Assembly (NCBI GenBank): GCA_945861435.1
Contig: CAMAUX010000034.1
Coordinates: forward strand, 1-54,364
From: Chthoniobacter flavus
Lineage (GTDB): Bacteria; Verrucomicrobiota; Verrucomicrobiia; Chthoniobacterales; Chthoniobacteraceae
Direction: 5' to 3'
Length of the DNA: 54,364 bases
Positions 1-54,364 of this stretch are shown piece after piece. A program made the position numbers and the translations under genes. Each line of letters starts with the position of its first letter. Position 1 is the stretch's first letter. Under the pieces are notes generated by a model. That model was given only the letters and a program-made list of their open reading frames with translations. It did not search any database and had not been told where the DNA came from.

Positions 1-1
1 C

Positions 2-112
2 GAAGCCTCCCTCCTGCGCCTCGTCTCCGCTCTCCTCGCGGAAACCTCCGACGATTGGCAATCCTCCAAAACTTACCTCAACATGAATCCATCCATCCCG
101 CCTTCCGCCTGA
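2..112 (+). mobile_element. 3' end of an IS256-type (mutator) transposase gene, cut by window edge
   Basis: Frame 2 is open from the first base to a TGA at 110-112 and encodes 36 residues. They contain a leucine-rich helix, then TSDDWQSS and YLNM, which resembles the C-terminal tail of IS256/mutator-family DDE transposases (RLV-ALL-E---W---R-YL). The sequence just after the stop (TTTACAGAAAAAAATTGG) resembles the TTTACACA-type right ends of that family. Only the tail is visible, so the catalytic residues, the left end and intactness cannot be judged. The assignment rests on a short motif and is moderately uncertain. Confidence 0.5.
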
Positions 113-651
113 CTCCCGCTGCTTTTACAGAAAAAAATTGGCGCCGCCCCGCAAACTGCGGAACTTGGGGTAACAGCCATGTCGTTACCGACTTTGAAGA
201 TCGCTTAAAGAGACTCACCCAACGGGTGAGACTGAAACGGGATGATTTTAAGCTGCAAATTCCGTTTCCACAGAAACTCACATCAGATCCGACAAGTTTT
301 CATCGCCGCATTGAGGTTCATCAGCGTCTTCTCGCGCCTCTGGTCTGGGCGCGTTGCGTGTGGCGATGGGAACTGGTGGTTCCCTGCGTCCGCGTTGCGG
401 ATTGGGATCACAGACCGACGATCTTTCCTGCACGTCTCCGGCAGGCTGGGAGGTGGAGATGGCGGTTGGGAGAAGAATGAAATTGGGCCGATATTTGAAG
501 AGTTTGGAGGCTGGGCGTGGAGGGCTTGGATGAATGGGGATGCTGCGTGATTGCGCGGTGTGGTGGCGTTGGATTCTGCCAGCGAGGGCGAGGGCGGTTG
601 GCGCGGTCTGTGGCTTGTGTGTTCGTGGGGCGGTGTGTTATCGGAGTGCAT
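113..651. other. Intergenic region, no convincing gene
   Basis: The 539 bp between the transposase tail and the first full gene hold overlapping short reading frames on both strands, none with recognisable protein character. Two things stand out: a small imperfect stem-loop at 211-233 (AGACTCACCC / GGGTGAGACT) without a T-tract, and a degenerate copy of a dispersed repeat at 373-450. The first part may include the right end of the IS element. Confidence 0.6.
373..450 (+). repeat. Degenerate copy of dispersed repeat family A
   Basis: It aligns by eye, with many mismatches, to the copy at 52804-52881: both have CTGGTGGTT/CCGGTGGTT, then CTGCGT-CG-GTTGCGG, then a GTCTCCGGCAGGCTGGG / GGCTCCGGCATGCTGGG segment. 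It looks like a decayed member of the family seen intact at 54198-54256. Confidence 0.45.
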
Positions 652-1956
652 ATGAGGTTCTCCTTGGCCGCGTTGTGTTTTGCCCTTGTTTGCGCGTCGA
701 TGGTCCGTGCGCAGATTCCGGTGCCGGAGCCGGTGCGGGATTGGAAGACGACGGAGGGGGCTGTGTTCAAGGCATCGGTGCAGGGGTTTGACGGGACGAC
801 GGTGACGTTCCGGATGCCGACGGGTGCGCGGGTGCAGGCGGCCGTGGGTAAACTTGGGGAGGAGGATCAGCGGTGGCTGGCAGAGTGGCTCAAGCGGCAG
901 CCGATCCGGGTGGTGATGCCGGATGTGGTGGGGGTGGAGGCAGCGGAGGTGAAGGCGGAGGTGGTGAGCGAGGATGCCGGGGCTGAGAAGTTCGTGTACC
1001 GGACGCAGAACTTTGAATTTGAGTCGCAGGGGAAGTTTGCGGGTTCGTTATTGAAGGAGGTGGGACGCGATTTTGAGGCGACGCGCAAGTTGTTGATCGC
1101 GTTGCCGTGGGGGATTGGGCCCAAGCCGGAGAGCGGGGCGTATTTCCGGGCGCGGATTTTGAAATCGAAGGAGGCGTATCATGCGGCGGGCGGGCCTGTG
1201 AACAGTGGTGGGGTGTACATGGGGGGGAAGGATTTGTTCATGGTGCCCTTTGAGAGCATTGGGGTGAAGGCGGTGGGCAAGAGTTACAGGAAGGACGAGG
1301 ACTTCCGCTCCCACACGTTGGTGCATGAGCTCACGCATCAGATGATGCATTCGTGGCTGGGGATGCTGCCGCAGTGGATTATCGAGGGGACGGCGGAATA
1401 CACGGCGATTCTGCCGATGAAGTCGGGGAGGTTCCGGGTGTCAGGAGCCAAGGGTGGGCTGAAGGATTACATGGAGCACCTGAAGAAGGAGACGCGCGAC
1501 GGGGTGCCGGAGCCGTATGCGCTGGAGAAGCTGTTTGCGATTACGAACGAGGAGTGGAACCAGACGCTGCAGGGGGATCCGCGCAATGCGGCGAGGCTGT
1601 ATTTCACGTCCTACCTGCTCGTGTATTACTTCATGCACTTGGAGGGGAAGGGGGACGGGCAGTTGTTTGTGCGCTATTTCCGGGAGATGGGCGATGTGCG
1701 TGCGGAGGTGGAGAAGTACCGGGTGGCAGTGGAGGCGTTCAAGAAGCAGCCGGGGGTGGAGGTGGCTGCGGATGGGAGAAGTTACCGGTGGCCCTCGAGC
1801 ATGAAGCATCCTGAGAAGCCTGCGGTGCTGGCCACTCCGGCGGCGCTGGCCGAGTTTCAGAAGAAGACGCTGTACATTCTGCGCGGTGGAAATTCCGAGG
1901 CGGATTTGATGAAGCAGATTCGTTCGGCGTACGCGAAGCTAGCGATTCGTATTTAA
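652..1956 (+). CDS. Secreted SHD1-like/gluzincin-type metallopeptidase-like protein
   Basis: 434 aa. ATG 652 was chosen because GGAG lies five bases upstream and a signal peptide follows directly (hydrophobic residues 4-19, cleavage near VRA-Q at 20/21). Residues about 30-80 (RDW, then FKASVQGFDGTTV and a KLGEEDQ stretch) resemble the SHD1-like domain common in secreted PVC proteins. Residues 225-229 are HELTH, followed by PQWIIEGTAEY at 240-250. This HExxH plus downstream glutamate arrangement is that of gluzincin zinc peptidases (DUF1570/peptidase MA-like). It is probably an exported, metal-dependent peptidase; the substrate is unknown. The next gene on the strand starts about 150 bp downstream. 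Confidence 0.75.
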   Translation: MRFSLAALCFALVCASMVRAQIPVPEPVRDWKTTEGAVFKASVQGFDGTTVTFRMPTGARVQAAVGKLGEEDQRWLAEWLKRQPIRVVMPDVVGVEAAEVKAEVVSEDAGAEKFVYRTQNFEFESQGKFAGSLLKEVGRDFEATRKLLIALPWGIGPKPESGAYFRARILKSKEAYHAAGGPVNSGGVYMGGKDLFMVPFESIGVKAVGKSYRKDEDFRSHTLVHELTHQMMHSWLGMLPQWIIEGTAEYTAILPMKSGRFRVSGAKGGLKDYMEHLKKETRDGVPEPYALEKLFAITNEEWNQTLQGDPRNAARLYFTSYLLVYYFMHLEGKGDGQLFVRYFREMGDVRAEVEKYRVAVEAFKKQPGVEVAADGRSYRWPSSMKHPEKPAVLATPAALAEFQKKTLYILRGGNSEADLMKQIRSAYAKLAIRI

Positions 1957-2105
1957 GGAGTTTGGTGAGGATCCGTGGGTGCGGGTTGGGATGGAGGAGG
2001 GGAGGGGTTGGGCGGTGTGGGGATGCTGGAGGCAGTGGTGGTGACTTTGGAATGGGAGACAACCGTGGGGATTGCACGCGAACAGATCGTGGGCAGGATG
2101 GGGTG

Positions 2106-3014
2106 ATGCGCGTTTTTTTAAGACCGGTTCTTCTTTCCTGTCTGTGGTTGATGTTTGTGGGCGGGGTGTGTGCGCAGGAGCACTGGGTGTTTTTGGACAA
2201 CGGGCATGTGAGGCTGGGCGTGAACATGGATGCGGGTGGGAGCATTGGATGGTTCTCGCACTCGCACTCCTCGGAGAACCTGCTCAATGCGTTTGATCAC
2301 GGCCGCTACGTGCAGCAGTCGTATTATGGGGACAAGGACGGGTCGGAGTGGAATGGCAAGCCGTGGCGCTACAATCCTGTGCAGGGTGGGAGTTGGAAGG
2401 GGGTTCCGGCAACGGTGCTTGAGACGAGGGCGGACAAGGATGCGCTTTATGTGAGGACGCGTCCGCGTCAGTGGGCTGGTGGGGGCGATGTGGAGGACAT
2501 GGTGCTAGAGCAGACGCTGAGTCTTGAGGGTGGGCTTGCGCGGTTGCGTTATCGGATGCGCTTCACGGGTGGGATGGAGCACAAGGCGACGCATCAGGAG
2601 GTTCCTGCGGTTTTCGTGATGCCGCGGTACGACACGCTGGTGTACTGCGAGGGGGCGGGTGGCGGTGGAAAGGGGAGCGGCGCGGTTGCGTGGAGCGGGG
2701 GCGAGTTGACGCGCAGACAGCCAGGGTTTCCGAACGAACCTGTGCGGTTCGGAGAACCGTGGGCCGCGTGGGTGGACGCGAACGATCAGGGGATCGGTAT
2801 CTATTTTCCGCACACCGATTTTGCCACGACCTACCGGGTGCGGAACTCCGGGGTGGGCGACTGTTCGTATCTTGCGCCTATCAAGACTTTCGCGCTTCAG
2901 CCGGGGTTGGTGTTTGAGTACGAGGCTGTGATGGCGATTGGAACCAGCGGGCAGATTCGTGCGGTGTTCAGTCGCTTGCACCAGCGGGCGTCTGCGGGAG
3001 TCCAAGCACCCTGA
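2106..3014 (+). CDS. Secreted protein of unknown function, possibly glycan-related
   Basis: 302 aa from ATG 2106; the frame is open upstream to 1962, but only the 2106 start gives a signal peptide (hydrophobic residues 6-20, then GVCA-Q). The mature protein has an aromatic- and glycine-rich, beta-sandwich-like composition (GSIGWFS, DHGRYVQQSYYG, WRYNPVQGG) and no catalytic motif I can name. Such Tyr/Trp-rich stretches are frequent in secreted carbohydrate-binding or glycoside-processing proteins, but that is only suggestive. It could form a transcript with the upstream peptidase-like gene. Confidence 0.65.
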   Translation: MRVFLRPVLLSCLWLMFVGGVCAQEHWVFLDNGHVRLGVNMDAGGSIGWFSHSHSSENLLNAFDHGRYVQQSYYGDKDGSEWNGKPWRYNPVQGGSWKGVPATVLETRADKDALYVRTRPRQWAGGGDVEDMVLEQTLSLEGGLARLRYRMRFTGGMEHKATHQEVPAVFVMPRYDTLVYCEGAGGGGKGSGAVAWSGGELTRRQPGFPNEPVRFGEPWAAWVDANDQGIGIYFPHTDFATTYRVRNSGVGDCSYLAPIKTFALQPGLVFEYEAVMAIGTSGQIRAVFSRLHQRASAGVQAP

Positions 3015-3127
3015 GCGTGGTTGGTGGGGGATGGGGGTGGAGGTGGGTTTGATGGAGTGGAGGCTGCGAGCTACGCGGATAAAAACGGTCGCCCTGTGGC
3101 GGATCGGTCAACGCGGGCTCATGCGAT

Positions 3128-3154
3128 GCATTCCGCAATGCGCCTTGGAGGCGC
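3128..3154. repeat. Two adjacent small hairpins between convergent genes
   Basis: GCATT-ccgc-AATGC (3128-3141) is followed by GCGCCT-tgg-AGGCGC (3140-3154). The preceding CGCGGGCTCATG resembles the start of the second half of repeat family A, so this may be a decayed member. There is no T-tract, so it is not a standard terminator. The rest of the 3015-3231 gap shows nothing else. Confidence 0.3.
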
Positions 3155-3231
3155 GATGGGCACCGGGTGACGAGCCGGCGAGGGCTGCGGAATCGCGGTG
3201 CCTGCAGTGGGGCGTTTGGCGTTTTGGGCCG

Positions 3232-4620
3232 CTAGGATTTCGTGGTCGCGGCGGTTTGCTGGCGGCGCTGGCGGACGATTTCTTGGACGCGGGCGTCGAA
3301 GTTGGGATGGCGTGCGCGGAGGTCGTCGAAGTCGTGTTTGGGGAGACGATAGGCGTCACAGTATTCGAGGGCGACGATGCTTGCGGAGCGTCTTTCGCCG
3401 TCGATGAGAGCCATTTCGCCGAAGGGTGAGCCAGCGCCGAGGGTGGCGACGCGTTTGTCGCCGACGAGGACTTCTGCGGTGCCCGTGGAGAGGAAGTACA
3501 TGCAGTCGCCGATATCGCCCTCGCGCATCATGTAGTCGCCTGGGAGGAAGACCTCCATCTGGAGGCGTTTGACGATTTCGCGGATGAAGGATTCGTGGGC
3601 GTCGCGGAAGAACTCGACTTTTTCGAGGATGCGTTGGTTGAGATGGATGAGGACGTCGACGGCGAGGTTGTGGGGGAGATCGTTGAGGACGGACTGGTCG
3701 TCGACGTTGCGGCGGGAAGCCCAGAGGTAGCCGTAGTAATCTTGGACCCTCGTCTGCATTTCGGGGGGGAGCTTCTTGAGGCGCATGAAGTCGCGGACTT
3801 CACCGGTGCGCTTGGTGAAGGCGGCCTTGGCGGCGTCGAGGTTGGCGATGAGTCCGGAGACGTTGCCGACGATGTAGCCGTACATGGAGACGCCGACGAT
3901 TTCGATGAGGATGGCGTAGGCGATCTGGGAGTTGCTTTCCTTGCTGGGGGTGTAGTCGCCGTAGCCGACGGTGCCGACGGTGGTGACGGTCCAGTAGAGA
4001 GCGCGGAGATAGATTTCGCGGTGGGTGAAGACGCGCGTTTGAGCCTCGGTTTTGATCTCGTGGATGGCGCCGTCGCGGACGACCCAGCGGGAGGTGGAGG
4101 CTGAGGTTTCTATTGAGCCGGGTGAACCGCCGACCCAGCACCAGCCGATGGCGAAGAGGTGGATGGCCTGCATGAACCAGTAGGCGAAGGTGGTGAGGCG
4201 CATGATGGCCGGGTTCAAGTGGAGTTCGGCTTGGAGGTCGGCGAGGACGCCAGCCACTTTGAAGGCCTTGAGAAGTGGGAGGGCGCGGAGGGTCCAAAGG
4301 GCCCAGCTTTCCTCGGTGGATTCTGGGAGGAGGAACTCGAGTGGCAGTGCGGCGACGAAGTCGAGGAAGAACCAGCGCTTGAGGTAGTGGCTGGCGATTC
4401 CGCGCCAGCTATCGATGATGCGGAGGCCGTGTTTGATTTTCTTTGTGAACTCGAACACCACGTCGAAGCCCATGCATCCGATGAGGATCCAGTAGAGGGT
4501 GTCCGTGGAGCGCACATGCCAGAGCATGCGGTAGGAGAGGACGATCACGAAGACGAGGGTCGCTGCGATGAGCGTGAATCCCCACGTAAGGCGGAAGCGG
4601 CTTTGGTGGCTGATGAGCAT
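3232..4620 (-). CDS. Cyclic-nucleotide-gated potassium channel
   Basis: 462 aa with the full plan of a prokaryotic CNG/HCN-type channel (SthK-like). Membrane helices span residues about 12-30, 42-58, 82-98, 108-125, 143-163 and 232-255. The selectivity filter TVGYGD is at 217-222 and predicts potassium selectivity. A C-linker follows (about 258-335). The cyclic-nucleotide-binding domain (about 337-440) carries the phosphate-binding cassette FGEMALIDGERRSAS at 400-414, with the expected Glu and Arg. The S4-like segment (LRALPLLKAFKV) has few regular basic residues, so voltage sensing is probably weak. The turret is unusually long (about 165-200). It is transcribed alone, divergent from the SDR gene across a 147-bp gap. 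Confidence 0.92.
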   Translation of the reverse strand: MLISHQSRFRLTWGFTLIAATLVFVIVLSYRMLWHVRSTDTLYWILIGCMGFDVVFEFTKKIKHGLRIIDSWRGIASHYLKRWFFLDFVAALPLEFLLPESTEESWALWTLRALPLLKAFKVAGVLADLQAELHLNPAIMRLTTFAYWFMQAIHLFAIGWCWVGGSPGSIETSASTSRWVVRDGAIHEIKTEAQTRVFTHREIYLRALYWTVTTVGTVGYGDYTPSKESNSQIAYAILIEIVGVSMYGYIVGNVSGLIANLDAAKAAFTKRTGEVRDFMRLKKLPPEMQTRVQDYYGYLWASRRNVDDQSVLNDLPHNLAVDVLIHLNQRILEKVEFFRDAHESFIREIVKRLQMEVFLPGDYMMREGDIGDCMYFLSTGTAEVLVGDKRVATLGAGSPFGEMALIDGERRSASIVALEYCDAYRLPKHDFDDLRARHPNFDARVQEIVRQRRQQTAATTKS

Positions 4621-4767
4621 GGGGTGGGCGGGATGTGGTTCCCGTCAGCGGGGTCAGAGTTGCCCCAGTGTGCGCCGGATGGCAAGCCTGCACGCCGGGG
4701 CGAGGTGGATCATGGAGGGGCTGCAAAGAGGTGGAAAAGAAGCGGCAGGGTTGGCATTGAATCGGGG

Positions 4768-5574
4768 ATGACGCCTTCCGACTCCGCCCCCCCTGTTCCC
4801 TTGCTGCCCGGTATTGCGCTTTTCCGCCTCGATGGTCGCAAGGCTTTGGTGACCGGGGGTTCGAAGGGGCTTGGTTTTGCGATGGCCGCCGGGCTGGCGT
4901 CCGCGGGCGCGGAGGTGATGCTGGTGAGCCGGAACTTGAAGGAGGCGCGTGCCGCTGCAGACGAGATTGCGCGCGGGTACGGCCGGCGTGCGTTTGGGTA
5001 TTGTGCGGATGTGAGCGATGCAGCGGAGGTGGATGCGATGATGGAGGCGGCGGTGGAGGCGATGGGTGCGGTGGACATTTTGATCAACAGCGCGGGGATC
5101 AACATACGCGGGCCTGTGGCGGAACTGACGCCGGAGCAGTTCGACGATGTGATGCGCGTGAATGTGAGGGGGACTTGGCTATGCTGCCGGGCGGCGCTTG
5201 CGGGGATGCGGGCGCGGGGGTGGGGGCGGATTATCAACCTTGCGAGCGCGCTGGCGCACATCGGTCTGTCGGGCCGCACGCCCTACACGGCGAGCAAGGG
5301 GGCGGTGCTGCAGATGACGCGGACGTTGGCGCTGGAAACCGCGGCGGACGGGATCACGGTGAACGCGATCTGTCCGGGGCCGTTTCTCACGGACATGAAC
5401 ACGGCGATTGCGCAGACGGAGGACGGGCAGCGGTTTGTGGTGGGGGCGACGGCGCTCAAGCGCTGGGCGCGGTTGGAGGAGATCCAGGGGGCGGCGATTT
5501 ATCTGGCGAGCGACGCTGGGAGTTATGTGACTGGGGCGTCGCTGGCGGTGGACGGTGGCTGGACGGCGCAGTAG
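4768..5574 (+). CDS. Short-chain dehydrogenase/reductase (SDR)
   Basis: 268 aa. ATG 4768 was chosen because the Rossmann fold starts soon after it; the frame is open much further upstream but overlaps the channel gene. Classical SDR motifs are present: TGGSKGLG (29-36, cofactor binding), NSAG (107-110), Ser160 and YTASK (Tyr173, Lys177). The ending (SDAGSYVTGASLAVDGGW) is typical of the gluconate 5-dehydrogenase / 3-oxoacyl-ACP reductase branch. It should be a cytosolic NAD(P)-dependent alcohol or sugar dehydrogenase; the substrate is not determinable. It converges on the LRR gene 12 bp away. Confidence 0.88.
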   Translation: MTPSDSAPPVPLLPGIALFRLDGRKALVTGGSKGLGFAMAAGLASAGAEVMLVSRNLKEARAAADEIARGYGRRAFGYCADVSDAAEVDAMMEAAVEAMGAVDILINSAGINIRGPVAELTPEQFDDVMRVNVRGTWLCCRAALAGMRARGWGRIINLASALAHIGLSGRTPYTASKGAVLQMTRTLALETAADGITVNAICPGPFLTDMNTAIAQTEDGQRFVVGATALKRWARLEEIQGAAIYLASDAGSYVTGASLAVDGGWTAQ

Positions 5575-5586
5575 CTGGGGAGCGGA

Positions 5587-7326
5587 TCAGACTTCGACGT
5601 TGAGGGTCTTGAAGGCCTTTTTGAGGGTGTCGGCGGCATCTTCGGTGACGGGGGTGTCGATGGCGTGGACGGCCTTGAGTTTCTTGAGGTTCTTGAGTTT
5701 GGCGAAGACGGTGTCTGTGACCTTCGAGTGGCTGATGTTGAGGGACTGGAGGTCGTGCAGGCCGAGGAGTGCGGAGAGGTTTTCATCAGAGAACTCCGGA
5801 GATTCCGTGCTGAACTTTTCGAGGCGGTGGAATTTTCCGATGGCGGCGGCGGCTTCGGGTTTGATCTCCATGGAGCCGAGATCGAGGGATTTGAGGCCCT
5901 TGAAGATCTGGAGGGCCTCGATGTGAGCGGCGGTGAATTCTTTGCCCGAGATGCGGAGGCCTTCGATGCGGGGGAAGAGCTTGGCGATCTGTTGCGCGGT
6001 TTCGGCGAAGTCCGGGGAGTCTGTGGAGAGGAAGCCGAGGGTTTCGAGGCCCCGGAGGGGGGCGAGGCCTGCGAGTCCCTTGGTGGTGATGGCGGTGTCG
6101 TTGAGGTAGAGGCTGCGCAGCGAATGCATGGTGGCGAGCTGGGGGATGCCTTTGTCGGTGATCTCGGTTTTGGAGAGGGTGAGGGAGGAGAGGTTGCGCA
6201 ACGGAGCAAGGGGAGGGAGTCCGTCGTCGTTGAAGCTGCAGGCTGAGAGGTTGAGGGTCTCGAGTTTTGGGAGGCCGTTCTTGATCTGGTGAAAGAGTTC
6301 GCCAGTGATGGAGGTGCAGCCTGAGAGGTTGAGGGTCTTGAGCGTGGGGAAGCGTGCGAGGCGGGTGGCGAGCTTGTCGGTGACGTCCGCGCCAGTGAGG
6401 GTGAAGGACTCGAGGGATTTCCATGCTTCGAGGAAGCGGAGTCCGTCGTCTGCGACTGGCAGGCTGTTGAGGGTGAGGACATCGCAGTCTCGCAGTGGGG
6501 CGAGGTTGTCGAGGTCGCTATCCTTGAACTTGGCCTTCATTTTGCGGCTGCTGAGGGTGACGTTGCGGAACTCGACGCGCGTGGAGGGGATGGCTTTGAC
6601 GCTGGTGATTTTTTTGATGCTCTTGCCGCTTTTGTACGAGATGGAGCCGCCGGATTGGAGGAGCCACTTGATGCCCTCCTCGAGTCCGAGGTGGGTGAGG
6701 GGCTGTGTTTTTTCCTCCTTGGCGGGTGGGGTGTCGGTGTTGGAGGCGAGCCATTCCTTGGCGATGTCCTCGCGCTTGGCAGCGAGGAGGGTGGCGTCGG
6801 CGTTGAGCTGGCGCTGGCGGAGGGCGTTGTAGTTTTGGGCGAGGAGGGCGTCGTACCTGGAGTGGATGGGCTTGGCGGCTGCGAGGCGTGTGCGCTCGAG
6901 GGCGGTGAGCTGGGTGCGCAGCTTGGCGCGTGCAGTGCGGATGAGGGCGGAGGAGGTGTCGGAATCCGAGGCCGGGACGGTGCGGCTGTTGGTGAGGAAC
7001 TTCTCCTTTTCCTCACGGTACAGGGTGGTGTCGGTGGTGTTACTGGCTTGGATTGCGGCGGTGAGGGCCGACTCGATGGTGGAAAGGAAGGTACGGCGCG
7101 CTTATTCTGCGCCGTCCTCGTAGGGTTGGAGGGCCTGCTTGTCGTAGGCGGCCTGAAACTGCGCGTCCGTTTGGGCGAGCCATTTGGCGGCGGCGGATTC
7201 TGGTGCGGCGTCCTTTGGCTTGGCCTCTGGTGTTGCGGGAGGTGGTGTGGTTTGTGAGCGGGCGGGGGTGGTGGCCGCGAGCGAGAGGAGAAGGATTGCG
7301 GCGGGGATGAACTTGGATGGATTCAT
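5587..7326 (-). pseudogene. Secreted leucine-rich-repeat protein gene interrupted by an in-frame TAA
   Basis: One frame runs from ATG 7326 to the stop at 5587 (580 codons) and is broken only by TAA at 7102-7104. The first part (74 aa) starts with a signal peptide (PAAILLLSLAATTPARS) and ends QPYEDGAE. Directly after the stop the same frame continues as ARRTFLSTIESALTAAIQ, a charged helical region to about codon 200, then a SISYKSGKSIKKITS segment and at least eight LRR units (such as LKTLNLSGC, LETLNLSAC, LRSLYLNDT, LQSLNISHS). No ATG occurs between the stop and codon 263 (ATG 6540). Either the gene is broken by a recent nonsense change, there is a sequence error, or the LRR part is expressed from 6540 as a 317-aa protein lacking an export signal. 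Confidence 0.75.
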
Positions 7327-7459
7327 GGGCGGCAGGGGTGGGTGGGGGTGGCGGGGGGGAAATTGGCTGACTGTGGCGGTTCTGGGGGGAACCGAGGAGG
7401 CAGTGTGGGCAGGAGGTTTTGCGGGCGCTGGCAATCAGGCCCGGAGGGGTGGCTTGGGG

Positions 7460-8743
7460 TCAGAGTTGCCAGACGGATTTGCCTGCGACGATGGTGCGCA
7501 CGGCGCGGCCCTTGAGATGCCAGCCGTGGAATGGGGTGTTGCGGCTGCGGGAGGCGCTCTGGTGCTTGTCGCAGATCCATTCCATTGAGGGGTCGATGAG
7601 GGTGACATCGGCGGGTGCGCCCGTGGAGAGGGTGCCTCGGTCCAGGTTGAGGAGGCGTGCGGGTTCGATGGTGAACATGGCGACGAGGCGGTTGAGGTCG
7701 ATGGCCTTCTTTTCGTGGACGAGGATTTTGAGGAAGAGGCCGAGTTGGGTTTCGAGGCCGAGGATTCCGAAGGGAGCGATGTCGAACTCGGTTTCCTTTT
7801 CGTAGGAGCAGTGGGGTGCGTGGTCGCTGGCGAGGATGGTGATGGTGCCGTCCGCGACGCCCTCGATGAGGAGGTCGATGTCGCGCTGGGTGCGCAGGGG
7901 CGGGTTCATCTTGAAGTTGGTATCGAAGGAGCGGAGGGATTCGTCGGTGAGGGCGATGTGGTGGGGGCAGATTTCGCCGGAGAGTGGGACGCCGCGGGAG
8001 CGTGCTTCGCGCAGGATGCGCACGGAGCCGCCGCTGCTGAGATGCTGGCAGTGGATGGGGGTGCCGCAGAGTTCGGCGAGGAGGGCGTTGCGTTGGACGA
8101 TGATTTCCTCGCCGGCCGCGGGCCAGCCGGGGAGGCCGAGGACGGTGGAGACGTGGCCTTCGTGCATGACGCCCTTGCCGACGAGGTTGTAGTCCTGGCA
8201 GTGGTCCATGACGGGGAGGTTGAACATGCGTGCGTATTCGAGTGCGCGGCGCATGAGTTCGTGGTTTTGGACGCAGCGGCCGTCGTCGGTGAGGGCGACG
8301 ATGCCGGCCTTGTGCATGGAGCCGATGGGGGCGAGTTCTTCGCCGGCGATGGCCTTGGTGATGGCGCCGGTGGGGAAGACGTTGATGCAGGCCTCGGCGC
8401 GGGCTTTTTCAAGGATCCAGGTGACGACGCTGGGGCTGTCGACGGCTGGGGTGGTGTTGGGCATGCAGACCACGCTGGTGAAGCCGCCGGCGGCGGCGGC
8501 GCGGGTGCCGGATGCGATGGTTTCCTTGGCAGACTGGCCTGGTTCGCGGAGGTGAACGTGGAGGTCGATGAGACCGGGTGCGACGATGAGGCCGCGGGCG
8601 TCGATCTCCTCGGTTTTGGAATCGGGGGAGGGTTTGGAGCCGGGAGGGGCGATGCGTCCGTCGATGAGGAGGAGGTCGGCGACTTCGTCCCTGCGGTTGG
8701 CGGGGTCGATGACGCGGCCCTGCTTGATGAGAGTGCAGTTCAT
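7460..8743 (-). CDS. pyrC: Dihydroorotase (class I)
   Basis: 427 aa. It catalyses reversible cyclisation of N-carbamoyl-L-aspartate to dihydroorotate, step three of pyrimidine synthesis. Metal-binding [10 protein letters not shown] lies at 60-69 (His62, His64). Further amidohydrolase motifs follow: TDDG (the Asp used instead of a carbamylated Lys in class I enzymes), MDHCQD, HCQHLSS and SDHAPH. The length fits the class I, Aquifex/Bacillus-like form. Its ATG overlaps the pyrB stop as ATGA (8740-8743), so the two are translationally coupled. It is the last intact gene of the pyr run; 133 bp separate it from the LRR gene. Confidence 0.96.
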
Positions 8744-9735
8744 GGCTGGGAAGGGGAGGGATGCTTGTGATGGGCTGCGGTGGAGCAGAGGTAGAGGACG
8801 GCCATGCGGACGGCGAGGCCGTTGGTGACTTGGTCGAGGATGACGCTGCGGCTGCTGTCGGCGATGTCGCTGTCGATCTCGACGCCGCGGTTGATGGGGC
8901 CTGGGTGCATGATGAGAGCGGAGGGTTTGAGTTGTTCGGCGCGGGCTTTGGTGAGGCCGAAGAGAGCGGTGTATTCGCCGAGGCTGGGGAAGTATTCCTT
9001 GCGCTGGCGCTCGTGCTGGATGCGCAGGAGGTTGAAGACGTCGGCCTCAGCGAGGACGCTCTGGAGGTCGTGGGTGACGGTGACGCCGAGTTTTTCGAAG
9101 GTGCGCGGGACGAGGGTGCTTGGGCCGACGAGGGTGACGCGGGCGCCGAGTTTGAGGAGTGCGTGGATGTTGGAGCGAGCGACGCGGCTGAAGAGGATAT
9201 CGCCGACGATGGCGACGTGGAGTCCTTGGATGCGGCCGAGTTTTTCGCGGATGGTGAAAGTGTCGAGGAGGGCTTGGGTGGGGTGTTCGTGGGCGCCGTC
9301 GCCGGCGTTGATGATGGAGGATTGGAGGCGTTCGGCGAGGAACTGGGAGGCGCCCGCGGAGGAGTGGCGCAGGACGATCATGTCGGCGTGGAGAGCCTCG
9401 AGATTTTTTGCGGTGTCCTTGAGGGTCTCGCCTTTGCTGAGGCTGGAGCCGGAGGCGGAGATGTTGACGACGTCCGCGCTGAGGCGGAAGGCGGCGAGTT
9501 CGAAGGAGGTGCGGGTGCGTGTGCTGGCCTCGACGAAGAAGTTGACGAGGGTTTTGCCACGCAGTGCCGGGACTTTCTTGATCTCGCGTGTGCCGACCTC
9601 CTTGAAGGCGGCGGCGGTGTCGAGCAGGAGGGTGATTTCCTGGGGGGAGAGGTTTTCGATTCCGACGAGGTCCTTGCGGGTCCATGCGCCGGCGGGCGGG
9701 AGGGAGTGGGCGGTGGTGGAAGGGGAGGGGCTCAT
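8740..9735 (-). CDS. pyrB: Aspartate carbamoyltransferase catalytic subunit
   Basis: 331 aa from ATG 9735; the frame is open further upstream but would run into pyrR. It condenses carbamoyl phosphate with aspartate. Visible motifs are the carbamoyl-phosphate loop STRTRTSFE (71-79), the SLSKGE loop with Lys101, HPTQALLD (151-158) and HPGPINRG near the C-terminus. No regulatory pyrI is present, as expected for bacteria with class B/C enzymes that pair ATCase with class I dihydroorotase. It starts 22 bp after pyrR and overlaps pyrC by 4 nt. Confidence 0.96.
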
Positions 9736-9757
9736 GGGTGAAGGCAGGGGCGTGGGG

Positions 9758-10333
9758 TCATGCGGAGGGGGTGGTGGGGCGGTCGATCCAGACGGAGTCG
9801 TCGATGGAGTCGATGGCGGCGAGGCGCACGTAGATGCGTTCGTTGGACTGGGTGGGGAGGTTTTTTCCGACGAAGTCTGCACGGATGGGCAGTTCGCGGT
9901 GGCCGCGGTCGACGAGGACGGCGTATTGGATGCGGGCTGGGCGCCCGAAGCTGGAGAGGGCGTCCATGGCGGCGCGGCAGGTGCGACCGGAGAAGAGGAC
10001 GTCGTCGACGAGGACGATGGTTTTGTCCTCGAGATGGGGTGGGAGATTGGAGGGCTGGATTTGGACGAGGCGCCTGCGGGAGTGGAGGTCATCGCGGTGC
10101 ATGGACACGTCGATGACGCCGGTGGCGGGTGCGCAGCCCTCGAACTGTGCGATGTAAGCGGCGAGTTTGCGTGCGAGTTCGACGCCGCGGGAGGGGATGC
10201 CGACGAGTGCGAGGCGAGAGACCAAGGGGTTGGCCTCGAGGATTTCGTGGGCGATGCGCCGGAGGGCGCGCTCGATGGCCGGTGTGTCGAGGAGAAGGAC
10301 GGCGCCTTCTGGCGGTGGTTGTCTGTGTGGCAT
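9758..10333 (-). CDS. pyrR: PyrR bifunctional attenuator/uracil phosphoribosyltransferase
   Basis: 191 aa. The PRPP-binding motif [16 protein letters not shown] is at 105-120; [10 protein letters not shown] and DVSMHRDDL match the PyrR family. PyrR binds pyr mRNA in response to UMP/UTP and promotes attenuation; many members also have weak UPRTase activity. Its position as first gene of pyrRBC supports a regulatory role. The length is close to the usual 180 residues. The 136-bp leader upstream contains a small hairpin (10375-10395). RNA-binding regulation here is inferred from the family, not shown by the sequence. Confidence 0.93.
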
Positions 10334-10374
10334 GTGTTCCTTGGCGACCTCTCTGGATCGCTGTTAAAGGAAGT

Positions 10375-10395
10375 GCAGCCTTTGGGGATGGCTGC
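10375..10395 (-). promoter_or_regulatory. Possible attenuator hairpin in the pyrR leader
   Basis: On the minus strand GCAGCC and GGCTGC form a perfect 6-bp stem around a 9-nt loop, followed by the modestly T-rich ACTTCCTTTAAC. It lies 42 bp before the pyrR start. It might be part of a PyrR-responsive attenuator or the 3' end of the preceding small gene, but the stem is short and there is no strong T-run. Confidence 0.25.
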
Positions 10396-10469
10396 AGCGG
10401 AGGAAGAGGGACGCAGGGGCCCTCAGGCTCTCGGAAAATATGGGGGAATGGAGGGGTGGCGAGTGTGGG

Positions 10470-10691
10470 TCAGCGGATGCCGGAAGGCTGGAATTTCTGG
10501 CGCTGTGAGCGCCATGAGGAGCGGTATTTGACGATCCAATCCAGAAGGGCTTTTTCGAAACCGATGTCGTGGCCCGCCTTTTCGCTCTCGATCCACTTGT
10601 GGCGGAGGATCTCCTCACGTTCGGCGAGAAATTCCTTGTAGAGGAGGGACTCTTTCACGAGGTCGGAATGGTCGTCAGTCGTGGAGCTCAT
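10470..10691 (-). CDS. Conserved small protein of unknown function
   Basis: 73 aa, acidic and helical at first (DLVKESLLYKEFLAEREE), then HKWIESEKAGHDIGFEKA, a motif reminiscent of the HKW-LSE-AG-DVG segment seen in DUF4032-type proteins and small stand-alone relatives. There is no signal peptide or membrane segment, so it should be cytosolic. It sits between mrp (77 bp upstream) and pyrR (136 bp downstream) on the same strand, so cotranscription is likely. The coherent motif makes me accept it as a real gene despite its size. Confidence 0.7.
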   Translation of the reverse strand: MSSTTDDHSDLVKESLLYKEFLAEREEILRHKWIESEKAGHDIGFEKALLDWIVKYRSSWRSQRQKFQPSGIR

Positions 10692-10768
10692 GAGGTGGGT
10701 GGATTGTCGGGTTTTTCCGGGAGCCAGTCAATTGCGCACCGTGGCTTGCGTGGTGTGCTGTGGCGGGC

Positions 10769-11818
10769 TCAGGCGTGGAGGGTTTCGCGGAGGTGGCGTG
10801 CGACGCTGGCGAATGCGGCGGAGACCGGGCTCGCGGGGTCGGCGACGGTGACTGGGAGTCCGCGGTCGCCGCCTTCGCGGGTGGGGATGTCGATGGGGAT
10901 CTGGCCGAGGAGGGGGACGTTGAGGCGTGCGGCCTCGCGCTGGCCGCCGCCGGAGCCGAAGATGTCGTAGCGTTTGCCGTCGCTGGGGCAGAGGAAGTGG
11001 CTCATGTTTTCAATGAGGCCGAGGACGGGGACGTTCACCTTCTGGAACATGGTGGAGGCCTTGCGGGCGTCGATGAGTGCGACTTCCTGTGGGGTGGTGA
11101 CGATGAGAGCGCCGGCGAGAGCGACGGTCTGGACGATGGTGAGCTGGATGTCGCCGGTGCCCGGGGGGAGGTCGAGGATGAGGAAGTCGAGCTGACCCCA
11201 TTCCACCCAGCGCAGGAACTGCTGGGTGTACTTGGTGACCATGGGTCCGCGGAGGATGGCGGGGGATGCATCGTCGATGAGGAGGCCCATGGACATGAGG
11301 CGCACGCCGTGGCGTTCGACCGGGGAGATGCGGTTGGTTTCCTGATCTGCGGAGGGGCGTTCGTGAGCGCCGAACATGATGCCCATGCTGGGGCCGTACA
11401 TGTCGCAGTCGCAGAGGCCGACTTGTGCGCCGGACTGATGGAGTGCGACGGCGAGGTTGGCGGCGACGGTGGATTTGCCGACACCGCCCTTGCCGCTGGC
11501 GACTGCGATGACGTGCTTGACGCCTTCGATCTGTGTGGCGGCTTGTGGGGCGCCGCCTGCGCTGGGCTGGGAGGGGGCGAGGATGTCAATGCGGGCGGTG
11601 ACGGAGCCAACGCCCGGGACGGAGCGGAGTGCGGCCTCGGTGTTCTCCTTGATGGCTTGGGGGATTTTGGGGTCGTTGGTGGTGAGGCTCATCTGGACGG
11701 TGACGTCCGTGCCGGCGATGCGGATGTCTTTGATGAGACCGAAGGAGACGATGTCGCGGCTGAAGCCGGGGTACTTGACGGTGCCGAGGGCCTCGCGGAT
11801 GCGTTCAGGAGTGATCAT
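10769..11818 (-). CDS. mrp: Mrp/ApbC family P-loop ATPase, iron-sulfur carrier-like
   Basis: 349 aa from ATG 11818 (an earlier start at 11857 is possible, but its 13 extra residues match nothing). Residues 1-80 form a MIP18/DUF59 domain. The deviant Walker A motif SGKGGVGKST is at 108-117, then CDCDMYGPS and LDLPPGTGD typical of Mrp. The family carries Fe-S clusters to apoproteins, usually through a CxxC at the dimer interface. Here the equivalent position reads CPSDGKRYDIFG (Cys277, Asp280), so the second cysteine is missing. It is cytosolic and lies 65 bp downstream of the LolA-like gene. Confidence 0.93.
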   Translation of the reverse strand: MITPERIREALGTVKYPGFSRDIVSFGLIKDIRIAGTDVTVQMSLTTNDPKIPQAIKENTEAALRSVPGVGSVTARIDILAPSQPSAGGAPQAATQIEGVKHVIAVASGKGGVGKSTVAANLAVALHQSGAQVGLCDCDMYGPSMGIMFGAHERPSADQETNRISPVERHGVRLMSMGLLIDDASPAILRGPMVTKYTQQFLRWVEWGQLDFLILDLPPGTGDIQLTIVQTVALAGALIVTTPQEVALIDARKASTMFQKVNVPVLGLIENMSHFLCPSDGKRYDIFGSGGGQREAARLNVPLLGQIPIDIPTREGGDRGLPVTVADPASPVSAAFASVARHLRETLHA

Positions 11819-11883
11819 GCGGATGGGCACTCTCTGCGGGCATGCGGGATCGGGCAACTGCGAAAATGAGGCTCGGGGAGGCG

Positions 11884-12618
11884 TTATTTTCCGACGCTGT
11901 TGATCTCGAGGTAGGTGGGGGTGCGGTCCTGACGGGAACCGCCCGGGGACTCGATGCGCATTTTTTTGAGGACCCAGACGCCATCGATTTTCTGGCCGGA
12001 GATGACCTTGAATCGTTTGACGATTTGGTCGGAGTGATTGAAGGCCTCGGCCTGCATGAGGGCGCCGTTTTCCTTGTCGACCCAGAGGGTGACTCTTGCG
12101 TACTGGGAATCGGACTTTGAGCCTGGTTCTGCGCGGATGACCCAGCAGGGGCGGAGGATCATGACTTTTTCGCCCTCGATGGTGGCTTTGGGCCAGTAGA
12201 GGAAGCGCATGGCGAGGTCCTCGAGGCAGAGGTCTGTGCCGGCGACGGGGTCGTCGAAGCGTGCGGCGGTGGGTTTCACCTTGTGGTCGGGGGTGAGTTC
12301 CTCGAGACGGGAGCCTTTTTCGAGCAGGCGGAGTTGGAAGTTTTGAGGTGGGTTGTCGAATTGATAGCGGATGACGGGGCCTTCGATGAAAAGGTGGAAC
12401 GGGACGCTTTTGCCGGCGTGATTGAGTTGGCCGTGGAGGCTTTGGTGCTGGGACGTCTGGGCGATGCGGATGGAGTGAAGGATGGCGAGGGCGTCCTGAC
12501 CTTGTTCAGCGGCGCGTGCGGGGATGGCCGTGGTGAGGCAGATGGTTGCGCTGAGTGCGGAGGCGAGGAGGGTGCGCCACCGGGGAAATCGTCGCTTTAC
12601 AGGGGCCGCGTTGCTCAT
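11884..12618 (-). CDS. Exported outer-membrane-lipoprotein-sorting-like (LolA-like) protein
   Basis: 244 aa. An N-terminal signal peptide follows a basic stretch (KRRFPRWRTLLASALSATICLTT, cut for length; cleavage near PARA-AEQ). The rest has alternating beta strands including FHLFIEGPVIRYQF, LCLEDLAMRFLYW, CWVIRA, TLWVDKENGALMQAE and VWVLKKMRIES. This layout matches the LolA/LolB-like fold of proteins annotated as outer membrane lipoprotein-sorting protein, which carry lipids or lipoproteins across the periplasm. It begins only 28 bp from the divergent PAP2 gene, so both promoters must overlap or lie within the genes. Confidence 0.7.
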   Translation of the reverse strand: MSNAAPVKRRFPRWRTLLASALSATICLTTAIPARAAEQGQDALAILHSIRIAQTSQHQSLHGQLNHAGKSVPFHLFIEGPVIRYQFDNPPQNFQLRLLEKGSRLEELTPDHKVKPTAARFDDPVAGTDLCLEDLAMRFLYWPKATIEGEKVMILRPCWVIRAEPGSKSDSQYARVTLWVDKENGALMQAEAFNHSDQIVKRFKVISGQKIDGVWVLKKMRIESPGGSRQDRTPTYLEINSVGK

Positions 12619-12646
12619 AGTCTGCCCGATGCTTTCCTAGGAGTGC

Positions 12647-13294
12647 ATGGATCAAAAGCTTCTTTTCCTTATCAACCGCGAGTGGGTTGCGCCGTGGCTG
12701 GATTGGCTGATGGTAGTGGCATCGAGTTTCGGGCTGTGGATGGGCGTGTTGGGTGTGGCTGTGGTGGCGGCTCTGGTTTGGGGAGGGTTTTCTTTGCGCG
12801 CGTGCGTTTTGGTTTGTGCGGTGGTGGTGGGGTTCAACGACGGGGTGGTGTCGCGTTCGCTCAAGCAATGGGTGGGGCGGCCGCGTCCCTTTGATTCTGT
12901 GGAGGGGGTGAGGCAGTTGGGGTTGGCGCGGGTGCGTCCGGAGTGGCGGGCCTTGGGGCAGCCGTTGAGGGAGGACGTCTCGCAGTGGAGCGCATCCCCT
13001 ACGCAGGGGCGGTCGTTTCCCTCATCGCATACCATCAATACCACTTCGGCTGCGGTGGTGTTTCTGGCCTTCTTTCGTCGGCGTGCCTGGCCGATCGCGT
13101 GTGGGGCGCTGCTGGTGGGGTATTCGAGGGTGTATACGGGGTCGCACTGGCCGAGTGACGTTTTAGTTTCGTGGTTTCTTGGAGTTGGTCTGGCCTTGCT
13201 GGAGTTGGCGGCTTTGGGTGCGCTGTGGGAGCGCACGTCCGGCTGCTGTCTGCGTGGCCTCCGAGAGAAACATCCCCGTCTTTTTTCCTTATGA
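12647..13294 (+). CDS. PAP2 family membrane phosphatase
   Basis: 215 aa with several membrane helices. All three PAP2 signatures are present: K-x6-RP (Lys73 to Arg80-Pro81, KQWVGRPRP), PSSH (125-128) and SR-x5-H-x3-D (Ser160-Arg161, His167, Asp171). The family removes phosphate from lipid substrates such as undecaprenyl pyrophosphate or lipid A 1-phosphate. AGGAG lies about six bases before the ATG. The stop overlaps the start of the ArnT-like gene as ATGA, so this phosphatase is likely part of a lipid-linked glycosylation or lipid A modification module. Confidence 0.9.
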   Translation: MDQKLLFLINREWVAPWLDWLMVVASSFGLWMGVLGVAVVAALVWGGFSLRACVLVCAVVVGFNDGVVSRSLKQWVGRPRPFDSVEGVRQLGLARVRPEWRALGQPLREDVSQWSASPTQGRSFPSSHTINTTSAAVVFLAFFRRRAWPIACGALLVGYSRVYTGSHWPSDVLVSWFLGVGLALLELAALGALWERTSGCCLRGLREKHPRLFSL

Positions 13295-14874
13295 ATCCGC
13301 GCCGCTGGCTTTTTGTGTTCCTTGGTTTGCTGACAGTCCTGCGGCTTGCGTACGTGGGGATGGTGGAGCTCAGTCCGGACGAGGCTTATTATTACCTGTG
13401 GAGTGAGCGGCTGGACTGGGCGTATTTCAGCAAGGGACCCGGGGTGGCTGCGACGATCTGGCTGGGGACATGGTTGTTTGGGGCGGGGGAGTTTGGGGTG
13501 CGTTTCTTTTCGCCGCTGCTGGCGCTGGGGACGTCGGGGTTGATCTTTGTGCTGGCGCGGAGGTTGTACGGGGAGCGGGTGGGGGTGTGGTCGGTGCTGA
13601 TGATCAACGTGGTGCCGATCTTCACGGCTGGCAGTCTGCTGATGACGATCGACCCGCTTTCGATCTTCTTCTGGGCGGCGGCGTTGGTGACGTGCTGGCT
13701 GGCTTTGGAGAAGAGTCCCGCACTGAGTTGGTGGTGGCCGCTGACGGGGGTGCTGGTGGGGCTCGGGTTTCTGTGCAAGTACACGAACGCGATGGAACTG
13801 CTCTCCATCTTGCTGCTGCTGGCGTGCACGCCCTCCCATCGTGCGGAGCTCAAACGCCCTGGGTTTTACCTGATGCTGCTGGCGTTTTTGCCCTTCACGC
13901 TGCCGCCGCTGCTTTGGAATGCGGAACATGACTGGGTGACGGTGGGGCACCTTTCGCAAAGGGGCGGGCTTGAGCGGGCCTTCGCGTTGAGGCCGAGTGA
14001 GTTTGGGAAGTTTGTGGGGGCGCATTTTGGGGCCTACTCGCCGCTGCTTTTTGGGGGGATGATTGCGGGGGTGGTGTGGGCGTTTCCGCTGGCGCGCGAG
14101 CGGTTCCGGGAGCGGTTTCTGCTGGCGTTCACTCTGCCTCTTTGGGGGTTGTATCTGTGGCTTTCGCTGAAGAAAGCGGGTGAGGCCAACTGGACGGCGC
14201 CTGCGATGGTGAGCCTTGGGATTCTAGCGACGGCGCTCTGGCATGAGCGGGCGATGGTGTCGCGCAAGGCGGCTCGGTTTGCGGGTGCCGCGCTGGGGTT
14301 GGGCCTGATGATGAGCGTGCTGGTCCTCAACACCGATCTTGTGCGTTCCTTTGGTATTCCGTGGGCTTATCGGCGCGATCCGTCGACGCGCCTGCGTGGG
14401 TGGCACGGGGCGGCGCGGGAGATGGAGCGCATCCGCGCTGTGCAGGAGGAGCAGACTGGGCAGCGGCTGTTTCTGATTGCGGGGAGTTATGGGACGGCGT
14501 CGGAGCTGGCTTTTTACCTTGAAGACAAGCGGGTGGAGGGGCCATCGCACCCGCCGGTGTACTTCACGGAAAGCCAGCATGTGGAGAATCAGTTTTCGTT
14601 CTGGCCGCGGTACGACGAGTTCCAGATTGCGCCGCAGGGGGAGGGGCGGGAGTTGCGGGATGAGCTTTTCAAGGAGGAGGAGGGGTTCAATCCGTTCCAT
14701 GGACGTTCGGCGCTCTACATCGCGGATCGGATCGACAGGGGTGTGCCGTCGAGCATTAGCAATGGATTTGAGAAGGTGGAACTGGTTGCGCAGGTGGAGC
14801 AGGAGCGCCGGGGTTTGCGGCTGCGGCAGTGGCGTGTGTACCTCTGCACGAATTATCGCGGCGTTGAACTGTAA
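13291..14874 (+). CDS. GT83/ArnT-like integral membrane glycosyltransferase
   Basis: 527 aa with about ten to twelve hydrophobic helices. ATG 13291 forms the ATGA overlap with the PAP2 stop; the frame is open upstream but overlaps PAP2. The first external loop carries SPDEAYYYLWS (Asp30, Glu31), the acidic motif of GT-C/PMT_2 enzymes, which use polyprenyl-phosphate sugars as donors and transfer the sugar on the periplasmic side to lipid A or protein. A soluble C-terminal domain follows (about 390-527, LFLIAGSYGTASELAFYLED). The neighbouring PAP2 and GT2 genes fit donor synthesis and recycling. Confidence 0.88.
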   Translation: MNPRRWLFVFLGLLTVLRLAYVGMVELSPDEAYYYLWSERLDWAYFSKGPGVAATIWLGTWLFGAGEFGVRFFSPLLALGTSGLIFVLARRLYGERVGVWSVLMINVVPIFTAGSLLMTIDPLSIFFWAAALVTCWLALEKSPALSWWWPLTGVLVGLGFLCKYTNAMELLSILLLLACTPSHRAELKRPGFYLMLLAFLPFTLPPLLWNAEHDWVTVGHLSQRGGLERAFALRPSEFGKFVGAHFGAYSPLLFGGMIAGVVWAFPLARERFRERFLLAFTLPLWGLYLWLSLKKAGEANWTAPAMVSLGILATALWHERAMVSRKAARFAGAALGLGLMMSVLVLNTDLVRSFGIPWAYRRDPSTRLRGWHGAAREMERIRAVQEEQTGQRLFLIAGSYGTASELAFYLEDKRVEGPSHPPVYFTESQHVENQFSFWPRYDEFQIAPQGEGRELRDELFKEEEGFNPFHGRSALYIADRIDRGVPSSISNGFEKVELVAQVEQERRGLRLRQWRVYLCTNYRGVEL

Positions 14875-14937
14875 AAGCTTGCCGGGCCGCCGGGGAATGT
14901 GGCGGGGTTTGCCGCACATGCACCACCCCTCGCATTC

Positions 14938-15630
14938 ATGATCTCCGTCGTCGTACCGCTTTACAACGAGGAGGGTAACATCCGGGAACTTCAGAAGGAG
15001 CTGGCATCGGTTCTTGCGGGAGTGGAGCACGAGTTGATTCTTGTGGACGACTGTTCCAGTGATTCGACGCTCTCTCTGATCCAGCGAGGGGCGCAGGTGC
15101 GGGTGCTGGAGTTTGAGCGCAACAGTGGCCAGAGCGCGGCGATGTACGCGGGGATTCATGCGGCGCGCGGCGAGGTGATCGTGCTGATGGATGGTGATCT
15201 GCAGAACGATCCGGCCGACATCCCTCGGCTGCTCGAGGAGATCGGGAAGGGCGCTGACCTTGTCTGCGGCTTTCGGGCGAACCGGCGCGACACGCTTTCC
15301 AAGAGGCTCACGAGCCGGGTGGCGAACTTCGTGCGCAGCCGGTTCACGCGCGATGGAGTGCGCGACACGGGATGCACGCTGAAGGCGATGCGGCGGGAGT
15401 GCCGGGAGGCGCTGGTGCCCTTTTACGGGATGCACCGTTTTATTCCGGCGCTGGTGAAAGGGCTTGGCTACCGGTTGGTCGAGATCCCGGTCAACCATCG
15501 TCCGCGTGTGGCGGGGGTGAGCAAGTACGGGTTCGGCAACCGAGCCATCAAGGCGACGATGGACATGTTTGCGGTGCGGTGGATGCTGTCGCGCCAGCTC
15601 AAGATCCGCACCAAGCCCGAGCGTTCCTGA
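14938..15630 (+). CDS. GT2 glycosyltransferase, DPM1/ArnC-like catalytic domain
   Basis: 230 aa from ATG 14938 (a GTG at 14899 would add 13 residues before the conserved ISVVVPLYNEE, so I prefer the ATG). GT-A motifs are VVVPLYNEE (4-12), LVDDCSSD (35-42) and MDGDLQNDP (84-92, the metal-binding DxD). RDTGCTLKAMRRE is characteristic of polyprenyl-phosphate glycosyltransferases. It should attach a sugar to polyprenyl phosphate, giving the donor for the ArnT-like enzyme just upstream. Unlike many relatives it has no C-terminal membrane helices and ends soon after the catalytic domain. Confidence 0.88.
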   Translation: MISVVVPLYNEEGNIRELQKELASVLAGVEHELILVDDCSSDSTLSLIQRGAQVRVLEFERNSGQSAAMYAGIHAARGEVIVLMDGDLQNDPADIPRLLEEIGKGADLVCGFRANRRDTLSKRLTSRVANFVRSRFTRDGVRDTGCTLKAMRRECREALVPFYGMHRFIPALVKGLGYRLVEIPVNHRPRVAGVSKYGFGNRAIKATMDMFAVRWMLSRQLKIRTKPERS

Positions 15631-15770
15631 GAGTTTTCGGGGCGGGATGTGGTTTGGCGCGTTATGGCTTCTCGCCTTCGCGCCTAAGACAGGTGCGTGG
15701 CGGCGGTTGTCAGGGTGAAAAGCTCGACAGGCACCCCCTTTTGCGTTGGCTTTTCGAGCTCTCACCAAAG

Positions 15771-16427
15771 ATGAACCTGCGCTTTTCCACCCCTGTTGCG
15801 CTTTTCGGCGCGCTGCTGCTGGGCATTCCGGCCGTTGTTGATGCTGCGGATGCGCAGCCCCTGTATCAGAACGACTTTGAGTCGACGCAGCCGGGGCAGG
15901 TGCCGAAGGACTTCCTTGTGACTTCGGGCGGATTCGAGGTGAAGGTGGAGGGTGGCAACAAGGTCCTTGAGCTTCCCGGTGCTCCGCTGGACACGTTCGG
16001 TCTGCTCTTTGGCCCCTCGCAGCCGGTGGGTGTGAGCGCGAGCGGCCGGTTTTTTGGAAGCAAGCAGGGGCGCAAGTTTCCGACGTTCGGGATCAGCCTC
16101 AATGGCGTGGGTGGGTATCGGCTGCAGGTGAGTCCTGCAAAGAAGGCCGTGGAGTTTTTCAAGGGGGATGAACCCGTTGTCAGCGCACCGTTCGAGTGGG
16201 TTTCCGGAGCGTGGACGCGGCTAAAGATCCGGGTGCAGAAGTCCGCCACGGGCGGTTGCGTGATCGAGGGCAAGGCATGGGCGGATGGCACCGCCGAACC
16301 GACTGCATGGACCATCCGGGCCGAGGAAAAAGGCGATCTGTCGGCGGGACGCGCCGGCATCTGGGGCTCGCCGTATTCCGGAACCCCCATCCAGTTTGAT
16401 GATCTGCTGCTCGTTCCCGCTCCCTGA
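15771..16427 (+). CDS. Secreted jelly-roll (LamG/DUF1080-like) protein
   Basis: 218 aa. The signal peptide spans residues 1-25 (FSTPVALFGALLLGIPAV, cleavage near DAADA). The mature protein opens with YQNDFESTQPGQVPKDFLV, the opening of concanavalin-like folds that bind or hydrolyse glycans. It contains AWTRLKIRVQ and ends with PIQFDDLLLV, a common close of such sandwiches. No active site is recognisable. The 140-bp gap upstream holds only a short inverted pair (AGCTCGA 15721-15727, TCGAGCT 15754-15760). The PQQ-propeller gene follows after 20 bp, so the two are probably cotranscribed. Confidence 0.7.
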   Translation: MNLRFSTPVALFGALLLGIPAVVDAADAQPLYQNDFESTQPGQVPKDFLVTSGGFEVKVEGGNKVLELPGAPLDTFGLLFGPSQPVGVSASGRFFGSKQGRKFPTFGISLNGVGGYRLQVSPAKKAVEFFKGDEPVVSAPFEWVSGAWTRLKIRVQKSATGGCVIEGKAWADGTAEPTAWTIRAEEKGDLSAGRAGIWGSPYSGTPIQFDDLLLVPAP

Positions 16428-16447
16428 ATTTTCACCACCCCGATTTC

Positions 16448-17725
16448 ATGAAAACCCCACGCAACCTCCTCCCTCTTACTCTCTCGATTGCTGCTGCACT
16501 GCCTGCCATGGCTGCGGACTGGCCCCAGTACCGTGGTTCGCTGACCAACGGCGTCACCGCTGAGAAGGTGGGCGCCCTGTGGAAGAGCGGCGCGACCAAG
16601 CAGGTGTGGAAGGTGCCGAGCGAGGGAGGGTTCAGTTCGTTTACCGTGGCGGGTGCGCGTCTCTTCACCCTGGCGCTCAAGGAAGCGGAGGGCGCAAAGC
16701 AGGAGAGCATCGTGGCGATGGACGCCGCCACCGGGAAGGAACTGTGGTTTGCGCCGCTCAATTTCCCGAAGTACGACGGCGGCGGCGATGCCGGGACGAA
16801 GGAGAACAAGGGGGGCGACGGTCCGCGCTCCACGCCATCGGTGGATGGGGGTTTCGTGTATGCGTACTCCTCGCAGATGGCGCTGCGTTGTTATGACGCG
16901 GCCAGCGGCAAGGAAGTGTGGAATCGCGATGTGCTCAAAGGGCATGCAGGGCGCAATATCCGGTGGCAGAACGCCACCTCGCCGCTGCTCGAAGGCGGGT
17001 TGCTTTATGTGGCCGGGGGCGGTGCGGGGGAGTCGATCCTTGCGCTGAATCCGAAGGACGGGTCCGTGGTTTGGAAGGCGTTTGATGAGCAGATGACTCA
17101 TGCGACGCCCGTGGCCGCGACGGTGCTGGGGCAGCGTCAGGTGATCTTCTTCCTGCAGTCCGGCCTGCTCGCGGTGGAACCCAAGACGGGCAAGGAGCTA
17201 TGGCGCTATGCGTTCGAATACAAGGTCTCCACGGCCGCTTCACCCGTGGTTTCCGGGGATGTGGTGTATTGCTCGGCCGGCTATGGGGTGGGCGCGGGTG
17301 CGGTACGCATCAGCAAAGAGGGCGCGGGGTTCAAGGCTACGGAGCTTTACCGGATCCGCGGGGACAAGCCGCTGGCCAACCACTGGAGCACGCCGGTGGT
17401 TAAGGACGGCTTCCTGTACGGGATGTTCCAGTTCAAGCAGTACGGTGAAGGGCCGGTGAAGTGCGTGAACATCGCGACCGGCGAGGTGAAGTGGGAGAAG
17501 CCCGGGTTCGGGCCTGGCAATGTGATTCTGGCCGGAGACAAGGTGCTGGCGCTTTCGGATGCCGGGGAGTTGGTGCTCATCGATGCCACGCCGTCCGGTT
17601 ACAAGGAGGTTGCGCGTGCGGACATCCTTGATGGGAAGTGCTGGACGACGCCCGTGCTGGCCAACGGCCGCATCTACGCTCGGAGCACGACGGAGGCGGT
17701 GTGCATCGACGTGTCCGGGCGCTGA
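16448..17725 (+). CDS. Secreted PQQ-like beta-propeller protein
   Basis: 425 aa. A signal peptide of 22 residues ends PAMA-ADWPQYRG, the usual opening of secreted PVC propellers. Repeated blades follow: MDAATGKELWFA, YDAASGKEVWNRD, LNPKDGSVVWKAF, VEPKTGKELWRYA and NIATGEVKWEK, matching PQQ/pyrrolo-quinoline repeat (BamB/YncE-like) blades. I see no clear calcium/PQQ dehydrogenase active site, so it is more likely a binding or scaffold propeller. It is probably in the outer envelope and works with the jelly-roll protein 20 bp upstream. Confidence 0.85.
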   Translation: MKTPRNLLPLTLSIAAALPAMAADWPQYRGSLTNGVTAEKVGALWKSGATKQVWKVPSEGGFSSFTVAGARLFTLALKEAEGAKQESIVAMDAATGKELWFAPLNFPKYDGGGDAGTKENKGGDGPRSTPSVDGGFVYAYSSQMALRCYDAASGKEVWNRDVLKGHAGRNIRWQNATSPLLEGGLLYVAGGGAGESILALNPKDGSVVWKAFDEQMTHATPVAATVLGQRQVIFFLQSGLLAVEPKTGKELWRYAFEYKVSTAASPVVSGDVVYCSAGYGVGAGAVRISKEGAGFKATELYRIRGDKPLANHWSTPVVKDGFLYGMFQFKQYGEGPVKCVNIATGEVKWEKPGFGPGNVILAGDKVLALSDAGELVLIDATPSGYKEVARADILDGKCWTTPVLANGRIYARSTTEAVCIDVSGR

Positions 17726-17798
17726 GCGCGGGACTCCGTTGACCTCCCGGACTGGCGAGGGGAGTCGTGGAGATCCGGGACTCGCCCGCGTCCCGCGC
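17726..17798. other. Structured 3' region between convergent genes
   Basis: A perfect 9-bp inverted pair, GCGCGGGAC (17726-17734) and GTCCCGCGC (17790-17798), encloses shorter internal pairs (GGACTCC ... GGAGTC). It begins at the base after the propeller stop and lies 46 bp before the end of the convergent Lrp-type gene. It could stabilise or end both transcripts, but no T-tract is present. Confidence 0.3.
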
Positions 17799-17844
17799 CT
17801 CCCGCGGCATGGTCGCGCGGTCTTCCGTAGCTTTCTGAGCTGGC

Positions 17845-18423
17845 TCAGCGGCCTGCGTAGATGGCGTCGTCGGGCCAGTCTTTGCGGATGTAGCCGTCTT
17901 GGATGTTCACGGGGAGGACGTAGTTGCGCATGACGCGCACGGGGGCGAGGATGCGTACGGTGGAGATTTCCTCGATGGAGTCCTGCCCGTGATTGCGCAG
18001 GAGGCTGGGGATGATGCGTTCCTGGACGGTCTGGACGATGTCGGTCTCGCTGGTGCCGTCGATGAAGAGGAGCATGGCCAGCTTGCCGTCGATCTCGGAG
18101 ATGTGGCTTTCGAAGATGACTTCGGTGAACACGGAGCGCACGAAGGGTTCGCGGCGGATGTCCTCGAGGAGCTGGTTGTAGGTGATACCGATCCGGAATT
18201 TGATGATGTAGAGGTGGCGGGTGTTGAACTGTCCGGTGCCAGTGGAGGTGAGGTCCACGTTGGTGTAGTAGGAGAGGACGCCGCATTGTTCGAGGCGCTG
18301 GCGTTTGCGGCTGACGGTGCGGATATTGACACCGGTGGCTTCGCCGACGCCGTTGTCGCTGTCGCGCGGATCGCGGATGAGTTGGCGGACGATGAGGCGT
18401 TCCTGTTCGTCGAGTTCTCGCAT
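17845..18423 (-). CDS. Lrp/AsnC-type transcriptional regulator
   Basis: 192 aa from ATG 18423. The N-terminal helix-turn-helix (about 1-50) has the AsnC-family pattern DEQERLIVRQLI, then GEATGVNIRTVSRKRQRLEQCGVL. A ligand/oligomerisation part follows (about 65-175), with YIIKFRIGITYNQLLEDI and EIDGKLAMLLFIDG. It is longer than typical Lrp (about 160 aa) and I do not know its effector. It diverges from gltB across 314 bp of AT-rich DNA with repeated TAGGACA boxes. This placement suggests it controls glutamate synthase and itself, as Lrp does for gltBDF in enteric bacteria; that is inference by analogy. Confidence 0.75.
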   Translation of the reverse strand: MRELDEQERLIVRQLIRDPRDSDNGVGEATGVNIRTVSRKRQRLEQCGVLSYYTNVDLTSTGTGQFNTRHLYIIKFRIGITYNQLLEDIRREPFVRSVFTEVIFESHISEIDGKLAMLLFIDGTSETDIVQTVQERIIPSLLRNHGQDSIEEISTVRILAPVRVMRNYVLPVNIQDGYIRKDWPDDAIYAGR

Positions 18424-18737
18424 GGGAAGAGTATGGGTTCGAATGGGATGGCCGGAGGGTGCACAAATCACGCAGAGCGCGGGCATTTGGGCCACCTATT
18501 TCTTACATCCAAGGTCTTGGTGCGTACATTTTAGGACATTCACATGCTGGACCGCTTGTTTCTCGGGCTCATGTCTCGGGCTCATGTGTATAAAAAGCGG
18601 CAGCTTGTGGTCATTTATGTTCAAATAGGACAAATAATATCAATAGTTGTCTTAAATAGTTATAAAGGCGTATCTAATAGACTTGAAAGTGTATTTTTTG
18701 AGGTTAGGTTGGGTGAATCCGGGTGTTCCGGGGCCTC
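18424..18737. promoter_or_regulatory. AT-rich divergent control region of the Lrp-type gene and gltB
   Basis: The 314 bp hold no gene and are clearly more AT-rich than the surroundings. TAGGACA occurs at 18532-18538 and 18626-18632, each in an A/T context, and a related inverted box TTGTCTTA lies at 18647-18654. A 13-bp tandem repeat sits at 18561-18586. The boxes are candidate operators for the divergently encoded regulator. I could not settle -35/-10 elements; the stretch 18647-18680 (TTGTCT, then TATAAA and TCTAAT) is the likeliest gltB promoter zone. Confidence 0.45.
18561..18586 (+). repeat. 13-bp perfect tandem duplication
   Basis: TCTCGGGCTCATG occurs twice in immediate succession (18561-18573, 18574-18586). 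It lies between the two TAGGACA boxes upstream of gltB and changes their spacing, so it could affect regulation. Confidence 0.85.
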
Positions 18738-23387
<4,650 letters not shown>

Positions 23388-23681
23388 GGGCCGGATGCGC
23401 GCGCTACAAACTGCGTCAGCAAACCGTCGAACCGATTTCTGGGATCGTCCAAGTCGCGCTTGGAATTCGGAGATTTCGCCTGAGCGGTCTGGCAGGGGCG
23501 GCGACGGAGTGGACGTTGGTGACCCTTGGATACGAACTGAACCGCTTACACCGTGTGGGAACGTCGGCTTGCTTGCGCACTTTTCCCGGATCAATAGCAG
23601 CCGCGCCGCCAGCCAGCGCGCATCGTCTGGACGGTCCTTGCGCTTCAACTCGTGGTCGATAATGAGCCCCTGGGGAGACGC

Positions 23682-23756
23682 GATCCGGTGGTTTCCTCCA
23701 TCCGCTTTGCCGATTGCGTTCACCGAACGGCTATCGGCTTTGATGCCTCCGGCATG
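23682..23756 (+). repeat. Dispersed repeat family A, moderately conserved copy
   Basis: It begins GATCCGGTGGTT, continues with GCGTTCACCGAACGGCTATCGGCTTTG and ends in ATGCC-TCC-GGCAT. It shares order and sequence with 54198-54256 and 52804-52881. Confidence 0.75.
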
Positions 23757-23817
23757 GCGGTGTGAGGTTCGAACTCCTGAAAGGGAAAGGCATGATCCCC
23801 CGTTATTTGCAGCTTCG

Positions 23818-23938
23818 TGCGTTGGTGTCTTGGTGTGGGAACCTGCGGCTGAAGGGCACACAAAGGCACAAGGGCACCAAGCAGAGTTGGGACGCCGGGT
23901 GAGATAACTGGGGGACGTCTGCAAGGGACAGGCGTCTC
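23818..23938 (-). repeat. Dispersed repeat family B composite (inverted relative to the right-end copies)
   Basis: An imperfect hairpin (GTTGGTGTCTTGGTGTGG ... CACAAAGGCACAAGGGCACCAAG) is followed by GTCTGCAAGGGACAGGC (23917-23933), close to the reverse complement of GCCTGTCCCTTGCAGGC at 53962-53978 and 54348-54364. The same two modules occur together at the right end of the window, so this is a composite dispersed element. Confidence 0.6.
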
Positions 23939-24278
23939 CGCGTACTGTCCGTGGCTCTCCGTGGCTGACGGGTGATTCTCGGTGGGTTCGATGCCGTTGG
24001 GTTGGGAGCTGTGCGGAAGGCTCGTTTGTTCGCGAAGAAACTCGGCTGTGTTCTTCTGGCGCCCACGGCTCTTGATCGCCCGGGTAACAACTGCTTTTGG
24101 CCCACCACAGTGGGCGTGGCTTTGTTCTGACACACTGCCGGCGATGTTCGCGTGGCGACCGTATTCTTGCCTGTTCCTCTGAGGTTTGGCGGCATTAGAT
24201 AAAAGGGCGCATCCACCCCTGTTTTCCGCACGCGCTCCGTGTGCGGCCCCTTCGCGCACTGTTATCCCCCCCCAAAGT

Positions 24279-27200
24279 ATGAAGCACTCATTCGCACTTC
24301 TCGTCCTTTTGAGCGCGGCGGCGTCGGCCCAGCAGGCTGTCCCTCTGACAAAGGATGTTTTTGACTATGCCGCGCAAGATCGAGCGCCCGCGGGTACGAG
24401 GAGGATTGTGTTCATCGCGGCGGCAGGCACGCACGGGGGCGGCGGCAACCATGAGTTCCTTGCCGGCGGCACGTACATTGCACGCCGGATCAACGCGGAG
24501 TACGCGAATGCGCATGCCGTGGTGTATTCGGATAGGAAATGGCCGTCGGATCTTGGAAAGGCGGACGCGGTGGTGGTGCTGCTCAATCACGCGGGAAAGG
24601 CCGCGGAGGATGCGAACATCAAGGCTGCGGTGGAGCGGGGTGCGGGTTTTGGGGCGATCCACTTTGGGGTGGAGGTGAACAAGGGAACGCAGGGCGACAA
24701 TTTCCTGAGCTGGATGGGCGGTTACTTCGAGACGTTCTGGTCGGTGAATCCCACATGGGAGGCGGAGGTGAAGTTCATTGGAAACCATCCGGTGGCGCGC
24801 GGGGTCAAACCGTTCACGATCCGGGACGAGTGGTACTTCCACATGCGCTTTGCGCCGGAAATGCGGGGCGTGACGCCGATCCTCTCCGCGATCGCGCCGC
24901 TGAAGACGGTGAGTTTCAAGGAAGGCGGGGCCGCGAGCGCGCGTGGTGGGAATGCGGATGTGTTCAAGGCCGTGCAGGCGGGCGAACCGCAGCATCTTGC
25001 GTGGGCTTATGAGCGGCCGAACGGTGGCCGGGGGTTTGGGTTCACCGGATTTCACCTGTTCGCAAACATGGCGGATGACAGCTTCCGCACGACGATGCTG
25101 AACGGGGTGGCGTGGATCGCAGGCCTCGAGATTCCGGCATCTGGCGTGCCTTCGAACACGCCGACGAAGGAGGAACTCGCCGCGATGATGGAGGAGGCGC
25201 ATGGACCGGCGAAACCGTCCGTGCCTGCATTGCCCGTAGTGCCCGTGGATGCTGCGAATTCAGCGGGTGCAACGCCTGCAGTGGAGCGCTGGGCGCCGGT
25301 GTTTGAGAGCCCTGTGATGACGGGCGCTTCCACGCCGCGGATGCTCGAGGTGAACGCGCCACTCAAGGGCGCGAAGGAGTTGTATCTGGTGGTGTCGGAC
25401 GAGGGCTCCAAGAACTGTGACTGGGCGGACTGGCTGGAGCCGAAGTTGGTGATGGCCGATGGCAGCGAGCGCGATCTCACGAATCTGGAATGGAAGAGTG
25501 CGCAGTCCGGGTTTGGAAAAGTGCGTGTGGGCCAGAACACCTCGGGCGGAGCGTTGCAGGTGGAGAAGAAGCGTTATGACGCGGGCATCGGAACGCATGC
25601 GGCGTCGGTGATCGCATACGCACTTCCTTCAGGCGTGGAGCGGTTCACGGCCAAGGTCGCTTTGGATGACGGCGGGGCGGTGCGCAATGGGAAGACGAGC
25701 GAGGCTTCGGTGCGCTTCTCGGTCCACACGGCCGCACCGTCTCCTGCAGCGAAGGCGCGTGGCGGGAAGGGGCCTGCGAAGGAATTGCTGACGGAGGGGG
25801 CCACGTTCGCCGGGGTTGAAAGTTTCACGGTACCCGAGGGGTTGGAGGTGACTCTGTGGGCAACATCGCCGCTTCTCTTCAACCCGACGAACATGGACTT
25901 CGATGCGCAGGGCAGGCTCTACGTCACCGAGGGGGTGAACTACCGCAAAGTCGCCGGGCGCAGGCCGGAGGGCGATCGCGTGGTGGTGCTGGAGGACACG
26001 ACGGGATCTGGAAAAGCAGACAGGAGCACGGTTTTCGTCCAGGAGACCGGGCTGGAGTCGCCGCTGGGAGTGGCGGTGCTGGGGAACCGGGTCGTGGTGT
26101 CGCAGCCGCCGGATTTGCTGGTGTACACGGATGTGAATGGCGACGGGAAGTTCGAGCCGGGCGTGGATAGCCGGGAGGTGCTGCTGACGGGATTCAATGG
26201 AAGGCAGCACGATCACAGCCTGCACAGCGTGACCGTGGGGCCGGATGGTCTGTGGTACTTCAACCAGGGCAATACCGGCGCGCAGTTTGCGGACAAGTCG
26301 GGGAAGACTTTCCGGATGGGGAGTCCCTATGCGGCGTCGAAGACGGCGGTGGATGTGAACACCATTGCGGGGGTGAAGAGCGACGACGGCAACGTGTGGA
26401 TCGGTGGGTTCACCGTGCGGATGAAGCCGGATGGCAGTGCGGTGCGAATCATGGGTCACAATTACCGCAACAGCTACGAGCAGGCCGTGACGTCGTATGG
26501 CGATATTTTTCAAAGCGACAACGATGATCCGCCCGCGTGCCGGGTCACGCATGTGTTGGAGGGCGGTAATGCCGGGTTCGCATCCGCGGACGGCAAACGT
26601 GCATGGAAGGCGGACATGCGTCCGGGGCAGAACACGCCCATCGCGGAGTGGCGTCAGGAGGATCCCGGGACCATGCCGGCAGGGGACGTGTATGGAGGAG
26701 GATCGCCGACCGGTGTGGTTTTTTATGAGAACGGCGCGCTCGGGGAGAAGTGGAACGGTCTGCTGCTTGCGTGCGAAGCAGGAGGCAACGTGATCTTCGG
26801 ATACTTCCCTGTGCCCGATGGAGCGGGGTTCAAACTGGAGCGCTTCGACTTCCTGCGCTCGAGCATGCGGATGTTCCGCCCGAGCGACGTGTGCGTGGGG
26901 CCGGACGGTGCGCTCTATGTGGCGGACTGGTTTGATCCGGGCGTGGGCGGGCATGGGACGCGGGACGAGCGCTTCACTGGATCGATCTATCGCATTGCAC
27001 CCAAAGGGTTCCGATCGCCCGTGCCGAAGCTGGATTTTGCGACAACCGAGGGTCAGATCGCGGCGCTGAAAAGCCCGGCGGTGAATGTGAGGGAAGGTGG
27101 ATTTACGCAGCTTCGCGCGCAGGGGGCGAAGGCGGTGCCCGCGGTTGCGGCACTGCTCACGGATGCCAATCCGCATGTGGCGGCGCGCGCGGTGTGGTTG

Positions 27201-28334
27201 CTTGCGCAGATGGGGCCGGAGGGTCTCGCAAAGGTGACGCCTCTGCTGGACTCGCCCGAACCCGCAAAGCGGCTTGTGGCCTACCGTGCGCTGCGCGCGG
27301 TGGATCGCGACGTGCTGGCGATGGCGGCGAAGATGGCGGGGGACTCTTCGGCGGCGGTCCGGCGCGAGGTGGCGCTGACGCTGCGCGACATGCCGGCCGC
27401 GCAGAGCGTGGAACTGCTCGTGAAACTCGCGCGGCAGTTTGATGGAAAAGACCGCGCCTATCTGGAATCGATCGGGCTTGGCAGCACGCACAAGGAAGCG
27501 GAGGTGTATGCAGCGATCGCGCGGGAGATGGGCGGTGCGCCTGCAGCATGGAGCGATGCCTTTGCATGGATCGCGTGGAGGCTGCATCCCGCGGCTGCTG
27601 TGGAGGGATTCAAGGCGAGGATTTTATCCGATGCGCTCACTGTCCCGCAGCGCAAGCTGATGCTGACCGCGCTCGCGTTCGTGCCGACCCGCGAGGCGGC
27701 AGGAGCAATGCTTGAGGTCGCACACACAAAGGGCGCTCCCATGGCGGACCTTGCCCAGTGGTGGTTGATGAACCGCAAGGATAACGACTGGAAACCGCAC
27801 GGAGTGGAGGCCGCGATGAAGGCGCGAGGAATCTACGATCCAGACAACGTGAAGCTCGTGGCTGTGGAGATGCCTGCCCCGGCTCCCGATGCGCCGAAGC
27901 TTCCCTTGGTTGCGGAGATCGCCGCCCTCAAAGGCGATCCGAGCCGGGGACGCGCTGCGGTTGCAGTGTGTTATGCGTGCCACCGGATCGGGAAGGACGG
28001 CGTGGACTTCGGCCCGGATCTGAGCACGTACGCGAAGCAGCAGGCGCCTGCGGTGGTGGTGCAGGCGATCGCGGAGCCCAGTGCGAGCATCTCCCACGGG
28101 TTTGAGGGGAGTGAGGTGAAGACCACCGACGGGTTGACGATCACCGGGATGCTCCTGAGCGCGGGCGACCCGGTGATGATCAGGAGCATGGGCGGGCTTT
28201 TGCAGACGTTGCCAAAGGCGCGCGTTCAGTCCGTGCAGAAGATGAAGAAGTCGCTGATGTACGAGCCTTCGCAGTTGGGGCTGAACGCGCAGGGCATCGC
28301 CGACATCGTGGCGTATCTGAAGGGGATGGAGTGA
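24279..28334 (+). CDS. Exported ThuA / NPCBM-like / dehydrogenase propeller / HEAT / cytochrome c fusion
   Basis: 1351 aa from ATG 24279, where an 18-residue signal peptide begins (SFALLVLLSAAASAQ). Order of domains: ThuA-like (about 25-290; GTHGGGGNHEFLAGG, then FGAIHFGVEVNKG and HPVARGVKPF); NPCBM-like sandwich (about 350-500; SDEGSKNCDWADWLEP and GIGTHAASVIAYALP); PVC-type sugar-dehydrogenase propeller (about 530-905; FNPTNMDFDAQGRLYVTEG, VGPDGALYVADWFDP); HEAT repeats (about 910-1190); and a class I cytochrome c domain with CYACH (Cys1231, Cys1234, His1235) and DFGPDLSTYAKQ. The family is thought to oxidise sugars or other alcohols in the envelope, passing electrons through the heme. It converges on the large operon, ending 51 bp from its last gene. 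Confidence 0.85.
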   Translation: MKHSFALLVLLSAAASAQQAVPLTKDVFDYAAQDRAPAGTRRIVFIAAAGTHGGGGNHEFLAGGTYIARRINAEYANAHAVVYSDRKWPSDLGKADAVVVLLNHAGKAAEDANIKAAVERGAGFGAIHFGVEVNKGTQGDNFLSWMGGYFETFWSVNPTWEAEVKFIGNHPVARGVKPFTIRDEWYFHMRFAPEMRGVTPILSAIAPLKTVSFKEGGAASARGGNADVFKAVQAGEPQHLAWAYERPNGGRGFGFTGFHLFANMADDSFRTTMLNGVAWIAGLEIPASGVPSNTPTKEELAAMMEEAHGPAKPSVPALPVVPVDAANSAGATPAVERWAPVFESPVMTGASTPRMLEVNAPLKGAKELYLVVSDEGSKNCDWADWLEPKLVMADGSERDLTNLEWKSAQSGFGKVRVGQNTSGGALQVEKKRYDAGIGTHAASVIAYALPSGVERFTAKVALDDGGAVRNGKTSEASVRFSVHTAAPSPAAKARGGKGPAKELLTEGATFAGVESFTVPEGLEVTLWATSPLLFNPTNMDFDAQGRLYVTEGVNYRKVAGRRPEGDRVVVLEDTTGSGKADRSTVFVQETGLESPLGVAVLGNRVVVSQPPDLLVYTDVNGDGKFEPGVDSREVLLTGFNGRQHDHSLHSVTVGPDGLWYFNQGNTGAQFADKSGKTFRMGSPYAASKTAVDVNTIAGVKSDDGNVWIGGFTVRMKPDGSAVRIMGHNYRNSYEQAVTSYGDIFQSDNDDPPACRVTHVLEGGNAGFASADGKRAWKADMRPGQNTPIAEWRQEDPGTMPAGDVYGGGSPTGVVFYENGALGEKWNGLLLACEAGGNVIFGYFPVPDGAGFKLERFDFLRSSMRMFRPSDVCVGPDGALYVADWFDPGVGGHGTRDERFTGSIYRIAPKGFRSPVPKLDFATTEGQIAALKSPAVNVREGGFTQLRAQGAKAVPAVAALLTDANPHVAARAVWLLAQMGPEGLAKVTPLLDSPEPAKRLVAYRALRAVDRDVLAMAAKMAGDSSAAVRREVALTLRDMPAAQSVELLVKLARQFDGKDRAYLESIGLGSTHKEAEVYAAIAREMGGAPAAWSDAFAWIAWRLHPAAAVEGFKARILSDALTVPQRKLMLTALAFVPTREAAGAMLEVAHTKGAPMADLAQWWLMNRKDNDWKPHGVEAAMKARGIYDPDNVKLVAVEMPAPAPDAPKLPLVAEIAALKGDPSRGRAAVAVCYACHRIGKDGVDFGPDLSTYAKQQAPAVVVQAIAEPSASISHGFEGSEVKTTDGLTITGMLLSAGDPVMIRSMGGLLQTLPKARVQSVQKMKKSLMYEPSQLGLNAQGIADIVAYLKGME

Positions 28335-28385
28335 GGGAGCTTTTGCAGCCTGAACCGCACGCTGGCGCCGCCGGGTTCCGGCCGG

Positions 28386-31271
28386 TCAATCCCGGGCGCC
28401 CGGCTTTGGCGCGCCTGTCTCGCGTACATTGCGGAAAGGATATGCCTTCACGACTTCGAGGATGATCCGGCCCAGCCTGTAGCCGTCCTGTGAAGTGGCT
28501 TCCTGAATGGCATGGACGGCCGGCATGTCATAGATCGCCAGCTCGCGTCCCAGTGCGTAGCTGAGGAGATGTTCGATGAAGCCGCGCGTGAACTCGCCGG
28601 GATTCTTCATGAGAGCAGCCTTGTAACCCGCGGGGCCATCGAAGGGATGGCCGTTCCATTCGGAGTGCGCGTCGACGGGTGTGCCTCCGTCGGTGTCGCG
28701 CCAGGCGCCGATGGCGTCGAAGGGCTCGAGAGCGAAGCCCGGCGGGTCGAGACGGATATGGCAGGAGTAGCACGCAGCCTTGTTGCGGTGGGCTTCGAAG
28801 CGCTGGCGGATGCTCATCGCCTGGGCGGCTTCCTTGGTGTCGTTCTCCACGGCGAAGGCGACCTTGGGTTCGGATGGCGGGCGGTTGAAGAGTGTCTCGA
28901 GCAGCCATGCGCCGCGCTTCACAGGCGAAGTGCGGAAGGGGAGCGACGTGATGGTGAGCGGCGCGGCCATCGTGAGAAAACCACCGCGCGATTTGTCGGC
29001 GAGCGGCACGCGGCGCCAGACGTTGCTGGGGTCTTTATCGTTGGATTTGAGTTCGCGGTTCGGCTGCCCCGCGACTGCGACTGCGGCCGCGGTGTCGGTT
29101 GCGGCTGCGTTGAGGTCGATGCCGTAGAGTTTGGCGAGGCGCGGGTTGAGCCATGTGTAGTTCGCATCCACGAAGTCGAGGATGCTGCGGTCCTCGACGA
29201 GCACGGTCTCAAAGAGGAGCAGCGCCTCGAGCAGCATCGGGCCGTGGAGCGTGTTCTTGCCTTGAGGGCCCGAGTAGAAGGTTTTGAAAAGCTGCGCGTC
29301 CGGTTTTGAGGTGTAGAGCTGGTCGAGTCGCAGCCATTGGGTTGCGAAGGATTCACTCAGTTCGCGTGCGCGTGGATCCCGGAGCATCCGGCGCGTCTGT
29401 GCTTCAAGGACGGTGTCGTCGTGGAGTTTTCCAGCACGCGCGACGGTGAGCAGCTCCTCGTCCGGTGCGGAGGCCCAGAGGAAATAGCTGAGGCGGGAGG
29501 CGAGTTCGAAGTCATCAAGCACTCGCACCTGTCCGCCCTTGGAGCGGGACGGTTCCGCGAGGAAGAGAAACCCCGGTGAAGACAGTACCGCCTGCACGGC
29601 GATCCGCATCGCGTCCGCCTCGGACTTTCGGGAATTTCGTTCCGCATCAAACAGCGTTTGGAATCGCGTGCGCTCCTCTGCTGTTGCGGTACGGCGGAAG
29701 GCGCGGTCGATCAACGCAGCGAGCCGATCAGCAGGTGGGAGCGTGGTGCGGACAGTCTTGTCGGCGGGGTTCTTTGCTGGCGCCGCCTTCGTCGGGGGCG
29801 ATGGCGCGTGCGTCACGGCGGGCGGGGGTGTGGTGATTGGAAGCGCCCTTCCCGTGGTGATGAAGCCCAGGTCGTCGATCAGCACATAATCGCCGCTGAA
29901 CTTGCTCCCATCGATGATGAGTGACTTCACGTGCTCGCCCGGCACGGCGGCGAAGCTGAAGAACGTGGTGCCCGCAGGGCCCTCGGCGATGGACGCGGTG
30001 AGCTTTGTTTCCGTGTCGTCGCTGAAGCGCGCTGTGAGGGACACCTCGCCGGACTCACGCTTGCGGCCGAGGACACACACGGCGAGTCGCGCGATGGCTT
30101 CGTCCGGGTCTCCATTCTCGATTTTGAAAGTCAGCTCAAACCTCTTCGCGCCCTTCGTCTGGTTGCAAAACAGCTTTTTTCCCGAAGTCGCATCCGCGGT
30201 CGCGAACGCGGCGAGCCATAGGTCCTCGTTCGGATTTACGGTGAGCGCCTTCGCGCCCGCGTTGCCGAAGCGGACGCGTAATAACGCGCCCTTGCCGGGA
30301 AGCACCGGCGCGCCAGGCAAGGCATCAGCACCATCGAACACACCCCCACGGCCTTCGTGAAAGGCTCCTGCCACCTCTTCGCGAAAGCGGGACTCGACAT
30401 TGTCCGCGCTGCCGTCGGCCCTGCGCAATGCCGATGCGTTCGGGGCAAACACGCCGGCCGCCACGCATTCGACATCGCCCTTCTGTGCTGCGGCCTTCGT
30501 GTTCCCCGATACGGTTTGCGTTGTGAAATCCACTCCGAGCAGTTCCGCGAACACACGGCTGCGTTGAGGCAGATCGGGGTGACTCACGATGCTGCCCGCA
30601 AGCGCGACGTACTGTTCGAGCAGCAGGGGGGATAGATTCATCGCGTCGCCCCGGTTGCGAAAACCGTGTTCGGCACGGTTGTCTCCGGGCAACCCTGCGC
30701 CCGGCAGGAGCGCGGGCATTTTGCCGCCAAACTCGATGAGCTGCACATTCACCTTTTCACCCATTTGGTCTGAAGCGGGTTGGAAGTAGTCCTTTCCCTT
30801 GAGCGGCTGTCGTTCGGGGAACAGGAACACGTCGGTGTCGAGTCCGAGCAAATCGCGCACGGTGTTGTTGTATTCGAGGCGCGTGAGCCGGCGCAGGACG
30901 GGTTTGCCGGGATCGCGCACGCCGAGTGCGGGATCGGGTCGGGCGGCGAGGTTGGCGATCCATGCGAGGACCATGGAGCGTTCGGCAGCGTTGGGCTGCG
31001 ACTCGCGTTTGGGTGGCGGCATTTGGTGTGTCTCGACCTTGTCGAACACGCCGCGCCAGATTCCGCGGTCGGCCATCACGTCGCTGTCGGATTGAAACCG
31101 CTCCAGATTGATTCCACCCTTGGGCGCGGGCTCATCGCCATGGCAGTGGAAGCAGTGCGTCTCGAGCACCGGACGGATGTCGTGCAAGAAGTCGACGCCA
31201 TGGGACTGGTGGACGGCGAGGGCGACCGATGCGAGGCGGAGTGCCAGCAGTTTCATGCGGGTCGCGGTCAT
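28386..31271 (-). CDS. DUF1592-type exported cytochrome (second copy, last gene of the operon)
   Basis: 961 aa. ATG 31271 was chosen because it overlaps the SGNH gene stop as ATGA; ATG 31256 is an alternative. Residues 6-25 form a signal peptide. A CxxCH site follows at Cys40-His44 (HCFHCHGDE). LRRLTRLEYNNTVRDLLGL (about 140) is the DUF1587 signature. Later come DUF1595/DUF1592 (ELASRLSYFLWASAPDEE), DUF1588 (TSLPFRTSPVKRG), a second CxxCH at Cys834-His838 (ACYSCHIRLDPPG) and DUF1585 at the end (LLSYALGREL). A Pro/Ala-rich linker lies near 500. The family is predicted to be a c-type cytochrome of the PVC envelope; its reaction is not established. Confidence 0.85.
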   Translation of the reverse strand: MTATRMKLLALRLASVALAVHQSHGVDFLHDIRPVLETHCFHCHGDEPAPKGGINLERFQSDSDVMADRGIWRGVFDKVETHQMPPPKRESQPNAAERSMVLAWIANLAARPDPALGVRDPGKPVLRRLTRLEYNNTVRDLLGLDTDVFLFPERQPLKGKDYFQPASDQMGEKVNVQLIEFGGKMPALLPGAGLPGDNRAEHGFRNRGDAMNLSPLLLEQYVALAGSIVSHPDLPQRSRVFAELLGVDFTTQTVSGNTKAAAQKGDVECVAAGVFAPNASALRRADGSADNVESRFREEVAGAFHEGRGGVFDGADALPGAPVLPGKGALLRVRFGNAGAKALTVNPNEDLWLAAFATADATSGKKLFCNQTKGAKRFELTFKIENGDPDEAIARLAVCVLGRKRESGEVSLTARFSDDTETKLTASIAEGPAGTTFFSFAAVPGEHVKSLIIDGSKFSGDYVLIDDLGFITTGRALPITTPPPAVTHAPSPPTKAAPAKNPADKTVRTTLPPADRLAALIDRAFRRTATAEERTRFQTLFDAERNSRKSEADAMRIAVQAVLSSPGFLFLAEPSRSKGGQVRVLDDFELASRLSYFLWASAPDEELLTVARAGKLHDDTVLEAQTRRMLRDPRARELSESFATQWLRLDQLYTSKPDAQLFKTFYSGPQGKNTLHGPMLLEALLLFETVLVEDRSILDFVDANYTWLNPRLAKLYGIDLNAAATDTAAAVAVAGQPNRELKSNDKDPSNVWRRVPLADKSRGGFLTMAAPLTITSLPFRTSPVKRGAWLLETLFNRPPSEPKVAFAVENDTKEAAQAMSIRQRFEAHRNKAACYSCHIRLDPPGFALEPFDAIGAWRDTDGGTPVDAHSEWNGHPFDGPAGYKAALMKNPGEFTRGFIEHLLSYALGRELAIYDMPAVHAIQEATSQDGYRLGRIILEVVKAYPFRNVRETGAPKPGARD

Positions 31272-32212
31272 TTGCGTGCGGTCTGAAGTTTGGCGCTGAC
31301 CTCCCTTGTCATCTCCCATGCGACGCCCTCGAGGTATCGAGCTGTCTCATCGCTCAGCGTGGCGGTGAGGTTCATCGACATGTTCTTGAACATCCACCTC
31401 GGCATCTTCGCCTGATACGCGTCCGGCTTGAACGCAGCGATGCGCTCTGTCTCCGCAGCCTTCTCCGCGTCGGTCGCAGCCCTCGGGAAAGCGTGTGGCC
31501 ACACAGGATACGTACGCGGGAGTTTGCCGATGGGCGACTCACCCGTGAGCGCGGCGTAGAAGCACGCGAGATTCAAAAAGTGGCCGGTGTCTCCGGGATG
31601 CGCGTTGTCTTTGGGATCTTGCAGTGCGAGCTCGGGGCGTTCGCGCATCACGCAGTCCCAAGCCGATGAACACGGCGCGTAGAGACGGATCTTGTTTTTC
31701 ACAGCGAGCTGAAAAATGCGCGAGCGTCCCTCGGACTCACGGTCGGATTTTCCCCAGCCCATCTCGTAGAAAACCGGTTCGCCCCCAGCGGCGCGGACGG
31801 CCTCGCAGTATTGTGTAATAGCGCCCGCGTGCGCGTTGCCGGTGCCGGTCGGGTCGTCATCGCCCATGATGAAACGGCAGACCGTTTGCAGCACGACGAA
31901 AGGCGGCTTCTCCTCGCGGATTCTGTCGAGGAACGACTGTCCCGGCTTTGCGCCATATTCGTATTTGTTGAAGCCCGGCTCGAGATACACGCGGATGTCG
32001 TTCCCGCTGCGGCCGATGATTTCTGGAACCACGTGTGCGTCGAGGTGTCCGCTGAATCTCCGGTCCACGACCTTTGCCACTTCGCGCGGAAAATCGTTCC
32101 AGTAGGTGCTGCTACTTCCGGCGAAAAGCAGGCGCACGTCCTCCGCTCGCCCGGCGAGCGTGGCACCGAGGAGGAAGACAAGAATAAGCGGACGGACGGT
32201 GGTGGATTTCAT
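31268..32212 (-). CDS. Exported SGNH-like hydrolase
   Basis: 314 aa from ATG 32212, which overlaps the preceding gene's stop (ATGA). The signal peptide is residues 1-23 (LILVFLLGATLAGRA). The mature protein starts VRLLFAGSSSTYWNDFP, a block I-like GxS nucleophile region, followed by RSGNDIR and, near residue 210, DNAHPGDTGHFLNLACFYAAL, a block V-like Asp/His pair. This order suggests a GDSL/SGNH esterase or deacetylase acting outside the cytoplasm, perhaps on acyl groups of a glycan. Blocks II and III are not clear to me. Its stop overlaps the start of the downstream cytochrome. Confidence 0.72.
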   Translation of the reverse strand: MKSTTVRPLILVFLLGATLAGRAEDVRLLFAGSSSTYWNDFPREVAKVVDRRFSGHLDAHVVPEIIGRSGNDIRVYLEPGFNKYEYGAKPGQSFLDRIREEKPPFVVLQTVCRFIMGDDDPTGTGNAHAGAITQYCEAVRAAGGEPVFYEMGWGKSDRESEGRSRIFQLAVKNKIRLYAPCSSAWDCVMRERPELALQDPKDNAHPGDTGHFLNLACFYAALTGESPIGKLPRTYPVWPHAFPRAATDAEKAAETERIAAFKPDAYQAKMPRWMFKNMSMNLTATLSDETARYLEGVAWEMTREVSAKLQTARK

Positions 32213-33477
32213 TTCGCTGATTGGATGATGAACTCGAGGAACTGCCCCCAATCTCCGGGGCTGAGTGGCGACTGGCCGTGATGCGCTTGGTCGGAGACAA
32301 GCAACGAGAGTGCGCGCAACGCCTCGGCGGATTTTGTCTCGCGGAGAAATGCCTCATCATTCGCAAACGTCCGGTGGACGAGTAGGAGCGCCTCCATTGC
32401 GTGGTCCTTGTTCATCACGCCGCGGGTCACCATCTCCGCGTTGCGCGCCGCAAGGCCGAGCGAGAGCGAGTGCAGCACCTCCGCGCGGTGTGCGTGAGAA
32501 GGCGGCATCACGGCGGCGAGCTGCGCGAGCGCACACATCATGATGTAGTGGTACGCGGGCCGCGCGTTGTGCGCGTCCATCCAGCGGCCGGCGCGCGGGC
32601 CGTCGGTGAGTTGGCCGGGGAGGACGCCGAGACGCGCCTTTTGCACGGCGGCGTCGAGGTACTTGGCGTCGTTGGTCGCGGTGAAGGCGCGTGCGAGGAG
32701 ACGCACGCTGAAGCTGTTGTAGTTCCAGTTTGTGCAAAGCGGTCGTGCGAGCGCCCAGTCGGCTGCGCTCCGAGCGGAGTCGAGATGGCGGGTCTCCTTG
32801 GTCAGGTCGTGCAGGTCGAACATCGCCACGCCGCACTCGCCGTTGTCGAATTGCATTCCACCTTCGCCGAGGTCGTCGAACGCCCAGCCGTTGCGCACGA
32901 CGGTGTGGAGCGTGCCTGCCTTCTCCGCCTTTTCCAGAAACCGCGTGGCGACTTGCATCGCCCGGGCCTTGGAGGTGCCGCGCGCGGCTGGGAACGGATA
33001 GCACCCCGCGCCGGCCTGCTCCTGCGCCCAGATGAGAAAATCCGCGGCGTCCTTCGCCATCGAGAGACTGCGCTCCGCGCCATCGAGCTTTGCACGCGCC
33101 GCAGAGACATTTCCGGCAATGACTGAGCCGACGCCTCGCAGCGGTGCGGTGAGCTTCGTCGGGTCCACCCCTACATTCCACCAGCGCAGTTTTTCGAGCT
33201 GAGCGAAGTGGGGAGTTAATCCGAGCTGCGCCTTCTCCCGTGTGAGGAGTCTGGCGTCCCTTGGCACGGGTCGGAACTCATCGGCGACCTCGGGATTGCC
33301 CGCCTTGTCGCCGAGATGCGCGCGCGCTTCAGCGACCGTGGCTCTGATGGCTGCGAGGTCGTTTGCTTCCATCGCTCTCGTCAGGGCTTCGGCAAGGGAG
33401 TTCTTTCTCTCGTCCGCGCGCGAACAGTCGGTGAGCGAGAGCAAGATGCCGGCGAAGAGCGAAAACGTGAATCTCAT
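32209..33477 (-). CDS. Exported alpha/alpha-toroid-like protein of unknown function
   Basis: 422 aa from ATG 33477; ATG 33498 (seven residues longer) is possible. A signal peptide covers about residues 1-20 (FTFSLFAGILLSL). The rest is helical and Trp/Asp-rich, with segments such as SMAKDAADFLIWAQEQAGAG, YPFPAARGTSKARAM, LGEGGMQFDNGECG, YNSFSVRLLARAF and WGQFLEFIIQ. This resembles (alpha/alpha)6-barrel lyases and glycosidases, but I recognise no specific family or catalytic set. Its stop overlaps the SGNH gene start. In context it is probably a polysaccharide-processing or -binding partner. Confidence 0.65.
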   Translation of the reverse strand: MRFTFSLFAGILLSLTDCSRADERKNSLAEALTRAMEANDLAAIRATVAEARAHLGDKAGNPEVADEFRPVPRDARLLTREKAQLGLTPHFAQLEKLRWWNVGVDPTKLTAPLRGVGSVIAGNVSAARAKLDGAERSLSMAKDAADFLIWAQEQAGAGCYPFPAARGTSKARAMQVATRFLEKAEKAGTLHTVVRNGWAFDDLGEGGMQFDNGECGVAMFDLHDLTKETRHLDSARSAADWALARPLCTNWNYNSFSVRLLARAFTATNDAKYLDAAVQKARLGVLPGQLTDGPRAGRWMDAHNARPAYHYIMMCALAQLAAVMPPSHAHRAEVLHSLSLGLAARNAEMVTRGVMNKDHAMEALLLVHRTFANDEAFLRETKSAEALRALSLLVSDQAHHGQSPLSPGDWGQFLEFIIQSAK

Positions 33478-33505
33478 GCGGGAGCTGCCTAGATCCATGC
33501 GGGAT

Positions 33506-34480
33506 TCATTTGGCATCTGCGCGCACCACTTTGTTGATTCCGTTCGGGGTGAGCGGGGGTGATTGCCGCCACGTTTTTCCATCGGCAGAGAATGCCATCT
33601 TGCCGGGCCAACTCGACGTGATGAAGCGCGTGCCATCGGTCCACATCGGCTTGCCCTGTGCCTTGAAATCGCACGCCTCCCACGTAGTGCCGTCGGCGGA
33701 TGCGAGAGCCGTCTTGCCGCCGCCGCAGAGGAACTCTTTTCCCGTCCACAAAATCCAGTCGAGCTTGTCGCCCGCGCGCTCTTCCTTCGCCCACTCCTTG
33801 CCGTTGCGGGAAGTGACGATCACGCCATCGCCGACGGCAACAAAGACACCGTCCCCAAATGCGAGCGAGCGCAGTTGCGGGAGATCCTTGCGGAAGCTGG
33901 CGTCGGTGCCGTCCTTCGACGCAATGCACCAGTAGAACTCCTTCTTCGCGCCGCCCTCGCCCATGAAAACGAAGGTGCCGTTGCCATACGCGCCGTTGCG
34001 GAACCACATCGCCCATCCGGGAAATCCATCTGCCGCAACTTGAGCGCCCTTCGTCCACTTCTCGCCGTCGTCGGAGAACAGCAGCGTGCGTTCAGGCCCG
34101 CCCGCGACGAATCGATTGCCGCTGAACACCACAGGATTCACGCGGAACGGCTCGCTATGGACCTCTTTCCATTCCCGTCCGTCCTTGGACACGAGGATAT
34201 GACCGCCCTGTTGATCCTTCGAGAATCCCCCGCCGCCGACCGCGACGAATTTGCCGAGGCCATACGCAAGTCCCATCAAGTTGTTGGAATCATCGCCGCC
34301 TTTCTCTGCCCATTCCGCGGTGATTTCCCATTGCACGCCATCGTGCGAGATCATCCGCCGCCCGCCGTAGCCGACCGCTACCCAACTGTCCGCCGCGTCG
34401 CAGAGTGAGGTGCCGCAAAGGATGGAGAGCAGCGCAAAGGCGATGCGTGGAATGATGAAGTGATGTTCTCGTGATCTCAT
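33506..34480 (-). CDS. Exported beta-propeller with BNR/sialidase-like blades
   Basis: 324 aa. The signal peptide is at residues 1-29 (IAFALLSILCGTSLCDA). About six repeats share the pattern FVAVG...S-DG--W: ISHDGVQWEI, VSKDGREWKEV, FSDDGEKWTKG, ASKDGTDASF, TSRNGKEWAKE, ASADGTTWEAC and FSADGKTWRQS. These Asp-box-like turns define a BNR/photosystem-stability-factor-type propeller. No catalytic residues of true sialidases are evident, so a binding role is likely. It lies 33 bp after the TIM-barrel gene and 28 bp before the toroid gene. In sampled lines its coding strand is more G-rich than its neighbours'. Confidence 0.72.
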   Translation of the reverse strand: MRSREHHFIIPRIAFALLSILCGTSLCDAADSWVAVGYGGRRMISHDGVQWEITAEWAEKGGDDSNNLMGLAYGLGKFVAVGGGGFSKDQQGGHILVSKDGREWKEVHSEPFRVNPVVFSGNRFVAGGPERTLLFSDDGEKWTKGAQVAADGFPGWAMWFRNGAYGNGTFVFMGEGGAKKEFYWCIASKDGTDASFRKDLPQLRSLAFGDGVFVAVGDGVIVTSRNGKEWAKEERAGDKLDWILWTGKEFLCGGGKTALASADGTTWEACDFKAQGKPMWTDGTRFITSSWPGKMAFSADGKTWRQSPPLTPNGINKVVRADAK

Positions 34481-34513
34481 GAGGAGGAATGGTGTGGTCG
34501 TTTTTCTAGACGG

Positions 34514-36034
34514 TTAGGCTTTACGGAGTTCCTGCAATGCCGCGCCGATGGCCTTCAGATTCTCCACGCGCATTTCGTCGTATTCGCGCGAGATGAGGAT
34601 GCCGCTGGCACCGGCGTCGAAGGCTTTCACCACGGCAGCTCGCAGTGTTTCCGGGCGGCTCAGGAACGGTTTTTCCTTTGGGCCATCCGGCTGCCCTGCG
34701 TGGATGTTGTTCGGCACGTCCACTCCGATGCCTGGGATAACGGCGCATGTGCCCTGCACCCTATCCACAATGCGCTTGGTCTCGATGCCGACATAATCGG
34801 CGCTCATGCCGCGGTGATTCAGTTCCTCGAGCCTAGGCTCCACCTTCGGGTCGTAGCCCCTCATTGCATAAAACATCTCAAGCGACTGTTGCAGCGACAG
34901 TTCTGCCAATGGTCCCTTTTTCAGTTCCTCCAGATGATACGCGAGCAGGCGCGGCGCCAGGATGTCGTGATAAAGGATCGGCTTGATGAAGTCCGTGTAA
35001 GGCGCGAGATCGGCGTAGCTCCACTGCGCGAGAAAGAGCGCGTCCCACGAAGTGTTCCTGTGGTCGAGGTGACGGCCCACGCTCGTCTGCGGGCGCGCGC
35101 TCTTGACCAGCGCGTGCGTGCGTCGGCCCTGTTCCTCCAGTGCGAGACGCCACTGGTAGTCCCATGCGAGAATCTCGGGAAACTTCATCATCACTCGGAG
35201 GACGTTGGTGAACACGCCGTCCGCGGGAGCGTTGGCGCCGGCGCGCAGCTTGGTGATCAAGGCGCTGAGTTCCGTGAATCCTTCGCGTGCACGCCCGCTG
35301 TGAATGCCTTCGCGTTTTGCTCGAGCTTCGCAGTGGGGACAAAAACAAAAGGGCACCGTGCCATTCCAAAGGACGCTGGAGAGGGGACCGGTGCGCTCCG
35401 CGCCCCATTGATAACCATCGAGCGGATAAGAACGAACGGTGTCCGCTACGAGCGCGTCCCAGAACCCCATCCATTCGGGATTGTTGCGGCACGGTTGGCC
35501 GGAGATTTTTCCGTCGAGGCCCACGGACATTGCGCGCTCGGAGTTTGGCACGCGGTCGCGGAGCTCTTTGGTTCCGGGCTCAAGGAGGCGGGCGTAAAAT
35601 CGGAGGCCGCGTTTCTTGCAGGCCTCAGCGGCTTCGGCGAACACATCGCGGTTACCGTATTCCTCGTCTGCCGAGGGCCTCGGGATGCGCAACGAGGTGT
35701 TGGCGAATGCCGAGTCGTGATGTCGCAGCCAGACCCGAGTGATGTTGCGCTGACGCTCATCTCTGATGGGGACGCCGTGATCAGCGTAGACCTCTGGCGG
35801 GCGCTTGTGTGCGGCGTAGTAGCTGTGGCTGTAGAGGAAGATCGCGTTGGCGTGGCAGGTCGACTGGACGAGGTCCAGGCAGCGCTCCATGCCTTCGTCG
35901 AGGAGGCTGTGTCCGGCGATCTGTATGCCGATGAGCGGTGAGCTTGCCACCGGGGAATCGACTGCGCGAAGGCATTGCGCGGAGAGCGCGAGGGATGCGG
36001 TGGTTGCCTGCTTGATGAAAGTGCGGCGGTTCAC
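34514..36034 (-). CDS. Tat-exported TIM-barrel-like protein (putative glycosyl-hydrolase-like)
   Basis: 506 aa. The N-terminus is a twin-arginine signal: NRRTFIKQATTASLALSAQ, so it is probably exported folded. Segments such as IGIQIAGHSLLDEGME, NAIFLYSHSYYAA, RGLRFYARLLEPG, DGYQWGAERTGPL, FCFCPHCEARAKREG, AYTD-like AYHLEELKKG and GASGILISREYDEM look like strands and loops of a beta/alpha barrel. The CFCPHC pair recurs in putative glycosidase families of PVC bacteria. No confirmed acid/base pair can be assigned. It is 88 bp after the hydrolase gene and likely acts in the periplasm on the operon's substrate. Confidence 0.68.
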   Translation of the reverse strand: MNRRTFIKQATTASLALSAQCLRAVDSPVASSPLIGIQIAGHSLLDEGMERCLDLVQSTCHANAIFLYSHSYYAAHKRPPEVYADHGVPIRDERQRNITRVWLRHHDSAFANTSLRIPRPSADEEYGNRDVFAEAAEACKKRGLRFYARLLEPGTKELRDRVPNSERAMSVGLDGKISGQPCRNNPEWMGFWDALVADTVRSYPLDGYQWGAERTGPLSSVLWNGTVPFCFCPHCEARAKREGIHSGRAREGFTELSALITKLRAGANAPADGVFTNVLRVMMKFPEILAWDYQWRLALEEQGRRTHALVKSARPQTSVGRHLDHRNTSWDALFLAQWSYADLAPYTDFIKPILYHDILAPRLLAYHLEELKKGPLAELSLQQSLEMFYAMRGYDPKVEPRLEELNHRGMSADYVGIETKRIVDRVQGTCAVIPGIGVDVPNNIHAGQPDGPKEKPFLSRPETLRAAVVKAFDAGASGILISREYDEMRVENLKAIGAALQELRKA

Positions 36035-36122
36035 GGCGTGTGGTGGAATGGGGATTTACCGTTGGCCGAAAGCCCACAGGGGTTCGGCGTCTGTGCGAGA
36101 GTGTAGGCGGGGGCCGAAGAGT

Positions 36123-38168
36123 TCATGGATCCTTCGCGGGTTTCGGCTGCCAGGTTTCATCGAAGAAACCGGCGTGGATGACAGCACCCGGCGCCTCGCC
36201 GTCAGCGGGTGTGTCGAGGTTGATGAGTGCAAAGTCGGGGAGTTTCGGGGTGGTGAGGGCGCTGGTGCCGAGGTGGGACTCCCGTTGCGTGACGCCAGAA
36301 TTGAGGACGAGGTAGCGATTCGGATTGAGAGGGTTTGGGTAGATGAGGATGGGGGCGTGAGTCGCGGGATCGGTGTTCTTTGTGGAGAGCGTGAGTTGCG
36401 CAGCGGTCCAGATGAGCGGGAGCTTCGGGAGTGCGCGTGCGATGAGGGCATTGCTCTGCGGGTCGCCCCAAAGGATGAGGTTGCAGGTGGCGATGTCCGT
36501 GTCGGTGACGTCGCGGTCGTCCTTGATGAGGACTTCGCCACGGTAGAGTTTGCGCCACATCTTTTGCGCGTGCTCGAGTTCGGCGGCGGCCCATGCGCCG
36601 ACCCGCTCGTTCAGCGGCTTGCCGGTTGGGCGCACGAAGAGGAAGCGCTCCATGAATGCGTCGTCCACGGGGCCTGTGAGTCCGTGGACTTTGTGCAGGC
36701 CTTCGCTCGGTGGTGAGCCGAGTCCCCATATTTCGGTTGGGGAACGGGTCTTGCCGTTCTCCTTCGGCCATGACTTCGAGTTCTTGTGAACGCTCACGCG
36801 CCACAGATCAGCTGCGGCCGGCACATCGAGATACTGGCCGTCGATGCTCAGGCGCACGGGTTTATTTTTCGCGAGCGGAAGGTCGGTGCCCGCGCTGTTC
36901 AGCGTGAATGCGGTGACGTTCGCGGTGTTGATGCGGATGAAATCCGGCGATTCGATGAGTGCGTGGATGTCGGCGCGTTCCCAGTGTTCATCGAGCCTGT
37001 CAAAGCGCACCCACTCGCAGTGGTCGTAGCGCAGGCCGTAGGTCGAGTAGCGCACTACATTGGGCGATTGCCGACGGCCCGCGGCGACGATGGGGCGCAT
37101 CCATGCCTCGATCTCAGCGCGCGCGGTCTTTTCGTAATTGTGGCCGGTATTCAGACCGAGCACGCGGCGCAACGGCACTCCATCGCGCGCGCAGGCGGCG
37201 GCCATGGCGTCGTGCGAAAAACGATGGCCGTCCTTTTCGCCGACGTAGCTGAACGTCGGCACCATCGCGATGTTCCCCGCCACATCGGTGGCGTTGTAGT
37301 AATGGAAGAGCGTGAACTGCCACGACGGCGGTTGTTTTTCCCATTCCCAGATTTTCACGAAGTGCTCTGTGTCGGCGAAGCCGGCGCCTGGCGATGCCGC
37401 GACCCAGCGGTCGGGATGATGGGCTGCGAGATGCCACGAGCACGAACCGCCCATTGAAAAGCCGTGCAGCACGATGCGTTGGTTATCCACCGGATACTGG
37501 GACTGCGCGTGCGCGAGCTGTTCGAAGAGGTTCACCTCGCCTGCAAATTTTGCCCCGTTGTAGCCGCGCGCGTAGGCGCGGACGTGGAGCGACTCCTCAT
37601 CGGCGAAGCCGTTGCCCTCATGCAGACCGGCGTGGATGACAGCGAGCTCGGTCACGAGCCCCGCGTGCGGACACTCGATGAAAAGCGGATACGGCTGGCG
37701 CCCGGTTTGCGCCTCGGCATGGGGGCCGCGCCACGAGGCGGGCACATGGATGACGTAGGGCTGCACGCTGTCGTCGAGCCCCGAGCGGAAGCCCCGGATG
37801 ACCTTGCCCGTCTGTGTCAGCCACGGAGCGCGGCCTTGCTGCAGTTGCTGCGCCCGCTCGAGCCCCACTTTCAGGACCTCGCGTGCGGCGCCGTAAAACT
37901 TCGCATCCATCGCCCCATCGAAGTTCAGGCCCCAATCGAGTGCCTTCACGCACACCCGTACGTCCGGCAGCAAGGCAATGAGGTCGGCCCTGCCTGCGAC
38001 GGACTTCTCCGCCGCGCCGGTCTCAATCCGCAACTGCGCGAGGCCAGCAACCAGTGCGTCCTTTTCCTCGTCGGAGATTTTGCCCGCCTTTTTCGCGTCC
38101 TGCGCGAATGCGGACGAAATTGTGACGAGCAGAATGAGGTAGAGGCGGAGTGTGTTCAGTGCACTCAT
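36123..38168 (-). CDS. Exported alpha/beta hydrolase (prolyl-oligopeptidase-like)
   Basis: 681 aa from ATG 38168, overlapping the DUF1552 stop as ATGA. A signal peptide spans residues 1-22 (LYLILLVTISSAFA). A helical N-terminal part (about 25-125) precedes a catalytic domain with the nucleophile elbow LHGFSMGGSCSW (Ser238), then HHPDRWVAASPGAG and GHNYEK (possible catalytic His). The C-terminal third has LSIDGQYLDVPA and, near 575-600, CNLILWGDPQSN, a common feature of two-part S9-like hydrolases of PVC bacteria. It may be an esterase or peptidase; within this operon, ester removal from a polysaccharide is plausible but unproven. Confidence 0.8.
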   Translation of the reverse strand: MSALNTLRLYLILLVTISSAFAQDAKKAGKISDEEKDALVAGLAQLRIETGAAEKSVAGRADLIALLPDVRVCVKALDWGLNFDGAMDAKFYGAAREVLKVGLERAQQLQQGRAPWLTQTGKVIRGFRSGLDDSVQPYVIHVPASWRGPHAEAQTGRQPYPLFIECPHAGLVTELAVIHAGLHEGNGFADEESLHVRAYARGYNGAKFAGEVNLFEQLAHAQSQYPVDNQRIVLHGFSMGGSCSWHLAAHHPDRWVAASPGAGFADTEHFVKIWEWEKQPPSWQFTLFHYYNATDVAGNIAMVPTFSYVGEKDGHRFSHDAMAAACARDGVPLRRVLGLNTGHNYEKTARAEIEAWMRPIVAAGRRQSPNVVRYSTYGLRYDHCEWVRFDRLDEHWERADIHALIESPDFIRINTANVTAFTLNSAGTDLPLAKNKPVRLSIDGQYLDVPAAADLWRVSVHKNSKSWPKENGKTRSPTEIWGLGSPPSEGLHKVHGLTGPVDDAFMERFLFVRPTGKPLNERVGAWAAAELEHAQKMWRKLYRGEVLIKDDRDVTDTDIATCNLILWGDPQSNALIARALPKLPLIWTAAQLTLSTKNTDPATHAPILIYPNPLNPNRYLVLNSGVTQRESHLGTSALTTPKLPDFALINLDTPADGEAPGAVIHAGFFDETWQPKPAKDP

Positions 38169-39499
38169 GCGAGCCCCGGCAGCGCCTCCACGCTGTCGCC
38201 GAATTGTTTGAGTTTCACGCCCATGCATTGCGCGATTGCGAGGTAGAGATTGCAGGCGCGTTGGTGCTCTTCGGGCTTGGAGCTGGTGTCGATGACTTTG
38301 CCGCCGGCGATGGCGCCGCCGCCGTGGCCTGCGAGGATCATTGGGAGATTGCGGCCATCGTGGCTGTCGCCGTTGAACATGTTGCTTCCGAATTGGAGGA
38401 TCACATTGTCGAGAAGGGTGGTGCCGTTGCCTTCGTCCACCTGCTTCATCTGCGCCATGAGGTAGGCGAGTTGCTCGACGTGGAATTGGTTGATGCGCTG
38501 ATACGAGGCGAGCTTCCTCGAGTCTTCCTTGTGGTGGGAAATGCCGTGGAGTTGGTCGTTCAGCACGCCGTCAAGAAAGCCGAACTTCATGTGCGACACG
38601 TCGCGGTTGAAGATGAGGGTGGCGACGCGGGTTTTGTCCATGCGCCAGGCGAGGAGGATGAGGTCGAGCATCATGCGCATGTGCGCGCGCACGTCCTGTG
38701 GGAGCTCGGCGGCGGGGCGCTCCATGTCCGGCTTGGCCAGAGTGGGACGCCAGCCTTCGAGCCGCTCCTCTTTGGTTGCGCGCTCGATGCGTTGTTCGAG
38801 GTCGCGCACGCTGGTCATGAACTCATCGAGCTTCTGCTGATCCTGCGTGCCGAGGATGCGGCGCGTGTCGTTCGACTGTGCGAGCACGGCGTCGAGCACG
38901 CTTTTGTCGCGGAGCAGTCCGCTGGTGTCGAAGAGCCGGTCGAACACCGCGCGCGGATACACCTCGGGCGCGATGGGTGTGTTTTTGGACGACCACGAAA
39001 CGGTGCCGTAATACACGCTCGGAACGCCGCTGCGCAGGCCGCTCTCCGCTGGCTCCACTGCAAGCACGAGACTCGGCACCGGCGTCTCCCTGCCCGTATG
39101 CCGAGCGATGACCTGGTCAATGGACTCGCCGCCCTCCGGAATCAGCGTCTCCCTGAATTGCGCGCCGCTGAGGTAATTCGAGAACAGCGGCCAGTGGGGG
39201 CCGCTGGTGTTGTTGAAGACGTGCAATTCGCGCAGGACCGTGATGTCGCGTTTGAACGGCGCGAGCGGTTGCAGGGTTTTCGAGAGCTCCATGGACTCGC
39301 CTCCGCCCTTCGCGGACCATTCGTATGGGTTCACTCCGTTGGCGAAAAGCATTGCGCCGTAACGGATGGGAGCTCGCGCGCTCTCGGCAGCTTTGCCGCC
39401 TTGTGCCCATGCGAGCGAGGGCAGCCACGGAAGCGTCAGCGTGGCACCGGCTCCGCGGAGAAAGGCGCGGCGTGAGAGGGGTGGGGTGGGGGATGTCAT
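38165..39499 (-). CDS. DUF1552 family protein, Tat-exported (copy 2)
   Basis: 444 aa. The twin-arginine signal is SRRAFLRGAGATLTLPWLPS. The family core follows: PIRYGAMLFANGVNP, LQPLAPFKRDITVLREL, GPHWPLFSNYLSG, a long helical segment around QQKLDEFMTSVRDLEQRIER, HMRMMLDLILLAWRMDKTRV, and FGSNMFNGDSHDGRNLPMIL near the end. DUF1552 proteins are a PVC/myxobacterial family distantly related to the DUF1501/sulfatase-like alkaline phosphatase fold, and usually lie beside DUF1592 cytochromes. Its ATG overlaps the upstream cytochrome stop and its stop overlaps the hydrolase start, so all three are coupled. Its biochemical function is unknown. Confidence 0.85.
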   Translation of the reverse strand: MTSPTPPLSRRAFLRGAGATLTLPWLPSLAWAQGGKAAESARAPIRYGAMLFANGVNPYEWSAKGGGESMELSKTLQPLAPFKRDITVLRELHVFNNTSGPHWPLFSNYLSGAQFRETLIPEGGESIDQVIARHTGRETPVPSLVLAVEPAESGLRSGVPSVYYGTVSWSSKNTPIAPEVYPRAVFDRLFDTSGLLRDKSVLDAVLAQSNDTRRILGTQDQQKLDEFMTSVRDLEQRIERATKEERLEGWRPTLAKPDMERPAAELPQDVRAHMRMMLDLILLAWRMDKTRVATLIFNRDVSHMKFGFLDGVLNDQLHGISHHKEDSRKLASYQRINQFHVEQLAYLMAQMKQVDEGNGTTLLDNVILQFGSNMFNGDSHDGRNLPMILAGHGGGAIAGGKVIDTSSKPEEHQRACNLYLAIAQCMGVKLKQFGDSVEALPGLA

Positions 39500-42400
39500 G
39501 GTGCGCGGCGATTCGTGAACTGCGGGCTGGTGACGATGGCTCCGACGAGGGCTGAGAACTGATGGCCCTCCCGGGCGAGCGCTGCGTTCATGCGCTCGAG
39601 CAGGGCGCGGTCGCCGGGAAGCACGGCGCGCCCGAGTGCGTAGCCGAGGAGCTTGCGGTTGAAGTGGCGGAAGACCTCATCCTGATGGTCGCGCAGATAT
39701 TTCTTGAGACCCGTGATGCCGTTCAGTTCGACGCCGTCGTGGGTGGTGTCGGTGCTCGCGATCGCGTCGCCGCTGCGGTCGGCGGTGCGCCAGCGGCCGA
39801 TGGGGTCGAAGTTTTCCAGCGACACGCCCAGCGCGTCGAAGCGCGCATGGCACGCGGCGCAGTTCGCATCGGCGCGATGTTTCGCGAGTTGGTCCCGGAT
39901 GGGCAGACCTTCGGAAGATTTCTCGTCCTCGGAAATCTTGCCTACATTCGCCGGTGGCGGGGGAATCTTGCGACCGAGGAAATGCTCAACGACCCATACG
40001 CCGCGCTGCACTGGACTGGTGCGCAGGGGCAGCGACGTTTTGGTGAGAAAGAGCGCCATTGTGGGCAGACCGCCGCGGTCGGGCGGCAGTGCAACGCGCT
40101 GCAGCGGGAGCGCTGTAGAGTCCTTGGGTGATGGAGTGGGCTGCTGCGCATCAGTCCCTTTTTGCACGACTGCAGCACTCCACGGGATTCCGTAATGTTT
40201 CGCCAGTTCCGCGTTCGCGAAGGTGTAGTCCGCATCGAGTAGTGCGGTGAGCGGGCGGTCGTGACGGATGAGGTCGGTGAGGAAGGTCGTGACCTCATCG
40301 AACATTGCCTGACGCAGCGCGGGCGTGAATTCGGCGAAGCGTTTCTCATCGGGACCGGTGAAGGATTCGAAGTCGCCGAATCCCCAGAGTTGCGTGGCGA
40401 AATCCGTGGCAAGGGATGAGGCGCGCGGATCCTTGAGCATGCGCTTCGCCTCCGCAACGAGAACGGCGGGGTCGCGTAATTTGTTCGTGGCGGCGAGGCG
40501 GATGAGTTCGTCATCGGGGATGCTGGCCCAGAGGAAAAAAGAGAGGCGCGAGGCGAGTGCGTGCGAGGATAGCGGTGTCGATGCGAAAGAAGTGGGAGAA
40601 GGCGGGAGAGTTGTATTGGAGGCCGTCCCTTCTCGCGTCCCCGTGCTTTTTCCGGCTTCTGCATGCGAGCCGCGATAGAGGAAGTCCGAGGAAACGAGGA
40701 CGGTGAGGAGCGGCACCTTGATGGCGCTGTCGAAACTCACGCCCTGCGCCGCTGCATCGCGGTAGAGTTGCAGGAGCTTGGTCGGCTCTTCTTGCTGTAA
40801 CGGGCGATGCCATGCCTTGACCGCAAATGTGGTGAGCCATTCGCGCGCCTTGGGCTCGAGCACCTCTTTTCCGGCGGGTTGCGCGAGCGCAACGAGACGC
40901 TCTTTTATCAGGTGCAGTTGCGCGAGGTCTTCAGGCGTCGCGTTCCTGCGCACCTGGGTGGTGGTGTAGAAATAGGGCGCTCTTGGCTCGGCCATCTCGG
41001 CCGTGTGTTCGGGCCACGGGCCGCCGATGGCTTCGAGGCTCGTGCGTTTCCAATCGGCGAAGAGATTGCGTTCGGCACTGAGTCCGGACTTTGTCACGAG
41101 GGCCTCGCTGAGGTTGCGTTTACGCAGCAGTTGGGAGCGCTCCTTGTTCGGGTCGGGCGGCGTTTTGTGCTGTGCGTTTTTGAGAGCCCCGTCGCGGCCA
41201 CCGAAGACGAAACGGCCGGGCACGAAACTTTGCGAGGCGGGTTTCTCCTTGAGCACGAGAGCCTGGACGCTCGCGATTTTGGTGCGGTTCTTGTCGAGCC
41301 TGAAGTCCACCTCGAACACGGCGGCATTATGCGGCACGGCAAATTTGAGCGCACCCGGCGGCTTCATGCCCACAGCGTCTTCGTCGAGCTTGGGCTCGTT
41401 TGCACCGTCGAGCCCAAAGGGGAAGTGGCGTCCGCTGTTTGCGCCGACGATTTTCACCGCGTCCTGCCACGGTTTCGAGGTGCCATCCTTGAAAATAATG
41501 CGGCCCTTGTGCCACAGCCCGTACTCCCCGGCGGCGCCATCGCCCGCATCGGTGAGGATGAGAAACAGTTCCTTCGCGTCGCCGATGTCGATGCGGAACG
41601 GCCAGCGGCCTTCATTCTTCGCCGCCGAGAGGACTTCCTCCTTCGCCTCGAGGAAGCTGGTTTCATAGGGCGGCGCGAAGTCGCCTTTGTTCTCCGTGAC
41701 GGCCGGGGTTGAAGCACTCGTTTTTCCGTACACGATGGCGAGGCACGTCGCGCGCAGCTTTGCATCGCTCGCGTTTGGCGGAATCGCGCGCCACGCTTTT
41801 GCCCACTCGGCGAACGGGGACTTGGTATCCGGGTCGCTGAGAATGTGCGTCCACTTATCCAACGCAATCGGCGCGAGCACCGCCTTCAGCGCCGGCTTGC
41901 CGTGCGCTGCGCGCCATGCGGTATCGAGATAGATCGCGTGGGCCGATCCGAATTGCGCATCCAGTTCCGCGCAATGGAGGGCGCCCCACTTCTGCTGCTG
42001 CGCGACGTGCCACGCGATGATGTCATCGGTCGCGTCCTTGATGGCCGCCTTCGGATCGTCCACGGCTTGGCGTGGCACCGTGCTCCATACGAGGCCGTCA
42101 TGGGGCGACACGCGCAGGCAATGGAGGGCGCCCTTCGCCGCCTCGATGTATTTTTCAAAATGCGCAGCGCTCATCGATTGCGCCTCGCCGACATTGGCGA
42201 AGCCCTCGCCAGCGCCCCCCTCATTGGGCAAGTACTCGCCGGCTTTGGTGAGCACCCCGTCGCTCAGGTCGCGGATGACATTGCGATACTCATTCCGCGT
42301 CAGGCGCGGCATGACGACGAGGCCGGGGTCGTCGCGGTGAGTCTCTGCGAGCGATGAGATTGCGCGATCGAGCAACAGTCGCAACTGCTCGCGTTCGGCC

Positions 42401-42726
42401 GCGGCGAGTTTCTTCTTCGCCTTCTTCGGCGGCATATCGCCGTCGGCGACCACGGCGTGTAAAGTGTCGAGCAGCTTGGCATCGCGCCAAAGGGTCTCCG
42501 GCTTTGCGAGCAACGCTTCCAAATCAATCTCCCCCTCGGTCTTCTCGGCGTTGTGACAAGCGGTGCAGTACTCCTTCGCCAGCGGGCGAAACGCCTCGGC
42601 GAGCGCGTCGTGTGGCGAGAGCGATGGTGGCGGTGAGGTGCTCTGCGCTGCTGCCGTGACCACGGGGAGGGACAGGGCGATTGTGAGCATCCAGCGCTTC
42701 GCAGCATTCGAGAAAGGGGGACGCAT
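39496..42726 (-). CDS. DUF1592-type exported cytochrome (first copy)
   Basis: 1076 aa. The signal peptide (about 1-27, MLTIALSLPVVTAAAQ) precedes CTACH (Cys54, Cys57, His58). MPRLTRNEYRNVIRDLSDG (about 138) is DUF1587-like. An inserted sandwich (about 370-500, DIGDAKELFLILTDAGDG) resembles an NPCBM-type domain. DUF1595/DUF1592 (LASRLSFFLWASIPDDE), DUF1588 (KTSLPLRTSPVQRG), a second CxxCH (Cys956-His960, CAACHARFD) and DUF1585 (LLGYALGRAV) complete it. It starts one base after the upstream DUF1552 stop and its own stop overlaps the next DUF1552 start. It probably carries electrons in the envelope for its DUF1552 partner, which is inferred from constant gene pairing. Confidence 0.87.
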   Translation of the reverse strand: MRPPFSNAAKRWMLTIALSLPVVTAAAQSTSPPPSLSPHDALAEAFRPLAKEYCTACHNAEKTEGEIDLEALLAKPETLWRDAKLLDTLHAVVADGDMPPKKAKKKLAAAEREQLRLLLDRAISSLAETHRDDPGLVVMPRLTRNEYRNVIRDLSDGVLTKAGEYLPNEGGAGEGFANVGEAQSMSAAHFEKYIEAAKGALHCLRVSPHDGLVWSTVPRQAVDDPKAAIKDATDDIIAWHVAQQQKWGALHCAELDAQFGSAHAIYLDTAWRAAHGKPALKAVLAPIALDKWTHILSDPDTKSPFAEWAKAWRAIPPNASDAKLRATCLAIVYGKTSASTPAVTENKGDFAPPYETSFLEAKEEVLSAAKNEGRWPFRIDIGDAKELFLILTDAGDGAAGEYGLWHKGRIIFKDGTSKPWQDAVKIVGANSGRHFPFGLDGANEPKLDEDAVGMKPPGALKFAVPHNAAVFEVDFRLDKNRTKIASVQALVLKEKPASQSFVPGRFVFGGRDGALKNAQHKTPPDPNKERSQLLRKRNLSEALVTKSGLSAERNLFADWKRTSLEAIGGPWPEHTAEMAEPRAPYFYTTTQVRRNATPEDLAQLHLIKERLVALAQPAGKEVLEPKAREWLTTFAVKAWHRPLQQEEPTKLLQLYRDAAAQGVSFDSAIKVPLLTVLVSSDFLYRGSHAEAGKSTGTREGTASNTTLPPSPTSFASTPLSSHALASRLSFFLWASIPDDELIRLAATNKLRDPAVLVAEAKRMLKDPRASSLATDFATQLWGFGDFESFTGPDEKRFAEFTPALRQAMFDEVTTFLTDLIRHDRPLTALLDADYTFANAELAKHYGIPWSAAVVQKGTDAQQPTPSPKDSTALPLQRVALPPDRGGLPTMALFLTKTSLPLRTSPVQRGVWVVEHFLGRKIPPPPANVGKISEDEKSSEGLPIRDQLAKHRADANCAACHARFDALGVSLENFDPIGRWRTADRSGDAIASTDTTHDGVELNGITGLKKYLRDHQDEVFRHFNRKLLGYALGRAVLPGDRALLERMNAALAREGHQFSALVGAIVTSPQFTNRRAP

Positions 42727-42727
42727 T

Positions 42728-44017
42728 TTATGCGAGGATGTCCTTCAAGAAGCCTGTGCTGTCGGCGAAGCGCTCGCGTTTGGCTCCGGCTTGGTGTGCG
42801 AGCGTGAGCCACAGGTCTGCGAGCGGGCGCTGGCCTTCGAAATGGAAATGTCCGCGCTTGATCGGGCCTCCTGCGAGGAGGACTTGGAGATCCGCGTAAT
42901 TGTGGGAGTCGCCGTCGCTGATGCCGCTGCCCATCACGACGGTGCAGTGGTCGAGCAGGGTGCCTTGGCTTGCGGGAATGCCCTTCAGCTTTTCGACAAG
43001 AGAGGCGAATTGGGCGACGTGGAAACGGTCGATCTGCGTGAGCTTTTCCTTGGCCTCGTCGCCCTTGGTGTGGGTGAGGACGTGGTGATTCTGCGGTTTG
43101 TCGAAGATGCCGTCGAACATGCGTGGGCTGTCCCAGCGCTCCGGGTCGACGACGAGTGTCGCAACGCGGGTGAGATCGAGTTGGAAAGCGTGGACGATGA
43201 GGTCGCCCATGAGGCGGAGATAATCATCGCGGCGTTCTGGGATGCCCTTGGGTTCTGGGAGTGGCGGCTTGCCGATGCGCGCTGAGGAGTTTTCAGCGAG
43301 TTGGATGCGGCGCTCGGTGCTGCGGACGCTCTCGAGATATTCGTCGAGCTTCGCTTGGTCATCCCTGCCGAGGCGGGTGCGCAGAGACGTTGCATCGGCG
43401 AGGACCACGTCGAGCACGCTCTTGGTGTTGCCACCGCTGGCGGTGCCGAAGAGGCGGCGGAAGACGTTGCGCGGATTCTTCTCCGTGTTCGCGGCGTAGC
43501 CCGGTCCATGCCAGGAGATGCTCTCGAAGTATTTGGTCTCCTTGTTGTCGGGGAAATCGTTTGTGCTGAGTTCGAGCGAGGGGAGCGGGGTGTCGTTGCC
43601 GATGGTCCGGGCGATGATCTGGTCGAGGGAGATGTTTGTGGGAAAGCCACCGTCGAGGGTTTCAGACGGCGGTGAGCTGGTGAGCCAGCAGGAGCCGCAC
43701 TGCGCGTGGACGCCGGTGCCCGGTACGAAAGCGCGATCGAGCCCGGTGATCAGAGAGATGTCCGACTTCAGGTTTGCGAGGGGGACGAGGGCCGGTGGGA
43801 GTTCCCAATCGGCGCCTGTCTGCGCGGGGATGAACGTCTTTTGGTTGTAGCCGTTTGGCGTGTAGATGAAGGCGAAGCGCTGCGGCGGTGCGGCGATGGG
43901 TGCGCTTTGACCAAAAGCCCGCCATGCGAGCGATGGCAGCAGAGGCAGCGCGAGAGTGACCCCGGCGGAGCGCAGGAAGGATCGGCGCGAGAGTGAGGGG
44001 GGAGGCTCGGGTCTCAT
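42728..44017 (-). CDS. DUF1552 family protein, Tat-exported (copy 1)
   Basis: 429 aa from ATG 44017, which overlaps the FecR-like stop (ATGA); the frame is open upstream but antisense-like. The Tat signal is SRRSFLRSAGVTLALPLLPS. The core has QRFAFIYTPNGYNQKTFIP, LVPLANLKSDISLITGLD, HAQCGSCWLTS, LDQIIARTIGNDTPLPSLE, a helical QAKLDEYLESVRSTERRIQ and VVMGSGISDGDSHNYADLQ. It is clearly a paralogue of the DUF1552 protein at 38165-39499 but not a recent duplicate, since identity by eye is modest. A cysteine pair (CGSC) in the middle is absent from the other copy. Function is unknown. Confidence 0.85.
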   Translation of the reverse strand: MRPEPPPSLSRRSFLRSAGVTLALPLLPSLAWRAFGQSAPIAAPPQRFAFIYTPNGYNQKTFIPAQTGADWELPPALVPLANLKSDISLITGLDRAFVPGTGVHAQCGSCWLTSSPPSETLDGGFPTNISLDQIIARTIGNDTPLPSLELSTNDFPDNKETKYFESISWHGPGYAANTEKNPRNVFRRLFGTASGGNTKSVLDVVLADATSLRTRLGRDDQAKLDEYLESVRSTERRIQLAENSSARIGKPPLPEPKGIPERRDDYLRLMGDLIVHAFQLDLTRVATLVVDPERWDSPRMFDGIFDKPQNHHVLTHTKGDEAKEKLTQIDRFHVAQFASLVEKLKGIPASQGTLLDHCTVVMGSGISDGDSHNYADLQVLLAGGPIKRGHFHFEGQRPLADLWLTLAHQAGAKRERFADSTGFLKDILA

Positions 44018-45348
44018 CGAGACGAGGGGGCGAGGAGTTGGAAGGAGGAGACCGTGAGCCGTGTGTCCTGCCTGTAGGAGGAGATGAGTACGGAGGTGAG
44101 AATGTTGCCGACGGGTGTGGGATGTTTTCGGATGGAGCTGGGACGAGGATCCGCCGGGGCGAATTGGGAGAGCGGGATTTCCACAGTGCACCAGCCCGAG
44201 GAATCAGGATGGAGGCGGTCGGCCGGCAGTGTGCATTCGAAGTTGCCGCCATAGCCGCCTTTGCCGTCGGAAGTGAGCAGCATGAGTTGCAATGGGGCGG
44301 GGCTGTCCTGTTTGAGGCGGTAGTGGATGATGCTGTCTTCCCGCGCTGTGAGAGCGACAGGCGGGTTGAGCTCAGCGGTGCGGATGGAGACGCCGAAGTG
44401 CGTGATCGTGGTGCCATCGGGATTGCGGCGTGCGACATAGGCGGTCGCGAGCATGCGTCCGCCCTCGGGAGAGGAATGCCAGACACCGCGCCAGCGTTCG
44501 GGCGGGATGCTTGAGGCGAAGTCATAGCTCCATTCGTGCAACGGTCGCGGCGTGGTGACCGCGCTGAGGTGCTGAGCGGTATTGAGCGAGGCGAGTGCGG
44601 TGGACTGCGCTGGAACGTCGATGACATGACCATCCGAGAGTCTTTTGAAGCGGACGGCGCCCTCGTCCACTTTGAGCCACGTGTCTGCGGGGCGGGCGGC
44701 GAGGTTGAACACCGTCCCGACGACCTCGATTTCGGCGGTGGGTGTTCTGATCCTCATGGGAGATCCGCTGGGTTGGGGCTTCACGTGGGCGGAGATCGTG
44801 CCTCGCTTGAGGACGAGGCGTTTCTGGCCGTTGTCTGCGAAGGCCAGTTCCGCCTCGCCGGAGAGGCCGATGATGGTGCCGTCGCGGAAATGCATTTGGG
44901 CGGTTGCGCCGTCGCCTTCCAGAGTGAGGGAACCCTCGTGCAAGCTTGCTTCGGCTTGGAGTCCCGCGCGCAACTCGCCAGCGTTGCCGCTCCAAGAGAC
45001 GGCGCCCGTGACACTGTCGAGGGTGACGAGTTCGTGGGTTGAACGGTCCCTTGTGGCAAACAGGGTGGCGACGACTGCCGCCGCAGCGAGGATTGCCGCT
45101 GCCACTCGGAATCTTCGTGGCTGCGCTGTACTGGAACGATCGGGTTGCTCTTCTGAGGGCGCGCCGGCAGCCGCTGCGTAATCCCACATCAGCCCCGCGT
45201 GCAAAGTCATGAATTGCCGGTAGTGTCGCCGGGCCGCCGCATCGCCGCGCAGGATCTGCGCGAGGCGCGCCTCTTCCTCGTCGCCCAGAACACCGTCGGC
45301 GAGTCCGTTGAGGAGACGTCCGAGTTCATCTGAAGGGCGCCAGTTCAT
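44014..45348 (-). CDS. FecR-like membrane anti-sigma/sensor protein
   Basis: 444 aa from ATG 45348, whose ATGA overlaps the sigma factor stop. The cytosolic N-terminus (1-80; ELGRLLNGLADGVLGDEEE, MTLHAGLMW) is typical of PVC FecR/anti-sigma proteins. One membrane helix spans 82-98. The external part has a FecR domain (about 110-230; MRIRTPTAEIEVVGTVFNL, WLKVDEGAVRF) and a C-terminal beta-sandwich of about 180 residues (HEWSYDFASSIP ... LTVSSFQLLAPSS) that could bind a ligand. By analogy with FecR/FecI it should hold or activate the cotranscribed sigma factor in response to an envelope signal. Confidence 0.85.
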   Translation of the reverse strand: MNWRPSDELGRLLNGLADGVLGDEEEARLAQILRGDAAARRHYRQFMTLHAGLMWDYAAAAGAPSEEQPDRSSTAQPRRFRVAAAILAAAAVVATLFATRDRSTHELVTLDSVTGAVSWSGNAGELRAGLQAEASLHEGSLTLEGDGATAQMHFRDGTIIGLSGEAELAFADNGQKRLVLKRGTISAHVKPQPSGSPMRIRTPTAEIEVVGTVFNLAARPADTWLKVDEGAVRFKRLSDGHVIDVPAQSTALASLNTAQHLSAVTTPRPLHEWSYDFASSIPPERWRGVWHSSPEGGRMLATAYVARRNPDGTTITHFGVSIRTAELNPPVALTAREDSIIHYRLKQDSPAPLQLMLLTSDGKGGYGGNFECTLPADRLHPDSSGWCTVEIPLSQFAPADPRPSSIRKHPTPVGNILTSVLISSYRQDTRLTVSSFQLLAPSSR

Positions 45349-45884
45349 GAGCGGGCTTCCTGCGCCATGGAGCGCTCGATGCACAGCAGCAGCGCGTGCC
45401 GGATGCGGCGGAGCATTTCGGAAAGCGCCTTCGGTGTCGTTCCGCGCGCCACCGCTATTTCATTCACTGAGCCGCCTGGTTCGTAACGCTGCGCGACGAG
45501 CGCGCGCTGTTCCGTGTCGAGTTTTTGCAGGCAGCCTGCAAGCGCCACGCGGCGCGCATCTGCTTCGGCCACCTCCGCGATGGCCTCCTTGGCGACGAGT
45601 GCGAGCAATTCATCATCGAACGAGACCCGGGCCCGCTGCCGCCTTTTCAAATGAGCGAGCGACTGCAACTGCGCCACACGCATCGCCCACGGCAGGAACT
45701 CGCGTGCCGTGTCAAACTCCGCCGACTTGCGCCAGAGGACGATGTTGGTCTCCTGAAGCACGTCATCGGCGTCTGCTGCGTGGCGGACCATGGAGACGAT
45801 GAATGCATGCAGCGTGCGCTGTGCGCGGGTCACCAGCGTGATGAACTCGGCCGAAGGCGGCAGGGGTGATGAAGACGGGGGCAT
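45345..45884 (-). CDS. ECF-like sigma-70 family RNA polymerase sigma factor
   Basis: 179 aa. Region 2 (about 20-85) has AFIVSMVRHAADADDVLQET, NIVLWRKSAEFD and FLPWAMRVAQLQSLAHLKRR, the pattern of the Rhodopirellula/Verrucomicrobium ECF group. Region 4 (about 115-170) has LQKLDTEQRALVAQRY and VNEIAVARGTTPKALSEMLRRI, a helix-turn-helix. It is the first gene of the apparent 17.5-kb operon and overlaps the FecR-like gene by 4 nt. It likely directs transcription of its own operon when released from FecR control. A GGGAACCC box, similar to ECF -35 elements, lies 45 bp upstream. Confidence 0.88.
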   Translation of the reverse strand: MPPSSSPLPPSAEFITLVTRAQRTLHAFIVSMVRHAADADDVLQETNIVLWRKSAEFDTAREFLPWAMRVAQLQSLAHLKRRQRARVSFDDELLALVAKEAIAEVAEADARRVALAGCLQKLDTEQRALVAQRYEPGGSVNEIAVARGTTPKALSEMLRRIRHALLLCIERSMAQEARS

Positions 45885-45928
45885 CGAAGGTAATTAGGCG
45901 CGGGAAGGGTTATTCCACGCAAAAGTTT

Positions 45929-45936
45929 GGGTTCCC
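45929..45936 (-). promoter_or_regulatory. Candidate ECF-type -35 element of the operon
   Basis: On the minus strand GGGAACCC is followed by CAAACTTTTGCGTGGAATAACCC, ending 45 bp before the sigma start codon. GGAAC is the usual core of ECF-group -35 boxes. No convincing -10 is visible, and GGGAACCC is also a self-complementary octamer, so it could instead be an operator. The remainder of the 279-bp gap to the membrane protein gene shows no gene. Confidence 0.25.
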
Positions 45937-46163
45937 GGCGGATTTCTTTGGGGGGGCTGCCCGTTGAGGTGCTGCGATATCTCGATCGTGGTGTGTGCCG
46001 ATCGGGGCTGTTCAGCGGGTGGGAGACGTGGCCGGGGCGCGGTCCGGAGGTTGTGCGTGGTTCGCAGTGCATCTTCCGGATTGGCTCTTTGCCGAAGCCG
46101 ACCCTGCGCAATGGAGCGCGGGAGCCGCGGGCGCGGCTGAAGTCCGGGTGGTCACCGGTCTGA

Positions 46164-47252
46164 TCAGTCCGAAGGCGGGAAAATCCAGAGTTCGGGTCGT
46201 CCCACATTACAGTGAACGCAACGCCCGAGGATCGTCAGTGTGGCCAGGGACAGGAACAAGTTTGCACGGGCGACGTTGCCGAAAATGGGGGACTGAGACG
46301 GGGCCGCCAGATGACTCAGGCGTTCCGCGGCGGACGGGATGGGATAAAAAATGCGCTGAGTCAGCGTTTTGGCGTTGCCGTCCTCGCCCGTGATTTGCGG
46401 GAAGCGTCGGATCCAGCCTGCGGCATCGAGGCCCTTGGCTGCGAGGGCTTGGTCGGCGCTCAAAACGGCGCTCCTGCTGAGGCTCGGGAGAAGGAGCAGA
46501 CCGACGAAGGCCCAGAGTGTCATCCAGCAGGATTGGAGAAGGATGGCTGGCTCCGCCATGCGGCCGTGGAGTTGCAAAACAAGCGATCCGATCACGGAGC
46601 CCGCTAGGTTCCAGAGCAGGGTGAAGAGGAAGGAGCGTGCGGGAAGGTGGTTGGAAACCTCCCAGAGTCGTCTTTGGATCACGGCTTGTATCTGCTCATT
46701 CGTGAGCCGCGTTTTCCATGAGGCGGGCAGGAGGGGTTGAGCCCCGCGCGCCAGTCCTGAGATTCCGCCGGTGAAGGACGGGTCCGCGGAGTCCACGCCC
46801 CAGCAGGATCGGTCTTCAAGTTTGAGCGGGCGGATGCGTGCGTTCGAGACGAGGAGGAGGATGTGTCTCCGGAATAAAACGAGGGCGAGGGAGGAGATCA
46901 AAATGCTCAGGCCGAAGCCGCCTGAAAGCACGAAGCTCCAGTAGCTCAGCGCTCCCATGGAGAAAAGAAGGAGGCTGTGGGTTGTCACGCCCCTGAGCCA
47001 GAGGGGGAGAAAGCGACGCGAGGCGGCCGAAGGGTCCGGCATGAGGAGGGTTCCTCCGACGGCATCAAAAAGAGACTGAATTGCCAGGGCCCAGCCCATC
47101 ACCTTGAAGAGGTCGCCGGTGGTGCTCGGAGAGGCGACCTCGGTTGCGACCAATGCGATTCCGGCGATGGATGCGAGAACCCAGACGCCGACGTTTGAGA
47201 TTCCAAGAACGAGCCTGCGGCGCGCGGTGTTGAGTTGGATGTCTGTCATCAT
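46164..47252 (-). CDS. Polytopic membrane protein of unknown function
   Basis: 362 aa with roughly six or seven hydrophobic segments (VGVWVLASIAGIALVAT, LLLFSMGALSYWSFVLSG, FGLSILISSLALVLF, SFLFTLLWNLAGSVIGSLVL, LLQSCWMTLWAFVGLLLLP). The cytosolic stretch LTNEQIQAVIQRRLWEVSN followed by a membrane helix has the shape of the M48 peptidase signature (LT-E-L-AVL-HELGH), but the HExxH is absent (RRLWE instead), so any peptidase ancestry is speculative. Two ATGs (47252 and 47249) are adjacent. It is not linked to the sigma operon by overlap. I assign no function. Confidence 0.6.
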   Translation of the reverse strand: MMTDIQLNTARRRLVLGISNVGVWVLASIAGIALVATEVASPSTTGDLFKVMGWALAIQSLFDAVGGTLLMPDPSAASRRFLPLWLRGVTTHSLLLFSMGALSYWSFVLSGGFGLSILISSLALVLFRRHILLLVSNARIRPLKLEDRSCWGVDSADPSFTGGISGLARGAQPLLPASWKTRLTNEQIQAVIQRRLWEVSNHLPARSFLFTLLWNLAGSVIGSLVLQLHGRMAEPAILLQSCWMTLWAFVGLLLLPSLSRSAVLSADQALAAKGLDAAGWIRRFPQITGEDGNAKTLTQRIFYPIPSAAERLSHLAAPSQSPIFGNVARANLFLSLATLTILGRCVHCNVGRPELWIFPPSD

Positions 47253-47401
47253 TGGGGCGCGTGCTGGTGGCCTGAGTGCATACCATGCGGGGTCGCGGGC
47301 GCGAGGCTGACTTTGAGGTTTGGGGGTTGCAGGGTGCAGCCCGAGCTCCTGTGGCTGGTACGTCGCGGTGCCATTCCGGCCTGTTCCTATTGGTTCTCAA
47401 T

Positions 47402-47525
47402 GGCCCACGGAACGCACGGACCATGAAACAGACTCTCACCTTCCTCATTCCCCTCCTCATTTCCGTGTCGTCCGTGTGTTCCGTGTGTTCCGTGTGTTCC
47501 GTGTGTTCCGTGTGTTCCGTGGGCC
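47402..47525. repeat. Nonanucleotide tandem array inside a long inverted repeat
   Basis: TCCGTGTGT is repeated five times perfectly at 47471-47515, flanked by TCCGTGTCG (47462) and TCCGTGGG (47516). The arm GGCCCACGGAACGCACGGA (47402-47420) pairs with TCCGTGTGTTCCGTGGGCC (47507-47525) with one mismatch, so the whole 124 bp can fold into a hairpin with the array in one arm. Similar TCCGTGG-rich sequence occurs near 23948. Confidence 0.8.
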
Positions 47526-47691
47526 AACCTTCCTCCCATCGCTCTTGTGCATCGGCGTGCGAAGGAATTCTGCGACGGGAAAATTTACCTCTCCCCGTGG
47601 GTTTTCGAAAAAATACGGGCAGGGCGCGTTCGCGGGCTATTACGCGGATGACGTGCGGGTGACGATGGCTCGCCGCGCACCGCTGCTCTGA
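47423..47691 (+). pseudogene. Possible remnant of a secreted-protein gene disrupted by the repeat
   Basis: ATG 47423 begins a signal-peptide-like sequence (MKQTLTFLIPLLISVSS) that enters the tandem array as Ser-Val-Cys repeats and then loses protein character. In another frame the end of the region reads GKFTSPRGFSKKYGQGAFAGYYADDVRV and stops at 47691. The two halves in different frames around a repeat suggest a decayed or internally deleted gene of a secreted protein. I could not match it to a family; the remaining part of 47253-47738 has no other gene. Confidence 0.3.
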
Positions 47692-47738
47692 GCATTACTC
47701 GGCGCGTCAATTCAGACGCTATTTCACACGCCCTCCCA

Positions 47739-50126
47739 ATGAAGCACCTGCTCACCTTCGTCGTTCTCTTGCTTGCACCGTTTGCGACGCTGACCGCAGC
47801 GGAATTCCACATTGCACCAAACGGCAAGGACACGAATCCGGGGACAAGGGACCAGCCCTTCGCCACCTTGGAAGCGGCTCGCGATGCCGTGCGCGGCTTG
47901 AACGCTGCAAAGAAGGATCTGAGCGAGGGGGTCACGGTGTGGATCCGGGGCGGTGTCTACGAGCGCTCCCAGGCGTTCGTGCTCGATGCCCGCGATTCGG
48001 GGTTGCCCAGCGCTCCCGTGGTCTATGCGGCGGCTCCGGGTGAGAGCGTTCGGATTTGTGGTGGAGTGCGGATTCCGGCTCGCGCGTTTCATCCGGTGAC
48101 AGATCCGGCGTTTCTCGGGCGGGTGGTGAGTCGTGCGGCGCGGCGGCATTTGATCCAAGTGGATCTGAAGGCGTTGGGGATTCTGGATTACGGGGAGTTG
48201 CAGCCGATGCATGCGGTGGATTTCGGCTCAAACACTCATTATGTCCCCGCGGGTTTGGAGCTCTTCATCGATGGGAAGCCTGCGGTGCCTGCGCGCTGGC
48301 CCAACCGCAAGGAGTCCGTGCCCGCACTTTCAGTGGTGGAAGCGGCCGTGCAAGAGATGGTGCGCAATGAGAAGGGGGATGCGCTGGAGTACTCCACGAT
48401 CACGTTCAAGGACGTGCCTACAAAGTCTTGGGGGATCGATGGGGATGGCGACCAACCGGCCATTTTCGCCCAGCAGGCCATTGCGCATCTCAAGCTGTGG
48501 GGGCCGCAGGAGGACGCCTTCGTGGTGGGTGGCTTGGTGCGCGCGTATGCCAATACGCACCGTCGCATCGCATCGACGGACCCGCAGAAGGGGACGGTGA
48601 CGTTTGCGACGCCGGTGAAGGTTTGGCCCACCTACAAGGACATGGCCAAGTGGTTCTATTTCTCGAATGTTCCCGATGAGATCGACGTGCCGGGTGAGTA
48701 TTACCTCGATCGGAAGACGGGCCTCCTCACCCTTTATCCGCCTGCAGACTGGAGCGAGAGATCGGAGGTGAGCGTTTCATTACTGAAAGACGTGCTCGTT
48801 GCCATGGAAGGCTGCTCCCATGTGCGTTTCCGTGGCGTCACGATCGAGGCGACGCGCACCAGTGGTGTGTACATTCAGGGCGGTGAAGACAATGTGCTCG
48901 AGCGTTGCATCATTCGGAACACGGGCATCGTCGGGGTCCAGATCGGTTATGGCTGGGATGCGGGCATCGCTGGCGAGTGGGAGGCCCGGAACTCGCGCGG
49001 CGCGGAGGTTCCTGCCGAGGTGAAGACGGCAGGACCGGGGGCGCCGTTGCCGCGTCTTCCCGGTTCCTATCGGCATGTCCTTTGCACGGGGATGGAGCGG
49101 CTCCCGAACCGGTTGGAAGGCGCCACGGCATGGGACCGCAAGGGTGGGCGGCGAAACGGGTTGGATCATTGCGTGATCACTGACACGGGGATTGGCGGGG
49201 TGCTGCTCGGAGGAGGCGACCGCAGAACGCTGACGCCTGCGGAGAACTTCGTGCGGGACTGCGACATCTCGCGCACGGACCGGCGGGTGCACATGTACGC
49301 GGAGGCGGTGGTGGTGGATGGGTGCGGCAATGTGGTGGAGGGGAATTACCTGCACGATAATCTCGGCGGGCTCCTTTACTTCCTGGGCAATGACCATCTG
49401 ATGCAGTTCAACGAGATCTGCCGCGGGCTGCGTGGATCCAAGGATGGCGGGGTGATTGAGACGCGGCAGAATCCCTCGATGCTGGGGAACCGGCTCCGGT
49501 ATAATTACGTGCACCACAACGAGCGCGGGAGCCCGGACCACAACGCCGGCAACTGCAGCGTGTATCTGGATAACAGCACGCACGGAGTGGAGGTGTTCGG
49601 CAACGTGTTCTATGAGAACATCGGGCGCACGGTGAGTCCGTGGAGCCGGGCGCAGATCGGGGTGACGGAGGGGCACTGTCATGTGGTTGCGAACAACCTT
49701 TTCATCGATAACCCGGGGGTGAAGGTGAAGGACGGCGCGGACTTTGCGACGACGGGGAAGACCTTCCAGGCTTGCACGAAGATGCTGCGCGCGGATGTGG
49801 ACGTGACTGCCGAGCCCTATGCCTCGCGTTACCCGGAGTTTCTGAAGACTTACCTCGGCGTGTCGGTGGACAAGAACGCGGCGACGCCCCTCTTCAATTC
49901 CGTCTACAACAACGCGCTGATTGGCAACAACGAGGGGGTGGGGACGGCAAATGAACCGGATTCCGGCCGGCGGCATCACAACATCGAGATCGATGTGGAT
50001 CCGGGCTTTGTGGACGAGGCTGGTGGGAACTTTGCACTGAGGCCTGACTCCCGTGTGTTCAGGGAAATCCCGGGCTTTGAGCCGATCCCGTTTGAGAAGA
50101 TGCAGCGGTCCAAGATTCTGAAATGA
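47739..50126 (+). CDS. Secreted right-handed beta-helix protein, GH141-like
   Basis: 795 aa. The signal peptide is residues 1-21 (LLTFVVLLLAPFATLTAA). FHIAPNGKDTNPGTRDQPF and TLEAARDAVR at the start of the mature protein are the opening of GH141-type and related parallel beta-helix enzymes. Coils of the helix continue to about 700: VRFRGVTIEATRTSGVYIQG, LERCIIRNTGIVGVQIGYG, DHCVITDTGIGGVLLGGG, GNYLHDNLGGLLYFLGND. Conserved EICRGLRGSKDGGVIE and NYVHHNERGSPDH lie where active-site loops are expected. GH141 members include xylan- and fucose-active enzymes; the substrate here is not readable. Its stop overlaps the CE7-like esterase start. Confidence 0.82.
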   Translation: MKHLLTFVVLLLAPFATLTAAEFHIAPNGKDTNPGTRDQPFATLEAARDAVRGLNAAKKDLSEGVTVWIRGGVYERSQAFVLDARDSGLPSAPVVYAAAPGESVRICGGVRIPARAFHPVTDPAFLGRVVSRAARRHLIQVDLKALGILDYGELQPMHAVDFGSNTHYVPAGLELFIDGKPAVPARWPNRKESVPALSVVEAAVQEMVRNEKGDALEYSTITFKDVPTKSWGIDGDGDQPAIFAQQAIAHLKLWGPQEDAFVVGGLVRAYANTHRRIASTDPQKGTVTFATPVKVWPTYKDMAKWFYFSNVPDEIDVPGEYYLDRKTGLLTLYPPADWSERSEVSVSLLKDVLVAMEGCSHVRFRGVTIEATRTSGVYIQGGEDNVLERCIIRNTGIVGVQIGYGWDAGIAGEWEARNSRGAEVPAEVKTAGPGAPLPRLPGSYRHVLCTGMERLPNRLEGATAWDRKGGRRNGLDHCVITDTGIGGVLLGGGDRRTLTPAENFVRDCDISRTDRRVHMYAEAVVVDGCGNVVEGNYLHDNLGGLLYFLGNDHLMQFNEICRGLRGSKDGGVIETRQNPSMLGNRLRYNYVHHNERGSPDHNAGNCSVYLDNSTHGVEVFGNVFYENIGRTVSPWSRAQIGVTEGHCHVVANNLFIDNPGVKVKDGADFATTGKTFQACTKMLRADVDVTAEPYASRYPEFLKTYLGVSVDKNAATPLFNSVYNNALIGNNEGVGTANEPDSGRRHHNIEIDVDPGFVDEAGGNFALRPDSRVFREIPGFEPIPFEKMQRSKILK

Positions 50127-51523
50127 ACCCTCCGATGAAGCCGAAATTACTGAATCTAGCCGGGGCGATGTTAGTCGGAGTGGTGTTTGGGTTGGTGGCC
50201 CCAGTGCACGCCGCGGAAGTAGCCAAGCCTGCGCCCGTCAGCCCGAACACTTGGATTAAAGTCGGGACCGATCGACCGGATGCGATCTATCAGCGTGGGG
50301 AGAAGGCGGTGTTCCTTGTGAGCATGGCGGACAAGGCGCCGGGCGTTGCGGCGGAACTCGCATGGTCGCTGACTTTGGATGGCGCGAAGGTTTTGAAGCA
50401 GGGGACTTTAACGCTCAAGGACGGTGCGGCCACGGTGGAGGGGACGCTGGAGGAGCCGGGTGTGCTGCAGTTGAAAGTGACGCCGACGGCGAACCAGGAG
50501 GTGCTCGGGATCGGCATGGCTGCCGCGGCGTTCGAGCCCTATCAGATTCCTGCCACGGCGAAGCTTCCGGAGGACTTCATGGAGTTCTGGAATGCACAGA
50601 AGGCCGAACTGGCGAAGGTCCCCCTTGACGCGAGGATCGAATTGGTGGAGCAGCCCAACCCCGGCGTGGAGTTGTTTGAGGTGAGCTTTGCGAACATCGA
50701 CGGACGCCGTTCGCACGGATATCTCGCAAAGCCCAAGGGCGGCACCTCATTGCCCATCATGATTTCGCAGCCGGGCATGGGCGTTCACCCGAATGGATTG
50801 AAGGAATCGCGCTGGGTCATCGGTAATGCGGCGCTGGGATTTCTCGCGCTGGACATGAGCGCTCACGACATGCCGATGGAGCGTTCGGCCGAGGATGAGG
50901 CACGGTGGAAGAAGTACATGGGTTATCCGTACATCGGGAGCGAGGACCGGATGACTTATTACTACCGGCATGTCTTCACGGGCATGGTGCGCGGCGTTGA
51001 TTACATGACCTCGCGTTCAGATTGGAATCACAGGGCCATCATTAGTTCCGGTGGGAGTCAGGGGGGCGGGCTTGCGGTGATTGCGGCGGCGCTTGATCCG
51101 CGCATCACGGCGGTGGTGAGCGTGGCGCCCGCGCTCGGCGAGCATACGGGTCCGCTCCACGGGCGTCCGGATGCGGCACCGAGCAACCTCATCATGGGGC
51201 GCGATCGCAAGACGCCGAACCCTGCGATTGTGGCTGCGACGGCCTATTACGACACGGTGAACTTCGCCCGGTTTGTGAAGGTGCCAGTGCTGATGAGCAG
51301 CGGTCTGATCGACACTGCCTGTCCGCCGACGACCGTGCTCTCGATCTTCAACTCGCTTTCCTGTCCGAGGCAGCTCGATCTCGTCCCGTTGGTTGGTCAC
51401 AACCAAGGCCCGCGGTTTGGCGGGTTGCGGAACGCGTTTTTGATGGAGCATGCCGGCATCGCGGATCCGGCGGGAAAAGGCGCCACCTCGCCAAATCTGG
51501 GGGCGCCCATTGAGAGGAAGTAG
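50123..51523 (+). CDS. Secreted CE7-like acetyl xylan esterase family protein
   Basis: 466 aa. ATG 50123 overlaps the beta-helix stop (ATGA). A signal peptide spans about 1-31 (MLVGVVFGLVAPVHA). An Ig-like N-terminal domain (about 45-135) precedes the alpha/beta-hydrolase. The nucleophile elbow ISSGGSQGGGLA (Ser312) matches the CE7 GGSQGG motif; GLIDTACPP gives Asp397 and LVGHNQGPR gives His426. YRHVFTGMVRGVDYMTSR is typical of the family. CE7 enzymes remove acetyl groups from xylan or oligosaccharides. Coupling to the beta-helix gene suggests deacetylation and backbone cleavage of one plant or algal glycan. Confidence 0.87.
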   Translation: MNPPMKPKLLNLAGAMLVGVVFGLVAPVHAAEVAKPAPVSPNTWIKVGTDRPDAIYQRGEKAVFLVSMADKAPGVAAELAWSLTLDGAKVLKQGTLTLKDGAATVEGTLEEPGVLQLKVTPTANQEVLGIGMAAAAFEPYQIPATAKLPEDFMEFWNAQKAELAKVPLDARIELVEQPNPGVELFEVSFANIDGRRSHGYLAKPKGGTSLPIMISQPGMGVHPNGLKESRWVIGNAALGFLALDMSAHDMPMERSAEDEARWKKYMGYPYIGSEDRMTYYYRHVFTGMVRGVDYMTSRSDWNHRAIISSGGSQGGGLAVIAAALDPRITAVVSVAPALGEHTGPLHGRPDAAPSNLIMGRDRKTPNPAIVAATAYYDTVNFARFVKVPVLMSSGLIDTACPPTTVLSIFNSLSCPRQLDLVPLVGHNQGPRFGGLRNAFLMEHAGIADPAGKGATSPNLGAPIERK

Positions 51524-51540
51524 CGAGAGGAAGTAAGGGG

Positions 51541-51702
51541 ATGGAGAGCTCCGCGGGGAATTTTATCGACCTCGTGATTACGCTTCTGTGGGTGCTTTTG
51601 GAGGACGAGCCGTTTCTCTACGAGACGAGTTATTTTACGGAGAGTCGAGAGGGGCGGGCAAGTACGCAGGCCGTTCCTGAAAAAACCTTCCCCCAGTGCT
51701 GA
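51541..51702 (+). CDS. Possible small protein overlapping a direct repeat
   Basis: A 53-aa frame starts at ATG 51541, 17 bp after the esterase stop, with GAGG and AAGGGG upstream. It has a short hydrophobic segment (FIDLVITLLWVLL) and an acidic stretch (EDEPFLYETSYFTE), then runs into the 30-bp direct repeat (RASTQAVPEK). It could be a small membrane protein or chance. No family was recognised. Confidence 0.25.
   Translation: MESSAGNFIDLVITLLWVLLEDEPFLYETSYFTESREGRASTQAVPEKTFPQC
51656..51685 (+). repeat. 30-bp direct repeat, copy 1
   Basis: GGGCAAGTACGCAGGCCGTT, then CCTGAAAAAA, is identical to 51818-51847, same orientation, 162 bp apart start to start. Preceding bases are also similar (GAGAGGGGC versus GAGAGGCGT). 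Confidence 0.9.
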
Positions 51703-51729
51703 GCTGGCGCGGTGTCTTCTTCGATGCTG

Positions 51730-51755
51730 ATGGACGGCATGGACGGCATGGACGG
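51730..51755 (+). repeat. ATGGACGGC tandem repeat
   Basis: The nonamer ATGGACGGC occurs twice and then as ATGGACGG. It lies between the two copies of the 30-bp direct repeat. Short arrays of this kind are frequent in Verrucomicrobia intergenic DNA. Confidence 0.8.
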
Positions 51756-51817
51756 GGGATCAGCTGTCGTTCTGAAGCCTCGTTTTTCTCGGGGCCTTAC
51801 CCGCCAGGGAGAGGCGT

Positions 51818-51847
51818 GGGCAAGTACGCAGGCCGTTCCTGAAAAAA
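51818..51847 (+). repeat. 30-bp direct repeat, copy 2
   Basis: Identical to 51656-51685. Its A-run is shared with the T-tract of the minus-strand terminator at 51847-51883, so one copy abuts a transcription stop. Confidence 0.9.
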
Positions 51848-51883
51848 AAGCCCATGACCTCAATGCGAGAGGCCATGGGCTTT
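51847..51883 (-). terminator. Rho-independent terminator of the helical exported protein gene
   Basis: Read on the minus strand, AAAGCCCATGGCCTC and GAGGTCATGGGCTTT form a 15-bp stem with one mismatch around a 7-nt loop, followed by a run of eight T (51842-51849). It starts 26 bp after the stop of the 51909-52511 gene. This is the clearest terminator in the window. Confidence 0.9.
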
Positions 51884-51908
51884 GATTGGAAGGGGACTTG
51901 AGGGAGCG

Positions 51909-52511
51909 TTATTTGGCCGGTGAAGCCATTTTCTCGAACTGGGAGCTGAGGGTCTTGACCGCGTCGGCTTGCTTGGTTTTGAGCTGGGACATTTGAGGGT
52001 CCATGGACTTGCCGGCTTTCTCGATGAGCTTCGTGAGATCCTTGGTTTGTTCAGTCATGAGTTTGGCCCATTCGGTGGCGAAATCTCCTTTCTTGGGACG
52101 AGCCTTTTTGGGGTCCGGGACGCTGGCTGTGGACGGGAGTGTTGCGAGCTTTTTCTTGTCCTTGGCGGTGACGTCTTCGGGCAGTTTGTCTCCGCTGAGG
52201 ATGGACAGGGGTGCGACGAGAGCCCAGAATTCCTTCTGCAGTTTTTCCGCCATTTCTACGGCTTTCCAGCCCTCTTCTGGAAAGAGATTGGGCTGAGTGG
52301 TGCGGAGGCCGCGGACCCTTTGGGCGAGGTTGCCGATGAGGTAGACGTTTTCGAGGATGTCCGTGGCCACAGCGCGGTCACTGGAGGAGAGGGCCTTGGG
52401 TTTGATTGGAGTGGCTGGAGTGGCCGCGGGATTGGGCGCCGGAGTTTGAGCGTGGGACACGGAGGAGAATGCCAAACTGACCGACAGGAGGGCGATCGGG
52501 AGGTTTTTCAT
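51909..52511 (-). CDS. Small exported helical protein of unknown function
   Basis: 200 aa from ATG 52511 (ten upstream codons to 52541 do not improve it). A signal peptide (about 1-21, LPIALLSVSLAFSSVSHA) is followed by a Pro/Ala linker (TPAPNPAATPATPIKPK), then Lys-rich amphipathic helices (ATDILENVYLIGNLAQRV, KLQKEFWALVAPLSIL, TKDLTKLIEKAGKSM). The layout recalls periplasmic helical proteins such as DUF4142, but I cannot assign it. It is a single-gene transcript with its own strong terminator. Confidence 0.65.
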   Translation of the reverse strand: MKNLPIALLSVSLAFSSVSHAQTPAPNPAATPATPIKPKALSSSDRAVATDILENVYLIGNLAQRVRGLRTTQPNLFPEEGWKAVEMAEKLQKEFWALVAPLSILSGDKLPEDVTAKDKKKLATLPSTASVPDPKKARPKKGDFATEWAKLMTEQTKDLTKLIEKAGKSMDPQMSQLKTKQADAVKTLSSQFEKMASPAK

Positions 52512-53289
52512 GAAGGACCTCTTAGCAAGCAGATCACACATGGCAAGCTGTCGGATGAGAAACGTCGATGGGGGGCGTTACGAAGGGCAGGCATGAACGG
52601 GGGTTTGGGAAGAGCCCGAAGAGCAGTTCGATAAGAGGCCTGTTCGTGTTTTTGGGGTGATGCCTGCAGGGACCCTAGCAAGGAAGAGGGATCGTCTGCC
52701 TTCTTGGGACGCCGTGAGGAAATGGAGGCATGGGGATAGGTAAGGGTTCCTCTGATCATCTCCCTTTTAGAGTTCCTGCACGGGGCGGATTGCGTGGGGA
52801 TACGGTCCGGTGGTTCGCTGCGTTCGTGTTGCGGGCTGCGGTCACCGACGGGCTATTGGCGCTCATGGCTCCGGCATGCTGGGGTTGCGACGGTGCGGTT
52901 CGTGTCGGATAGAAGGCGGCAGGGATGGGACAGCCTGAGATGCAGGAGGTATTGGGCTGGCGTGGTTCCCAATAGTTTTCGGAGCGTGCGCTGAGACGAA
53001 CTCACTGGAAGTCCTGGGCGTGTCGCCGGGTGATTAAGAAGCGGCGGCCGCGAATTTTGTAAGGCGGGAGCGGGGGGATGCGGTGGGTGTCGACGCGTGG
53101 TGGTTGATCGGGATGCAGAGCGTGGAGGAGCGTCTTTCTTCCGGTTGGCTGGGATAGACGGTTCACTTTTCTGTGGCCGTTGCCTGCGGATGGTTGGTTG
53201 GGAAAGGCTCGGAAAAAACTTGCGGTGAGCGGAAAACCTTTATTTCCGAAGAGAGCGCTCTGGGTGAGGATGGGCGCGAGAAATTCATC
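52512..53289. other. Long intergenic region, one dispersed repeat, no certain gene
   Basis: The 778 bp hold a family A repeat at 52804-52881. On the minus strand a 54-codon frame (53166-53002, GTG start) ends PPYKIRGRRFLITRRHAQDF and looks slightly protein-like, possibly a remnant, but it has no good ribosome-binding site. Nothing else is recognised. Confidence 0.5.
52804..52881 (+). repeat. Dispersed repeat family A
   Basis: It starts GTCCGGTGGTTCGCTGCG, continues with GTCACCGACGGGCTATTGGC and ends CATGGC-TCC-GGCATG. It has an extra GTTGCGGGCTGCG relative to the compact copy at 54198-54256. Confidence 0.75.
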
Positions 53290-53865
53290 ATGAATGCACC
53301 CACTGAAAAGCCTGCTCTGCCAGCGTCGCGTCTTCTTTTGGGGGGAGCGGTGGTGGTGGCTGTTGTGATTCTTGTCGGCGGTCTGCTGCGTCGGAGCGAG
53401 CCACCGCCGGCAGGACCTGCGGAGACCGCGGCTGCCACGCAACCCGGAGAGACGCTGGCGCGCATTGAGGATGCGCAGGTGGTGTTCCGGCGTGCTTTGT
53501 GGCGGAAGCCGCAGCCGGACGACAAGGTGGTGAACGCGATCAGGCGTGAGTGGTCGGACGGGGACGGGGTGACGCGTTGGGACTGGTATCTGGTGGTGGA
53601 TCCCGGGGCGGCGTTGAAGGCATGGCTGGCGACCAATCCGTTTTCGCTCAAGAGGGTGGAACGTCCGCGTGAGGGCGGAGCGAGCCGTGCGCCGGGGCGG
53701 CCGGAGTGGTTTCCAAAATCGCTCGCAGGGTTTGAAGTGTACCAGGGGTCGATGGGGGATTTGGTGTTTATCCGGGACGGGAGCACACAGCGCATTTATC
53801 TCGCCGACTCGGGGGCGGGTTTTGCCAAGGCTGTGAGTATGGAGAAGAAGGCGGACGAACCGTAG
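53290..53865 (+). CDS. Membrane-anchored protein of unknown function
   Basis: 191 aa from ATG 53290; a GTG at 53173 would add 39 residues of repeat-like origin. After a short cytosolic N-terminus, one helix (about 15-33, LLLGGAVVVAVVILVGGLL) anchors it, followed by a Pro/Ala linker and an external domain with VVFRRALWRKPQPDD, WDWYLVVDPGAALKAWL, WFPKSLAGFEVYQGSMGDL and GSTQRIYLADSGAG. No family is recognised. No gene lies close enough to suggest an operon. Confidence 0.6.
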   Translation: MNAPTEKPALPASRLLLGGAVVVAVVILVGGLLRRSEPPPAGPAETAAATQPGETLARIEDAQVVFRRALWRKPQPDDKVVNAIRREWSDGDGVTRWDWYLVVDPGAALKAWLATNPFSLKRVERPREGGASRAPGRPEWFPKSLAGFEVYQGSMGDLVFIRDGSTQRIYLADSGAGFAKAVSMEKKADEP

Positions 53866-53947
53866 CCTGCGGGAGAAGGGTGCGGTTTCTTGGGGGGCAA
53901 GGGTTCGTCGCGGTTTCAGGCCAAGCGCATCCAGTAGTTCCCGTCTG

Positions 53948-53978
53948 TCGGCTGAGATGATGCCTGTCCCTTGCAGGC
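53948..53978 (+). repeat. Family B 31-bp repeat, copy 1
   Basis: TCGGCTGAGATGATGCCTGT, then CCCTTGCAGGC, is identical to 54334-54364. GCCTG and CAGGC can form a 5-bp stem around TCCCTTG. Confidence 0.9.
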
Positions 53979-53983
53979 GTTCC

Positions 53984-54052
53984 CTTGGTGCCGTGGTGCC
54001 ATGGTGTGAAGTTCAGGCGCCGTTTCTCACACCAAGGCACCATGGCACCAAG
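53984..54052. repeat. Long imperfect hairpin of GTGCC motifs
   Basis: The left arm 53984-54009 (CTTGGTGCCGTGGTGCCATG...) pairs with the right arm 54027-54052 over 26 bp with two mismatches, around a 17-nt loop. A weaker version lies in the composite repeat near 23840-23880. Confidence 0.85.
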
Positions 54053-54197
54053 CTGGAAAACAGGGAGAGAATGCCTGTCCCTTGGATGCGCTTGGTTGAG
54101 GTGGAGGCGCTTGAGCCGATAGCCGATAGGGAGAGGCAAAATTTCCTCGAGTCGTCGTGCCTCTCGCCCCCCATCCGGGGGGCATCGCATGGGTGTC

Positions 54198-54256
54198 GTG
54201 ATCCGGTGGTTCACTGCGATCACCACCGGCTATTGGCTTTCATGCCTCCGGCATGC
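54198..54256 (+). repeat. Dispersed repeat family A, best-conserved copy
   Basis: It consists of two perfect palindromes: CCGGTGGT-(11 nt)-ACCACCGG at 54203-54229, then CTATTGGCTTT, then CATGCC-TCC-GGCATG at 54241-54255. This double-hairpin form resembles REP/BIME-type elements, often mobilised by RAYT transposases, none of which is seen here. Confidence 0.85.
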
Positions 54257-54333
54257 AGACGTTGTGAGTGGCCGTTGCTCGCGCGGGCGCGACTGTCGGT
54301 CCGGCTCTCATGATATCGGCATGGTGGTGTTCA

Positions 54334-54364
54334 TCGGCTGAGATGATGCCTGTCCCTTGCAGGC
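54334..54364 (+). repeat. Family B 31-bp repeat, copy 2 at the window end
   Basis: Identical over 31 bp to 53948-53978, starting 386 bp downstream of it. It is truncated by the window edge, so the identity may extend further. Confidence 0.9.

Follow-up and report, generated by a model that had tools for sequence, protein, structure and literature searches.

The window that we analyzed, a stretch of 54,364 nucleotides from Chthoniobacter flavus, holds a gene whose product joins five kinds of domain in one chain and an operon that converges on it. What does such a protein do, and does it work for the operon? The gene is a single forward-strand open reading frame (ATG to TGA, stop included) encoding, from N to C terminus, a probable signal peptide, a ThuA domain, an NPCBM module, a TIGR02604/DUF7133 propeller, HEAT repeats, and a TIGR02603 CxxCH heme domain (Table 1).

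Architecture of the fusion

Every domain of the 1351-aa protein scored above its own curated cut-off, in Pfam (PF06283 53.0 bits, cut-off 33.4; NPCBM PF08305 86.8, cut-off 23.9; DUF7133 195.3, cut-off 27; HEAT_2 PF13646 39.1, cut-off 27.7; Cytochrom_C 24.3, cut-off 21.3) and in NCBIfam (TIGR02604 466.8, cut-off 122.2; TIGR02603 123.0, cut-off 68.15). Inspection of the translation by eye indicated an export signal at the N terminus (MKHSFALLVLLSAAASA followed by QQ), and the protein is probably exported and periplasmic. Fold models of ThuA, propeller, and heme domain agreed with the domain calls; structure matches span mainly residues 17–457 of the core model and 7–272 of the N-terminal model and say little about the folds of the HEAT and NPCBM parts. 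These results bear out the original prediction of five domains in one exported 1351-aa protein, and the check that it proposed, domain prediction by HMM with structure modelling, matched both ThuA and a dehydrogenase-type propeller.

Eight long homologues align with the protein from end to end, six of them at 58–76% identity (including a paralogue on contig C14 of the same genome) and two at 36–38%; thus, the fusion is no chance product. The five-domain architecture is also found in other Verrucomicrobiota and among Planctomycetota. PVC-type heme-binding CxxCH proteins (TIGR02604 with TIGR02603) show an identical succession of propeller, HEAT spacer, and heme domain, to which the window protein adds an N-terminal ThuA domain and a permuted NPCBM module, as a minority of that family do. 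We conclude that the fusion is ordinary for its lineage and that this ThuA–propeller–heme protein falls within the already known PVC-type family. A literature search, with subscription papers mostly outside its reach, found no paper on such a fusion.

The NPCBM module contains both parts of the PF08305 profile, but in reversed order relative to the family: residues 341–390 match profile positions 88–136 (of 137), and residues 400–483 match positions 5–82. Comparison of the A3 profile with CBM51 structures gave the identical swap of halves, and by these alignments the module is circularly permuted.

Table 1. Coordinates of the gene, its predicted features, and the convergent neighbor
Feature	Coordinates	Strand	Basis
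Whole gene	24279..28334	+	1351 aa; long homologues 36–76% identical
Probable Sec signal peptide, residues 1–17, cut after ASA	24279..24329	+	by eye from translation
ThuA domain, about residues 40–305	24396..25193	+	PF06283 match at residues 90–280; fold
NPCBM/CBM51-like module, circularly permuted, residues 340–485	25296..25733	+	PF08305 profile halves swapped
TIGR02604/DUF7133 propeller, residues 510–912	25806..27014	+	TIGR02604 score; model near sugar dehydrogenases
His646, candidate counterpart of the catalytic His in PQQ sugar dehydrogenases	26214..26216	+	invariant in 54 aligned sequences
Arg730-Asn731, candidate counterpart of the RN pair in PQQ sugar dehydrogenases	26466..26471	+	invariant in 54 aligned sequences
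HEAT-repeat spacer, about residues 915–1170	27021..27788	+	PF13646; helix run in model, core residues 424–667
TIGR02603 heme domain, residues 1219–1349	27933..28325	+	NCBIfam score; nearest structure Kustd1711
CYACH predicted heme-binding motif, Cys1231–His1235	27969..27983	+	C, C, and H without variation across 54 aligned sequences
Met1327, candidate distal heme ligand	28257..28259	+	invariant in 54 aligned sequences
Convergent neighbor, PSCyt1/PSD, DUF1592 family; outside the system	28386..31319	-	Pfam

Propeller, candidate cofactor, and putative electron carrier

An 852-residue part that holds the propeller was modelled with a pLDDT of 90.9 and a pTM of 0.86. The structures closest to the propeller model were 3a9g (Z 31.4), 2ism (29.9), 3das (29.0), 7cgz (28.9), 7cdy (28.6), and 2g8s (27.6), while Drp35, lactonases, and DFPases ranked below the sugar dehydrogenases (Z near 24); soluble glucose dehydrogenase 1qbi (Z 23.4) scored no higher than the lactonases and DFPases. 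In the model, the fold is nearest that of PQQ-type sugar dehydrogenases. The likeness to aldose sugar dehydrogenases (3a9g, 2ism, 3das, and 2g8s; Z 27.6–31.4) may extend to the positions of a candidate His and Arg-Asn pair, whereas identity is only 16–22%, the window protein carries a fused heme, and Pfam GSDH (PF07995) has no match in it at E 0.01. One homologue (L054) has a GSDH match below the cut-off, and a PDB sequence search with the propeller alone returned nothing beyond matches to NHL-type repeats and similar ones.

Through an intermediate GSDH protein, His646 aligns with the HNGG His and Arg730-Asn731 with the RN of the intermediate, in both cases with a weak profile score. In known PQQ-dependent dehydrogenases, we take the aligned His to be catalytic and the Arg-Asn pair to contact PQQ. 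The 54 aligned sequences in which these residues and those of the heme site are invariant come from several phyla. Comparison by hhalign with dehydrogenases was weak (probability 1.2 with one sequence, and 66 in a forced global alignment with two). In this genome (96% complete) PqqC had no match and PqqE matched only far under the cut-off, while the PqqC model does match elsewhere in the phylum: in samples of 240 genomes PqqC was found in 5 and TIGR02604 over the cut-off in 19, with no overlap. A host of a PQQ-dependent dehydrogenase is expected to make its own PQQ, although this is not strictly defining. Because the genome gave no PqqC match, the cofactor would be scavenged PQQ or something else.

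The C-terminal heme domain resembles that of the Kuenenia diheme cytochrome Kustd1711 (7zs0), with Cys, His, and Met at identical positions; Kustd1711 is a small protein with two hemes and, unlike the window protein, no propeller. Met1327 aligns with its Met292, the residue altered in 7zs1 and 7zs2, and is likely the distal heme ligand.

Grouped by reading frame, 31 TIGR02604 genes in this genome score over the cut-off, the window gene included. TIGR02603 is over its cut-off in 21 of these paralogues and below it in one more, while a cupredoxin takes the place of the heme in three (contigs C1, C2, and C29), one of which was confirmed directly (ThuA-GDSL-DUF7133-cupredoxin); six have neither. 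By coordinates, all 25 heme or cupredoxin carriers sit C-terminal of the propeller. Because heme and cupredoxin are exchanged while the side stays fixed, a one-electron carrier appears to be kept as its type changes, and the three cupredoxin paralogues favor a redox enzyme. A redox carrier in this position (mostly heme, cupredoxin in three paralogues) agrees with the earlier proposal that the protein couples glycoside recognition to oxidation. The protein is ordinary and its family, with 31 genes over the cut-off in one genome, poorly understood.

The ThuA domain and accounts of function

The N-terminal model is nearest the ThuA-like structures 4e5v, 4jqs, 4pxy, and 1t0b (Z 16.0–18.2), which have the fold and the Pfam family in common with the window domain; they differ from it in sequence (15–16% identity), the window domain is fused to others, and the titles of the solved entries name no function. 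A structural comparison with ThuA-like proteins is given in PMC7229062. Six proteins of the genome, or 6 of its 14 ThuA matches, have ThuA and the propeller in one frame, with ThuA N-terminal except on contig C10, where it is C-terminal. In a Lentisphaerales locus (L118) the two are separate genes that overlap by ATGA. ThuA has been joined to the propeller core more than once, for which the C-terminal ThuA of contig C10 is better support than the identities that follow. In four beta-type relatives, the ThuA is 37–43% and the propeller 77–79% identical to that of the window protein, yet in three distant relatives the ThuA is 43–48% and the propeller 40–45% identical. The tree splits the two ThuA clades; for a group named after the tree had been seen, the AU test did not reject a single clade (p 0.10, 51 rows), nor did it once five long-branched or short rows were removed (p 0.126). 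A ThuA swap between near-identical cores is likely on these identities, and fast ThuA evolution may explain them instead. Rhizobial trehalose work has linked ThuA to keto-sugar metabolism, a putative connection that our literature search did not find.

We estimate a probability of about 0.5 that the protein is a secreted, probably periplasmic, carbohydrate-oxidizing enzyme with its own heme as electron acceptor and a ThuA domain that handles the oxidized (keto) sugar. What we observe are the domains, their folds and conservation, the exchange of C-terminal carriers among paralogues, and the repeated joining of ThuA; the substrate, the cofactor, the order of steps, and the ThuA chemistry we infer. 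The NPCBM module would bind a glycan or glycoside, and the propeller, with the fold of a PQQ-type aldose dehydrogenase and the invariant His and Arg-Asn at apparently corresponding places, would oxidize a sugar hydroxyl. The C-terminal His/Met c-type heme, borne by the HEAT solenoid, would take up the electrons and hand them to the respiratory chain, while ThuA would act on the keto sugar made by the propeller. The cofactor could be scavenged PQQ or another, and the convergent operon would not be needed as a partner. Weighing against oxidation are the paralogues without a carrier, the lack of a PqqC match and the separation of PqqC from TIGR02604 across the sampled genomes, the Z score of 1qbi, the weak hhalign result, and the lack of a GSDH match, as well as the lactose hydrolysis reported for a homologue described without ThuA or NPCBM (PMC5342196).

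That homologue, Lac161_ORF7 (GenBank AGW45552; Verrucomicrobia, assigned to Chthoniobacter), has TIGR02604, HEAT_2, and TIGR02603 as in the window protein, by its described domains, and it raises the alternative that the propeller is a glycoside hydrolase of beta-galactosidase type, while the heme domain would have a different task, for example anchoring or signalling. According to Cheng et al. 2017 (PMC5342196), the protein, produced in E. coli BL21(DE3)pLysS with IPTG and purified, freed glucose from lactose (Km 1.8 mM, close to the 2.0 of LacZ as the authors themselves remark; optimum pH 6.0 and 50 °C), and the authors put it forward as a new family of beta-galactosidases; it is also cited in PMC7823827. 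Ivanova et al. 2017 (PMC5352709) counted 18 homologues in a single planctomycete. We found no other assay of a TIGR02604 protein in the literature, and this one labels the protein a beta-galactosidase. Against hydrolysis, the propeller fold is nearest dehydrogenases, and the exchange of heme and cupredoxin points to redox chemistry. In addition, BL21(DE3)pLysS has its own lacZ and the Km is near that of LacZ; therefore LacZ carry-over is possible, though the pH 6 and 50 °C optimum is unlike LacZ. We regard a hydrolase as unlikely.

A dehydrogenase fold and glucose release from lactose would be reconciled if the propeller oxidized the sugar and ThuA, or an elimination, then split the keto-glycoside in place of a classical hydrolase. 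The repeated joining of ThuA to the propeller fits this, as does a described route in which lactose is oxidized to 3'-ketolactose, with hydrolysis by other proteins proposed (LacABC with DUF1080; PMC9007349), but the keto product and ThuA chemistry are putative and Lac161_ORF7 is described without a ThuA domain, and we rate oxidation-assisted cleavage as rather improbable. We give little credence to a propeller without catalysis that acts as a glycan-binding scaffold or sensor. The propeller of hedgehog-interacting protein, of the same superfamily, is a binding protein and no enzyme, the GSDH intermediate (L043) has sequence matches to it, and the lack of a PqqC match would fit; however, the candidate pocket residues do not vary among 54 sequences spanning several phyla, and 25 of the 31 paralogues carry a heme or cupredoxin domain.

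More broadly, and at odds that we put well below even, PVC bacteria may possess a self-contained oxidative glycoside cleavage: the propeller would oxidize the bound sugar without cell-made PQQ, a heme or cupredoxin in the same chain would carry the electrons away, and ThuA, either fused or co-translated, would act on the keto sugar; the reported lactose "hydrolysis" would then be oxidation-assisted. If this were true, the TIGR02604 family, of which this genome has about 30 copies, would offer a route other than that of glycoside hydrolases. Because the binding module, dehydrogenase-like propeller, redox carrier, and ThuA lie in one chain, one recombinant protein can serve to test sugar oxidation against hydrolysis.

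The convergent operon

The original prediction also placed the gene 51 bp from, and convergent with, the last operon gene, which is so: the reading frame ends at 28334, the stop codon of the neighbor reaches 28386, and the end that had been given, 28385, equals the frame end plus the 51-bp spacer. We saw no terminator-like and no sigma-70-like site at 28250–28500. PSCyt/PSD proteins, the kind encoded by the adjoining operon genes, are planctomycete-specific cytochrome proteins of the PVC group, some with NPCBM, whose domains differ from those of the window protein; nothing is known of the functions of related PSCyt genes, according to He et al. 2017 (PMC5615132).

The further proposal, that the fusion is a functional partner of the 28.4–45.9 kb operon, was not supported by comparison with other loci. 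DUF1552 or PSD genes were found near none of the copies in 19 relatives' loci (among them L047, a paralogue of the same genome, L045, which is a ThuA gene on its own, and two contigs shorter than 6 kb) and near 3 of 80 database loci, which cover up to 9 kb per side, are in many cases cut by contig ends, and omit frames with masked bases, so that L084, L113, L116, and L121 show no domains. Eight of the 31 TIGR02604 genes begin no more than 15 kb from a DUF1552 gene, where 5.5 would be expected (95% range 2–10), a background level, with distances undercounted because the genome is in 105 contigs. Ten genes at or near the copies of seven relatives shared no theme (MBOAT, a protease-NHL protein, sulfatase, GSDH-cytochrome, DUF1501, HD, outer-membrane efflux, ABC transporter, DsbD, and PIN). 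A dedicated partnership with the ECF sigma/FecR/DUF1552/PSD operon would be suggested by the 51-bp distance and by the cytochrome domains that PSCyt-PSD proteins also have, but the synteny, the background proximity, and the opposite strands speak against it; we reject it as extremely unlikely. The exceptions are L060, L100, L134, and contig C50 of the same genome, where genes of both kinds are adjacent and co-directional. In one relative (L044), a DUF1501 gene adjoins the copy. A loose pathway link between the propeller-fusion and DUF1552/PSD families is possible.

Domain make-up of the fusion protein

The fusion gene is an ATG-initiated open reading frame of 1351 codons. The original prediction, which placed it at 24279-28385, was right about the plus-strand frame, the convergent arrangement and the 51-bp distance, but its end coordinate counts in the 51-bp spacer. 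The five domains it assigned were all recovered over curated cut-offs, as ThuA, NPCBM, DUF7133, HEAT_2 and Cytochrom_C in Pfam and as TIGR02604 and TIGR02603 (the heme domain) in NCBIfam. DUF7133 and TIGR02604 (named "PVC-type heme-binding CxxCH protein" in NCBIfam) cover one and the same stretch, the propeller. The N-terminus, judged by eye, reads as a Sec signal peptide. We conclude that the protein is real and well formed, that its family is known but poorly characterised, and that other PVC bacteria share its domain set. Upstream, a 1412-aa open frame (18975-23213, minus strand) antisense to glutamate synthase (18723-23387, plus strand) is probably a by-product of codon composition.

Features of the fusion gene and its convergent neighbourhood
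Feature	Position	Strand	Basis or content
Fusion gene	24279-28334	+	ORF, 1351 codons, ATG start
NPCBM/CBM51-like module, parts swapped	25236-25778	+	Profile match
Convergent neighbour gene	28386-31319	Opposite, convergent	51-bp spacer to fusion gene
Operon run	28386-45884	-	ECF sigma factor, FecR, two DUF1552, two PSCyt/PSD, S9-type esterase

By profile alignment, the halves of the NPCBM module stand in reversed order, a circular permutation: profile positions 88-136 match residues 341-390, and positions 5-82 match residues 400-483. The profile of 18 aligned ThuA-NPCBM parts gave the identical swap against the CBM51 structures 2vmh and 7js4. All 18 members match NPCBM and align across this stretch; the swap was checked directly for the window protein and for this profile. 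A model of the ThuA-NPCBM part (18 input sequences, pLDDT 79.9, pTM 0.60) ranked four ThuA-like structures first (Z 16.0-18.2).

Propeller fold, electron carrier and cofactor

The propeller had been predicted to be of dehydrogenase type, and structural comparison bears this out. For a propeller-to-heme model (54 input sequences, pLDDT 90.9, pTM 0.86), the top rows are PQQ-type sugar dehydrogenases, led by 3a9g (Z 31.4, 305 residues, rmsd 2.7) and including 2ism (29.9), 3das (29.0), 7cgz (28.9), 7cdy (28.6) and 2g8s (27.6). Fungal AA12 proteins (Z approximately 26), Drp35, lactonases and DFPases (approximately 24) and soluble glucose dehydrogenase 1qbi (23.4) follow. The nearest structure to the heme domain is the Kuenenia diheme cytochrome Kustd1711, in which the counterpart of Met1327 is Met292, the residue altered in 7zs1 and 7zs2. 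Met1327 is invariant, as are His646, Arg730, Asn731, Cys1231, Cys1234 and His1235 (core numbering + 499), across 54 aligned sequences, mostly from Verrucomicrobiota, with some from Bacteroidota, one from Planctomycetota and one from Lentisphaerota. When aligned via a GSDH protein encoded beside a relative's copy (locus L043), His646 falls on the HNGG histidine and Arg730-Asn731 on the RN pair of aldose dehydrogenases; because the profile scores are weak, this correspondence is suggestive only.

Our main argument for a redox enzyme comes from paralogues in the same genome (5.35 Mb, 105 contigs), where an electron carrier is kept while its type varies between heme and cupredoxin. Grouping 69 TIGR02604 matches by frame left 31 genes over cut-off; the genome also holds 30 TIGR02603 matches over cut-off, 14 to ThuA and 35 to DUF1552. 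TIGR02603 is present over cut-off in 21 of the 31 genes and below it in one, cupredoxin occurs in three (contigs C1, C2 and C29), and neither was found in six. The C29 paralogue (L147 351-4475) is a single 1375-aa frame in which Pfam shows ThuA, a GDSL esterase, DUF7133 and, where other paralogues have the heme domain, a cupredoxin. This cupredoxin scored 25.9 bits in the Pfam scan, against a cut-off of 27; a cupredoxin search gave 33 bits for it together with its frame neighbours. The window protein most likely oxidises a bound glycoside, with electrons leaving via the fused heme.

Cheng et al. 2017 (PMC5342196) report that purified Lac161_ORF7, a TIGR02604-HEAT-cytochrome protein attributed to Chthoniobacter and expressed in BL21(DE3)pLysS with IPTG induction, releases glucose from lactose; a planctomycete with 18 homologues is cited by Ivanova et al. 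2017 (PMC5352709). Because of this host and inducer, host LacZ is a possible source of the lactose activity. BL21 is lacZ-positive; however, the pH and temperature optima of Lac161_ORF7 argue against LacZ. As for the cofactor of the window protein, PqqC has no match in its own genome and PqqE matches only far below cut-off. Across 240 sampled genomes of the phylum (the same set for both searches, going by handles), 5 genomes, which share one family code, have PqqC over cut-off and 19, the window's own genome among them, have TIGR02604 over cut-off. No genome is in both sets: TIGR02604 matches only weakly in four of the PqqC genomes and is absent from the fifth. The protein would thus depend on scavenged PQQ or on a different cofactor.

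Relation to the convergent operon

The fusion had been proposed as a functional partner of the operon, within which four frames (31268-36034) are without a Pfam match. PSCyt/PSD genes, the kind adjoining the fusion gene, are described as being of unknown function by He et al. 2017 (PMC5615132). No DUF1552/PSD homologues were found in 19 loci of relatives, which include two under 6 kb, an own-genome paralogue and one lone ThuA; an ECF sigma factor is present in one. Among the best 80 loci from a contig scan of 571 relatives (up to 9 kb per side), three carry such genes (DUF1552 in L100 and L134, PSD in L060 and L100), close to and co-directional with the family gene. On contig C50 of the own genome, a DUF1552 gene lies immediately upstream of a TIGR02604 gene. 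Genome-wide, 8 of 31 TIGR02604 genes, including the window's, start within 15 kb of DUF1552, against 5.5 expected (95% range 2-10). These synteny counts and this background proximity leave a specific partnership of this gene pair unsupported, though members of the two families may occasionally act in a common pathway.

ThuA joining and distribution among relatives

Six proteins of the own genome carry ThuA and propeller in one frame, five over the TIGR02604 cut-off and the sixth (1389 aa, contig C5) below it. A C10 protein (L146 2-4798) has ThuA at its C-terminus, indicating that ThuA was joined to propeller proteins more than once. In Lentisphaerales (L118 2552-6060), the fusion is split and lacks NPCBM: ThuA and propeller-heme are two genes with an ATGA overlap. 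In another relative (G021), the core is without ThuA, and a free-standing ThuA gene, 65% identical to the window's ThuA, lies on a different contig. On a quick core tree, the ThuA label requires at least 16 changes; starred branches make 9 of these unavoidable, and broken frames in draft genomes add to the count.

Searching relatives gave matches in 32 of 57 genomes. This search and the best 80 loci from the 571 relatives yielded 102 distinct core sequences, which we labelled with domain models made for this purpose from nine sequences, HEAT being outside their scope: 48 propeller-heme, 24 NPCBM-propeller-heme, 20 ThuA-NPCBM-propeller-heme, 6 the latter without heme in frame, 3 propeller only and 1 ThuA-propeller-heme. 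At two Pirellulaceae loci (L129 7696-12357 and L134 1272-6743), ThuA-NPCBM-propeller is followed directly by an open frame of its own for the heme domain; in L129 both lie in one reading frame, divided by a single stop. Downstream of the five-domain gene at three loci, a second frame of approximately 1500 aa in the same direction (L058 4426-8949, L059 5926-10584 and L074 12867-17444) matches our propeller model weakly. Near three relatives' copies are mutually similar genes (L043 5176-6969; L048 11691-13628 and 14398-15981; L057 2221-3813), of which that in L043 is a sulfatase by Pfam.
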